Program-made: the position numbers and the translations under genes | Source: Sedimenticola sp. | Lineage (GTDB): Bacteria; Pseudomonadota; Gammaproteobacteria; Chromatiales; Chromatiaceae | Assembly: GCA_027030425.1 (NCBI GenBank) | Contig: JALVEW010000063.1 | Location: 1-38,956, forward strand | Reading direction: 5' to 3' | DNA: 38,956 nt | In this document: in pieces, positions 1 to 38,956 of the stretch | Numbering within the stretch: position 1 is the stretch's first letter | How the letters are laid out: the number at the start of each line of letters is the position of its first letter | The notes under the pieces: model-generated | What the model was told of the DNA's origin: nothing | What the model saw: only the letters and a program-made list of their open reading frames with translations | The model's database searches: none

Positions 1-287
1 AGCACCAGGATCAGCACCACCGCGCCCCAGGCCAGGGTGGTCATCCATATCTGCTGCCAGAGCCCTTTTCCCCGCCAGGAATGGTACAGCTTGAACAACG
101 GCAGAATGACGGCGCTCAGCAAGGTGCCCAGCAGCAGCACCAATTCATATCCATACCACAGATCCAGGTGGCCAAAACGGATGTGAAACGCCAGCACACC
201 GCCGAAAAAGACGATGCAAAGATCCAGAAGACGCGCCATGAATGAAAAAATGGGCGAATATTCCCTGATTAACCCTTGCTTAAACAT
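1..287 (-). CDS. N-terminus of a WcaJ-type undecaprenyl-phosphate sugar phosphotransferase (partial)
   Basis: The reading frame runs leftward off the window edge, so only about 95 N-terminal residues are visible. It contains 'ARLLDLCIVFFGGVLAF', 'HIRFG' and later 'LFKLYHSWRGKG', the pattern of the N-terminal membrane domain of polyprenyl glycosylphosphotransferases of the WcaJ/WbaP class: several hydrophobic helices and a 'LYxSWRG' turn. These enzymes start repeat-unit synthesis by placing a sugar-1-phosphate on undecaprenyl phosphate in the inner membrane. I chose the ATG at 287; an in-frame ATG at 239 is the alternative. It is divergent from the next gene and fits the polysaccharide locus to its right. 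The catalytic C-terminal domain lies outside the window, so the sugar is unknown. Confidence 0.72.
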   Translation of the reverse strand, partial: MFKQGLIREYSPIFSFMARLLDLCIVFFGGVLAFHIRFGHLDLWYGYELVLLLGTLLSAVILPLFKLYHSWRGKGLWQQIWMTTLAWGAVVLILV

Positions 288-440
288 ATTTTTCCACTAC
301 ACGAAGATGTAGAATATTCGTACATTCTATCCCCCTGGATAAAACTGTGACGGAGAAATCAGTGAATTTCCCGACATTTCAAGTTCTGCATCCACAGGAC
401 GGGGACATGGATTGAGGACAACGACAGACAGGCGTCTTGC
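288..440. promoter_or_regulatory. Divergent intergenic region with an inverted repeat
   Basis: This 153-bp AT-rich stretch separates two divergent genes of the polysaccharide locus and must hold both promoters. The only structure I see is an inverted repeat TAGAAT-N8-ATTCTA at 310-329, which could be an operator. No convincing -35/-10 pair was found. Function is inferred from position only. Confidence 0.3.
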
Positions 441-1664
441 ATGACGACACTCAAGGACAGACGGCAAGCTCATCCAGGCATGTGCATTGTTTCGTCTATT
501 GCGTATCTGCTTACAAGCGCTGTTCTGTTGATTGCAGGCCTGGCTGTTTGGCAACTGGGGCAGCCATCTGCCCAGACCGATGCCGCGCCTCTGGCGCTGA
601 CGGCCAAGGATCTTGTCGTCGTCGCCGGCTCGGGCATCAGGGCTGAAGAAGGCGTGCAGGTTACCCCCGCCTCCGGTAGTAACCAGGCCATCATCGCCTT
701 TGCCCGCCATGATTTTACCGCGGAAGATTATCCCTACCTGCAATATCACCTGACTGGCAGCTCTCCTGACACCCGGATCGCATTGTACTGGCGCAGTGAA
801 CGGGAGCCAGAGGTCACCCGCTTTACGGAATTGCCCGCAGCCTCATCGGTCGTCTCACTGGAGCAGAATCGGTACTGGAATGGCCGGCTCACCCATCTTG
901 GGCTAAGCATTCAGCGCCCCGCACAGGAGCCACCGCTGGGCATTGCAGATATACGTTTTTCTCCTCCAAGCACTTTGCTGCTGCTGAAATCCATGCTTTC
1001 CAGCTGGACGGGATTCGAAGGTTGGCGGCATTCTTCCATAAATTTTGTATTCAACTCAGCTCCAAATCCGCCGCTGTCACCCGTTCTTGCCGCTGCTTGC
1101 TGGATGCTGCTGGCACTGTTTCTCTACGGCGTCAAAACACTGTTCTTCCAAGCCGGCGGAAATAAACACTGGTGTGCTCCAACTCTGATCGCCCTGGTTC
1201 TTGTCCCCTGGCTGCTGCTGCATGCACGCTGGCAATCAAACCTCCTGATCCAGCTTACACATACCTACCATCAGTTTGGCGGCAAGAATGAAGAGGAAAG
1301 ACATCTGGCCGCGGAAGACAGCAATATCTACAGGTACGCGGCGCATTTGAAACAGGAAGTGCTTCCGCCGCATCCCGTGCGCATGTTTCTTCTCCGCAAC
1401 GAAGCGCGGGACTATTCCAGACTGAAACTGCAGTATTACCTCCTCCCCCATAACATATACAACTATGGCCAATACCCCATGAAACATTATCTGCATGAGG
1501 GTGACTATATTCTGACCATGGGAGAAATTCCGGGCCTCGGCTACGATACCGGCAGACAGTTGTTGAAATGGCCGGACGACGGACAAGTGCATGCACTACG
1601 CCTTGACAAGGGCTCCCTGGGAACCCTTTATCAAGTGCTTTCAGCCACGGGCAATACGCCATGA
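441..1664 (+). CDS. Uncharacterised membrane-anchored protein of the polysaccharide locus
   Basis: I do not recognise this family. The protein has one hydrophobic segment near residues 17-40, a predicted extracytoplasmic region of about 160 residues, two more hydrophobic segments near residues 212-235 and 245-262, and a C-terminal soluble region of about 145 residues. The first soluble part (around residues 100-175) is rich in beta-type and aromatic residues and might be a beta-sandwich; this is inference. The start is uncertain: ATG 441 has no clear ribosome binding site, and an ATG at 480 just before the first membrane segment is the alternative. It overlaps the next gene by 4 bp (ATGA type), so the two are probably co-translated and may form a complex. 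Confidence 0.75.
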   Translation: MTTLKDRRQAHPGMCIVSSIAYLLTSAVLLIAGLAVWQLGQPSAQTDAAPLALTAKDLVVVAGSGIRAEEGVQVTPASGSNQAIIAFARHDFTAEDYPYLQYHLTGSSPDTRIALYWRSEREPEVTRFTELPAASSVVSLEQNRYWNGRLTHLGLSIQRPAQEPPLGIADIRFSPPSTLLLLKSMLSSWTGFEGWRHSSINFVFNSAPNPPLSPVLAAACWMLLALFLYGVKTLFFQAGGNKHWCAPTLIALVLVPWLLLHARWQSNLLIQLTHTYHQFGGKNEEERHLAAEDSNIYRYAAHLKQEVLPPHPVRMFLLRNEARDYSRLKLQYYLLPHNIYNYGQYPMKHYLHEGDYILTMGEIPGLGYDTGRQLLKWPDDGQVHALRLDKGSLGTLYQVLSATGNTP

Positions 1665-3073
1665 TGGAGTTGATGCTTGCCCTGATGTTGCCGGCCCTTA
1701 CGGGTGTTTCCTGGCTGATACGGTTCTGGAAAAACAGTCATTGGGCCGCCATAGCAGGATATGGCTACTTGCTTGGAATACTCGCCACGGCCTCGGCCAT
1801 GCTACTGTGGGACACCCTTGGCTTAAGGCTGTCTTTTTGGCCCCTGGCCACATTGCTCATTCTTGCATCACTCCTTCCCTTGCTCCTAAAACGCGCCCCA
1901 ACAACAGGCACGGTTTCCAGCCAGGCGCCCCCCGAGCAAAGCACCTGGAGCAGAATCGCATTCTGGCTGCTGTTGGGCCTCCTGCTGTTGAACTATGGTG
2001 GAATCTTCCTCGAAATACTGTGGCGGCCGCTTTATCCCTGGGATGCATGGATGAACTGGGCACCCAAAGCAAAGGTATGGTTCGAACTTCGGGAACTGAC
2101 ACCCTGGATCGCTCCTGGCGATTGGCTGCACGGCACCCACCCGGAGACGGCCTATACCCTGGGAAACCCGGAAGCCTCCCGCTATCCCTCCCTGGTGCCC
2201 TTGATTCAGACATGGACGGCTTTGGGGGCAGGAAGCTGGAAAGACAACCTGGTCAATCTTCCCTGGCTGCTGTGCGCTGCCGCCCTGGGACTGGGTTTTT
2301 ATGGCCAGGCGAGAAACCTGGGCGTGCGCCCTCTGAACGCCATGACCCTGGTGTTCCTGCTGCTGACGCTTCCCCTGATCAATGTGCATACGGCATTGGG
2401 GGGGTATGCTGACCTTTGGCTGACCGCCTTCTTTGGCCTGTCCGCCATTTCCTTGTTCCTGTGGAACCAGAAACCTGAGCCGATTCAGTTCATCCTTTTC
2501 ATCTTGCTCGCCCTGGCATGTACACAAATCAAGATGCCTGGCGTCATCTGGACAGCTCTGCTGCTTTCAGCCTGGCTCGTCAGCCTCTGGCCCCGAAGCA
2601 TGAGCGTAGCCGGCACATTATTACTGATTACCGGCGGAATCATCTTCTGGCAAACCGGTGGCGGCAGCATCGAAATACCGGGCCTGGGAAAAATGGCCGT
2701 GAGTGCGAAACGCATCATCGTTCCTGGCCTGGGTTACTACGCCATTGATTATCACCCCGTCTGGAAAGCCGTCGCTGATCAGTACCTGCTCAAGGGCAGT
2801 TGGCATCTGCTCATGTGGACATTCCCGCTGATCTTGCTTTATGCCGCCCTTCGCCGCAGATTTTCACTGCAACTGCTGCCCGCCACCCTCCTGGTGGGGG
2901 AAATCCTGGTATTTCTTTTTCTAGCTTTCTTTTTCACCTCACACTATCGCGAGGCCCTGGACGGCACCACCTTGAGCCGGGCCAGCCTGCCGGCAGTTCC
3001 GGTGTTGTTTTTCTATGTTTTGATGCTGCTGCAAGGCGAGCGACCTGAGACATCCCCGCCCGCCAGCGAATGA
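1661..3073 (+). CDS. Polytopic membrane protein, possibly GT-C-like glycosyltransferase
   Basis: A 470-residue protein with roughly ten to thirteen hydrophobic segments. After the fourth segment comes a polar loop (about residues 120-175) with 'YPWDAWMNWAPKAKVWF' and 'ASRYPSLVPL'. The loop position and its acidic and aromatic residues resemble the first periplasmic loop of GT-C glycosyltransferases, which use polyprenyl-linked sugars, but the match is loose and I cannot name a family. Its start overlaps the stop of the preceding gene, and location in the polysaccharide locus supports a role in glycan assembly. It ends 65 bp before a convergent gene. Being an unrelated transporter or a polymerase-like protein is also possible. 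Confidence 0.7.
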   Translation: MMELMLALMLPALTGVSWLIRFWKNSHWAAIAGYGYLLGILATASAMLLWDTLGLRLSFWPLATLLILASLLPLLLKRAPTTGTVSSQAPPEQSTWSRIAFWLLLGLLLLNYGGIFLEILWRPLYPWDAWMNWAPKAKVWFELRELTPWIAPGDWLHGTHPETAYTLGNPEASRYPSLVPLIQTWTALGAGSWKDNLVNLPWLLCAAALGLGFYGQARNLGVRPLNAMTLVFLLLTLPLINVHTALGGYADLWLTAFFGLSAISLFLWNQKPEPIQFILFILLALACTQIKMPGVIWTALLLSAWLVSLWPRSMSVAGTLLLITGGIIFWQTGGGSIEIPGLGKMAVSAKRIIVPGLGYYAIDYHPVWKAVADQYLLKGSWHLLMWTFPLILLYAALRRRFSLQLLPATLLVGEILVFLFLAFFFTSHYREALDGTTLSRASLPAVPVLFFYVLMLLQGERPETSPPASE

Positions 3074-3138
3074 CGGACGGGAACAGTGCACCAGCCGGTT
3101 CAGGGTAGCTTCAAGCGCTTGCCAGCGTTCGGGCCGTT

Positions 3139-4707
3139 TCAGAGATTGAAGGTTTTCACCAGGAAAACAGCCATCTGGTCACGGGTGACGTTGGCATCAG
3201 GACAATAGTTGTTTCCTCCACAACCAGAGGTTATGCCTTCGCTCACCAATTGCTCAATCCAGGATGCAGCCCAGTGTCCGCTGGAAACATCGTCGAACAC
3301 GGTTCCGGTCGCTGTAGGAGGAATGTAATCCGAGCCGTGTTCAGACTTCAGCAGAAAAACCGCCATCTGCGCGCGTGACACGTTGTCATCAGGACAATAG
3401 TTGCCGTTACCACAGCCACTGGTAATACCATCCGCCGCCAGCTCTTCTATCCAGGAAGCCACCCAGTAACTGGCCGGCACATCATTGAACACCGTACCGG
3501 TGGCAGCAGGTGGCACATGACTGCTGCCTTTCATGCCCTTTTCGAGAAACACCGCCATTTGCGCGCGCGTCACCGGATCCTGGGGACAGTAGTTGTTGGC
3601 ATCGCACCCCGAAGTGATGCCACTCTTGGCCAATGTCTGAATATAGTCGTATGCCCAGTGATCGAAAGGCACGTCATCGAACAGGGGGCCGGTATAGACG
3701 TCGTTGAAGAACCAGCTCGCCGTATCGTTGAAATAGATATTCGCGGATGTAATCACCACATGACCGGCACCAATGAAACTTCCTCCCGTGGTGCACTGCG
3801 CAAACCCTGTCTTGGTGTTGTCGAACTCAAGACTGATATCGCAATTGGTATCAGTGATACCCTGGTATACAAGCCTGATACTGTAGTCATCCGCGCCTGT
3901 TGCCAATTCGTCCAGCCCGCTCATGGCATAACGCAGGGTGGCCACATCATCATGGTTCAGCGTGCGCTGGGCTTCATCAGCAAAAGTGCCCTGCTGCATG
4001 ACGGCCTCTGTATCCGCTACGCCCAACAACACGCCCACATCACGATCCGCGTTGGCGGCAAAACTGTGTCCGGTGGGAAGGTCAGCCACATCGCGGGAAT
4101 AAGTGGTAGAGTCCACGGTGGCATCCATGGTGAAAGGATTGTTATTGGAGATACGGAACCAGTGCAGGTTGACATCATCACCCCGCACATCATCGCTGGA
4201 GCCAATGACGCCATCATCGCCGGCATCAAGGTTGTATACACCATCTGTTCCTGTCGTGGCCTTGGTGTAATTTTGATCCCCACCCGTCAGGCCTGACTCA
4301 GTAGCCGCGTTGGGATGCGCCAAGCCCAGGCAATGCCCCATCTCGTGCAGCACCGTGGATTCGAAATCTACATCACCCGCAGGAATATTGGTGTTACTGC
4401 CGAACAGGAGATTACCCGTGGTGGCCTGCTGGATATTGAAGGTCGCCACCACATTCTTCACGGACGTTTCCATGGCACTGGCATTGGCGGTACCCGGCAC
4501 GATACACACATTCAAGACCACTTCCTGGCTGGTGCCCGTATAACCCGCGGGATGGGTAACGACATCCACCCCGTTCGCATCGCCCGCGAAGACAAAGGCT
4601 CCCGCCTGAACACTGCCGGCAGCGAGAGCAAATGCGGTGCCCACCAGGGACCTCAGGATGGCAGAGCCGGTTCTGACGGCAGGGGTTCTGTAGTCCGCAT
4701 TCATCAT
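3139..4707 (-). CDS. Secreted metzincin-type metalloprotease with three C-terminal SLH repeats
   Basis: The N-terminus has a signal peptide ending near 'AAGSVQAGA'. A zinc site HEMGHCLGLAH lies near residues 121-131, matching the HExxHxxGxxH signature of metzincins (matrixin-like M10 family), and 'AVMQQG' downstream may supply the Met-turn. From about residue 341 come three repeats of about 64 residues, each with 'F.DV', an aromatic-rich helix, 'GITSGC', 'NYCP' and '(T/S)R(A/D)QMAVFL', which is a variant S-layer homology motif. The frame could open at GTG 4719, but a GGAGG sequence directly before ATG 4707 favours that start. It follows the small exported protein by 13 bp, so both are likely one transcript. 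Probable job: a protease held on the cell surface or capsule through SLH binding. Confidence 0.85.
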   Translation of the reverse strand: MMNADYRTPAVRTGSAILRSLVGTAFALAAGSVQAGAFVFAGDANGVDVVTHPAGYTGTSQEVVLNVCIVPGTANASAMETSVKNVVATFNIQQATTGNLLFGSNTNIPAGDVDFESTVLHEMGHCLGLAHPNAATESGLTGGDQNYTKATTGTDGVYNLDAGDDGVIGSSDDVRGDDVNLHWFRISNNNPFTMDATVDSTTYSRDVADLPTGHSFAANADRDVGVLLGVADTEAVMQQGTFADEAQRTLNHDDVATLRYAMSGLDELATGADDYSIRLVYQGITDTNCDISLEFDNTKTGFAQCTTGGSFIGAGHVVITSANIYFNDTASWFFNDVYTGPLFDDVPFDHWAYDYIQTLAKSGITSGCDANNYCPQDPVTRAQMAVFLEKGMKGSSHVPPAATGTVFNDVPASYWVASWIEELAADGITSGCGNGNYCPDDNVSRAQMAVFLLKSEHGSDYIPPTATGTVFDDVSSGHWAASWIEQLVSEGITSGCGGNNYCPDANVTRDQMAVFLVKTFNL

Positions 4708-4720
4708 AATGTCCTCCACC

Positions 4721-5281
4721 TCAGTCCAGTTTCTTCATTTTTGGGTGATGCAACAGCTGTTGCAATAAACGCTCGGTATCCGCCAGCTCCACCAGATCTT
4801 TCAATTCTGAATGCCGCTGGGCATCGTTCTGCAGGTTGGTCCAGGCGATATCCCTTGCCGGGCCATTGATGCCCGTATTGACGGTCATGTGGGTGTAGGT
4901 GTTGTCCGAAATCGCAAACAGCTGTCCGCTCCGGGCCCTCGCAGTGGCCTCGGCGGCATGAAGATCCCTTTCGACAGCAGCCTTGTCGAAATCCGCCACC
5001 GAGGGGTTTTCCAGCCGCTCTTTCAACATCTTGAGTTCTGCAGCGGACAGGAAATACTCATAGTCCCCGCTGTTCTTCTTCCAGGCTGGCAGGTGCACCC
5101 GCACGCGCCCGCTGTCGAACACCTGCAGCATAGGGATACCGTCGAAAGCAATCATGTCATGGGTTTGGGTGTAACGCAGCAACTCCTGCTCGCTGTCAGA
5201 GGCCGCCATGGCGGCAGACAACCAGGCGCTGCATCCCAAAATCGTCAGTAACAATAAACCAGGAATCTTAACCATCTTCAT
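4721..5281 (-). CDS. Small exported protein upstream of the SLH protease
   Basis: I do not recognise this family. The 186-residue product begins with a signal peptide ('KIPGLLLLTILGCSAWLSA', cleavage near 'AMAAS') and continues as a charged, helical-looking soluble protein. The frame stays open upstream to 5392, but that extension is encoded by a repeat element (5308-5477), so I take ATG 5281; ATG 5275 is possible. It lies just upstream of the metzincin-SLH gene with 13 bp between them, which suggests a functional link such as an inhibitor, chaperone or partner of the protease. This link is inferred from position only. Confidence 0.7.
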   Translation of the reverse strand: MKMVKIPGLLLLTILGCSAWLSAAMAASDSEQELLRYTQTHDMIAFDGIPMLQVFDSGRVRVHLPAWKKNSGDYEYFLSAAELKMLKERLENPSVADFDKAAVERDLHAAEATARARSGQLFAISDNTYTHMTVNTGINGPARDIAWTNLQNDAQRHSELKDLVELADTERLLQQLLHHPKMKKLD

Positions 5282-5307
5282 GCTCTCCAATGGGCTTGGG
5301 GATATTA

Positions 5308-5477
5308 TTAACAGGCTGTTGAAAAACATCATTTTTCGACAGCCTGTGTATGGCACTAGGATATGCCACCATTTTCGGTGGCTGTAAGCCATTGAAAATG
5401 AAGGAAGCGGGAAACCGGGTTTTCCGCTTCCGTAGTTGAATATAGTCCATGGAAGGACTTTTTCAACATCCTGTTAA
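5308..5477. repeat. 170-bp three-hairpin MITE-like repeat, copy A
   Basis: Its ends are inverted copies of each other (TTAACAGGCTGTTGAAAAA on the left, TTTTTCAACATCCTGTTAA on the right). Inside are a strong hairpin (GTTGAAAAA facing TTTTTCGAC) near the left end, a central hairpin (GGAAGCGG facing CCGCTTCC) and a weaker right-end hairpin. A second copy lies in opposite orientation at 34027-34195. It has no coding capacity beyond short fortuitous frames that extend the neighbouring gene's frame upstream. Confidence 0.85.
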
Positions 5478-5794
5478 GTCAGGAACGCTACCCGGCAGGC
5501 ATTCTGGCGGGGGAGTCCAATCACGGCGCGAAGCAGTCCGGCTCTGCCTGACCTTTCAAGGGATATCGATTGTAACAGCAGAACAAGGCGGCGTGGAAAC
5601 TCACCCGCGCGATTGTGGCTGGTTTCTCATCAGGAAGGTGCGTGGCGCTGAATGCGCTTTGGTAAACAGAATTCATGCGGCTGTCTCTTCGGCACGAGCA
5701 CCTGTCACTCTCATTATTGATGACGCCAAACCATTGAAAACAAGGAAATCATGACCAGAAGCCGGCATCCAGGCCAGTTGCCGGTTCTGCACAA
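5478..5794. other. Intergenic stretch with no supported gene
   Basis: Short frames exist here on both strands, but the predicted peptides have no signal, motif or low-complexity pattern typical of a gene, and one of them begins inside the repeat element. It probably holds the promoter for the leftward small-protein/protease pair, but I could not identify one with confidence. Confidence 0.4.
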
Positions 5795-5824
5795 AGGAAA
5801 ACCGGGAGTGGCACAGCCACCCCC
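5795..5824 (-). terminator. Probable terminator after the large SLH gene
   Basis: Read leftward, a GGGGGTGGC / GCCACTCCC stem with a tiny loop is followed by GGTTTTCCTTT. The stem is strong but the T-run is broken, so termination may be partial. Confidence 0.4.
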
Positions 5825-5908
5825 AGTCAATACGGAACATACACTACTATCCCCTTTTCTGTTTTGGCAGTCGGCAGTGAACCCAACTAGCATTCACCGC
5901 CAACGCCA

Positions 5909-8900
5909 TCAGGGATGTATCGGCAGATTAAACACTCGCTGAATGAACACAGCCATCTGGCCTCTCTCTACCGGGCTCTCGGGACAGTAGTTATTGCCAC
6001 CACACCCAAGGGTAATCCCTTCGGCCGCCAGCTGCTCTATCCATGACGCAGACCAGTAGCTGGCATCCACGTCGTCGAACACGGTACCCGATGCCGGGGG
6101 CGGCATATAGCTGGCGCCATGCTTGGCCTTCAGCAGGAACACCGCCATCTGTCCGCGAGTGACCTGATCATCCGGACAATAGTTGCCATTGCCGTCGCAC
6201 CCCGAAGTCATGCCGTCCGCGACAAACTGCTCTATCCAGGCGGCCGCCCAGTAGCTGGCAGACACATCATTGAACACGGAACCCGTTGCAGGCGGCGGCA
6301 CATAGTCACTGCCATGGATACCACGTCCCAGGAACACCGCCATCTGCGCCCGGGATACACTACTGAGGTCACAATAGTTTGGCAATGGTACGGCATTATC
6401 ACAACCCGAGGTGATTCCAGCGAGACCGATGGATTGAACATAGTTGTAGAACATATGCGCGGGTTGAACATCCGCGAACATCTGCTCATAGGGAATGACC
6501 GTGAACTCCACGGGTATGGGCAATGCACCATAAGGCGCATCATTGGCCACCTTGACATGCGCCAAATAGACACCGGGAGTCAATGCCGTGCTGTCGAAGG
6601 TAAACTCAATGGGTTCGCTGCCACCAGCAGCAACGGTTCCCTCTGCAGGGCTTTCACTCAGCCAGTCGATACCCAGACAGGCTACGTTTTCACCTGAATC
6701 GATCTCCAGAATGGCATCATCCCCCGCGCCATCACCAGTTGCCTGTTGTACGGCCCACAAATGGCCATCACAACTCATACCCAGACCGCCCTGCCTGAGG
6801 TCAGGAATTCCCGTATCGAAGCTTGCCAGGACCGCGTAGTCATTGGCGACATCCAGCACCGCGATATCATCGCCACCCGCGGCATCGACATTGGACAGCA
6901 CGAACAGGTGCCCGGTGACCGGGTTGAAAGCCAAGCCTGAAATCGACAGCCCCACGTTCTTGGAATCCAGAATGGTTCCGCTACGGTCGAAGTGATGAAT
7001 GGTGGAGTCGTTCCAGCTTCCGGCATAGAAGGTATCCGTCACCGGATCATAGGCCAGGCCGCGCATGGAAGTGCCAAACGCCGGGCAGATACTGTTGCCC
7101 GTGGGCGCCAGGGTAACCGGGTCGGATTCATAGACACAGTTGTCGCCTCCCACGTTGACCTGCCAAAGCGTGCCGTTCAACATGTCATAGGCCCCGTCAC
7201 CAACATAGACTGCCATCCAAGTGGGCGTGATGCTGTCCCCGGTATCCGTGCCGTCACGCAGGAACCGGTGATTATCATCATCCGTACCGCCAACAAAGGC
7301 GCCAATATTGTTCACCCACAGGTCATTGGCATCCTTGTTGAAGGAAATGCCCCAGGGGGAACCCAGTCCCGTCACGAACTGGCTCAATATGTCTCCCGCT
7401 GCATTCGGGTTGGGCAGGCTCTCTGTTCCCTTGTTCAGGAAAACAGGCGTATAGCGCAGCAAGCGGGCATCTTTGTCATGCAGGTGCTTGGGCGACGCAT
7501 GCCTTACCTTTTCCGCCCAAGGCCCCGTGGCCTGGGGCGCGGTGTAGGGAACATCGAATTCGAACAACTTGTAGGCCACATCCGCGCCGCCAGCGTTGGC
7601 AAGCTCCAGACTCTTGGGCCAGCTCATGCCTTCCCACAAGGTCATGGTAATCGGCGACGGCGTCGCCGCAAGCATGCCTGCGGGAAGGGCAAAATTCTGG
7701 CGCAAGACACCCCCGGCGGGCACGGTCACCGACTGGGTGGCTGTGCCATAACCTGTAGCCGTGGCCTCAACGCTGATGGCCACGCCAGCCGGTACAGGCA
7801 GGGAGAAAAATCCATCATCCAATGCCGCATCATCCGGCGTGGCCATACTGATGGATGCGTGGGAGCCATGACTTATTGTCGCTCCATTGACAGGCACGAC
7901 GGTATTGGCGTCATACACATTGCCCACCAGCAAGCCTCCCACGCTGGAATCCGGAACACATCCGCCGGCCTTCACATCATCGATCTGCGCATACCAGTCC
8001 CAATCACCCGTGTTGGGGTCATAGTAATGCCAGCGCAGCTGGTAGCTGGTGGCTCCAGCCAGAAACCCGGTCAGATCCAGGCTCACCGCCTCTCCAGGAG
8101 TGCTACGGAGACCGCCGTGATCCTCATTCCATCTGAGCACATTGGTCCAGGCGCCGCCATCGACGCTGATATCGACATCCAGGAAATCAAGATTGGCATA
8201 GTTTTGGTAGTTGGCTACATACGTCAGGGTTTCACCGCCAATCACTGGAACAACCGGTGATACCAGGGAAGTATCGAACTCTGCCGACCCGAACGCGTCA
8301 CTACTGACGGAAGCCGCGTCGCCGGTACCGCCAGTGTAGTTCCCGCTCTCGCCAGAACCCGCCACGTTGCTCCAGACCACGCCGTTGCCAGCGTCATCCA
8401 CGACACTCCAGCCGGAGGGGGGGAAGGTGGCACCATTGAAATCCTCGGTCAAGCCATCAACCATATAACCAGGCGCGGAGCAGGCGAGACTATCGACCAG
8501 CATGGCGAAGTCTTCCGTGCTGGGTGCTGCGGGCACCGTGATTCCCCTTGCCTGGCTGACGTAGCCATCCACGGCCACGTTGATAGTGACGTTCGCCCCC
8601 TGCGGCAAACTGACGCTGTAAGCCCCTGTTGCCGGGTCGGTATAAAGGGTAGGAATGGGCGCGCCCGCGATATCGATGGTCGCGTACAGGGGCCAGCCCT
8701 TACCGGACCCGTCGGTCACGGTGCCACTGATGGTGGTCATGGATGCTTGTGCCAAATTGAAGTCCTGAATCGTGGTCGCGCCGTCTGTCACGGCAACCCC
8801 GCTTACTGAGCTCGTCACATAGCCAAACTTGGATGCCGTCACTGTGTATGTACCCACTGGAATGCTGGCGAAGTTGTATACGCCACTTGCATTCGTGGTG

Positions 8901-10624
8901 GTGGTAATGCCGCCAGCATCCACGAGGACACCTTCGAGAGGAGCGCCGCTACTGGTCACCGTGCCCGTCAGGGTACCAGAGGGACCGGCGGAACAACTTG
9001 GAAACTTGAAAGAGCCTATCCTTGTCTGCCAGCCTGCAGAACTATCCGCGGAGTAATATTCCTGGGTATACCAGAAGGTGCAGTCATCCGTGGGATCCAC
9101 GCTCATGGCCGAATAGTCGCCCCAGCGACCACTGGAATGGCTTTGGGAACCGCCCCCCGCTATCAGCGTTGCTTCACCCTGCGGCAGGGTATCAGCAGGA
9201 TCGCTCACCAGACGCCCGGTGTAGCGAATGGACGGATAGGTGTTGGCTCCGGATACGGAATAGCCAATGGCGATATTCCCCTGGGCATCCATAGCAGCAG
9301 ACCCGAGCCAACGGTTATCGGCATCCGGTGCATAGGTTCCCTGGTTGGCCACCGTCCAGCCGGCACCGGTATTACGCAACTCGTACCAGCGCACGCCTGC
9401 CTTGTCGGCACCATTGGCATCCACCGTGTGGTTGGTCACCATGGCCTCATACCCACCGAAATTGCGGTACTGGACCCTGTACATGAGCCGGTCCGCCAGG
9501 GAATCCACGGCCGTACCACCGGGCTGACCAATACAGTTGCGGGAACCCCCGCACATATCGGGATCGAAAGACGCAACCGCCGGAGACGTCAGCGAGGTGA
9601 AAGTGGCATTGGCTGGCGTGGTCCAGTCCACATGGAAGGCCCAGATATCAAGAGATGCATTGTCGCCACCCAACTGGACGAACAAATTGGGAGCGCCCGA
9701 GGGCGGCGGTGTGACACCATCCCAGTCGGCAGGCAGCATGGCACCCAGAGAAGGATCCGGGTCATCGAAATAAATCATCTGCGCAGACAGGCCCGCCAGC
9801 ATCTTGTCCCGTTCGAAGGCCACGGCGCCCTGACCCGCCCAGCTGTTGCCGATAAACTGGTTAACCGCCATGTAGTAGCCGTCCGGCCAGATACCAAAAT
9901 GTGGATAGTCATTCATCTTGGTATCGCTGATTTTGAAGTCATACAGATAGAAAGCGCCCGTGGGGTCACCCGTCTCCGAAATAGCGATACATTGATGGAA
10001 ACCTTGGGTACCATTGAAATCCAGGGCAAACTGACTGAGTAGCCAGCGATCAGCCGCCTGGTCATAGAGGACGATGGGATCGCCGTCATTGTTGACCCTG
10101 CAGATATTTCCTGCTGGAAGGGCGGACCAAATGGTGTTGGAAGCGAGAGGCCCCAGGAGACTGGTGCCGCTCTTGTCCCATACCTGGTAGCTCAGGTTTA
10201 CCATCTGGACATAATGACCAGGACCTACATCTCCCACCGTATCGGGCGGCAGTACGCCATTGACATTGTTTATGCCTTCGAAATTCACCACCGTGCCAGG
10301 CATTTTGGCGTCCAAGGGTGCCTGATCCTGAACGACGGGATCAGTGATGACAGGAGTGTTGCCCTTCTTTTCCGGTCTGTTACGGGGAACAGGAAGGGCT
10401 GGATAGGCTTCCACCACGCCAGTGGCCTGGGGCAGCTGCGGAGGGGATATGGCCAACTCACGCAACGGCCGCGTCTTTGCCACCGCTACCGATGTCGAAA
10501 CCTTGGGCTGCGCGGATACGCCACTGGCAGCGGCATTTGCAGACGTGGAAATACCCAACACGGATACTGAAAAGACGAGCGCGACCGTCTTGAACAGCCG
10601 CCTGATACCGGATTTCAAATCCAT
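5909..10624 (-). CDS. Giant secreted multidomain protein with three C-terminal SLH repeats
   Basis: A 1571-residue exported protein. A signal peptide (positive charges, hydrophobic core, cleavage near 'SANAAASG') is followed by a region of about 500 residues with aromatic and Asp-rich motifs that suggest a beta-propeller-like fold. Next come carboxypeptidase-regulatory-like beta-sandwich modules (about residues 555-720, for example 'GTLTGTVTSSGAPLEGVLV'), a MAM/jelly-roll-like segment (about 735-895), another regulatory-like module, a second propeller-like stretch and a short Ig-like module ending near 1380. The last 190 residues are three SLH repeats with 'GC..NYC' cysteine pairs. ATG 10624 is preferred over ATG 10630 because AGGGG lies at proper distance. 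No catalytic motif is evident; a surface adhesin or scaffold is likely. Confidence 0.85.
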   Translation of the reverse strand: MDLKSGIRRLFKTVALVFSVSVLGISTSANAAASGVSAQPKVSTSVAVAKTRPLRELAISPPQLPQATGVVEAYPALPVPRNRPEKKGNTPVITDPVVQDQAPLDAKMPGTVVNFEGINNVNGVLPPDTVGDVGPGHYVQMVNLSYQVWDKSGTSLLGPLASNTIWSALPAGNICRVNNDGDPIVLYDQAADRWLLSQFALDFNGTQGFHQCIAISETGDPTGAFYLYDFKISDTKMNDYPHFGIWPDGYYMAVNQFIGNSWAGQGAVAFERDKMLAGLSAQMIYFDDPDPSLGAMLPADWDGVTPPPSGAPNLFVQLGGDNASLDIWAFHVDWTTPANATFTSLTSPAVASFDPDMCGGSRNCIGQPGGTAVDSLADRLMYRVQYRNFGGYEAMVTNHTVDANGADKAGVRWYELRNTGAGWTVANQGTYAPDADNRWLGSAAMDAQGNIAIGYSVSGANTYPSIRYTGRLVSDPADTLPQGEATLIAGGGSQSHSSGRWGDYSAMSVDPTDDCTFWYTQEYYSADSSAGWQTRIGSFKFPSCSAGPSGTLTGTVTSSGAPLEGVLVDAGGITTTTNASGVYNFASIPVGTYTVTASKFGYVTSSVSGVAVTDGATTIQDFNLAQASMTTISGTVTDGSGKGWPLYATIDIAGAPIPTLYTDPATGAYSVSLPQGANVTINVAVDGYVSQARGITVPAAPSTEDFAMLVDSLACSAPGYMVDGLTEDFNGATFPPSGWSVVDDAGNGVVWSNVAGSGESGNYTGGTGDAASVSSDAFGSAEFDTSLVSPVVPVIGGETLTYVANYQNYANLDFLDVDISVDGGAWTNVLRWNEDHGGLRSTPGEAVSLDLTGFLAGATSYQLRWHYYDPNTGDWDWYAQIDDVKAGGCVPDSSVGGLLVGNVYDANTVVPVNGATISHGSHASISMATPDDAALDDGFFSLPVPAGVAISVEATATGYGTATQSVTVPAGGVLRQNFALPAGMLAATPSPITMTLWEGMSWPKSLELANAGGADVAYKLFEFDVPYTAPQATGPWAEKVRHASPKHLHDKDARLLRYTPVFLNKGTESLPNPNAAGDILSQFVTGLGSPWGISFNKDANDLWVNNIGAFVGGTDDDNHRFLRDGTDTGDSITPTWMAVYVGDGAYDMLNGTLWQVNVGGDNCVYESDPVTLAPTGNSICPAFGTSMRGLAYDPVTDTFYAGSWNDSTIHHFDRSGTILDSKNVGLSISGLAFNPVTGHLFVLSNVDAAGGDDIAVLDVANDYAVLASFDTGIPDLRQGGLGMSCDGHLWAVQQATGDGAGDDAILEIDSGENVACLGIDWLSESPAEGTVAAGGSEPIEFTFDSTALTPGVYLAHVKVANDAPYGALPIPVEFTVIPYEQMFADVQPAHMFYNYVQSIGLAGITSGCDNAVPLPNYCDLSSVSRAQMAVFLGRGIHGSDYVPPPATGSVFNDVSASYWAAAWIEQFVADGMTSGCDGNGNYCPDDQVTRGQMAVFLLKAKHGASYMPPPASGTVFDDVDASYWSASWIEQLAAEGITLGCGGNNYCPESPVERGQMAVFIQRVFNLPIHP

Positions 10625-10722
10625 AACCATCCCCTAAATGGTGATCGCAGGTCGTCCCTGCTTGTTATTCACGCGCATGTCGGCGCCAAAAAAACGAGGC
10701 CGGTTTGCATTTTGTCCTTGCG

Positions 10723-10751
10723 ATACTAGCGCTGGTGCGGGAAAGATGCAA
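10723..10751 (-). promoter_or_regulatory. Possible promoter of the large SLH gene
   Basis: Read leftward, TTGCAT and TAGTAT are 17 bp apart, about 100 bp before the start codon. Both hexamers are poor matches to the sigma-70 consensus, so this is only a candidate. Confidence 0.25.
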
Positions 10752-10842
10752 ACCAGTCCTCAGTTCTGATATGTAAACTTGACAACCCCAACAAGAGATG
10801 AGCGGCATGGACTGACAATAAGTCAACAACTATCACCTATCA

Positions 10843-11964
10843 TCACGGCTCATTCGATGAGGGAAAAGCATCCAGAAAGACCTGCTCGTAAGCTTCCAGC
10901 ACACTGTCCCAGCGAAAGGACTCACGAAATCTACGCCTGCTCCATTCTGACATTTCACTAATCCTTGACGCATCGTTCAGCAACTCATCAAGCCTGTTGG
11001 CGCAACTCTCCTGGTCAGAAAAATAGGCGGCCCCTTGTCCAGCCACCCAGCGGTTGTAGGCATTATCATGGGCGAGTACCGGCGATCCGGCCCCCAGGGC
11101 TTCAACCAGGGAAGGATTGGTGCCACCAACCGTGTGGCCATGAATGTACAGCCGGGTATGAAAGCGCAGTGCGGCAAGCACGGACTTGTCGTAAATGGCG
11201 CCGGGGAACATCACCTCATCGCTGGCCGCCTCCAGCAGCCTGTGGTGATAGGCATTCCCCCCTGGGTTCAGGTTTCCCAGCACCACCAGCCGGATACCTC
11301 TCCTCCGGGCAGAAAACGCCTGCACGATCTCCAGTATGGAGTTCTCCGGCTCAGGGCGGGCCACCACCAGGGCAAAACCGTCAGGTGTCAGGCCCAGTTC
11401 CCCCAGCAGGGTTTCATCCGCCGTGATGATCTCCTCCGCGCCATAGGGAATCATGGTGATCTTGCGGGCGGATACCCGCGTCTGCAGGTGTTTCTCGATC
11501 TCCGGGTGATCCGCGATGAGATGGTTGCCTATCAGGCAGCCCAGGCGTTCATTCAGATACAACCATGCACGTTCGTGTACTTTCCATTTTTTTCGTTTCC
11601 ACTCGATGCCATCCATGTTGATGATGTTTACCTTGCGTCCCATGCGGAAACGCAAGTTGAACAAGGCTGTGTTGTATCCCAGGGTCAGAATCAGGCGGTC
11701 ACTGTTGGCCGCATGCAGGACGGTCTTCCAGTCATACACTATGGTGCCCAAGGCACCTTGCTGGGTTACTGGAACATCTATCAACGTGACTCCCTTCCAC
11801 TCACGAACGGAAATTTCTCCAGAGCCATGCGTCTGGCAGTAGACCACAACATCCCAGCCCTTTTCCACCAGGAACAGGGCCAAATATTCGGCAAATGTTT
11901 CAAACCCGCCATGAGCGGCGGGTATGCCACGAGTCCCCAATATGGAAAGCTGTTTTCGGCTCAT
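10843..11964 (-). CDS. Glycosyltransferase with DUF1972 N-terminal domain (rhamnosyltransferase-like)
   Basis: The 373-residue protein opens with 'SILGTRGIPAAHGGFETFAE', the hallmark of the DUF1972 N-terminal domain found in capsule rhamnosyl- and related transferases (WchF/Cps2T type). The C-terminal half has the GT-B nucleotide-sugar region, including 'GTNPSLVEALGAGSPVLA', with the conserved acidic residue that binds the donor. It should act at the inner face of the inner membrane, adding one sugar to the lipid-linked repeat unit. It is the last glycan gene of the leftward run, 56 bp after the other glycosyltransferase. Donor and acceptor cannot be told from sequence. Confidence 0.88.
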   Translation of the reverse strand: MSRKQLSILGTRGIPAAHGGFETFAEYLALFLVEKGWDVVVYCQTHGSGEISVREWKGVTLIDVPVTQQGALGTIVYDWKTVLHAANSDRLILTLGYNTALFNLRFRMGRKVNIINMDGIEWKRKKWKVHERAWLYLNERLGCLIGNHLIADHPEIEKHLQTRVSARKITMIPYGAEEIITADETLLGELGLTPDGFALVVARPEPENSILEIVQAFSARRRGIRLVVLGNLNPGGNAYHHRLLEAASDEVMFPGAIYDKSVLAALRFHTRLYIHGHTVGGTNPSLVEALGAGSPVLAHDNAYNRWVAGQGAAYFSDQESCANRLDELLNDASRISEMSEWSRRRFRESFRWDSVLEAYEQVFLDAFPSSNEP

Positions 11965-12020
11965 GCGCTATTGTTCTCTGAACTTGGGAAAAATGCCTTC
12001 AATTGCCTTGCCAGGAAACA

Positions 12021-13226
12021 TCAGAGCAGCTTTCTGTACACATCCATGAGTTTTCGATAGTGATCTTCCGGATTGAATTTTCTTTCCACATTCTGCCGTC
12101 CTTTCTTTCCCATTGTTACCGCGGCACCACGATTTTCCCACATCCACTTCATGTATTCGCCCAGTTCCTGTGCATTACCAGGCTCAAACAGGAAACCATC
12201 AACCCTGTCCTCCACAACTTCCGGAATACCGCCAATCCGACTGGCAATGACCGGCTTTCCCTTGGCAAAACTTTCTATGCTGGTGAGACCGAAAGTCTCA
12301 TACCATTCGGATGGAATAATGGAACACACAGACCCCTTTATCACTTCGTAGAGGCTGGCCTGGTCCATGAACCCCCTGATGGTGACATTGTCCAGTTTCT
12401 CTTGGGCGACATAATCCCGCATAACCGGCTCCAGCCCCCCCGCTCCGACAAGAACCAGGTCGATGTCCCGGTGCATGGCCGCGGCTTTCAGCAGCGTCAT
12501 TATGCCCTTGTTCGCCTCGAAACGCCCAAAGTAGAGGAGGTAAGCCCCTTCATTCTCAGCCACCTCGATACCCGATACGTCGATATAGTTGTGTATGGCT
12601 GTTATGCGGTTTGGGCTCAGACCATGGGACACAAGCTTTTCCCGCATGAATTCGCTCACGGCAATGAAGTGATCTACGCCATCGATAGCCCCATTTTTCA
12701 CGGACACATAAGATTCCAGAGCGCTCAGGCCGGAACGCAGAAAGGAGCCCCGGTTACATCGTTGAAGCACAGCGTGATAATAGTGTCCGCCAGCACATTT
12801 TTCACACAGTTCACCGTGACAGGAAAGGGTGTAGACAGGGCATGAAAGCTTGAACTCATGGGTAGTCTGCACGATCGGGATACCCTTTTCGCGCAGGGGC
12901 TGAAGAATGGAGGAAGTCAGTTTGCCGTAATAGATATGCAGGTGTGCAATATCGATACTGATCTTTTCAAGCAACCGGGACATGGCGCGTTTCGCCGGCC
13001 TGGAATAGACATAATTGGTCAGATCCCATAATCCCGGATGCTCAAAGTCAGGAGCTGGTGGAAAATAAGATTCCCACTCGGAAGGAAGATTATCGGGGTG
13101 CTTTCCCGCAAAAGGAATGACCTTGTGACCATGGCGGGTCAGCAGCTCAGCAAGCTGAAACTGATATCGGTCTGACCCACCGATTATCCGGTAATTCTGG
13201 CCGGCATTAAGAAGCTTCAGTTTCAT
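12021..13226 (-). CDS. GT4-family glycosyltransferase
   Basis: A 401-residue GT-B enzyme. The N-terminal Rossmann half contains 'GGSDRYQFQLAELLTRHGH' and a cysteine cluster ('CPVYTLSCHGELCEKCAGG') common in this GT4 subgroup after the 'HEFKL' motif. The C-terminal half shows 'YFGRFEANKGI' and 'IPSEWYETFGLTSIESFAKG', including the E-x7-E type donor-binding motif. I chose ATG 13226, which begins with the usual beta strand ('MKLKLLNAG'); the frame extends to 13322 but that part overlaps the polymerase gene more deeply. The chosen start still overlaps that gene by 20 bp. It adds a sugar during assembly of the surface polysaccharide; specificity unknown. Confidence 0.88.
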   Translation of the reverse strand: MKLKLLNAGQNYRIIGGSDRYQFQLAELLTRHGHKVIPFAGKHPDNLPSEWESYFPPAPDFEHPGLWDLTNYVYSRPAKRAMSRLLEKISIDIAHLHIYYGKLTSSILQPLREKGIPIVQTTHEFKLSCPVYTLSCHGELCEKCAGGHYYHAVLQRCNRGSFLRSGLSALESYVSVKNGAIDGVDHFIAVSEFMREKLVSHGLSPNRITAIHNYIDVSGIEVAENEGAYLLYFGRFEANKGIMTLLKAAAMHRDIDLVLVGAGGLEPVMRDYVAQEKLDNVTIRGFMDQASLYEVIKGSVCSIIPSEWYETFGLTSIESFAKGKPVIASRIGGIPEVVEDRVDGFLFEPGNAQELGEYMKWMWENRGAAVTMGKKGRQNVERKFNPEDHYRKLMDVYRKLL

Positions 13227-14523
13227 GGTCAGTGCCAAGCGATCGGGGAGCCGGTTTCGAGCAAAGCGATTGATCCCCGGCCACTTCACCAGCTTTGAAG
13301 GCCAGCGCAAACAGCAGGGCATTGTAGGAATACATGAACAAAGGGTTCACAACAGCCACCAGCAACATGAATATCAGGACAATACGAAAATACAGCATTT
13401 TCCTGCTGTTTCCCGCCGCCCGCGCCTTGCTGCGATAATAAACATAGGCAAGAGCAATGCCGAACAACAGCAGGCCCATTGCACCAAACTCACCACTGAT
13501 GGTTGCAAGATTGCTGTCGTATACGCCTTCCATTTGCTCAAAAAATCGCATGTCCGACAGGCCGAGATCCTCATATACAGGGCTGCCGCCAGATTCAACA
13601 CTGCCGAAAGTGGCTGCTCCCGTGCCGATGGGGAAGTAACGCAACAGAAGCACAAAGCCGTAGTAAATCATGATGCCTCTTATATACAGGGAATTCTCGA
13701 TATCAGACAGTTCGGAGACATTCTTGATGGTGCGCTGCAGCATGTCTTGCACAAAGCCGGAAAACACCACCAATCCAAGGAGCGCCATGAGAAGCATGGC
13801 GCCTAGAACCTTCCATTGCCGTGTATAAACGAAGTACACCAGCAAGGTTATCGGTATAGCCGCTAGTGCGGCGCGCGAGCCCGTTATCAGTATCAGCAGA
13901 AAAAACAAGGCGGTGAAGAAAACGATATTTGGCAGATTGCCACTGAATCTGAAAACAAAATAATAGATAAAGGCTATTCCCAAATGTATGCCCAGGTCAT
14001 TTGGCTTTAGCTGAAACCCCTCTATCCTGAGTATGCCTGCCCTATAGGCGGGAGGCACGTTGAAAAAATCCAGGAAACGTTCCTGCAAAAAAAGATTCAG
14101 CAGGAAGCCGGCAATGGACACGGCCATCACAAATACAAAAAGCTTACGGATGGATTTGCCACCAGGATCAGCCAATTGAACAAGATCCAGCGCCATGAGA
14201 AAAACAAAAAACTTCCAGTGAATGACAGACTGAACGACTATTTTTTCCATGCTGCTCTGGAACCCCAGCATGGATACGACAACGAAATAAGCCAGCACCG
14301 CACAAGAAAGAAGAAAAAGCGGGCTGGTCCTGCCCGTCACCAGTGCGCGCACCACCAGGAACGCAAGCACGCCTATGACAAAAACCTCGTCCAGGTACTT
14401 GATGGCGGAGCCGGGAAAAAGGCGAATGAACGGCTCCTGAAAAAATATGACGAGCAGAAAAAGCAGAACCATGCCGACAAGAAATCGGTAACCAGATGCT
14501 TCCCTGGCTCCCGCCATATTCAT
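13207..14523 (-). CDS. Wzy-like O-antigen/EPS polymerase (O-antigen ligase family membrane protein)
   Basis: About 438 residues with ten or more hydrophobic segments and a large polar loop near residues 285-340, the topology of Wzy polymerases and WaaL-type ligases. Segments include 'ITGSRAALAAIPITLLVYF', where the 'GSR(A)' pattern before a membrane helix is typical of the O-antigen ligase/polymerase family. Its place beside Wzx-like and Wzz-like genes makes polymerase more likely than ligase. ATG 14523 has GAGG upstream at good spacing; ATG 14538 is the alternative and would overlap the preceding gene. It would polymerise repeat units on the periplasmic side. Confidence 0.82.
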   Translation of the reverse strand: MNMAGAREASGYRFLVGMVLLFLLVIFFQEPFIRLFPGSAIKYLDEVFVIGVLAFLVVRALVTGRTSPLFLLSCAVLAYFVVVSMLGFQSSMEKIVVQSVIHWKFFVFLMALDLVQLADPGGKSIRKLFVFVMAVSIAGFLLNLFLQERFLDFFNVPPAYRAGILRIEGFQLKPNDLGIHLGIAFIYYFVFRFSGNLPNIVFFTALFFLLILITGSRAALAAIPITLLVYFVYTRQWKVLGAMLLMALLGLVVFSGFVQDMLQRTIKNVSELSDIENSLYIRGIMIYYGFVLLLRYFPIGTGAATFGSVESGGSPVYEDLGLSDMRFFEQMEGVYDSNLATISGEFGAMGLLLFGIALAYVYYRSKARAAGNSRKMLYFRIVLIFMLLVAVVNPLFMYSYNALLFALAFKAGEVAGDQSLCSKPAPRSLGTDHETEAS

Positions 14524-14530
14524 TGCAGCC

Positions 14531-15607
14531 TCATTCAATGCCCGCCCTCGCCAAATCCTGATCTATTGAGTCCCATACGGCATGCAATTCATCCAGCAAA
14601 CGTGCCCGGGTTTCAGGACTCAAAACAAAACCCTTGCCATCTCTGAGCAAGGTTATGATGCGATCCTTCAGCCCTTCGTCAACACGCTGCACAGGCACTT
14701 CGATTTCCGGTGAAATCATCCCGAACAAGGCGCTGACCTTGTGTTGACCTGCCACGGGTATAACCACCTTGCCAGACAACATTCCCGCTATCAGACCATG
14801 CATGCGGGTGCTTACAAGGACATCGCAGCTGTCGCAGACAGTCTCCAGCAACGCAACCCCATCATCTGGCTGAAACAACTGCAAATCATGGGCATGCGCC
14901 AGTTTTTCTCCGAAAGTCCGGTCAACCTCTGAAGTCACGATAATCCTGACATCCCAGCCCCTTTCCTTGAGTTCACCAACCAGCTCCTGGTACTGGGCTT
15001 CGTAAGTCTGCAGGGAAATAGAGGTGAGTCGCTCGTTCCAGAACAATTCCTCGTGGGCAAATGGCACAATAGCCAGCCTGTTTCCGTTTCCCCTTCCAGC
15101 CTGGCATTCCCAGGTACAAAAAAAAGCGCCGTCAGGGGACAAGCGTGTGTCGCTTCGGTTTGCAATCCTGTTAATGACTTCCATGGAGTGCCCATCCCTG
15201 GCCCAATTGGCTTTCGTCATCTTGAATCCAAGCCCATAGAGTTTCCCGCCTATCCAGCTGGAGCGGCTACTTGCCCCCATGAACGCCGTGTACAGATTCC
15301 TTCGCAGCAGGAAAGCAACCAGACAATATACAAAAAAACTCACAGCAAACCGCAGAACCCTGGGAATGACAAGATTGCCCCCTGCTATGACCACGGCATC
15401 ATTGCGGCGTACAGCCCTGTATACCCGTCCCAGGCCGAGCAGGCCGTTAAGCCATTTGCTGCCTTTCATCCCGTTGTAGTAGAGAAACGGCAGCCGTTCC
15501 ACCTGCCATCCACTCCTGGATTCGGCATCGGCGGACAGGGATTCCGAAATCAGAAGATCACCACTGTTGTGGGAATACATATGGGTAATCAGGAGAATAC
15601 GCCTCAT
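14531..15607 (-). CDS. Polysaccharide pyruvyl transferase (CsaB-like family)
   Basis: A 358-residue protein matching the polysaccharide pyruvyl transferase family. It starts 'RRILLITHMYSHNSGDLLI' (GT-B-like first strand with a 'N.GD' turn), has 'VVIAGGNLVIPRVLR', and near the end 'VLVSTRMHGLIAGMLSGK', the conserved 'RxHG' motif of this family. Such enzymes transfer pyruvate from phosphoenolpyruvate to a sugar to make an acidic ketal; CsaB does this on the cell-wall polymer that SLH domains bind. The gene overlaps the flippase gene by 4 bp and lies immediately before the polymerase gene. Some family members act on other glycans or lack pyruvyl activity, so the reaction is a strong inference. 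Confidence 0.85.
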   Translation of the reverse strand: MRRILLITHMYSHNSGDLLISESLSADAESRSGWQVERLPFLYYNGMKGSKWLNGLLGLGRVYRAVRRNDAVVIAGGNLVIPRVLRFAVSFFVYCLVAFLLRRNLYTAFMGASSRSSWIGGKLYGLGFKMTKANWARDGHSMEVINRIANRSDTRLSPDGAFFCTWECQAGRGNGNRLAIVPFAHEELFWNERLTSISLQTYEAQYQELVGELKERGWDVRIIVTSEVDRTFGEKLAHAHDLQLFQPDDGVALLETVCDSCDVLVSTRMHGLIAGMLSGKVVIPVAGQHKVSALFGMISPEIEVPVQRVDEGLKDRIITLLRDGKGFVLSPETRARLLDELHAVWDSIDQDLARAGIE

Positions 15608-16953
15608 TTACGCAATACCCGTGAATAAATCGGTGCCATGTAACGTAAAGCTCCAAGCCACATCATAAGCAACAGGATCAAGCGTAACCACAGCTCACCG
15701 TGCAGCCACATATAAATCATGAATACGGCCGTGCCTGCAGCCACAATCACCAGGAAATCCTGTTGCGCCGGCCGGGCGGCAGCATTGATTTTTCTGGAAC
15801 AAAACCTGAACCCCAACCAGAGGCCAAGATCGGACAGGAGGATCGCGGTCACCGCGCCGTATATCCCCATTGAAGGGATAAGCACCAGATTAAGGCAGAT
15901 ATTTCCAACTGCGACAACAAGGGTGGTATATAACTTCCAGCGATTGTAATCGCTTGCCGATATTATCGCAGAGTCTGTGTACTTGGTGAAGCGCAGCAGA
16001 ATCAGCGGCGACAGCATGAGCAGGATTCTGGCACTCTCCTGAAACTCAACACCGTACATGAAATGAATCAGTTCAGGAGAAACCAGCGCAATGGTAAACA
16101 TCAGCAACATCCCACCCCCCCATTCGATTGCCCTGTTTTCTTCTATCACCTGTTTCAGCGCATCATTCCGGCTCTGGCTCATGAACCTGGAGACATCCGG
16201 ATAATAGAGGTTGAACAAGGTCTGGGGGATGACGATCAAGGCCATGATGATACGCATGGCGGCACTGTACAAAGCTATTTGCTCATAGGGTGCTCCCAGG
16301 TACTTCAACAAGACGATATCGAGCTGCAGCATGGAGACGATCAGTACTGCATGCAGGACATAGCTCCAGCTTCCCTGTATCAACACGCGGACAGCTGGTG
16401 ACTTCTGATTTCTGGCAAGATCCGCAATCCGGGGCAGAAGCAGGGATATGTACACCAGTTTCGCCAGAGAAAAGGCCAGGTACATCAGAATAAGCTGCTT
16501 GATCCATACGCCGGCAATAAGCATCAGCACCAGCAATATGGTCTTTTCCGCGGAGTGATACAGGGATTCCCTGACAAACCGCTTTTCATGGTAAAGAAGG
16601 GATCGACCCAATGAAATCAGGGACTCCAGGTAAAAGGAGGCAAGCAGATAGTAGATTTTTCCATCCAAATGAAGCAGGGAAACCAGCAACAGCACCAGCA
16701 GGAACAGAAACGTCTTTATCAGAAACAGCTTGCCGAACAGGCTGCGGCTGGAACCATATCTGGCCAGAAGAGGAATCTGGTACAGATCTCCCCCATTGTC
16801 GACAATGACGAAAACCAGCGCCGCCAGCGCAAAAAGGTAAGAGAACTCTCCGAAGGACTCCGGCCCGAAACTGCGCGCCAGCACTACGAAGAACAGGAAC
16901 ATCACCGCTTTTTCAAGAAAGCGCGATGCCAGAAGCAGAATACGTTGCCTCAC
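15604..16953 (-). CDS. Wzx-type polysaccharide flippase
   Basis: A 449-residue protein with about twelve to fourteen membrane helices, starting 'RILLLASRFLEKAVMFLFFVVLARSFGPESFGEFSYLF'-like sequence in which 'ARSFGPESFGEFSY' is the family's first-loop signature (MATE/MOP superfamily polysaccharide exporters). It would flip lipid-linked repeat units across the inner membrane for the polymerase. Translation starts at GTG 16953. It overlaps the pyruvyl transferase gene by 4 bp, which indicates tight co-expression. Confidence 0.9.
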   Translation of the reverse strand: MRQRILLLASRFLEKAVMFLFFVVLARSFGPESFGEFSYLFALAALVFVIVDNGGDLYQIPLLARYGSSRSLFGKLFLIKTFLFLLVLLLVSLLHLDGKIYYLLASFYLESLISLGRSLLYHEKRFVRESLYHSAEKTILLVLMLIAGVWIKQLILMYLAFSLAKLVYISLLLPRIADLARNQKSPAVRVLIQGSWSYVLHAVLIVSMLQLDIVLLKYLGAPYEQIALYSAAMRIIMALIVIPQTLFNLYYPDVSRFMSQSRNDALKQVIEENRAIEWGGGMLLMFTIALVSPELIHFMYGVEFQESARILLMLSPLILLRFTKYTDSAIISASDYNRWKLYTTLVVAVGNICLNLVLIPSMGIYGAVTAILLSDLGLWLGFRFCSRKINAAARPAQQDFLVIVAAGTAVFMIYMWLHGELWLRLILLLMMWLGALRYMAPIYSRVLRK

Positions 16954-17049
16954 TTTTTCACTCGCGGGAGCCAGAAAGCTGCGGCGGATGATTCATTGTG
17001 GCCGGACCTCAGATGAAAAAACGCGCGGCAAGCATCTATCACTGCAAAA

Positions 17050-18396
17050 TCATTGCTCTGAAACCTGTTCTGGACTGTTTTTCTGTTCGACAGGCTCCAC
17101 GCCTGCACAAACCACAGACAGGTCCTTGTCCTTGAACATGTTTACTGCCCATTTCTGCTTGGCATACGCCGCCCTGCAATACCATTTGTGCCCTTCCTTG
17201 AGATTCTTTGCAACACCAAGACCATTGGCATAGAGGTTGGCCAGCCCGTACATGGAATCACCATCTCCCTGTGCTATGCCTTTTTTGTACCAGTACATGG
17301 CCTGGCCATAGTCCTGCCCCACGCCATTTCCCTCTGCATACATGGTTCCCAAGGCATACTGCGCTGGCGCATAGCCCTGGGTGGCCGCCTTTTTGGTCCA
17401 CTGGAATGCCTGCTCCGCCCGGTCTGTCAGCTTTTCATCCTTGGCCAGGATCTGGGCCAGGGCATACTGGGACATGGCGTATCCAGCTTTTGCCGCCCGG
17501 GTATACCACTCCCTCGCCTTGGCGGCATCCTTCTCTACGCCAAGCCCCTTGTCATAGGCATAAGCCACATCGTGTTGGGCCGCAACATAGTTGTTTTCTG
17601 CCGCTTTCAGCAGCCACTGAAAGCCTTTCTTTTCATCTTTTTCCAGGTATTTCCCCGTCATGTAGGCCGCACCCAGTTCATACTGTGCACGAGCATACCC
17701 CAGCTCCGCCGCCTTGCGGATATTTGCCAGACCTTCCTTGCTGTTCAAACTCTGACCTCTTGCCGGGTTCAGCATGGCAAGTTCATAAACCGCCTCGGGG
17801 CTCTTGTTCTCCATGGCTTTGCGAAGCCATTTGACGGCTTCACCAATGTCTTTTTCCACCCCCAGGCCATCTCTGTACAGACGTCCCAGGGCCAACTGTG
17901 CCATGACATGATTCCGGGCCGCCGCTTTCTTGAACAAGGACGCCGCTTCAGGAAAGTTTTTCTTCCCCTCTCTCATCAGCAGCAGTGCCAGTGCATACTG
18001 GGCCTGAGCATATCCCTGTGCCGCGGACTTCGACAGCCATTTCTTGGCAGCCTCTACATCCAAAGGCCTGCCTTCTCCCTTGAGATAAGCGATACCCAAA
18101 TTGTATTGCGCCTTGTCATGCCCTAACTCGGCCGCCTTGAGCAGCCAGTTGTTCCCTATTTCCTTGTCAACAGGAACACCCTCTCCCTTCAGGTACATGA
18201 AGCCAACGTTGAACTGCGCCTGCGTATTGCCCTGCTGTGCCAGCGGACGCCAATGAGCCAAGGCTTCCTCATAATTTCCAGCCTCATAGGCCGACAAGCC
18301 TGCGGCATATTCCTGCTCCTGGCCAGAACCCGCCAGTGACATCTGAGAACAGGCCAGAAAGGCCGCTATTATCCAAACCCTTGCAATCCCAATCAT
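17050..18396 (-). CDS. Exported Sel1-repeat protein
   Basis: The 448-residue protein starts with a signal peptide (cleavage near 'SLAGSG') and then consists of about ten Sel1-like tetratricopeptide repeats of about 36 residues, recognised by 'A.Y.LG..Y..G.GV..D...A..W..KAA..G'. Sel1 repeats form protein-binding solenoids, and such proteins occur in exopolysaccharide loci (for example AlgK-like secretion scaffolds). Here it sits between the chain-length and flippase genes, so a periplasmic scaffold role in polysaccharide export is plausible. The C-terminal tail after residue 400 has two cysteines that could pair. ATG 18396 has GGAG nine bases upstream. Confidence 0.87.
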   Translation of the reverse strand: MIGIARVWIIAAFLACSQMSLAGSGQEQEYAAGLSAYEAGNYEEALAHWRPLAQQGNTQAQFNVGFMYLKGEGVPVDKEIGNNWLLKAAELGHDKAQYNLGIAYLKGEGRPLDVEAAKKWLSKSAAQGYAQAQYALALLLMREGKKNFPEAASLFKKAAARNHVMAQLALGRLYRDGLGVEKDIGEAVKWLRKAMENKSPEAVYELAMLNPARGQSLNSKEGLANIRKAAELGYARAQYELGAAYMTGKYLEKDEKKGFQWLLKAAENNYVAAQHDVAYAYDKGLGVEKDAAKAREWYTRAAKAGYAMSQYALAQILAKDEKLTDRAEQAFQWTKKAATQGYAPAQYALGTMYAEGNGVGQDYGQAMYWYKKGIAQGDGDSMYGLANLYANGLGVAKNLKEGHKWYCRAAYAKQKWAVNMFKDKDLSVVCAGVEPVEQKNSPEQVSEQ

Positions 18397-18439
18397 CGAG
18401 CATTACTCCAATCAAAAACCTTCTTTCAGCAGACCACCA

Positions 18440-18467
18440 CCCCTGCAAAAATCAGATCTTGCAGGGG
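18440..18467. promoter_or_regulatory. Nine-bp hairpin in the leader of the Sel1-repeat gene
   Basis: CCCCTGCAA and TTGCAGGGG are separated by 10 bases, 44 bp upstream of the start codon. No T-run follows on either strand, so it is not a standard terminator. It may be an operator or an RNA structure in the leader. Confidence 0.35.
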
Positions 18468-18562
18468 CTTGAAAAACGACGTATTCATACCCTGTCAAAC
18501 AAATGGAGGACGACCGCGTCTTGCTGATATTACGCCTGCAGGCAATTCCGGAGCCAATGGAT

Positions 18563-19912
18563 TCAGGCCTGTATCGCCTTTTCCCGCATTTCCTCAATGA
18601 AGACCATCCCAATGCCCAATACCACGGCCAGAAAAAGGGCCACCAGCAGAATCACCCAACGTGGGATGGATGTTGGCTCGCTGGAAAGAGTCGGCACAGC
18701 CACTGCGCCGGTTTCAATGAAATTGTCCAACTGGCTCTGAATCTCAGCCACCAACTGCTCCTGGTTGCTGATGAGACGTTTCTGATCACTTTTCAGCTTG
18801 GCAATGCCGGCATTGATCTCCGCAATGCTGGCTTTCAGCTTGTCCTGATCAAGAGCATTTTGATCCTTAAGTTTTTGTAACTCAGCCTGGGCTACCAGAA
18901 CCCGCTGTTCCTGTGCCGCCTGCTGACGCAGGTTTTGTTCCAGCTGGCTGTGCAATCGAATCTTGTCATTTTCCAACTTTACGTATAGCAACTCCCTCAG
19001 TTCCGCCAACAGTTTCTGGTTTTCCAGCTTGTCCTTGTCTGCCAGCAGAAGGGAAGCGGTAACGGCGTCATTTCCTGCCTCCTCCGCCAGATTCTCATGC
19101 ATGGTTCTGGTGGCATTGGTTTGCGCTTCGAGTTCCGCAATCTGCTTTTTCACCAGTTCCTTGTGCACGTCGAGATTTTCGATTTGCTGATTGATGGTTG
19201 CGGCCCGGTCCTTGATCGCAGCCAACTCGTTCCTGGCTTCCTGAATCCTGTTCTCGGCGGCTTTAATCTCAACCCCAAAAATATTGGGATCCGCAAGCGC
19301 GCTCAGATCGGCCTGCAATTCACGCAAAATCTTTTCCTGAGGCTTGACCAATGCCTCCAACGTCGTTGGATCACGCAATTCATCCAAGCTGATACGAGCC
19401 TGAGCCAGTGCTGTCTGTATCTTTCTTTTCTGGGAATCTACGAGCTTGCGGTGGTTATTTGCAACGGCGGCGACGATATCCTTGTGTAATTTCTTGTATG
19501 TATCGACATCATCCATGCTGGTTCGGCTCTTGAGCAGCACTACCTCGCTCTTTTTTGGGATGCGAACCTTTACCCTGTAACGGTCCGAACTATCCGTATT
19601 GGCCTTGAATTCATTGATGACCTGCGGCACGAAGGTGTTTTCCAGTTTTGCCTTCACGGTTTCCGGGGCTTCCAGGGGGGTGAGTCCTTCACTGGTGGGT
19701 ATCGCCGCAATTTCCAGCGATGTGTTCAAATCATAAGCTTTGGGCAGAACCAGCGCCAATACCAGCCCCGCCACAACGACACTGGTGGCCGTCTTGAAGA
19801 ACAGCTTTCTGCGTCGGTTCAGGATTCGCCAGATCTCGACCAAGCTCACCTCCTGGTTCTGCGCAGGCAATGAGATGCTTGCATCATCTGAATCAGGCAG
19901 TACATTTTTCAT
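18563..19912 (-). CDS. Wzz/GumC-like polysaccharide chain-length determinant protein
   Basis: A 449-residue polysaccharide co-polymerase. The N-terminus contains 'VSLVEIWRILNRRRKLFF' followed by a membrane helix (about residues 41-57); a second helix lies near residues 418-437 with a short cytoplasmic tail. In between is a long, mostly helical coiled-coil region rich in Glu, Lys, Gln and Ala (about 150-390), as in the large Wzc/GumC periplasmic domains. There is no fused tyrosine kinase. It would set chain length and may organise the export machinery. It is the first gene of the leftward polysaccharide run. Confidence 0.88.
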   Translation of the reverse strand: MKNVLPDSDDASISLPAQNQEVSLVEIWRILNRRRKLFFKTATSVVVAGLVLALVLPKAYDLNTSLEIAAIPTSEGLTPLEAPETVKAKLENTFVPQVINEFKANTDSSDRYRVKVRIPKKSEVVLLKSRTSMDDVDTYKKLHKDIVAAVANNHRKLVDSQKRKIQTALAQARISLDELRDPTTLEALVKPQEKILRELQADLSALADPNIFGVEIKAAENRIQEARNELAAIKDRAATINQQIENLDVHKELVKKQIAELEAQTNATRTMHENLAEEAGNDAVTASLLLADKDKLENQKLLAELRELLYVKLENDKIRLHSQLEQNLRQQAAQEQRVLVAQAELQKLKDQNALDQDKLKASIAEINAGIAKLKSDQKRLISNQEQLVAEIQSQLDNFIETGAVAVPTLSSEPTSIPRWVILLVALFLAVVLGIGMVFIEEMREKAIQA

Positions 19913-19941
19913 TGGACAATTCCAACCGCAAAATCAACGGA

Positions 19942-19973
19942 AAATAATAACACAGCCCCTGGGGAGCTGTGGG
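19942..19973 (-). terminator. Possible terminator or attenuator between the SCO and Wzz-like genes
   Basis: Read leftward, a CACAGC / GCTGTG stem around a GC-rich loop is followed by TTATTATTTT. It fits termination after the SCO gene. It lies only about 30 bp before the Wzz-like start codon, so a promoter for that gene must overlap it, or it works as an attenuator. Confidence 0.45.
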
Positions 19974-20071
19974 GTTCACGCAACATCAATGGGCCCAGCC
20001 CCATGGACAAGCATGGCTCCCGACAAAACGGAAAACAGTCTGGATATTCGGCAAAAGGCACCACGATTGAA

Positions 20072-20665
20072 TCAGTTACCGTCCAGAACATAGCGAATGG
20101 CCTCGGTGATGACTTCCGAAGGCGTGTCATGGGGAAGGATGAAACGCAGCTCACCGCCAGGGCCGATGAGATAGGTGGCCGCTGAGTGGTTCACCGCATA
20201 ACCGAAGGCGGAACCTTCCAGCTCCACCTTGGAATACCTTGCCCCATACAGCGTTGCCGCTTGGGCGATCTCCTTTTCCGTGCCCGTCACGCCAATTAAT
20301 CGGGGATGAAAATAGGCCACGTATTCCTTCAGACGTTCCGGCGTATCCCGTTCGGGATCGACACTGACAAAAACACCGATCACTGTCTTCAGTTCATCAC
20401 TTTCCAGTCCGTTCAGGGCCTGGGTCATATAAGACAGGGAAGTTGGGCAGACATCCGGACACTTGGTGTAACCGAAATACAGCAACACTACCTTGCCACG
20501 CAAATCCTCCAGGGAAAAACTTTCGTCCCCCATGTGCAGAGTGAAATCTCCTCCCGGTGGCGCATTCGCTACCTTGGGCAGTCTTCCATCCTGCGCAGTT
20601 TGGTTCTCTGCCAGCAGGGGAAGCGCTACGACTGCGGCAAACAGCAATACCATCAAACGATACAT
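20072..20665 (-). CDS. SCO1/SenC-family copper protein
   Basis: A 197-residue thioredoxin-fold protein with a signal peptide (residues 1-19). 'YFGYTKCPDVCPTSL' supplies the copper-binding CxxxC pair (C69, C73) and 'YAVNHS' the third ligand (H160). Family members deliver copper to the CuA site of cytochrome c oxidase or act as thiol-disulfide reductases in the periplasm. GGAGG lies eight bases before ATG 20665. It is placed downstream of glrR (65 bp), not beside oxidase genes, and a second SCO gene exists at 27192-27782, so the two may have divided the work. Confidence 0.92.
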   Translation of the reverse strand: MYRLMVLLFAAVVALPLLAENQTAQDGRLPKVANAPPGGDFTLHMGDESFSLEDLRGKVVLLYFGYTKCPDVCPTSLSYMTQALNGLESDELKTVIGVFVSVDPERDTPERLKEYVAYFHPRLIGVTGTEKEIAQAATLYGARYSKVELEGSAFGYAVNHSAATYLIGPGGELRFILPHDTPSEVITEAIRYVLDGN

Positions 20666-20730
20666 CTCAGGAACCTCCGAAGAATTGTTGTTTCCTGCAT
20701 TGGGATCTTATTGCCGCCCTGTTTGGGGTG

Positions 20731-22125
20731 TCATTCCCTGCGGAACAGCGCCGGCTCCAGCTCATGCCGGTGCAACAGGCGGTAGAACTCCGTGCGGTTG
20801 CGCTTTGCCAGGCGGGCTGCCCGGCTGACGTTGCCTGCCGTGGCCTGCAATAACCCCACCAGATAATCACGCTCGAATTCCTGGTGCGCCTGAGCCAGGG
20901 GAAGGATCTCGTCCTGTCTGTGGCGCAGGGCCTCCCTGACCAGCTTGTCGGAGATCACTGGTGTGGGTGAAAGCGCTGCCGCCTGCTCCACCACGTTGAG
21001 CAATTGGCGCACGTTTCCCGGCCAGGGAGCCAGCATCAGGGTCCGCATGGCCTCGGTTGAGAAACGGCGGGCCCTGCAACCCCGCTCGCCAGCCTGCTGC
21101 AGAAAATGCCGCGCCAGCAAGGGAATATCCTCCCGCCGCCGGGACAAAGGGGGAATCTCCAGCATCACCACGTTCAGACGATAGTACAGGTCTTCCCGGA
21201 ACCGCCCTTCCTCTATGGCCTGTTCCAGATTGGCATGAGTGGCCGCCACCACCCTCACATCCACGGGGAAGGACTCACTGGAACCCACAGGCCGCACCTC
21301 ACCATCTTCCAGCACCCGTAGCAGCTTGGCCTGAAACTCCACGGGCATGTCACCGATCTCATCGAGGAACAGTGTGCCGCCATCCGCGGATTCAAACAAG
21401 CCCTTGCGGTTGCTGGTAGCCCCGGTGAAGGCGCCACGGCGGTGACCGAAGAGTTCAGATTCCAGCAGGTTTTCTGGGATGGCGGCACAGTTTACCGGCA
21501 GAAAGGGCGCCTCCTTTCGGGGACTGGCACGATGCAGGGCACGAGCCAGCAGTTCCTTGCCCGTGCCGCTGGGGCTCTGGATGAGCACGCTCACCTCCGT
21601 CTGGGCCACCCGGCGGGCCTTTTCCAGCAGCGCCTCCATGGCGGCGCTCTCGCCGATAATACCGGCGCGCCAATCCTCAGCCTTGCCCGGTAGTGCAGGA
21701 TCTTCCGGATGCAGCTGCCCCAGGGCATCCTGGATGCTCTGCAGAAGCTCCCTGCCATCAAAGGGCTTGGTGAGATAGCTGAACATGCCCTTGCGGGTAG
21801 CACGCACTGCATCCGGAATGCTGCCGTGGGCAGTGAGCATGATCACCGGCAGAGCCGGCGCCTGTTTCTGTATGGCGTCGAACAGGGCCATGCCGTCCAT
21901 GCCCTGCATGCGCAGGTCTGTGATGACCAAGTGGGGTCGCCGGGCGCTTATCCTGCCCAGGGCCTGGCGCCCGCTGGCGGCCGTTTCCACAAGGTAGCCA
22001 TTGGCCTGCAGGCGCAGGGAAATAAGCTTGAGCAGCCCCGGATCATCGTCCACCACCAGTATCCGGTGATGACCGGGCGGGGAGCTTGTCGGCTGCAGGG
22101 GCGATGAAAGACTGTTCCTTTTCAT
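20731..22125 (-). CDS. glrR: Sigma-54-dependent response regulator GlrR
   Basis: Three domains are clear in 464 residues. The receiver (about 21-135) has the acidic 'VVDDDPG', the phosphoacceptor in 'VITDLRM' and 'LTKPF'. The AAA+ domain (about 150-385) has Walker A 'SPSGTGKE', the sigma-54 contact motif 'GAFTGA' and Walker B 'LFLDEIGD'. A Fis-type helix-turn-helix ends the protein. The gene order kinase-QseG-regulator matches the glrK-qseG-glrR operon of enterobacteria, where GlrR drives sigma-54 promoters through TGTC-N10-GACA sites. Only one plausible start, ATG 22125, precedes the receiver, giving an unusual 83-bp overlap with the lipoprotein gene. Confidence 0.93.
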
Positions 22126-22636
22126 TGATGTTCTGCTCTATCTGTTTGAGTTGCTGCAACCGGAAGTCCAAATCCTTCAGCCGCATCAATAGCTCTTTGT
22201 TCCTGGCCTTTTGCCTGCTCAGGCGATGCTGCAGTTCCAGGTTACGCAACCTCAGTTTGCGCTCGTGCCACAGCCGGTCACGCAGGAGCATGGCCAGCTG
22301 TCGGGCCTGGACCTTCTCCTGCAGGACACCGGTCTCGAGAAGCTCCTCGGCGAGCTTCAACGCCTGCGCTCTTTCGGCAGCCCGCCCCTGGCTATAGACC
22401 AGAGCAAGCCGCAGTTGATCGCATCCATCCCGCGACAAGACGTGGCGCTGCTGCAGGTCCTTCACGAAGCCTTCCCAACCTCCCCGGTCCATAGAAGCCC
22501 CGGTGGCATAATCCGCCAGCAGGTCAGGGCAGTCCTGGGCCGGCCCTTGCACCGGGGAAGAGGCAGGGGATACCGACTCCTGAATGGAGGCACAACCGGC
22601 AAGCAGCAATGCCGGCAACAGCAACAACTTGTTCAT
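22043..22636 (-). CDS. qseG: QseG-like outer-membrane lipoprotein
   Basis: A 197-residue lipoprotein: the lipobox 'LLLAGC' puts the lipidated cysteine near residue 15. The rest is mostly helical, and the C-terminal 90 residues form a charged coiled coil ('RDRLWHERKLRLRNLELQH' region). Position between glrK and glrR identifies it as the QseG counterpart, which in E. coli binds and stimulates the kinase from the outer membrane. Sequence similarity to QseG is modest by eye, so the name rests largely on synteny. ATG 22636 overlaps the kinase stop (ATGA) and follows an AAGAG ribosome site. Its 3' end overlaps glrR by 83 bp. Confidence 0.8.
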   Translation of the reverse strand: MNKLLLLPALLLAGCASIQESVSPASSPVQGPAQDCPDLLADYATGASMDRGGWEGFVKDLQQRHVLSRDGCDQLRLALVYSQGRAAERAQALKLAEELLETGVLQEKVQARQLAMLLRDRLWHERKLRLRNLELQHRLSRQKARNKELLMRLKDLDFRLQQLKQIEQNINEKEQSFIAPAADKLPARSSPDTGGGR

Positions 22637-24066
22637 GTCTCTTCCCACACCGGTAAGCTGACCCGAAAATGAGCACCCTGCTCCTTGTCCAGGAGTTCCA
22701 CCGATCCCCCATGCATGTCCAGATATCTCCTCACCAGAGACAGCCCCAACCCCGTACCCCGCACCGGGCCGGTGGAAGGCGATCTACCCTGGAAGAAAGG
22801 TTCAAACAGGTGCTGCCGGTCCTCCCGAGCCACGCCCCAACCCTGGTCTATGACATCCATGATCGCCTGATGGTTCTCCCGGCGCAGGGAAATTGAGACC
22901 TGGGTACCATCCGGGGAGTACTTGATGGCATTGGAGAGCAGGTTGTCGATGACCACCTGCAGCTGCTTCTCATCCCCATTCACCATCACCGGTTCCAGGT
23001 CCAGCTTCACCTTCATGCTTCGGCTCTTCAGGGTCAGTTCGTGCTTATTCACCGCGGCTGGCACCAGGGTGGAAATATCCAGGGGCTGCCTGCGCGAAAG
23101 TTTCTCTTCCGACAGGGCCAGGTTGAAATTCAGCAGGCTTTCCACCTGCGTCTGCAACTGCAGGCTGTTTTCCCGGAGAATGCCCGTCACCTCGGCCTGG
23201 TCCGCCGTCAGTTTCCCCATGATGCCTTCATCCAGCAGTTCCGCCGCCTCACGGATGGCAGTGAGGGGGGTCTTCAGCTCGTGGGAAACATGGTGCAGGA
23301 AACTCGTCTTTTGCTCCTGCAGAGCAATCAAGCGGCGGCGCAGCCAGTCCAGCTGTTCACCGAGCTCGTATACATCCTGGGGCCCTCTCACCCTTATGGG
23401 ACCGGACAGCTCACCGCCGCCCAGCTGGCGTATGGCCCTGCCCAGCCGGCGCAGGGAATTGGAAATCAGCACGCTGAAGATCACCGCAATGAGCAGGGCC
23501 ACGGGAATCAGCACCCCCGCCTGCCAGAGCAGCAGCTTTCTCAGGGAATCCATCTGCTCATTGATATGCCGGCTCTCCCGGGACACCAGGGCTGTGACGT
23601 CAAAGGGAATGGGCGCCACAAGATCCGCCAGCTGCTCATCCTCCCGCAGGCGTTTCTCCCCGTCGACCAGGCGGGCCGGGGCCAGAAGCAATTTCTGGTA
23701 GAGCCGGAACTCGTTCTTCCGCAGCTGATCCAGCCGCGATGACAGCACCGTATCCCGGGGCAGCAGGCTCAGCAGGCGCTCCATCTCCTCCAGGAACTGC
23801 TGTCGCTGGTTCTCATAACGGGAAAGAATGGCATCGTCTCCCAGCACCAGGTACTGGAGAGCGCTGCGCTCCATGTTCAGAGCCTGCCCCGCTATGAGCC
23901 GCCCGGACTCCACCGCCGAGGTGGACACATGCACCGCCTGCTGCACTTTCTCCGCCAGCCGATCCACCTGCACCATGGTATTGAGCAATCCCAGGGCAAG
24001 GGGAATGGCGGCTAGAAAGAAACCCAGCAGGGTAAGCTGGAGTATGGATGCTGGCCTGATCGACAT
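22633..24066 (-). CDS. glrK: Sensor histidine kinase GlrK (QseE)
   Basis: A 477-residue membrane kinase from ATG 24066; the open frame upstream (to 24201) lacks kinase-like features and covers the regulatory sites, so it is discarded. One membrane helix near residues 10-30 and one near 170-195 bracket a periplasmic helical sensor domain. HAMP follows, then HisKA with 'HHVSHELKTPLTAIREA' (phosphorylated His) and the ATPase domain with 'VIDNLLSNAIKYSPDGTQ' (N box), 'DQGWGV' (G1) and 'GTGLGLSLV' (G2). It pairs with GlrR and responds to envelope state in E. coli; the signal here is unknown. Confidence 0.92.
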   Translation of the reverse strand: MSIRPASILQLTLLGFFLAAIPLALGLLNTMVQVDRLAEKVQQAVHVSTSAVESGRLIAGQALNMERSALQYLVLGDDAILSRYENQRQQFLEEMERLLSLLPRDTVLSSRLDQLRKNEFRLYQKLLLAPARLVDGEKRLREDEQLADLVAPIPFDVTALVSRESRHINEQMDSLRKLLLWQAGVLIPVALLIAVIFSVLISNSLRRLGRAIRQLGGGELSGPIRVRGPQDVYELGEQLDWLRRRLIALQEQKTSFLHHVSHELKTPLTAIREAAELLDEGIMGKLTADQAEVTGILRENSLQLQTQVESLLNFNLALSEEKLSRRQPLDISTLVPAAVNKHELTLKSRSMKVKLDLEPVMVNGDEKQLQVVIDNLLSNAIKYSPDGTQVSISLRRENHQAIMDVIDQGWGVAREDRQHLFEPFFQGRSPSTGPVRGTGLGLSLVRRYLDMHGGSVELLDKEQGAHFRVSLPVWEET

Positions 24067-24103
24067 GCTCTGATTCTGCCAAACAAATCCTTCGTGCACG
24101 AAC

Positions 24104-24121
24104 TGTCGCCAACCAGCGACA
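24104..24121. promoter_or_regulatory. GlrR binding site 1 (TGTC-N10-GACA)
   Basis: A perfect TGTC-N10-GACA match, the GlrR operator described upstream of glmY in enterobacteria. It is 38 bp before glrK and about 160 bp before the expected start of the sigma-54 transcript, so it could serve activation of the EF-hand gene, autoregulation of glrK, or both. Confidence 0.75.
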
Positions 24122-24160
24122 CCTGGATATCCACTGACTGTCGGACATCCGCACCGGCAG

Positions 24161-24178
24161 TGTCTCCATACAGCGACA
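24161..24178. promoter_or_regulatory. GlrR binding site 2 (TGTC-N10-GACA)
   Basis: A second perfect TGTC-N10-GACA site, 57 bp from the first, centred about 100 bp upstream of the expected sigma-54 start. A partial site (TGTC and GACA close together, 24139-24147) lies between the two. Enhancer sites at this distance suit an AAA+ activator that loops to the promoter. Confidence 0.75.
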
Positions 24179-24245
24179 GGATGCATCTTCCCGGAATCCA
24201 CTGGATAACAAACAATACCGTGTTATTTCAATTAGTTATAAATCA

Positions 24246-24261
24246 TGGCACAGGAGTTGCT
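24246..24261 (+). promoter_or_regulatory. Sigma-54 promoter of the EF-hand gene
   Basis: TGGCAC, five bases, then TTGCT: the -24/-12 sigma-54 consensus with the invariant GG and GC at correct spacing. The predicted transcript starts near 24272 and gives a leader of about 60 bases before ATG 24333. Confidence 0.85.
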
Positions 24262-24332
24262 AAAACCAGAGCACAGACCGAAACCAGGTCTGTATGACAA
24301 CCAATCCAATATGTAAGAAAAGGAGCTATATC

Positions 24333-24611
24333 ATGTCTAAGAAAATTGTTCTCGCTGCCCTGGGCACTCTGTTTACTGCCGGCAGCATCGCCGGAAGCGC
24401 CTTCACGGCCCTGGACAGGGATCTGAACGGCAATATCAGCAAGCAGGAAGCCTCTGCGGTGCCCAGCCTGGCCGAGCAGTGGAATTCCCTGGACAAGGAC
24501 GGCAGCGGCGACCTCAGCAAAGAGGAGTTCCAGGCTTTCGAAAACGCCAATGAACCTGGCGAGGACACTTCCATGCTGAAAGACGCACCCAGGACTTCCC
24601 AGGGCAAGTGA
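24333..24611 (+). CDS. Small exported EF-hand calcium-binding protein
   Basis: A 92-residue product with a signal peptide (about residues 1-23) and two canonical 12-residue EF-hand loops: D28-E39 (D.D.NGNI...E) and D54-E65 (D.DGSGDL...E), with acidic residues at positions 1, 3 and 12. It is therefore expected to bind calcium in the periplasm or outside the cell. The start follows an AAGGAG site eight bases upstream; an earlier frame start (24294) has no ribosome site. It is divergent from glrK and has a sigma-54 promoter with GlrR-type operators, so it is likely a GlrR target. No partner is evident. Confidence 0.92.
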   Translation: MSKKIVLAALGTLFTAGSIAGSAFTALDRDLNGNISKQEASAVPSLAEQWNSLDKDGSGDLSKEEFQAFENANEPGEDTSMLKDAPRTSQGK

Positions 24612-24665
24612 AGGCGAAGGAACATAAAAATGTTCTGAAGCAGGCCTGAGTCTTTTGCTCAGGCC

Positions 24666-24700
24666 GCCCCGTCGTCAGTTTGATGGCGGGGCCTTTTTCT
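24666..24700 (+). terminator. Rho-independent terminator of the EF-hand gene
   Basis: GCCCCGTC and GGCGGGGC form a GC-rich stem around an 11-base loop, followed by CTTTTTCTTTC. It closes the sigma-54 transcript. Confidence 0.8.
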
Positions 24701-24707
24701 TTCAGCC

Positions 24708-24735
24708 GAAAAAAAGCCCGCTGCATGGCGGGCTT
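24708..24735 (-). terminator. Rho-independent terminator of the tRNA gene
   Basis: Read leftward, AAGCCCGC / GCGGGCTT form an 8-bp stem with a 6-base loop, followed by a run of seven T. It sits 24 bp after the tRNA 3' end. Confidence 0.85.
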
Positions 24736-24758
24736 CCTGTCGGCAGGGGTATCTAGTA

Positions 24759-24834
<76 letters not shown>

Positions 24835-24870
24835 GGGGTCAGGCCACGCAGCGCGCGACCAAGGCGGCAT

Positions 24871-24899
24871 ATTTAAGCCGCCCGGGAAGATTTAGTCAA
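24871..24899 (-). promoter_or_regulatory. Promoter of tRNA-Phe
   Basis: Read leftward, TTGACT and TTAAAT are 17 bp apart, and the GC-rich stretch GCCGCC after the -10 is typical of growth-rate-controlled stable RNA promoters. The tRNA 5' end is about 36 bp downstream of the -10. Confidence 0.65.
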
Positions 24900-24905
24900 G
24901 CAAAA

Positions 24906-25172
24906 TCACAGCTTGATATTGAATTCCGGCGGCCTGGCCGGACCGCTGAAGAAGAACTTTTCCATTTCCTCCTCCAGAAACTTGCGGTGTTCCGGGTTCA
25001 CAGGAGACAGGCGGTGTTCGTTGAGCAGTATGGTCTGCTGGGCCAGCCATTCCTTCCAGGCCTCCTTGGAAACATTTTCGAAAATCCGCTTGCCCAGCTC
25101 GCCAGGGTAGGGCTGACGGTCGAGGCCCTCGGCCTCCCTGCCCAGCCTGACGCATTTCACCATTCGAGTCAT
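24906..25172 (-). CDS. yggX: YggX-family Fe(II) trafficking protein
   Basis: An 88-residue protein matching YggX nearly end to end: '[20 protein letters not shown]' with the conserved cysteine near residue 7, '[19 protein letters not shown]' and '[20 protein letters not shown]'. The family protects iron-sulfur proteins and is proposed to handle iron in oxidative stress. Its ATG overlaps the mutY stop by four bases, and the mutY-yggX pair is conserved in gammaproteobacteria, which fits because MutY carries a 4Fe-4S cluster. Confidence 0.97.
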
Positions 25173-26227
25173 GTTGTTGTCCTCTGCAGTTCCCGCAGCA
25201 GTTGCTGCACGGGCGCGGACAGGCCGCGCATCTGATCTTCCCGTGGGTTATACCAGACCAGGGCATCCCCATCCAGCACCCGGCAACCCCCTTTTTTCAG
25301 CAGGATAAGGCGCGGATGAATCCACAGGTGGAAATGGCTGAAGCTATGGCGGCGCGGCTCCAGGCTGTGGATGCTTCGCGGCGTCCATGCCCGCTGGGCC
25401 AACCATTGGGCCGGATCTGCTTCTAAATCCAGCTCGGGAAAACTCCACAGGCCACCCCAGAGGCCCGTGGGCGGGCGTTTCTCCAGGAGCACTTCGCCGC
25501 GCACATTGCAGATCATGAGCATCTGCACGGAACGCTCGGGCAGATCCCGGCGCGGCCGGCGTCCCGGATAGTTGCCAACGCAGTCATGACAGCGGGCTTC
25601 GCACAGGGATTTCACGGGGCAGCCGTCACAGGCCGGACGGGTACGGGTGCAGACCGTAGCGCCCAGATCCATCATGGCCTGATTGTAGGCCGCCACCTCC
25701 TGATCTGGAGTAAGTGCCCGGGCAATACGCCACAACTCCTTCTGCACCCTTGCGTGTCCCGGCCAGCCTTCCACCCTGAACACCCGGGCCAGCACCCGCT
25801 TCACATTGCCGTCGAGGATGGCGTGCCTCTGCCCAAAAGCCAGGGAGAGTATGGCGCCGGCCGTGGATTCACCGATACCGGGCAGGGCCAGCACATCTTC
25901 GAATGTCTGGGGGAACTGGCCATCATGTACTTCCATTATCTGCCGGGCCGCCCTGTGCAGGTTGCGCGCCCGGGCGTAATAGCCCAGGCCGGACCAGTGG
26001 TGCAGCACCTGGTCGGGCTCGGCCGCCGCCAGGTCGGCCACCCTGGGGAAGGACGCCATGAAGCGCTGGTAATAGGGAATGACCGTATTCACCTGGGTCT
26101 GCTGCAGCATGATTTCTGATATCCACACGGCATAGGGGTCCGGCTGCTGCCAGGGCAGGTCCTTGCGGCCATGGCGCTCGAACCAGGCCAGTATCCGGGA
26201 GGCGAAATCCTGTGACTTGGTCTTCAT
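25169..26227 (-). CDS. mutY: Adenine DNA glycosylase MutY
   Basis: A 352-residue base-excision repair enzyme that removes adenine mispaired with 8-oxoguanine. The catalytic domain has '[16 protein letters not shown]', the helix-hairpin-helix '[11 protein letters not shown]' with the active-site Asp in 'ILDGNVKRV', and the iron-sulfur motif C-x6-C-x2-C-x5-C ('[17 protein letters not shown]'). The C-terminal half is a NUDIX-like 8-oxoG recognition domain. The start ATG 26227 gives the normal N-terminus; ATG 26260 is in frame but adds 11 atypical residues. A mobile-type element ends two bases before that upstream ATG, so the native promoter is displaced. Confidence 0.96.
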
Positions 26228-26261
26228 AGACGAATGACGGGGAGAGACGGCAAGGCGCATC

Positions 26262-26504
26262 TTAGCCCAAATGTTTCGCGACGATCGTGCCGGGATCAGC
26301 GTTCAGGTGCGGATTTGCGATTGAATCAATAGCTCAAGCTATTGATGATTGAGCAAATACCGCGGATGGACGGCGAAACTGGTGCGAGGGCGCGTTCAGC
26401 GATGCCCGGTAACATTTCGTGCTTTAGATAATATTCCAGGATTATCCATGAAACACAGTAAACTGGAATACTTTTCCAGCGACCGGGTGAAATATTCGGG
26501 TTAG
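26262..26504. mobile_element. MITE-like element, copy 1 (243 bp, degraded left end)
   Basis: Highly similar, in opposite orientation, to 27779-28030. The right end is AAATATTCGGGTTAG; the left end is TTAGCCCAAATGTTTC with a short deletion next to it. An internal perfect palindrome (ATCAATAGCT, two bases, AGCTATTGAT) is shared by both copies. It encodes no protein, so it is a non-autonomous element. Confidence 0.8.
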
Positions 26505-26659
26505 CACCAGACAGGCGGCAGCCTGTGCCATTTCGCACACTCAGGGGCAGTTCAGGGCCTCAAGGACAAGATTCCGGGGTGATATTGACATATGTCGTGT
26601 TTACAGCTTTTTTCCTGCTGATAGCATGGCGCTCTCGCACAATATTGAAGGAGATAACC
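26505..26659 (+). promoter_or_regulatory. Leader of the copper chaperone gene
   Basis: The stretch between the element and the gene contains TTGACA at 26585-26590 that overlaps a 10-bp palindrome GACATATGTC (26587-26596), which could be a -35 plus operator. No good -10 is seen. Copper-dependent control is only a guess from the gene content. The ribosome site is AAGGAG at 26648-26653. Confidence 0.35.
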
Positions 26660-27136
26660 ATGTTCAAGCAACTGACTTCCGGACTTCTGCTCGGCCTGTT
26701 TCTCGCCAGCCCCGTTTTCTCGGGCACGGCCGCCGACGATATCCAGGTGATGGACCCCTGGGCCCGGGAAGTTCCCCCCGGTCTGACCACCAGCGCAGGT
26801 TTCCTCACCCTGCACAACAAGGGCAGCAAGGAACACAAGCTGGTTGCTGCGGAATCCCCGGCCACCGGCACGGTGGAACTGCATACCCACATCAATGACA
26901 ACGGCGTGATGCGCATGCGCCCCGTAAAAGACATTCCCGTGGCCGCTGGCGGCAAGACTGAACTCAAGCCCGGTGGTTACCACCTGATGCTGATGATGCT
27001 GAAGAAGCCCCTGAAATCCGGCGAGAAAATGCCCATCACCCTACAATTCGAAGATGGCAGCAAGAAGGAAATCCAGGCGGAAGTACGCCACTTCAGCATG
27101 GAAAAGGGCATGAAGCACATGAAGATGGATCACTGA
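26660..27136 (+). CDS. PCuAC-family periplasmic copper chaperone
   Basis: A 158-residue exported protein with a signal peptide (about residues 1-24). It fits the copper(I) motif of the family, H-x10-M-x21-H-x-M: H75, M86, H108 and M110. The C-terminus is rich in His and Met ('HFSMEKGMKHMKMDH'), a further copper-binding feature. PCuAC proteins bring Cu(I) to SCO and to the CuA site of cytochrome oxidase. It is followed 56 bp later by an SCO gene, so the pair forms a copper delivery unit. The longer open frame from 26525 is ignored because a strong ribosome site precedes ATG 26660. Confidence 0.93.
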   Translation: MFKQLTSGLLLGLFLASPVFSGTAADDIQVMDPWAREVPPGLTTSAGFLTLHNKGSKEHKLVAAESPATGTVELHTHINDNGVMRMRPVKDIPVAAGGKTELKPGGYHLMLMMLKKPLKSGEKMPITLQFEDGSKKEIQAEVRHFSMEKGMKHMKMDH

Positions 27137-27191
27137 ATTTCCAGTGGCAGGGACGCCGCAATCATCCACTCCACACCTGGCTCATGAACCC

Positions 27192-27782
27192 ATGAAACCT
27201 CTGTCCTGGTTCCTTCTGGCTTTGTTTCTCATGGCCGCCGACGCACAGGCTTGGTCCCTGTTCTCCGGCAGCGATAAAGAAGAGCGCTTTCCCGGCATGG
27301 GCGGCGATTTCACCCTGCGCAGCGCGGACGGGCCGGTTTCCCTGAAGGACTTTCGCGGCAAGCTGGTGCTCCTTTATTTCGGCTACACTTCCTGTCCCGA
27401 TGTCTGTCCCACCTCCCTGGGCGCACTGTCTTCCGCCCTGAAAAAGCTCCCGGACAAAGACATGGCCCAGATCCAGCCTCTGTTCATCAGCGTGGATCCG
27501 GATCGGGACGATGTGAACAAACTGAAGGACTATGCCCGCTATTTTCACCCAAGGATGATCGGCGCCACGGCGGATCTTCCCTACCTGGAAGACCTGGCGA
27601 AACGTTATGGCGCTTTTTTCCGCAAAGTGCCGGTAGAGGATTCAAACATCGGTTACGCCGTGGATCATTCCTCCACCATTTATGTCGTGAACAGGGATGG
27701 CAAGCTGGTGGACATGATCCAGCACGGCGGCTCGCCCAGGCGCATCCTGGAGCATATTCGCAAGGCGCTTCAGGAAGATTAA
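27192..27782 (+). CDS. Second SCO1/SenC-family copper protein
   Basis: A 196-residue thioredoxin-fold protein with signal peptide (1-20). 'YFGYTSCPDVCPTSLG' provides the CxxxC copper ligands (C68, C72) and 'YAVDHSS' the histidine (H159). It works with the PCuAC protein encoded just upstream in assembling the copper centre of respiratory oxidase. It is clearly paralogous to the SCO at 20072-20665 (same motif layout and length). Its TAA stop codon (27780-27782) lies inside the terminal inverted repeat of the neighbouring element, so the natural C-terminus may have been altered slightly. Confidence 0.94.
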   Translation: MKPLSWFLLALFLMAADAQAWSLFSGSDKEERFPGMGGDFTLRSADGPVSLKDFRGKLVLLYFGYTSCPDVCPTSLGALSSALKKLPDKDMAQIQPLFISVDPDRDDVNKLKDYARYFHPRMIGATADLPYLEDLAKRYGAFFRKVPVEDSNIGYAVDHSSTIYVVNRDGKLVDMIQHGGSPRRILEHIRKALQED

Positions 27783-28030
27783 CCCGAATATTTCACCCGG
27801 TCGCTGGAAAAATATTCCAGCTTACTGTATTCATGGAGAATTTTTGAATATTAGCTAAAGTACAATATGTAGCCGGGCATCGCTGAACGCGCCCTCGCAC
27901 CGGTCTCGCCGTTCATCTGCGGTATTTCCTCAATCATCAATAGCTTGAGCTATTGATTCAATCGCAAATCCGCACCTGAACGCCGATCCCGGTACGATCA
28001 TCGCGTTCCCGGGTGAAATATTCGGGTTAA
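27779..28030. mobile_element. MITE-like element, copy 2 (252 bp, perfect 22-bp terminal repeats)
   Basis: Both ends carry the same 22-bp inverted repeat, beginning TTAACCCGAATATTTC at 27779 and mirrored at 28009-28030. The inside holds the same palindrome as copy 1. No transposase is encoded. It has landed at the 3' ends of two convergent genes. Confidence 0.85.
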
Positions 28031-28789
28031 CTCCCAATCAGGGAAACTTCCCTCTCCCCTGGGGGAGCGGGCCAGGGTGAGAGGAGAGATGGAGCTTACG
28101 CTGCCACGGCACAAATAGCGCAGCAAGGGGCGGAGATTGAACAGGCACAGATCGGGACGGAAACTTTCCCGCCGCGCCGCCTTCTCTCTATGCACCCAGG
28201 CCGTGGCCATGCCCAGTTCCCGGGCCGGCAGCATGTCGCGCTCAAGATCGTCTCCCACATGCATCATCTGTTTGAAAGGCAGGCCGGACCAGTCCCGCAG
28301 GGCCTGAAAAAGCGCCGGATGGGGTTTGGCCGCTCCCACCTCCGCCGCTCCCAGGTTGAGATGAAAGCAGTCCCGCAGGGGCGTCTGTTCCACCTGGGCG
28401 TTGCCGTTGGTGACGGACACCAGCAGATAGTCCTGTTTCAGGCGGCCAAGAACGGGCAGCACATCCTCCCAGGGCGTCACCCGGTTGCGGGCGGATCTGA
28501 ATACCGCCGTGCCCTCCTCCGCCCGGCGCGGATCATAGCCGTATTCTTCCAGCAGCAGCGCCAGGGTGCGGCGGCGCACCAGGGTAAGGTCGTGGGAAAT
28601 CCCGGGATGGGCTTCCATGAAAGCCACGCGCCGTTCACGCATGTCCATGACAGACAGGTCACGGACGATGCGCGGCGCCTCCCACGCCAGCCATTCATAC
28701 AGTTCCTGCTCCGCCGCCATGATCACCGGCTTCATGGGCCACAGGGTGTCGTCCAGGTCGAAGCTGAGCAGGCGGATATGCCGGAACAT
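27998..28789 (-). CDS. HAD-family phosphatase (YigB-like) with repeat-derived C-terminus
   Basis: The N-terminus has the HAD motif I 'FDLDDTLW' (nucleophile D11, acid D13), motif II near 'LLVSVTNGNAQ', and the later motifs 'KPHPALF' (Lys) and 'MMHVGDDLERDMLPA' (acidic). YigB-type enzymes are small-substrate phosphatases, in E. coli involved in the riboflavin pathway; the substrate here is not shown. The core ends near residue 230. The last 30 or so residues ('SPLTLARSPRGEG' and on) are encoded by a REP-like repeat and the MITE end. The start overlaps the kinase gene stop (TGATG). Confidence 0.88.
   Translation of the reverse strand: MFRHIRLLSFDLDDTLWPMKPVIMAAEQELYEWLAWEAPRIVRDLSVMDMRERRVAFMEAHPGISHDLTLVRRRTLALLLEEYGYDPRRAEEGTAVFRSARNRVTPWEDVLPVLGRLKQDYLLVSVTNGNAQVEQTPLRDCFHLNLGAAEVGAAKPHPALFQALRDWSGLPFKQMMHVGDDLERDMLPARELGMATAWVHREKAARRESFRPDLCLFNLRPLLRYLCRGSVSSISPLTLARSPRGEGSFPDWELTRIFHPGTR
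28051..28084. repeat. REP-like palindromic repeat
   Basis: CCTCTCCCCTGGGGGAGCGG followed by CCAGGGTGAGAGG, a widespread proteobacterial intergenic repeat. A relative is at 33973-34007. Here it lies inside the 3' end of the HAD gene. Confidence 0.7.
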
Positions 28790-29772
28790 CAGAGGCGGGG
28801 CAGCACCCGGCGGGAAATGAAGTCTGCCAAGGGGGCAAGCTCCTGCTGCCGCTGCGCCACCTGGACGATATAGCCCAGGGTGCGGGGAATATCCTTCAGA
28901 TAACCGGGCTTGCCGTCACGATGATTCAGGCGGGCGAAAATGCCTGCCGCCTTGAGATGCCGCTGGGCGCCCATGAGATCGAACCAGCGCAGGAAATCCT
29001 TTTCCTGTTCCTCACGCATGACGCCGGACTGCACCGCCAGCTGGAAAAAGCCCCAGGCCCACTCGTCCACCTGCTGCTGTGGCCAGCTCACGTAACAGTC
29101 CCGCAGCAAGGACACGGCATCGTAGGTCACCGGGCCGCGCACGGCATCCTGGAAATCCAGCACCCCTGGCGCATGGGCCAGGCCGGTCATGAGATTGCGG
29201 GAATGATAGTCGCGGTGCACGAAGACCCGGGGCTGCTCCAGGGCGGCCTCCGCCAGCAGATCAAAAGTCTCTGCCAGCATCTGCTCCTCCCCCCTGTCCA
29301 GGGTCAGCCCCAGATGGGTGCCCAGCAGCCAGTCCCGGAACAGGGACATCTCCGTGAGCAGCAGCTCCCGGTCATAGTCCGGCAGGCCGGCGGGATCGAT
29401 GCAGGCCTGCATGCTCATCAGCGCCGCCAGGGCGTCACCATACAGACGCTCCACGCTGTCCTCGTTCAGGGCACCGAGATAATCCTGACCGCCCAGGTCC
29501 TCCAGCAGCAAGAAGCCCTGCTCCAAATCCTGCTCCAGCACCTCGGGCGCATGAACGCCAGCATCCCGCAGGCGGCGGGCCACGTCCACGAAGGGGGCGC
29601 AGTCTTCCTTTTCCGGCGGCGCATCCATGACGATGCGGGTGCCGCCATGGGCATCGGCAAGGCGGAAATAGCGGCGGAAACTGGCATCCTCGGAGGCAGG
29701 CTGAAGGGAAAAACCCCTCAGGCCACAGTCCGCGGTGAGCCATTTCTCCATGAGAGCTTGGCGATCTGACAT
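28789..29772 (-). CDS. amgK: AmgK-like aminoglycoside-phosphotransferase-fold sugar kinase
   Basis: A 327-residue kinase. The active site shows 'VFVHRDYHSRNLMT' (catalytic Asp of the HxDxxxxN motif) and 'VLDFQDAVRGPVTYDAVSLL' (metal-binding Asp). This layout, and divergence from lptD, match AmgK, the anomeric N-acetylmuramate/N-acetylglucosamine kinase of the cell-wall recycling bypass found next to lptD in Pseudomonas. In those genomes murU follows; here a HAD phosphatase follows instead and murU is not in the window. The name is therefore probable, not proved. Confidence 0.82.
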   Translation of the reverse strand: MSDRQALMEKWLTADCGLRGFSLQPASEDASFRRYFRLADAHGGTRIVMDAPPEKEDCAPFVDVARRLRDAGVHAPEVLEQDLEQGFLLLEDLGGQDYLGALNEDSVERLYGDALAALMSMQACIDPAGLPDYDRELLLTEMSLFRDWLLGTHLGLTLDRGEEQMLAETFDLLAEAALEQPRVFVHRDYHSRNLMTGLAHAPGVLDFQDAVRGPVTYDAVSLLRDCYVSWPQQQVDEWAWGFFQLAVQSGVMREEQEKDFLRWFDLMGAQRHLKAAGIFARLNHRDGKPGYLKDIPRTLGYIVQVAQRQQELAPLADFISRRVLPRL

Positions 29773-29922
29773 AGTTTTGTTGGTGCAAACATTGAATCAG
29801 GCGCCATTCTATGCGATTTTACCCGCGCCCGCGTGGAAACTACGAGCCAAGAAATCCAGAAAAAGTTGCAAAAATCTATTTTACCCACGCCCGCGTGGAA
29901 ACTACCGGAACGAACCGCCCTC
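29773..29922. promoter_or_regulatory. Divergent promoter region of amgK and lptD
   Basis: About 150 bp holding both promoters. Two copies of a 28-base repeat occupy the lptD side. 'GGAAAC' followed about 14 bp later by 'TCCAGA' (from 29836) is a loose match to a sigma-E promoter, a control known for lptD-surA in E. coli; weak evidence. Confidence 0.4.
29816..29905. CRISPR. Two-repeat CRISPR-like unit (possible remnant)
   Basis: Repeats of 28 bases at 29816-29843 and 29878-29905 differ at one position and are separated by a unique 34-base stretch. Each carries a short palindrome (CCACGC, two bases, GCGTGG in the second copy), and the reverse complement begins GTAGTTTCCACGC, similar in style to type I-E repeats. 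No cas gene is in the window, and two repeats are too few to be sure. They could instead be regulator sites. Confidence 0.35.
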
Positions 29923-32628
29923 GTGAAACCTTTCAAGATCATGCTCTACCCCCTGCTGCTTGGCGGCATGTTGTGCCATGGGGCGGTTTCCGCCACGGAA
30001 TACACCTGGGAATGCCGGGCAGCGGCCGACGGCCGCTCCTGGGAATGCGGCCCGGCGGGCAGCCTGCCGCCACTGCCGGAAAAGCCGCCGGTGACCGAGG
30101 AGACGCCCGCAGTGAAGGCATCCGGCGTCACAACCCAGCCCCTGCCGTCCCCTACCCTGCCACGGGCGGTCGAGGAACGTCAGCCTGCGCCTTCTCCTGC
30201 TGTAGAAAGGGAAGAAGTTACCCAACCCCCGGCCTCCGCGGCCCGGAACAAGGCTGCCACCCCAACAATACCGGCCGAAACCGCCACGCCAGGAGAACCC
30301 CTGCCGAAAGCCCAGGCAGCAACTCCCCAACCTGAGCCTGCGGAAGCAACAATAGCCGAACCTCCCGCCCAGACTGCGGCCATGGCCGAAAAACCGGAAC
30401 CGGAGCCAGAACCGCCTTCCCTGGACGATAAGGCCCCGGACATCTCCGCTTTCCCGGAAGGCATACTCCCAACCGGGGACTTCGCCCAGCTGCTGGACCA
30501 AGGCATGAACTGGCAGCAGTGTGGCCCGGCAACCCCGGCTCCGAGGCCATCAGTGTCGGGCGACAGCATCCTCATCGAAGCAGACAGCGCCACCGCCCTG
30601 CCGGAAGAGAACCTGGCCCATTTCCAGGGGAAGGTGGTCATCCGCCAGGGCGGCAACAGCCTGCATGCTGATGACCTGAAATACGACAACAACCGACGCA
30701 TCGTGCAGTCGGACGAACAGCTGCTGGTCCAGCTGAAAGATCTGCGGGTATTGGGAAGCAAGGCCTGGTTCGACCTGCAGAAGGAACAGGGCGCCATGGA
30801 GGAAGTCAGCTACCGCATTCCCAGCCGCAAGGCCCGGGGCGAGGCCAGCCTGCTGGAAATCCGCGACAGCAAACACAGCCATTACGAGAACATCAGCTAC
30901 ACCACCTGCCCCCCCGGCAACAAGGGCTTCCTCCTGTCCGCCGAGCGCATGGACATCGACCAGGAAAAGCAGATCGGCACCTTCCACGGGGCGAAACTGG
31001 CCTTTCTCGGCGTGCCGATATTCTACGCCCCCACCCTCACCCTGCCCCTGAGCGATCAGCGCAAGAGCGGCCTGCTGGTGCCCTCCCTGGGTTATTCCAG
31101 CCGCAACGGGCTGGACCTGACCCTGCCCTATTATTTCAACCTGGCGCCCAACTACGACGCCACCTTCATGCCCCGCCTGCTCAGCAAGCGCGGCCTGCTG
31201 CTGGGAGGTGAATTCCGCTTTCTCACCCCCAACAACAAAGGCGAGCTGTTTGGCGAGATTTTGCCGGACGACCGTGAATCCGACGACTACGGCGCCCGGG
31301 GCGCCATCCACGCCCGCAGCCACAGCAACCTGAATTTCCTCACCCAGGGACTGAGCGCCGATGTGGACATCAACTGGGTGTCCGATGACGACTACCTGGA
31401 CGACATGGGCCGCAGCCTGGCGGTGACCAGCACCCGGCATCTCCTCAGCCGTGCCGCCCTGAACTGGCGCCTGCCGGAATGGGACGCCATCGCCGAGATT
31501 CGCGACTACAACACCCTGGACAAGACCATCGCCCCGGAAGACCGCCCCTACAGCCTACTGCCCCGCCTGGCAGTGAACTGGACACATTTCCAGGGCGCCG
31601 CGGGGCTGGATTACAGCGTGAACGTGGAAATGAGCAGCTTCTACCGCGACGACAGCGTCACCGGCGCCCGCTTTGACCTGCTGCCGCGGGTTTCCCTGCC
31701 CCTGCGCAGGGACTGGGGCTTCCTCGAACCCGCCCTGTCCGGCCGCTATACCTCCTATGAACTGGACGACCAGCTGCCAGGTCTGGACAACAAGCCCGAC
31801 CGGGGCACCTGGAGTGCCAGCCTGGACGGAGGGCTGTTCTTCGACCGCGCCATGAACTGGTTCGGTCGCAGCATGATTCATACCCTGGAGCCGAGGATCT
31901 ACTATCTCTACACGCCCTATGTGAACCAGGACGATCTGCCCCTGTTCGATACCGGCCTGCTGGACTTCAGCTTCAACAACCTGTTCCGTGACAACAGATT
32001 CAACGGCCCGGATCGGGTCGGCGACGCCAACCAGCTGACCCTGGCCCTCACCAGCCGCATCCTTTCCGGAGCCAGCGGCAGGGAACTGCTCAATGCCAGC
32101 ATTGGTCAGATACTGTACTTCGACGACCGGCGCATCACCCTGGACGGCCAAGGGCCGGTACAAGACAGCAGCTCTTCCCTGGTGGCCGAGCTGTCCACGG
32201 GCATCTTCGAACACTGGATGCTGCGCGCCGGCCTGGAATACGATCCCAACGCCGATACCGGCCTGCAGCAGGGCCTGGCCATGGCCACCTACAGGGGTGA
32301 AGCCGGAGAGCGCCTCCATGCCTCCTGGCGGCTGCGCGAAGGCGTGCTGGAACAGACAGACCTGGCCGCCATCTGGCCCCTGAACGACAGGCTCAGCCTC
32401 ATCGGCCGCTGGTACTACTCCGTGGAGGAAAGCCATTCCCTGGAGACCGTGGCCGGCCTGGAATACGGCGATTGCTGCTGGCGTATCCGGGCCGTCTGGC
32501 GCCGCTATCTCGACAGTAACGGCGAAGCGTATAATGACACCGCCCTGCTGCAGCTGGAGCTCAATGGTCTGGGCAGACTGGGCAACAACATAGACAATTT
32601 CCTCGACCGGACGATATATGGTTACTGA
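29923..32628 (+). CDS. lptD: LPS-assembly outer-membrane protein LptD
   Basis: A 901-residue protein that inserts lipopolysaccharide in the outer leaflet with LptE. A signal peptide ('KPFKIMLYPLLLGGMLCHG') leads to an N-terminal cysteine pair ('TWEC', 'SWEC'), a linker of about 140 residues rich in Pro, Ala and Glu, the periplasmic OstA jelly roll (about 200-340, 'ADDLKYDNNRRIVQ'), and the beta-barrel. 'YTTCPPGNKGF' and the 'GDCCWRI' pair near the C-terminus supply the essential disulfide cysteines. The GTG 29923 start gives a proper signal peptide; ATG 29941 is the alternative, and the frame further upstream runs into the repeats. surA overlaps its 3' end by 11 bp. Confidence 0.95.
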   Translation: MKPFKIMLYPLLLGGMLCHGAVSATEYTWECRAAADGRSWECGPAGSLPPLPEKPPVTEETPAVKASGVTTQPLPSPTLPRAVEERQPAPSPAVEREEVTQPPASAARNKAATPTIPAETATPGEPLPKAQAATPQPEPAEATIAEPPAQTAAMAEKPEPEPEPPSLDDKAPDISAFPEGILPTGDFAQLLDQGMNWQQCGPATPAPRPSVSGDSILIEADSATALPEENLAHFQGKVVIRQGGNSLHADDLKYDNNRRIVQSDEQLLVQLKDLRVLGSKAWFDLQKEQGAMEEVSYRIPSRKARGEASLLEIRDSKHSHYENISYTTCPPGNKGFLLSAERMDIDQEKQIGTFHGAKLAFLGVPIFYAPTLTLPLSDQRKSGLLVPSLGYSSRNGLDLTLPYYFNLAPNYDATFMPRLLSKRGLLLGGEFRFLTPNNKGELFGEILPDDRESDDYGARGAIHARSHSNLNFLTQGLSADVDINWVSDDDYLDDMGRSLAVTSTRHLLSRAALNWRLPEWDAIAEIRDYNTLDKTIAPEDRPYSLLPRLAVNWTHFQGAAGLDYSVNVEMSSFYRDDSVTGARFDLLPRVSLPLRRDWGFLEPALSGRYTSYELDDQLPGLDNKPDRGTWSASLDGGLFFDRAMNWFGRSMIHTLEPRIYYLYTPYVNQDDLPLFDTGLLDFSFNNLFRDNRFNGPDRVGDANQLTLALTSRILSGASGRELLNASIGQILYFDDRRITLDGQGPVQDSSSSLVAELSTGIFEHWMLRAGLEYDPNADTGLQQGLAMATYRGEAGERLHASWRLREGVLEQTDLAAIWPLNDRLSLIGRWYYSVEESHSLETVAGLEYGDCCWRIRAVWRRYLDSNGEAYNDTALLQLELNGLGRLGNNIDNFLDRTIYGY

Positions 32629-33943
32629 CGATCTCTACCGGCGGCTGCAAGGCTGGCTGCCCTTCCTGCTCGCGCTCTTACTTCTGTCCCTGGGCAGCGG
32701 CATGGCCGCCGCCGAAACACAACTGCTGGACCGCATCATGGCCGTGGTCAACGACGACGTGGTGCTGCAGAGTGAACTGGACCAGGAAGTGCGCAGCATT
32801 GAGCAGAAGCTCGCTCAGGTCGGGGCCCCCGACATGCCTGGAAATGAAATCCGCAAGCAGGCACTGGAACGCCTCATCCTGGAGAAACTGCAGCTGGCCG
32901 AGGCGCGAAGAATCGGCGCCACCGTGGATGACGAAACCCTGCTCCTGGCCATGAACAACATCGCCAAGCAGAATGGCCTGAGCCTGGACGAGCTGGCGGC
33001 GGCCCTCCAGGAACAGGGCATGAGCATGGAAGAATACCGGGATGAACTGCGCAAGGAAATCACCCTGCAGCGTCTGCGCAACCGGGAAGTCATCAGCCGC
33101 ATCCAGGTGACCAAGGCGGAAGTGGACAACTACCTGGCCCATGCCGAGGAGAACCCCGGCGGGCGGGACGCCTACCATCTGCGCCATATCCTCATTGCCA
33201 CCCCTGACGGCGCCTCCAGCGAGGAAATCGCCGCCGCCAGGAAAAAGGCGGAAGACATTCTTCAGCGCCTGAAGAATGGCGAAGACTTTGCCACCCTGGC
33301 CACCCGCTATTCCGCCGGACAGCAGTCCCTGGAAGGCGGCGACCTGGGCTGGCTGGAGGCTGGCCAGGTGCCCACCCTGTTCATCAAGGATCTGGCCACC
33401 ATGGAAAAAGGCGAGGTGCGCGGACCCTACCAGGCCGCCAGCGGCTTTCACATCATCAAGCTGGAGGACTACAAGGGCGGCGACAAGAATATCATCCGGC
33501 AGACCCACGCCAGGCACATTCTCATCCGCACGGACGAGCTGACCTCGGACCAGGACGCGAAGAACCGCCTGGACCAGCTGTACCAGCGCATCAAGGGCGG
33601 CGAGGACTTTGCCACCCTGGCCCGCGCCCATTCCGACGACAAGGGTTCAGCCATCAAGGGCGGCGACCTGGGCTGGGTGAGTCCCGGTGACCTGGTGCCC
33701 AAGTTCGAGGAAGTCATGGACGCCCTGCCCATCAACGGCCTGAGCGAGCCCTTCCGCACCCAGTTCGGCTGGCATATCGTGCAGGTGCTGGAACGCCGGG
33801 ATCACGATGCCACGGAAGAGGTCAAGCGCGACAAGGCCAAGCTGGCCCTGCGCAAGCGCAAGGCCGACGAGGCCCTGCAGCTCTACCTGCGCAAGCTGCG
33901 GGATCAGGCTTTCGTGGAAATCCGCCTGGACAATGACTACTGA
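32618..33943 (+). CDS. surA: Periplasmic chaperone/peptidyl-prolyl isomerase SurA
   Basis: A 441-residue exported protein. Signal peptide about residues 1-32, then 'LLDRIMAVVNDDVVLQSEL', the SurA N-terminal chaperone domain. Two parvulin domains follow (about 183-285 and 295-395), each with 'RHILI' and 'GGDLGW' motifs, then a C-terminal helix. It escorts outer-membrane proteins, LptD included, across the periplasm, which explains the conserved lptD-surA pair. Start overlaps the lptD stop. Confidence 0.97.
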   Translation: MVTDDLYRRLQGWLPFLLALLLLSLGSGMAAAETQLLDRIMAVVNDDVVLQSELDQEVRSIEQKLAQVGAPDMPGNEIRKQALERLILEKLQLAEARRIGATVDDETLLLAMNNIAKQNGLSLDELAAALQEQGMSMEEYRDELRKEITLQRLRNREVISRIQVTKAEVDNYLAHAEENPGGRDAYHLRHILIATPDGASSEEIAAARKKAEDILQRLKNGEDFATLATRYSAGQQSLEGGDLGWLEAGQVPTLFIKDLATMEKGEVRGPYQAASGFHIIKLEDYKGGDKNIIRQTHARHILIRTDELTSDQDAKNRLDQLYQRIKGGEDFATLARAHSDDKGSAIKGGDLGWVSPGDLVPKFEEVMDALPINGLSEPFRTQFGWHIVQVLERRDHDATEEVKRDKAKLALRKRKADEALQLYLRKLRDQAFVEIRLDNDY

Positions 33944-33972
33944 CCTTCATGAGGGGTTTAGCCCCGAAAGTC

Positions 33973-34007
33973 CCCTCTCCCCCCGGGGAGAGGGTCAGGG
34001 TGAGGGG
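33973..34007. repeat. REP-like palindromic repeat
   Basis: CCCTCTCCCCCCGGGGAGAG followed by GGTCAGGGTGAGGGG. It is related to the repeat at 28051-28084 and sits just after surA, where it may act as a 3' stabilising or terminating structure. Confidence 0.7.
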
Positions 34008-34026
34008 GGCTGGGTGTATTTCCACC

Positions 34027-34195
34027 TTAACAGGATGTTGAAAAAGTCCCTCCATGGACTTTTTCAACCACGGAAGCGGAAAACGCGGTTTCCCGCTTCC
34101 TTCTTTTTCAATGGCTTGCCGCCACTGAAAATGGTGGCACGTCCTTGTGCCACACACAGGCTGTCGAAAAACGGTGTTTTTCAACAGCCTGTCAA
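34027..34195. repeat. 169-bp three-hairpin MITE-like repeat, copy B
   Basis: An inverted copy of 5308-5477. It contains three hairpins: GTTGAAAAAGTCC / GGACTTTTTCAAC on the left, GGAAGCGG / CGCTTCC in the centre, and CAGGCTGTCGAAAAA / TTTTTCAACAGCCTG on the right. It separates surA from pdxA and ends six bases before the pdxA start codon. Confidence 0.85.
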
Positions 34196-34201
34196 CCCGC
34201 C

Positions 34202-35200
34202 ATGAGCATCGTCCTCACCCCCGGCGAGCCGGCTGGCATAGGCCCGGACCTCGTCCTCGAGGCTGCCACCCGGGGCCTGGATATCCCCCTGCTGGTCATC
34301 GCCGACCCGGCTCTCCTCAGACAGCGGGCCAGAACCCTCGGGCTGGACATCCACATCCTGGAAACGGATGTCCCGCCGACAGCGCCCGCTGCGCCGGGCA
34401 GCCTGCATGTACTGCCCGTACAACTGGCCACCCCCAGCCAGCCGGGCCGGCTCTCCGCCAGAAACGCCCCCTATGTGCTGGACTGCCTGCGCATTGCCGC
34501 CAAGGGTTGTCTCAGCGGCGAATATCAGGCCCTGGTCACCGGCCCGGTGCACAAGGGCATCATCAACGACGCGGGCATTACCTTCAGCGGACACACGGAG
34601 TTCCTCGCCGAACTGAGTAACGCCTACCCTGTGATGATGCTGGCCTGCCCCGGGCTGCGCGTTGCCCTTGCCACTACCCATCTGCCGTTAAGAGACGTCA
34701 GCGACACCATCACCCCCGAATTGCTGGAAACCGTCATCACCATCCTTCACCAGGACTTGCAGGAGAAGTTCGGTCTTCACCACCCGAAAATCCTCATATG
34801 CGGACTCAACCCCCACGCGGGAGAAGGGGGACACCTGGGCACCGAAGAAAAGGAAGTCATCGAACCCGTGCTGGAAAAGCTGCGCACGCTGGGAATGCGC
34901 CTGCTCGGTCCCCTTCCGGCGGATACCCTGTTCACCCCCCGCTACCTGGAGTTGGCCGACGCAGTGCTGGCCATGTATCACGACCAAGGACTGCCGGTTC
35001 TCAAGCATATGGGCTTTGGCCAGGCGGTGAACATCACCCTGGGACTGCCTTTCATTCGCACTTCCGTCGATCACGGCACGGCACTGGAACTTGCCGGCAC
35101 CGGGAAAGCGGAATCCGGCAGCCTGCTCGCCGCCCTGGAGCAGGCGGCGGGCATGGCGGGCATCAGGTCTTCGAACGGGCCAGACGCCGGTATCCAATAG
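34202..35200 (+). CDS. pdxA: 4-hydroxythreonine-4-phosphate dehydrogenase PdxA
   Basis: A 332-residue enzyme of pyridoxal phosphate synthesis that oxidises 4-phosphohydroxy-L-threonine. It has the usual N-terminus '[18 protein letters not shown]', '[13 protein letters not shown]' with '[10 protein letters not shown]' (metal-binding His), '[14 protein letters not shown]' and '[12 protein letters not shown]' (further His ligands). ATG 34202 is chosen; the open frame upstream to 34145 is encoded by the repeat element. No ribosome site is visible because the element abuts the start, so translation may depend on structure there. It follows surA as in many gammaproteobacteria, and its 3' end overlaps the convergent next gene by 38 bp. 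Confidence 0.96.
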
Positions 35201-35885
35201 CAATCAGCCCCGCCGTCAGCAGAACCAGCAACGGCGGACCCAGCACGGGTACAGCTGTGGCATTGCCATTTGCCCCTGTGGCATACAGATGGAAATTGTC
35301 GATACCCAGTTGGGTGTCAGGCACGGCAGCAGCAGGCATCAGCAGCCTTACCTCCATGTTGTAGGCATTCGCCATGGTATCCCTGAAAGAAGCAGACGTA
35401 GGCTCCTGCACCCAGCCCGCCGCAATCGCCTGGGCATCCGTCCAGTTGGGATCGAAATCGACCTGGTAGTGCCGCCACTGGGATACCGGCATACTGCCGT
35501 CCAGCTGATAGACCCAGCCATTGTGGCTGGCATCCCTGTAGCGCACCCGAAGCCGTACCCAGGTGGACTGGCCACTCAGCAGATTGAGATCAACGGAGAT
35601 CCGGTATGCGCCTGCCGCCTGAAGATCCCCTATGTATCGACCCTCGCGGTTCTGAGCCCCTATGGTACTGGATGGATTTCCCCCTGCCGCACTGGTGGAC
35701 AACAGATATCCCCCCGGATTGCCGCCAGTCACCGGTACCGAAACAACCGTCCATGCCGTATTGCCGTGCCATCCATGCAATTGACCGTCATCCCAATCAT
35801 CGGACGTATTCATGGCTGCAAAGGCATTTGCGGAAAAAAACATCCCTGCACAAAACAACCCCGCCAATGGCTTCCATTTTTTCAT
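35163..35885 (-). CDS. Exported protein with PEP-CTERM/IPTL-like C-terminal sorting tail
   Basis: A 240-residue protein with a signal peptide (about 1-23) and a beta-rich middle domain with many Trp and Gly residues. It ends with a three-part tail: short motif 'VPVLGPP', a membrane helix ('[14 protein letters not shown]') and a basic end ('RRLARSKT'). This layout is that of proteins processed by exosortase-type enzymes (PEP-CTERM and relatives such as IPTL-CTERM), although the motif is not the classic VPEP. No exosortase is in the window. TTAGGAA precedes ATG 35885. The function of the middle domain is unknown. Confidence 0.78.
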
Positions 35886-36177
35886 TTCCTAACCTCACTA
35901 CTTGATACAACCCGGTATTTTGGGTGCATTTACCCAAAAACCCACCTTTTGGTCATACTCATATTCGTGACCATCTACTATTTAGATAGTCTTAAGAATC
36001 ACCCGGCGCAACCGGCAATTCGTGGTGGACTGACCTGAATCAAATGATCTTAGGCACAAATAAAGACGATAACTTCATCAATCCGCTAGTCACAGCCCTG
36101 GCGATGGGCAGTCCCGAGCCAAGGCAAGGGGAAATGTCTCCCCCGCGAGGGAAAGGGATATCCGGGAATGTTTCCAC
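35886..36177. promoter_or_regulatory. Regulatory region with three inverted repeats
   Basis: Upstream of the sorting-tail gene lie TTTTGGGT-N6-ACCCAAAA (35918-35939), TGGTCA-N12-TGACCA (35950-35973) and ACTAT-TTAG-ATAGT (35977-35990) in close succession. They may be operators. No convincing gene lies in this stretch; a short leftward frame at 36040-36252 has no support. Confidence 0.45.
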
Positions 36178-36212
36178 AGAAAAAAGGCCCGCTCCGGTCA
36201 GGGAGAAGGCCT
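36178..36212 (-). terminator. Terminator after the DUF4412-like gene
   Basis: Read leftward: AGGCC-TT-CTCC, six-base loop, GGAG-CG-GGCCT followed by a run of T. The interrupted stem plus T-run is typical of a Rho-independent terminator and lies 30 bp after the stop. Confidence 0.65.
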
Positions 36213-36241
36213 CTCTATAAAAGCGGCTTGTCTGTTCTCGA

Positions 36242-36898
36242 TCAGCCGCCAAACATGGGCGTCTGCATGGTCGCCTTGGGCAGCACGAAATCCTGCTCCT
36301 TCACCTTTCCGGGCTGGATGGACACCACCCGGAAATCATCTCCCATCTTCAGGACGCCAAGGCCTTTCTTCTCCAGATAACGACCGATACTGTTGCCTGT
36401 CTTCTGTCCCATGGATTTCGCCATGTTCTCCGCCAGCTTCATCCAGGCATTGGAATACTCCACCACGGCGGGATCCTTGCTGAGCACGGCCATGGCTGTC
36501 TGTACGCCGTTCCTGTCCTTCCAGCTCAGCTCATAGACTTCCCCCACGAACCCGGCGACGGTTTCCTTCTTTCCCGTGGGCCTGGCGCTGATGAATTCCT
36601 GCTGCAGGGTGTCATCACCGCTGGGTGGCGCCATGGCGGCCATCCTGGCCATGTCCATGACCATGACCTGCCCCTGCATGTTCATGACCATCCATACCTT
36701 GCCGTCCCGGGACAACATGTAGCCGTTTCCTTCCTGGCCAGTTGGCATGTTCATGCGCGTACGGCCATGGTCGTCATACTCGATGACCATGGTTTCCGCA
36801 TCCTGGCCCGAGCCGGTGGCCAGGGTGGCAATACCCGCAGCAAACAGCTGGGGGGCGCAAAGCATCAGGCCAGCGATCATCATTCGTTTTCCAATCAC
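36242..36898 (-). CDS. Exported DUF4412-like protein
   Basis: A 218-residue protein with a signal peptide (about 1-20). The middle part has 'GKVWMVMNMQGQVMVMDM' and 'VAGFVGEVYELSWKDRNG', reminiscent of DUF4412-type domains that are beta-rich and periplasmic; the match is by eye. It is notably rich in methionine. Translation starts at GTG 36898: AAGGAGG lies seven bases before it, while the first ATG (36883) has no such site. The ribosome site is within the 12-bp gap after ychF, so the two are probably co-transcribed. Function unknown. Confidence 0.8.
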   Translation of the reverse strand: MIGKRMMIAGLMLCAPQLFAAGIATLATGSGQDAETMVIEYDDHGRTRMNMPTGQEGNGYMLSRDGKVWMVMNMQGQVMVMDMARMAAMAPPSGDDTLQQEFISARPTGKKETVAGFVGEVYELSWKDRNGVQTAMAVLSKDPAVVEYSNAWMKLAENMAKSMGQKTGNSIGRYLEKKGLGVLKMGDDFRVVSIQPGKVKEQDFVLPKATMQTPMFGG

Positions 36899-36910
36899 AA
36901 TAGCTCCTCC

Positions 36911-38002
36911 TTATACATTGAAGCGGAAATGGATCACGTCACCATCCTGCACGATATAGTCCTTGCCTTCCAGGCGCAGCTTGCCTGCCTCCTTCGCTCC
37001 CTGTTCGCCGCCACAGGCAATGAAGTCTTCATAGGCGATGACCTCGGCACGAATGAAGCCCCGCTCGAAATCCGTATGGATGACCCCGGCGGCCTGGGGC
37101 GCCGTCGCGCCCACGGGAACCGTCCAGGCGCGCACCTCTTTTACCCCCGCGGTGAAATAGGTCTGCAGACCCAGCAGGGAGTAACCGGCGCGGACCACCC
37201 GGTTCAAGCCCGGCTCGTCCAGACCCATCTCCTCCAGGAAATCTGCTTTTTCGTCATCCTCCAGCTCCACCAGCTCCATCTCGATGGCCGCGCACACGGG
37301 CACCACCTGAGCGCCTTCACCGGCCGCATGTTCCCGCACGGCATCCAGGTACGGGTTGTCCTCGAAGCCGTCCTCGCTCACGTTGGCGATATAGAGCACC
37401 TTCTTGATGGTGAGCAGATGCAGGTCATAAAGCGCCGCCTGTTCATCTTCATCCAGACCCATGGAACGTACAGGCAGCCCCTGGTCCAGGTGCTCACGCA
37501 CCCTTTCCAGCAGGGCCTTGTGAGCGAGAATCTTCTTGTCGCCGGTCTTGGCCATGCGCGTGGCCTTGTCCAGAGCTTTCTCCACGGACTCCAGATCCGC
37601 CAGGGCCAGCTCCGTGTTGATGACCTCGATGTCCGCCAACGGGTCCACCTTGCCGGCCACGTGCACCACGTCGTCATTGTCGAAGCAGCGCACCACCTGC
37701 ACGATGGCATCAGTTTCCCGAATGTTGGCCAGAAACTTGTTGCCCAGTCCCTCTCCCTTGGAAGCGCCGGCCACCAGACCGGCAATGTCCACGAACTGCA
37801 TGGTGGTGGGGACGATGCGTTCCGGCTTGACGATTTCGGCAATGCGATCCTGCCGCGGATCGGCAACGGGCACGATGCCCACGTTGGGATCTATGGTGCA
37901 GAACGGATAGTTCTCAGCCGCAATGGTGGCCTTGGTGAGAGCGTTGAAAAGGGTGGACTTGCCTACGTTGGGCAGGCCCACGATACCGCATTTGAAACCC
38001 AT
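36911..38002 (-). CDS. ychF: Redox-regulated ATPase/GTPase YchF
   Basis: A 363-residue Obg-family P-loop protein. '[18 protein letters not shown]' is the G1 motif near residues 6-23, '[19 protein letters not shown]' the G3 region, and the NxxE variant typical of ATP preference occurs near '[10 protein letters not shown]'. A coiled-coil insert and the C-terminal TGS domain ('[20 protein letters not shown]') complete it. YchF/OLA1 binds ribosomes and takes part in stress responses. Confidence 0.97.
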
Positions 38003-38051
38003 GTAACCTGTGCTCCGGATGATGTCCTGGCGGACGGGAATGAAATGATAT

Positions 38052-38459
38052 TCAGCTGCCGGGCTTGACTACCGGCTTGCCCTTGGCAATCCAGTCGGTA
38101 ATGCCTTTTTGCACATTGTATACCTTTGTGTAGCCGACTTTTTCATCCAGGAAATGGCTGACGATTCCCGTGCGGCGGCCGGTTCGGCAGATAAGAATGA
38201 AAGGGTCATCCTTGCCGGCAATGGGCGCAAGCTTTTCCAGCCAGGCGCGCACATTGTAATTCCCGCGTTTGTCGAAAAAAGTAATCAGGTGACTGCCTTT
38301 TATGACCCCTGTCTGCTGCCATTCCTCGGGACGGCGAATATCGATGATGGGCACGCCCTGACTGAGCAGCTTTTCCAGCTCGGCGTTGTCAATGGTGGTT
38401 ACCGCCGCACCCACCGGCAGGGAAAGCAGCAACATGAGAAAAAACAGGGCCTTTTTCAT
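38052..38459 (-). CDS. Exported single-domain rhodanese
   Basis: A 135-residue protein with a signal peptide (1-18) and one rhodanese domain: '[10 protein letters not shown]' and the active loop 'CRTGRRT' with catalytic C91. Such proteins move sulfane sulfur or act as sulfur carriers in the periplasm. GGAGA before ATG 38459 sets the start; the frame extends to 38525 but without signal features. The downstream gene is ychF, 49 bp away. Confidence 0.93.
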
Positions 38460-38543
38460 GGAAATTCTCCGTGGATACCAGCTTTCCGGGGATTCTATCA
38501 GAGTCACAAAGGTCTGACCCGGCATGGTACGGGGACAGCAAGA

Positions 38544-38575
38544 AAAAAGGGCCCCTGCTCGGGGCCCTTATTCTC
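38544..38575 (-). terminator. Strong terminator after the right-edge SLH gene
   Basis: Read leftward, AAGGGCCCC / GGGGCCCTT form a 9-bp stem with a 5-base loop, followed by TTTTTTC. Confidence 0.85.
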
Positions 38576-38587
38576 CGTTCGACCGGT

Positions 38588-38956
38588 TCAGAGATCGAAG
38601 GTTCTCACCAGGAACACGGCCATCTGGTCACGACTGACCTCCGCGTCCGGACAGTAGTTGCTGGCATCGCAACCACCGGTGATACCTTCAACAGCCAGCT
38701 GTTCGATCCAGTCGGCGGCCCAGTGATCCACCGGAACATCATCGAACATGGCGCCGGTTGCCGCGGGCGGCACATAGGCGGAACCATACTTGGAACGCAG
38801 CAGGAACACCGCCATCTGGTCGCGGGTCACGATGCTTTCCGGGCAATAGTTGCCGCCGCCGCAGCCACCGGTGATGCCATCAGTAGCAAGCTGCTCTATC
38901 CAGGCTGCCGCCCAATAGGTATCGGGCACGTCGCCGAACATGGTTCCCGTTGCGGG
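38588..38956 (-). CDS. C-terminus of a third SLH-repeat protein (partial)
   Basis: About 122 residues are visible; the rest lies beyond the right edge. It holds two complete SLH repeats of the same type as the other two proteins: 'MFGDVPDTYWAAAWIEQLA' then 'GITGGCGGGNYCP' then 'VTRDQMAVFLL', and a second copy ending in 'VRTFDL'. The close similarity of spacing and of the 'GC..NYCP' cysteine pair to the repeats at 3139 and 5909 shows a common anchoring module used by several surface proteins of this organism. Confidence 0.88.
   Translation of the reverse strand, partial: PATGTMFGDVPDTYWAAAWIEQLATDGITGGCGGGNYCPESIVTRDQMAVFLLRSKYGSAYVPPAATGAMFDDVPVDHWAADWIEQLAVEGITGGCDASNYCPDAEVSRDQMAVFLVRTFDL

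Follow-up and report, generated by a model that had tools for sequence, protein, structure and literature searches.

A possible pyruvate-dependent anchor for SLH-domain proteins in the gammaproteobacterium Sedimenticola

The anchoring of SLH-domain proteins through pyruvate has been elucidated in Gram-positive bacteria and in a few deep-branching diderms. In the systems of Bacillus anthracis (Sap, CsaB) and Paenibacillus alvei (SpaA, CsaB), SLH triplets with ketal-binding residues occur together with a polysaccharide pyruvyl transferase (PPT) of the PF04230 family. The ketal pocket of SpaA consists of W13, G29 and R43, one residue from each repeat (PMC6081394), and the PEP-binding residues of P. 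alvei CsaB are R148, R306, H308 and K328 (PMC10435577). Other diderms, too, are known to anchor SLH proteins through pyruvate, while OmpM of the Negativicutes binds polyamines and has not kept the ketal motifs (PMC10628300). SLH domains of Proteobacteria are already present in domain databases, from 41 species (PMC6081394). In the open-licence literature, we found no description of SLH domains with Sedimenticola, of SLH domains with a PPT in Proteobacteria, or of such a system in Gammaproteobacteria.

The locus described here lies on a DNA stretch of 38,956 nucleotides (the window), which is contig 63 of a Sedimenticola sp. genome of 2.84 Mb and 99.5% completeness (G000). Its congeners in the named collections are Sedimenticola sp. 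MAGs, placed by the NCBI taxonomy in Gammaproteobacteria, Chromatiales, Sedimenticolaceae. Genes for LptD and SurA are present in the window and support an ordinary Gram-negative outer membrane, as had been assumed when the DNA was first annotated. With the B. anthracis and P. alvei systems the locus shares the predicted SLH triplet fold, the ketal-binding residues and a PF04230 enzyme with the PEP-binding residues; a UDP-GlcNAc 2-epimerase, as in the P. alvei-type system, is found in the cassettes of its congeners. It differs from them in that the host is a diderm gammaproteobacterium, the PPT scores far under the CsaB cut-off, each SLH repeat has an extra Cys pair, and a WecG/TagA-type transferase is missing in three of four genomes (absent in G000, G163 and G170, present in G172). 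The diderm Terrabacteria with pyruvylated polymers (Deinococcus-Thermus, cyanobacteria) likewise combine an outer membrane with SLH ketal motifs, but their SLH domains are mostly N-terminal on periplasmic outer-membrane barrels, whereas here they are mostly C-terminal on soluble exported proteins. Negativicute OmpM/Mep45, which binds polyamine-modified peptidoglycan, also has SLH domains in a diderm; the ketal motifs absent there are kept here. Finally, the WcaK-type PPTs of Gram-negative exopolysaccharides are PF04230 enzymes of Wzx/Wzy-type loci too. In contrast to these, the PPT of the window falls into a clade of its own with an enzyme of genome G596, is located with SLH genes and gave no match in a search with the WcaK model.

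Table 1. Features of the SLH and polysaccharide region in the window (positions of the window)
Feature	Position	Strand	Remarks
SLH protease	3139..4719	-	526 aa; three C-terminal SLH repeats; Pfam SLH E 1.8e-30, 105.1 bits
Unknown-function protein	4721..5392	-	Kept next to the SLH protease gene in congeners; homologs L025:8759-9559 and L029:2043-2612, 61-75% identical
Terminator-like hairpin	5800..5828	-	Directly after the SLH giant; 13-pair stem; consensus scan only
SLH giant	5909..10630	-	1573 aa; secreted, multi-domain; three C-terminal SLH repeats; SLH E 1.9e-8, 34.5 bits
Glycosyltransferase (DUF1972 / Cps2T-like)	10843..11964	-	Adjoins the SLH giant in four of four SLH-rich genomes
GT4 glycosyltransferase	12021..13322	-	Glycos_transf_1, 111 bits
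Wzy / O-antigen-ligase-like membrane protein	13207..14538	-	Wzy_C 30.0 bits, under the cut-off of 31.7
Polysaccharide pyruvyl transferase (PPT)	14531..15607	-	PF04230 E 1.8e-11, 44.9 bits
Flippase (Polysacc_synt)	15604..16953	-	33.5 bits; overlaps the PPT gene
Sel1-repeat protein	17050..18396	-	Kept in the congeners' cassette
Wzz-like chain-length protein	18563..19912	-	Wzz E 0.003, below cut-off; homologs in congeners
Third SLH protein, C-terminal end	38588..38956	-	Open at contig end; two repeats visible; E 4.6e-9, 36.6 bits

All three SLH genes of the window exceed the curated Pfam cut-off for SLH (PF00395, 20.8 bits). Pfam matches and gene layout agree with the initial annotation, which had placed two SLH-triplet proteins directly downstream of a Wzy-type polysaccharide locus with a pyruvyl transferase and a third SLH protein at the end of the window; the starts that it gave for the first two, 4707 and 10624, are alternative in-frame starts of the same genes. 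The smaller triplet protein is metzincin-like, with a signal-peptide-like N-terminus and with W, G, R and the Cys pair in each SLH repeat. Its HEMGHCLGLAH motif is intact, and the earlier label of protease is fair, though the Matrixin score of 22.7 bits is just short of the cut-off (24). The giant has three CarboxypepD_reg domains and a choice-of-anchor J domain besides its SLH repeats, which does not bear out the scaffold role assigned to it, and in its first SLH repeat Met replaces Trp. A Pfam search with the protein encoded at 4721-5392 gave no match.

When ten well-aligning SLH triplets (30 repeats; alignment A2) were compared, Trp13 was present in 29 of the 30 repeats, Gly29 and Arg43 in all, and a Cys pair was invariant in each repeat. 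Gly29 and Arg43 contribute to the SLH fold too. The grooves were scored for G29 in repeat n, W13 in n+1 and R43 in n+2, a pattern taken from PMC6081394; it is complete in all three grooves of the protease and in two of the three of the giant. The AlphaFold model of the protease triplet (pLDDT 93.8) gave Z 20.3 (rmsd 2.2) against Sap in complex with pyruvylated glycan and Z 18-20 against SpaA; the values were 21.4 for 3pyw and 20.3 for 6bt4, and the model has the three-lobed trimer fold with its grooves. Sap and SpaA structures, several of them holding pyruvylated sugar, all lay at Z 18-21, and all other fold matches were far lower. The SLH grooves keep the predicted ketal-binding residues, retention of residues being a different thing from a measurement of binding. 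An S-layer undecaheme cytochrome of Carboxydothermus (6qvm) was also among the fold matches.

SLH proteins are numerous in this genome. We counted 38 SLH repeats, spread over about 19 genes and 17 contigs, the gene number coming from searches and selected stretches; a few genes may be halves of one. Most of the proteins start with a signal-peptide-like stretch, as judged by eye. Nearly all C-terminal triplets stop 10-14 residues past the last motif, a short tail of the kind that an anchoring module would be expected to show. The remaining parts of these proteins include metzincin-like proteases, kelch propellers, CARDB, a proprotein-convertase P domain and a protein with five CxxCH motifs. The last of these, encoded on contig 10 (L062:5325-7568, plus strand), has 747 residues, five haem motifs and a C-terminal SLH triplet, and is possibly an envelope-anchored multiheme cytochrome. 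Three other genes (L055:8694-10700, L061:322-2565 and L058:1-446) encode one N-terminal SLH repeat each, and the repeats of the L061 protein resemble trimeric adhesin heads by eye. If such single-SLH proteins trimerise, three chains could build one SLH trimer by analogy with OmpM.

These architectures bear on where the proteins would be held. They might be attached beneath the outer membrane to peptidoglycan, or to a polymer linked to it (pyruvylated or not), in the manner of OmpM, and the outside location proposed at first would then be wrong. Described diderm SLH tethers of the OmpM type are indeed periplasmic (PMC10628300), the window shows no secretion beyond Sec, and the product of a Wzy/ligase system may be attached to either layer. 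However, no outer-membrane beta-barrel domain was found in the SLH proteins of the window, and their SLH repeats are C-terminal, so the architecture is not that of OmpM. Moreover, the kelch, CARDB and metzincin domains of the G000 proteins are usual in exported surface proteins, and the neighbouring locus looks like one for a surface polysaccharide. A periplasmic anchor is, in our judgement, improbable.

For a pyruvate-dependent anchor, the polysaccharide would be made by the Wzx/Wzy-type locus formed by the genes from 19912 down to 10843, in which adjacent genes overlap between 16953 and 12021. The SLH giant is encoded 213 bp beyond the last glycosyltransferase gene, in the same orientation, and a consensus scan found no minus-strand terminator-like site in this gap. 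The same kind of scan placed terminator-like sites directly after the giant and at 19971-19951, before the Wzz-like gene. With these two sites and the short gap, co-transcription of the polysaccharide locus and the SLH giant is plausible.

By genome search, the PPT of the window is the sole PF04230 gene in G000, and its score is above the curated cut-off of 25.3 bits. On the CsaB equivalog model (TIGR03609), it reached 32.7 bits against a cut-off of 213.1; hence, the label of CsaB family, given in the initial annotation, was too strong. Seven PPTs were aligned (A3), with CsaB numbering matched by motif and spacing. In this alignment, R137, R268, H270 and K290 of the window enzyme correspond to the PEP-binding residues of CsaB and are invariant. 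An AlphaFold model of the PPT was not used (pLDDT 64), its matches being epimerases and GT-B enzymes at a TM-score of ~0.33. No relative of this PPT was found in plasmid and viral collections; SLH matches in the plasmid collection were mostly from Firmicutes.

SLH domains were present in seven of the 210 genomes of the order. Four of these genomes (G000, G163, G170 and G172) form a single clade within the genus of the window, with marker identities to the window of 85-86% as against 75% or less for the rest, and therefore do not represent four independent events. Each has a single PPT gene, close to the same SLH genes; within the genus, the association of SLH with PPT gave a Fisher p of 0.011, kinship being ignored. 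In G163, G170 and G172, the PPT sits between the genes for the SLH protease and the SLH giant, in the order SLH protease, (unknown), (radical SAM), PPT, flippase, polymerase, Sel1, Wzz, SLH giant, two glycosyltransferases and 2-epimerase, with some genes missing or uncalled in individual genomes. The window has almost the same functions, arranged differently. The PPT of the window is not an ortholog of the congeners' enzymes, to which it is 22-27% identical over part of its length. Thus, the PPT differs between the window and its congeners while the linkage to SLH genes stays. The congeners' PPTs scored 101-107 bits on TIGR03609, below the cut-off, as compared with none to 72 bits for seven control PPTs, and so lean towards CsaB more than that of the window does. 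A scan of named genomes with the congeners' PPT gave matches only in two Sedimenticola MAGs. The UDP-GlcNAc 2-epimerase of the congeners' cassettes, which in G000 is located elsewhere (C253), could supply ManNAc. A protein with radical SAM and B12-binding domains is encoded in the cassette of two congeners (L025:9535-11094, L027:9931-11475) and is absent from the window.

The neighbourhood could also be a coincidence. The PPT would then simply decorate an exopolysaccharide, capsule or O-antigen, as such enzymes do in many Gram-negatives, and the SLH proteins would bind something else. WcaK and GumL are PPTs assigned to exopolysaccharides (PMC6801904), and PF04230 was found in 15% of the Gammaproteobacteria sampled and in 31% of the genomes of the order, nearly always without SLH. 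Two congeners without SLH, G175 and G176, have a PPT, of a distinct clade in the tree, in the syntenic polysaccharide locus, where homologs of 1661-3073 and of the window's Wzz-like gene are found nearby. A PPT can therefore exist in this locus without SLH. On the other hand, coincidence does not sit well with the persistence of the linkage around a non-orthologous PPT in the congeners, with ketal-pocket residues in nearly all SLH repeats, or with the recurrence of the linkage in G596. This genome, from another class, was the only other bulk carrier of A2-type SLH domains among 397 Pseudomonadota searched. It has two PPTs, one of which is 35% identical to that of the window over 343 aa and scores 66.5 bits on TIGR03609, below the cut-off. 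The clade of the two enzymes has a support of 100/99; long branches meet there, so the BLAST score was also used. In G596, 24 bp separate this PPT gene from an SLH-triplet gene in the same orientation, and a glycosyltransferase gene comes next. Judged purely by length, 6.5% of G000 is within 3.9 kb of an SLH gene, the distance seen in the window; for G596 the chance is about 2-7% even for a distance of up to 2 kb, varying with how many SLH genes there are. These percentages are rough estimates and not formal tests. Chance is a poor explanation for the pairing of PPT and SLH in two classes with one PPT subfamily, and we regard mere coincidence as rather unlikely. The SLH protein beside the G596 PPT (L126:14408-17791) contains FG-GAP repeats, matches Cytochrome_CBB3 and has three CX4CH motifs but no CxxCH.

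A survey of co-occurrence, suggested in the initial annotation, showed no significant class-wide association of SLH with PPT among 362 Gammaproteobacteria (2/7 versus 52/354, p 0.28), and we dropped it as support. SLH proteins in relatives lacking a PPT, which had been named as evidence against the anchor, do exist in part. The near complete genomes G239 and G459 lack PF04230, and their SLH triplets belong to another subtype; G059 has the same Cys-containing subtype and no PF04230 gene in a genome only 88% complete. Hence, a few SLH proteins can exist without a PPT. G164, an apparent further case, was rejected: its contig L015 is 99.96% identical over 2620 bp to a G000 contig (L064, G000:C52), the two bins being of different species, and contamination of this public genome during binning is likely. 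G520, with both SLH and PPT, was left unused, since its SLH domains have no Cys pair and an actinobacterial look by eye. Both of the lineages in which this SLH subtype was seen in bulk have a PPT near an SLH gene.

The analysis shows which genes are present, their linkage, the retained residues and a predicted fold; from these we infer the activity, glycan, binding and location that follow. The Wzx/Wzy-type locus would make a polysaccharide, to which the PPT would add pyruvate ketals from PEP. The exported SLH-triplet proteins (~19 genes, for metalloproteases, kelch propellers, the five-haem-motif cytochrome and others) would bind these ketals in the Trp/Gly/Arg pocket between SLH repeats, and would thereby be held on the envelope. 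A pyruvate-dependent SLH anchor in Pseudomonadota is the best explanation, and one that we hold with moderate confidence. The initial proposal of such an anchor is partly supported: it gains from the kept grooves, the sole PPT and the linkage in congeners and G596, and loses the CsaB equivalog and the class-wide co-occurrence. More tentatively, and with some doubt, we suggest a complete pyruvate-dependent SLH display for ~19 exported proteins, the five-haem-motif cytochrome among them, in which unrelated PPTs interchange at the locus and one non-CsaB subfamily serves in two classes. If true, SLH-pyruvate anchoring can work in a classical LPS-bearing cell, a second PPT subfamily would be named for SLH anchoring, and the display of many enzymes, perhaps with a multiheme cytochrome, would be explained with no need for lipoprotein or sortase-like anchors. 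The presence of different PPTs at a single locus offers a natural test of glycan specificity.

Two further observations were made in the window. The gene at 35163-35885 (minus strand) encodes a secreted-looking protein whose hydrophobic C-terminal tail, followed by basic residues (29 residues in all), resembles a sorting signal; a domain-model search gave no family match for it. Two SCO1/SenC-like genes are located at 20072-20665 (minus strand) and 27144-27782 (plus strand), and homologs of one match the other at ~44%.

Follow-up and report, generated by a model that had tools for sequence, protein, structure and literature searches.

A putative GlrR–sigma-54 promoter unit directed at a small exported EF-hand protein in Sedimenticola sp. 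and its relatives

The intergenic region between glrK and a divergently oriented EF-hand gene in Sedimenticola sp. is, with high probability, a GlrR–sigma-54 enhancer/promoter unit whose output would be a small exported calcium-binding protein. The region lies within a stretch of 38,956 nucleotides, which was analysed as a whole and is referred to here as the window. The case for this assignment is made by the DNA elements, their joint conservation, their helical phasing, a near-identical recognition helix of GlrR and the co-occurrence of glrK with the EF-hand gene, all of which can be read from the genomes compared. What is known of GlrKR (QseEF) comes almost entirely from enterobacteria and from work on the small RNA (sRNA) GlmY. 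In bacteria other than Enterobacterales, the targets of GlrR-type systems appear to be small proteins that are exported or belong to the envelope, in the present case the EF-hand protein. In other words, the output of a known stress switch appears to have been swapped during evolution, being a small regulatory RNA in E. coli and an exported calcium-binding protein here and in many proteobacteria.

The putative control region begins with two perfect TGTC-N10-GACA palindromes, both predicted GlrR sites: UAS1 (TGTCGCCAACCAGCGACA, 24104–24121), which forms an extended TGTCGC/GCGACA palindrome and is kept in relatives, and UAS2 (TGTCTCCATACAGCGACA, 24161–24178). They are followed on the forward strand by an IHF-like site at 24226–24238 (TTTCAATTAGTTA, 12 of 13 positions matching WATCAANNNNTTR) and by a sigma-54 -24/-12 promoter at 24246–24261 (TGGCACAGGAGTTGCT), identical to TGGCAC-N5-TTGCT at all 11 positions. 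This is the arrangement of a glmY-type promoter, in which at least two TGTC-N10-GACA sites lie upstream of a -24/-12 element and an IHF site lies between the activator sites and the promoter. The promoter faces the EF-hand gene and is divergent from glrK; its spacing from UAS2, 67 bp, adjoins the 62–66 bp phase class described below. Transcription is predicted to start at about 24272, giving a 61-nt 5' leader (24272–24332, forward strand) with a 7-bp hairpin at its predicted 5' end (24273–24293) and a ribosome-binding site, AAGGAG, at 24320–24325 on the same strand. An intrinsic terminator is predicted 3' of the EF-hand gene (24666–24692, forward strand), past which tRNA-Phe is encoded on the opposite strand. 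No sigma-70-type promoter was found in the glrK/EF-hand region. The two perfect sites and the perfect promoter had been reported in a preliminary description of this DNA; they are confirmed in the sequence and lie far above chance. The IHF-like site and the 5'-end hairpin are additions to that description.

For windows simulated under a Markov model (400 in total), the expectation was 0.5 for a single TGTC-N10-GACA site and 0.02 for a strict -24/-12 element, compared with two and one, respectively, seen in the window, and none of the simulations produced the complete pair-plus-promoter arrangement. Genome-wide, TGTC-N10-GACA is found 49 times and its reversed control 47 times, which is the level of chance, and the significance of one such site alone was therefore dropped. 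The non-random feature is the pair of sites together with the promoter in an intergenic region. Four other UAS-plus-promoter-like matches in the genome were considered as further GlrR targets and rejected, since all of them lie inside long open frames; the same holds for a close site pair on contig C172, the only other pair noticed. We also scanned 369 genomes, sampled evenly across the class, for the site-site-promoter pattern alone, with no protein criterion. Seventeen genomes contained it, at 19 places in total; there was no occurrence of the reversed pattern.

All three genes of the adjoining regulatory cluster are on the reverse strand. The product of glrK (22633–24066) is a QseE-type sensor kinase with Pfam HisKA, HATPase_c and HAMP domains and 31% identity to E. 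coli GlrK. The next gene (22043–22636) encodes a lipoprotein having no Pfam or NCBIfam match, which is considered QseG-like on account of its LLLAGC lipobox, its position between glrK and glrR and its 27% identity to E. coli QseG. The product of glrR (20731–22125) is a sigma-54 activator whose best NCBIfam match by far is GlrR, yet at 602 bits it falls below the equivalog cut-off of NF011695 (763 bits), and we therefore call it GlrR-type rather than a curated enterobacterial equivalog. It shares 58.9% identity with E. coli GlrR. The order glrK–QseG-type lipoprotein–glrR and a DNA-recognition helix (RNRTEFY) identical to that of E. coli GlrR place the cluster among GlrK/GlrR (QseEF) systems. 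The genome also has rpoN. By eye, the region is flanked by two Sco1/SenC-like proteins (20072–20665, reverse strand; 27144–27782, forward strand) and by one PCu(A)C-like copper chaperone (26525–27136, forward strand).

The gene faced by the promoter (24333–24611, forward strand) encodes a protein of 92 aa that carries a signal peptide and two EF-hand loops of the canonical 12-residue form, DRDLNGNISKQE (24414–24449) and DKDGSGDLSKEE (24492–24527), and matches Pfam EF-hand_1/5/6 above the curated cut-offs. As its start we preferred the ATG at 24333, with the ribosome-binding site noted above, over an upstream ATG at 24294. From these features we infer that the protein would bind Ca2+ and be exported. 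Plasmid-borne relatives of the protein were sought, with weak matches only. The gene is under purifying selection: dN/dS against close relatives is 0.2–0.3, and the EF-loop positions are conserved in an alignment of homologues. On these grounds, and in view of a leader of 61 nt and a genome with no GlmY match, the transcript is read as an mRNA, perhaps with a stabilising hairpin at its 5' end.

The gene and the regulatory system tend to occur together. Among 15 genomes of the window's genus, 10 have glrK together with the EF-hand gene, and 4 (two of them 99% complete) have neither; glrK occurs on its own in 1 and the EF-hand gene on its own in 0. If relatedness is ignored, the probability that all 10 EF-hand genomes belong by chance to the 11 glrK carriers comes to 11/3003. 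Of the 11 glrK genomes, 10 yielded a glrR ortholog (at least 68% identity), and the 4 genomes lacking glrK yielded none; the eleventh glrK genome, G147, is 84% complete, and its glrK match lies within 10 bases of a contig end. In a comparison for which relatives were picked by GlrK alone, the divergent glrK/EF-hand layout with two sites (some matching at 7 of 8 positions) and a -24/-12 promoter was found in genera g1, g4, g18, g19 and g42. Kinases of genera g20 and g29, 33–38% identical, have no upstream sites and were placed in a different group. Joint conservation of the sites and the EF-hand gene, which the preliminary description had proposed as a check, extends across the genus and several other genera, and the combination of sites, sigma-54 promoter and EF-hand gene also turned up in unrelated genomes when only the promoter pattern was used for the search. 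Together with the presence of rpoN, this supports the earlier suggestion that GlrR may control a calcium-binding exported protein in this lineage.

To view the promoter type more broadly, species genomes were scanned for two sites plus promoter, again with no protein criterion, which gave at least 119 loci. Among the loci listed, at least 57 promoters are near a GlrR-type regulator (at least 53% identity) or a GlrK-like kinase (at least 29%), and three layouts occur: divergent from glrK, as in the window; upstream of glrK and facing it, the position of glmY in enterobacteria; and 3' of glrR, usual in Betaproteobacteria. Also among the listed loci, an EF-hand gene occupies the glmY slot in some gammaproteobacteria (L086, L115, L147, L175 and L177) and lies 3' of glrR at L109 and L130. 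In the class scan, 7 of the 19 places, window included, have a gene for an exported EF-hand protein as the first one downstream, and those proteins that are in the EF-hand alignment match Pfam EF-hand. A Pfam search of 42 first downstream proteins from the listed loci gave BON (16), bactofilin (6), EF-hand (6) and glycine zipper (5). On a GlrR tree, EF-hand output stands in several separate places and at least four label changes are forced, the tree being a quick one with several long branches, in which L187 should carry the EF label. These observations suggest that the promoter type adjoins GlrR-type regulators across Beta- and Gammaproteobacteria, with a first gene predicted to encode a small exported or envelope protein of the BON, glycine-zipper, bactofilin or EF-hand kind, and that the sRNA GlmY is the first gene of such a promoter probably only in Enterobacterales. 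The extended GlrR regulon put forward earlier gains support and seems wider than first proposed, comprising small exported or envelope proteins outside Enterobacterales.

The geometry of these promoters is also regular. Among the loci listed, the gaps from UAS2 to the -24 element cluster at 62–66, 72–77 and 83–88 bp (Rayleigh R = 0.77, n = 57), a pattern that a requirement for activator and polymerase to lie on one face of the helix would produce. An IHF consensus of 12/13 or better is present in 55 of 78 UAS2–promoter gaps (7.4 expected) and in 40 of 78 site-to-site gaps (4.2 expected) among these loci, mostly at fixed offsets. One locus, L110, has dual-UAS sigma-54 promoters on both sides of a single glrK–glrR cluster, one upstream of glrK and directed at a bactofilin gene, the other 3' of glrR and directed at another small exported protein.

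The TGTC-N10-GACA motif class is not unique to GlrR, because it is also found beside less similar activators (42–46% identity), there with a different core, TGTCCGGA. Dual palindromes of the latter type with a -24/-12 element lie between NtrC-type activators (about 39–46% to GlrR) and genes for TRAP- or ABC-type substrate-binding proteins in Marinobacter, Halomonadaceae and Rhodocyclaceae (L055, L064, L067, L097, L113, L122, L137, L182, L081, L093 and L148). At two Clostridial/Bacillota loci (L042 and L105), dual TGTCTA..TAGACA sites and a -24/-12 element separate an NtrC-type activator from an apparent CoA-transferase gene. Dual TGTC-N10-GACA sites and a -24/-12 element are also found upstream of apparent PEP-CTERM/exosortase-associated acyltransferase genes (L172, L178 and L180), twice with a GlrR-type regulator adjoining.

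In the circuit that we propose, GlrK, together with the QseG-like lipoprotein, would sense a condition of the envelope and then phosphorylate GlrR. GlrR dimers would then bind UAS1 and UAS2, and IHF would bend the DNA so that the GlrR oligomer meets sigma-54 polymerase at 24246–24261. Both this binding and transcription from the promoter are what we infer from the arrangement of the elements. The product would be a monocistronic mRNA that starts at about 24272 and ends with the terminator at 24692, and the 92-aa protein would be delivered to the periplasm. It is tempting to speculate that the protein plays a part in homeostasis of the envelope; it might, for example, be a Ca2+-dependent buffer or feed back on GlrK. 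A model for such feedback is CpxP, which acts on CpxA.

Several observations count against a GlrR circuit, namely the missed NCBIfam cut-off, a motif that is not GlrR's alone and the loss of the EF-hand gene in one genome of the genus (G095), and three other explanations have to be weighed. The preliminary description had allowed for an sRNA hidden in the leader. We consider it very unlikely that a GlmY-like sRNA resides there or that the whole transcript is mainly a regulatory RNA, even though glmY is driven by the same promoter type in Enterobacterales, a hairpin stands at the start of the leader, and in G095 the promoter and hairpin are followed by merely a 20-codon ORF ahead of a terminator. 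A search of the whole genome of the window for GlmY (Rfam RF00128) gave no match, whereas the E. coli control was found, and the only Rfam match in the window is the tRNA. The leader is merely 61 nt long, and the EF loops of the gene behind it are intact. The absence of GlmY combined with purifying selection on the EF-hand gene makes a hidden sRNA unlikely, and this part of the description is not supported. As for the hairpin, it is present in all 11 uninterrupted leaders of the window's group (window included), alike in form and differing in stem sequence, but a clear 5' hairpin is absent from genomes of genus g4 and from those in which the EF-hand gene precedes glrK. It is only moderately stronger than random genomic windows and hard to align, and for these reasons was set aside as main evidence. 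In G078 (L007/L155) and G151 (L156), about 115 bp are inserted in the hairpin loop, with the CAGACC/GGTCTG stem arms intact.

The two remaining explanations concern the target and the activator. UAS1 precedes the start codon of glrK by only 37 bp, so the sites might mainly autoregulate glrK, the EF-hand gene being a bystander with its own promoter. We find this hardly probable at all: no close -24/-12 element points toward glrK, whereas the perfect one faces the EF-hand gene; in every other layout, whether 3' of glrR or in the order promoter, EF-hand gene, glrK, the promoter faces the small gene; and no such autoregulation was detected in E. coli (PMC6075780). Use of the sites by another sigma-54 activator, of the NtrC/PrsR class, would accord with the presence in the genome of a further GlrR-related NtrC-type activator (49% identity) and with the PEP-CTERM-type acyltransferase genes after similar sites. 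Nonetheless, the sites are beside glrKR in all listed layouts, the EF-hand gene never occurs without glrK in the genus, and the recognition helix equals that of E. coli GlrR, which leaves this explanation quite improbable. GlrR-dependent expression of the EF-hand protein is accordingly the reading that we retain as probable.

The genome that has lost the EF-hand gene, G095 (L014 = L085), retains glrKR, the sites, the promoter and the hairpin. On its contig C8, about 240–430 upstream of glrK, a ribosome-binding site and the 20-codon ORF (MFQITLHKGVETKDRLSDSK) are followed by the terminator, and the promoter would thus give a short sRNA-like transcript. This RNA, predicted from one draft genome, could serve as a model of how GlmY originated. 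One could imagine that GlrR ancestrally drove a gene next to the operon for a small exported protein, either an EF-hand or another envelope protein, and that GlmY arose in the slot upstream of glrK by decay of the coding part of such an mRNA, with promoter, leader and terminator kept, G095 being an independent example; we regard this scenario as unlikely.

If the proposed circuit is true, activating genes for small exported or envelope proteins would be the wider role of GlrKR, the GlmY branch being one specialised output. The circuit would also tie an envelope two-component system to extracytoplasmic calcium in a way that can be tested, and would allow a change of regulatory output between protein and sRNA to be traced. 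Moreover, the DNA signature (two phased TGTC-N10-GACA sites, an IHF site and a -24/-12 promoter) would find GlrR targets where none are known. A search of the available literature found no paper that connects EF-hand, BON-domain or bactofilin targets to GlrR or QseF. One paper naming both 'glrr' and 'BON domain' (PMC1084347) deals, to judge by its title, with a type-III secretion locus.

The closest known system is glmY of E. coli K-12 (b2554/b4441), for which the QseF consensus TGTCN10GACA has been published together with IHF sites (PMC8745638). Its layout agrees with the scheme, the sites lying at -230, -197 and -134 and the -24/-12 element at -27, and it shares with the window the TGTC-N10-GACA sites, IHF-type sites, a -24/-12 promoter, a linked glrK–qseG–glrR operon and a near-identical helix. 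It differs in having three sites rather than two and an sRNA as its output, whereas the predicted target in the window is an exported EF-hand protein, encoded divergently from glrK in a genome with no GlmY match. A second known GlrR/QseF–sigma-54 target in E. coli is rpoE, which relates to envelope homeostasis (PMC6075780), as the window's protein might, speculatively; unlike the EF-hand gene, rpoE encodes a sigma factor and is unlinked to glrKR (PMC6075780). A small EF-hand protein in a stress-regulatory circuit is known from Caulobacter vibrioides, where the Sec-exported periplasmic CaBP (133 aa, three EF-hands) is linked to the ECF sigma factor SigV (PMC13171946), without GlrR or sigma-54; export of the window's protein is predicted. 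Finally, the available text of the 2025 QseG–QseE paper (PMC12691602) describes qseE–qseG–qseF clusters across Pseudomonadota, with qseG central, in Gamma- and Betaproteobacteria and Acidithiobacillia. Within that text glmY is the only target discussed and EF-hand proteins are unmentioned, and the cluster layout it describes is the one found in the window.
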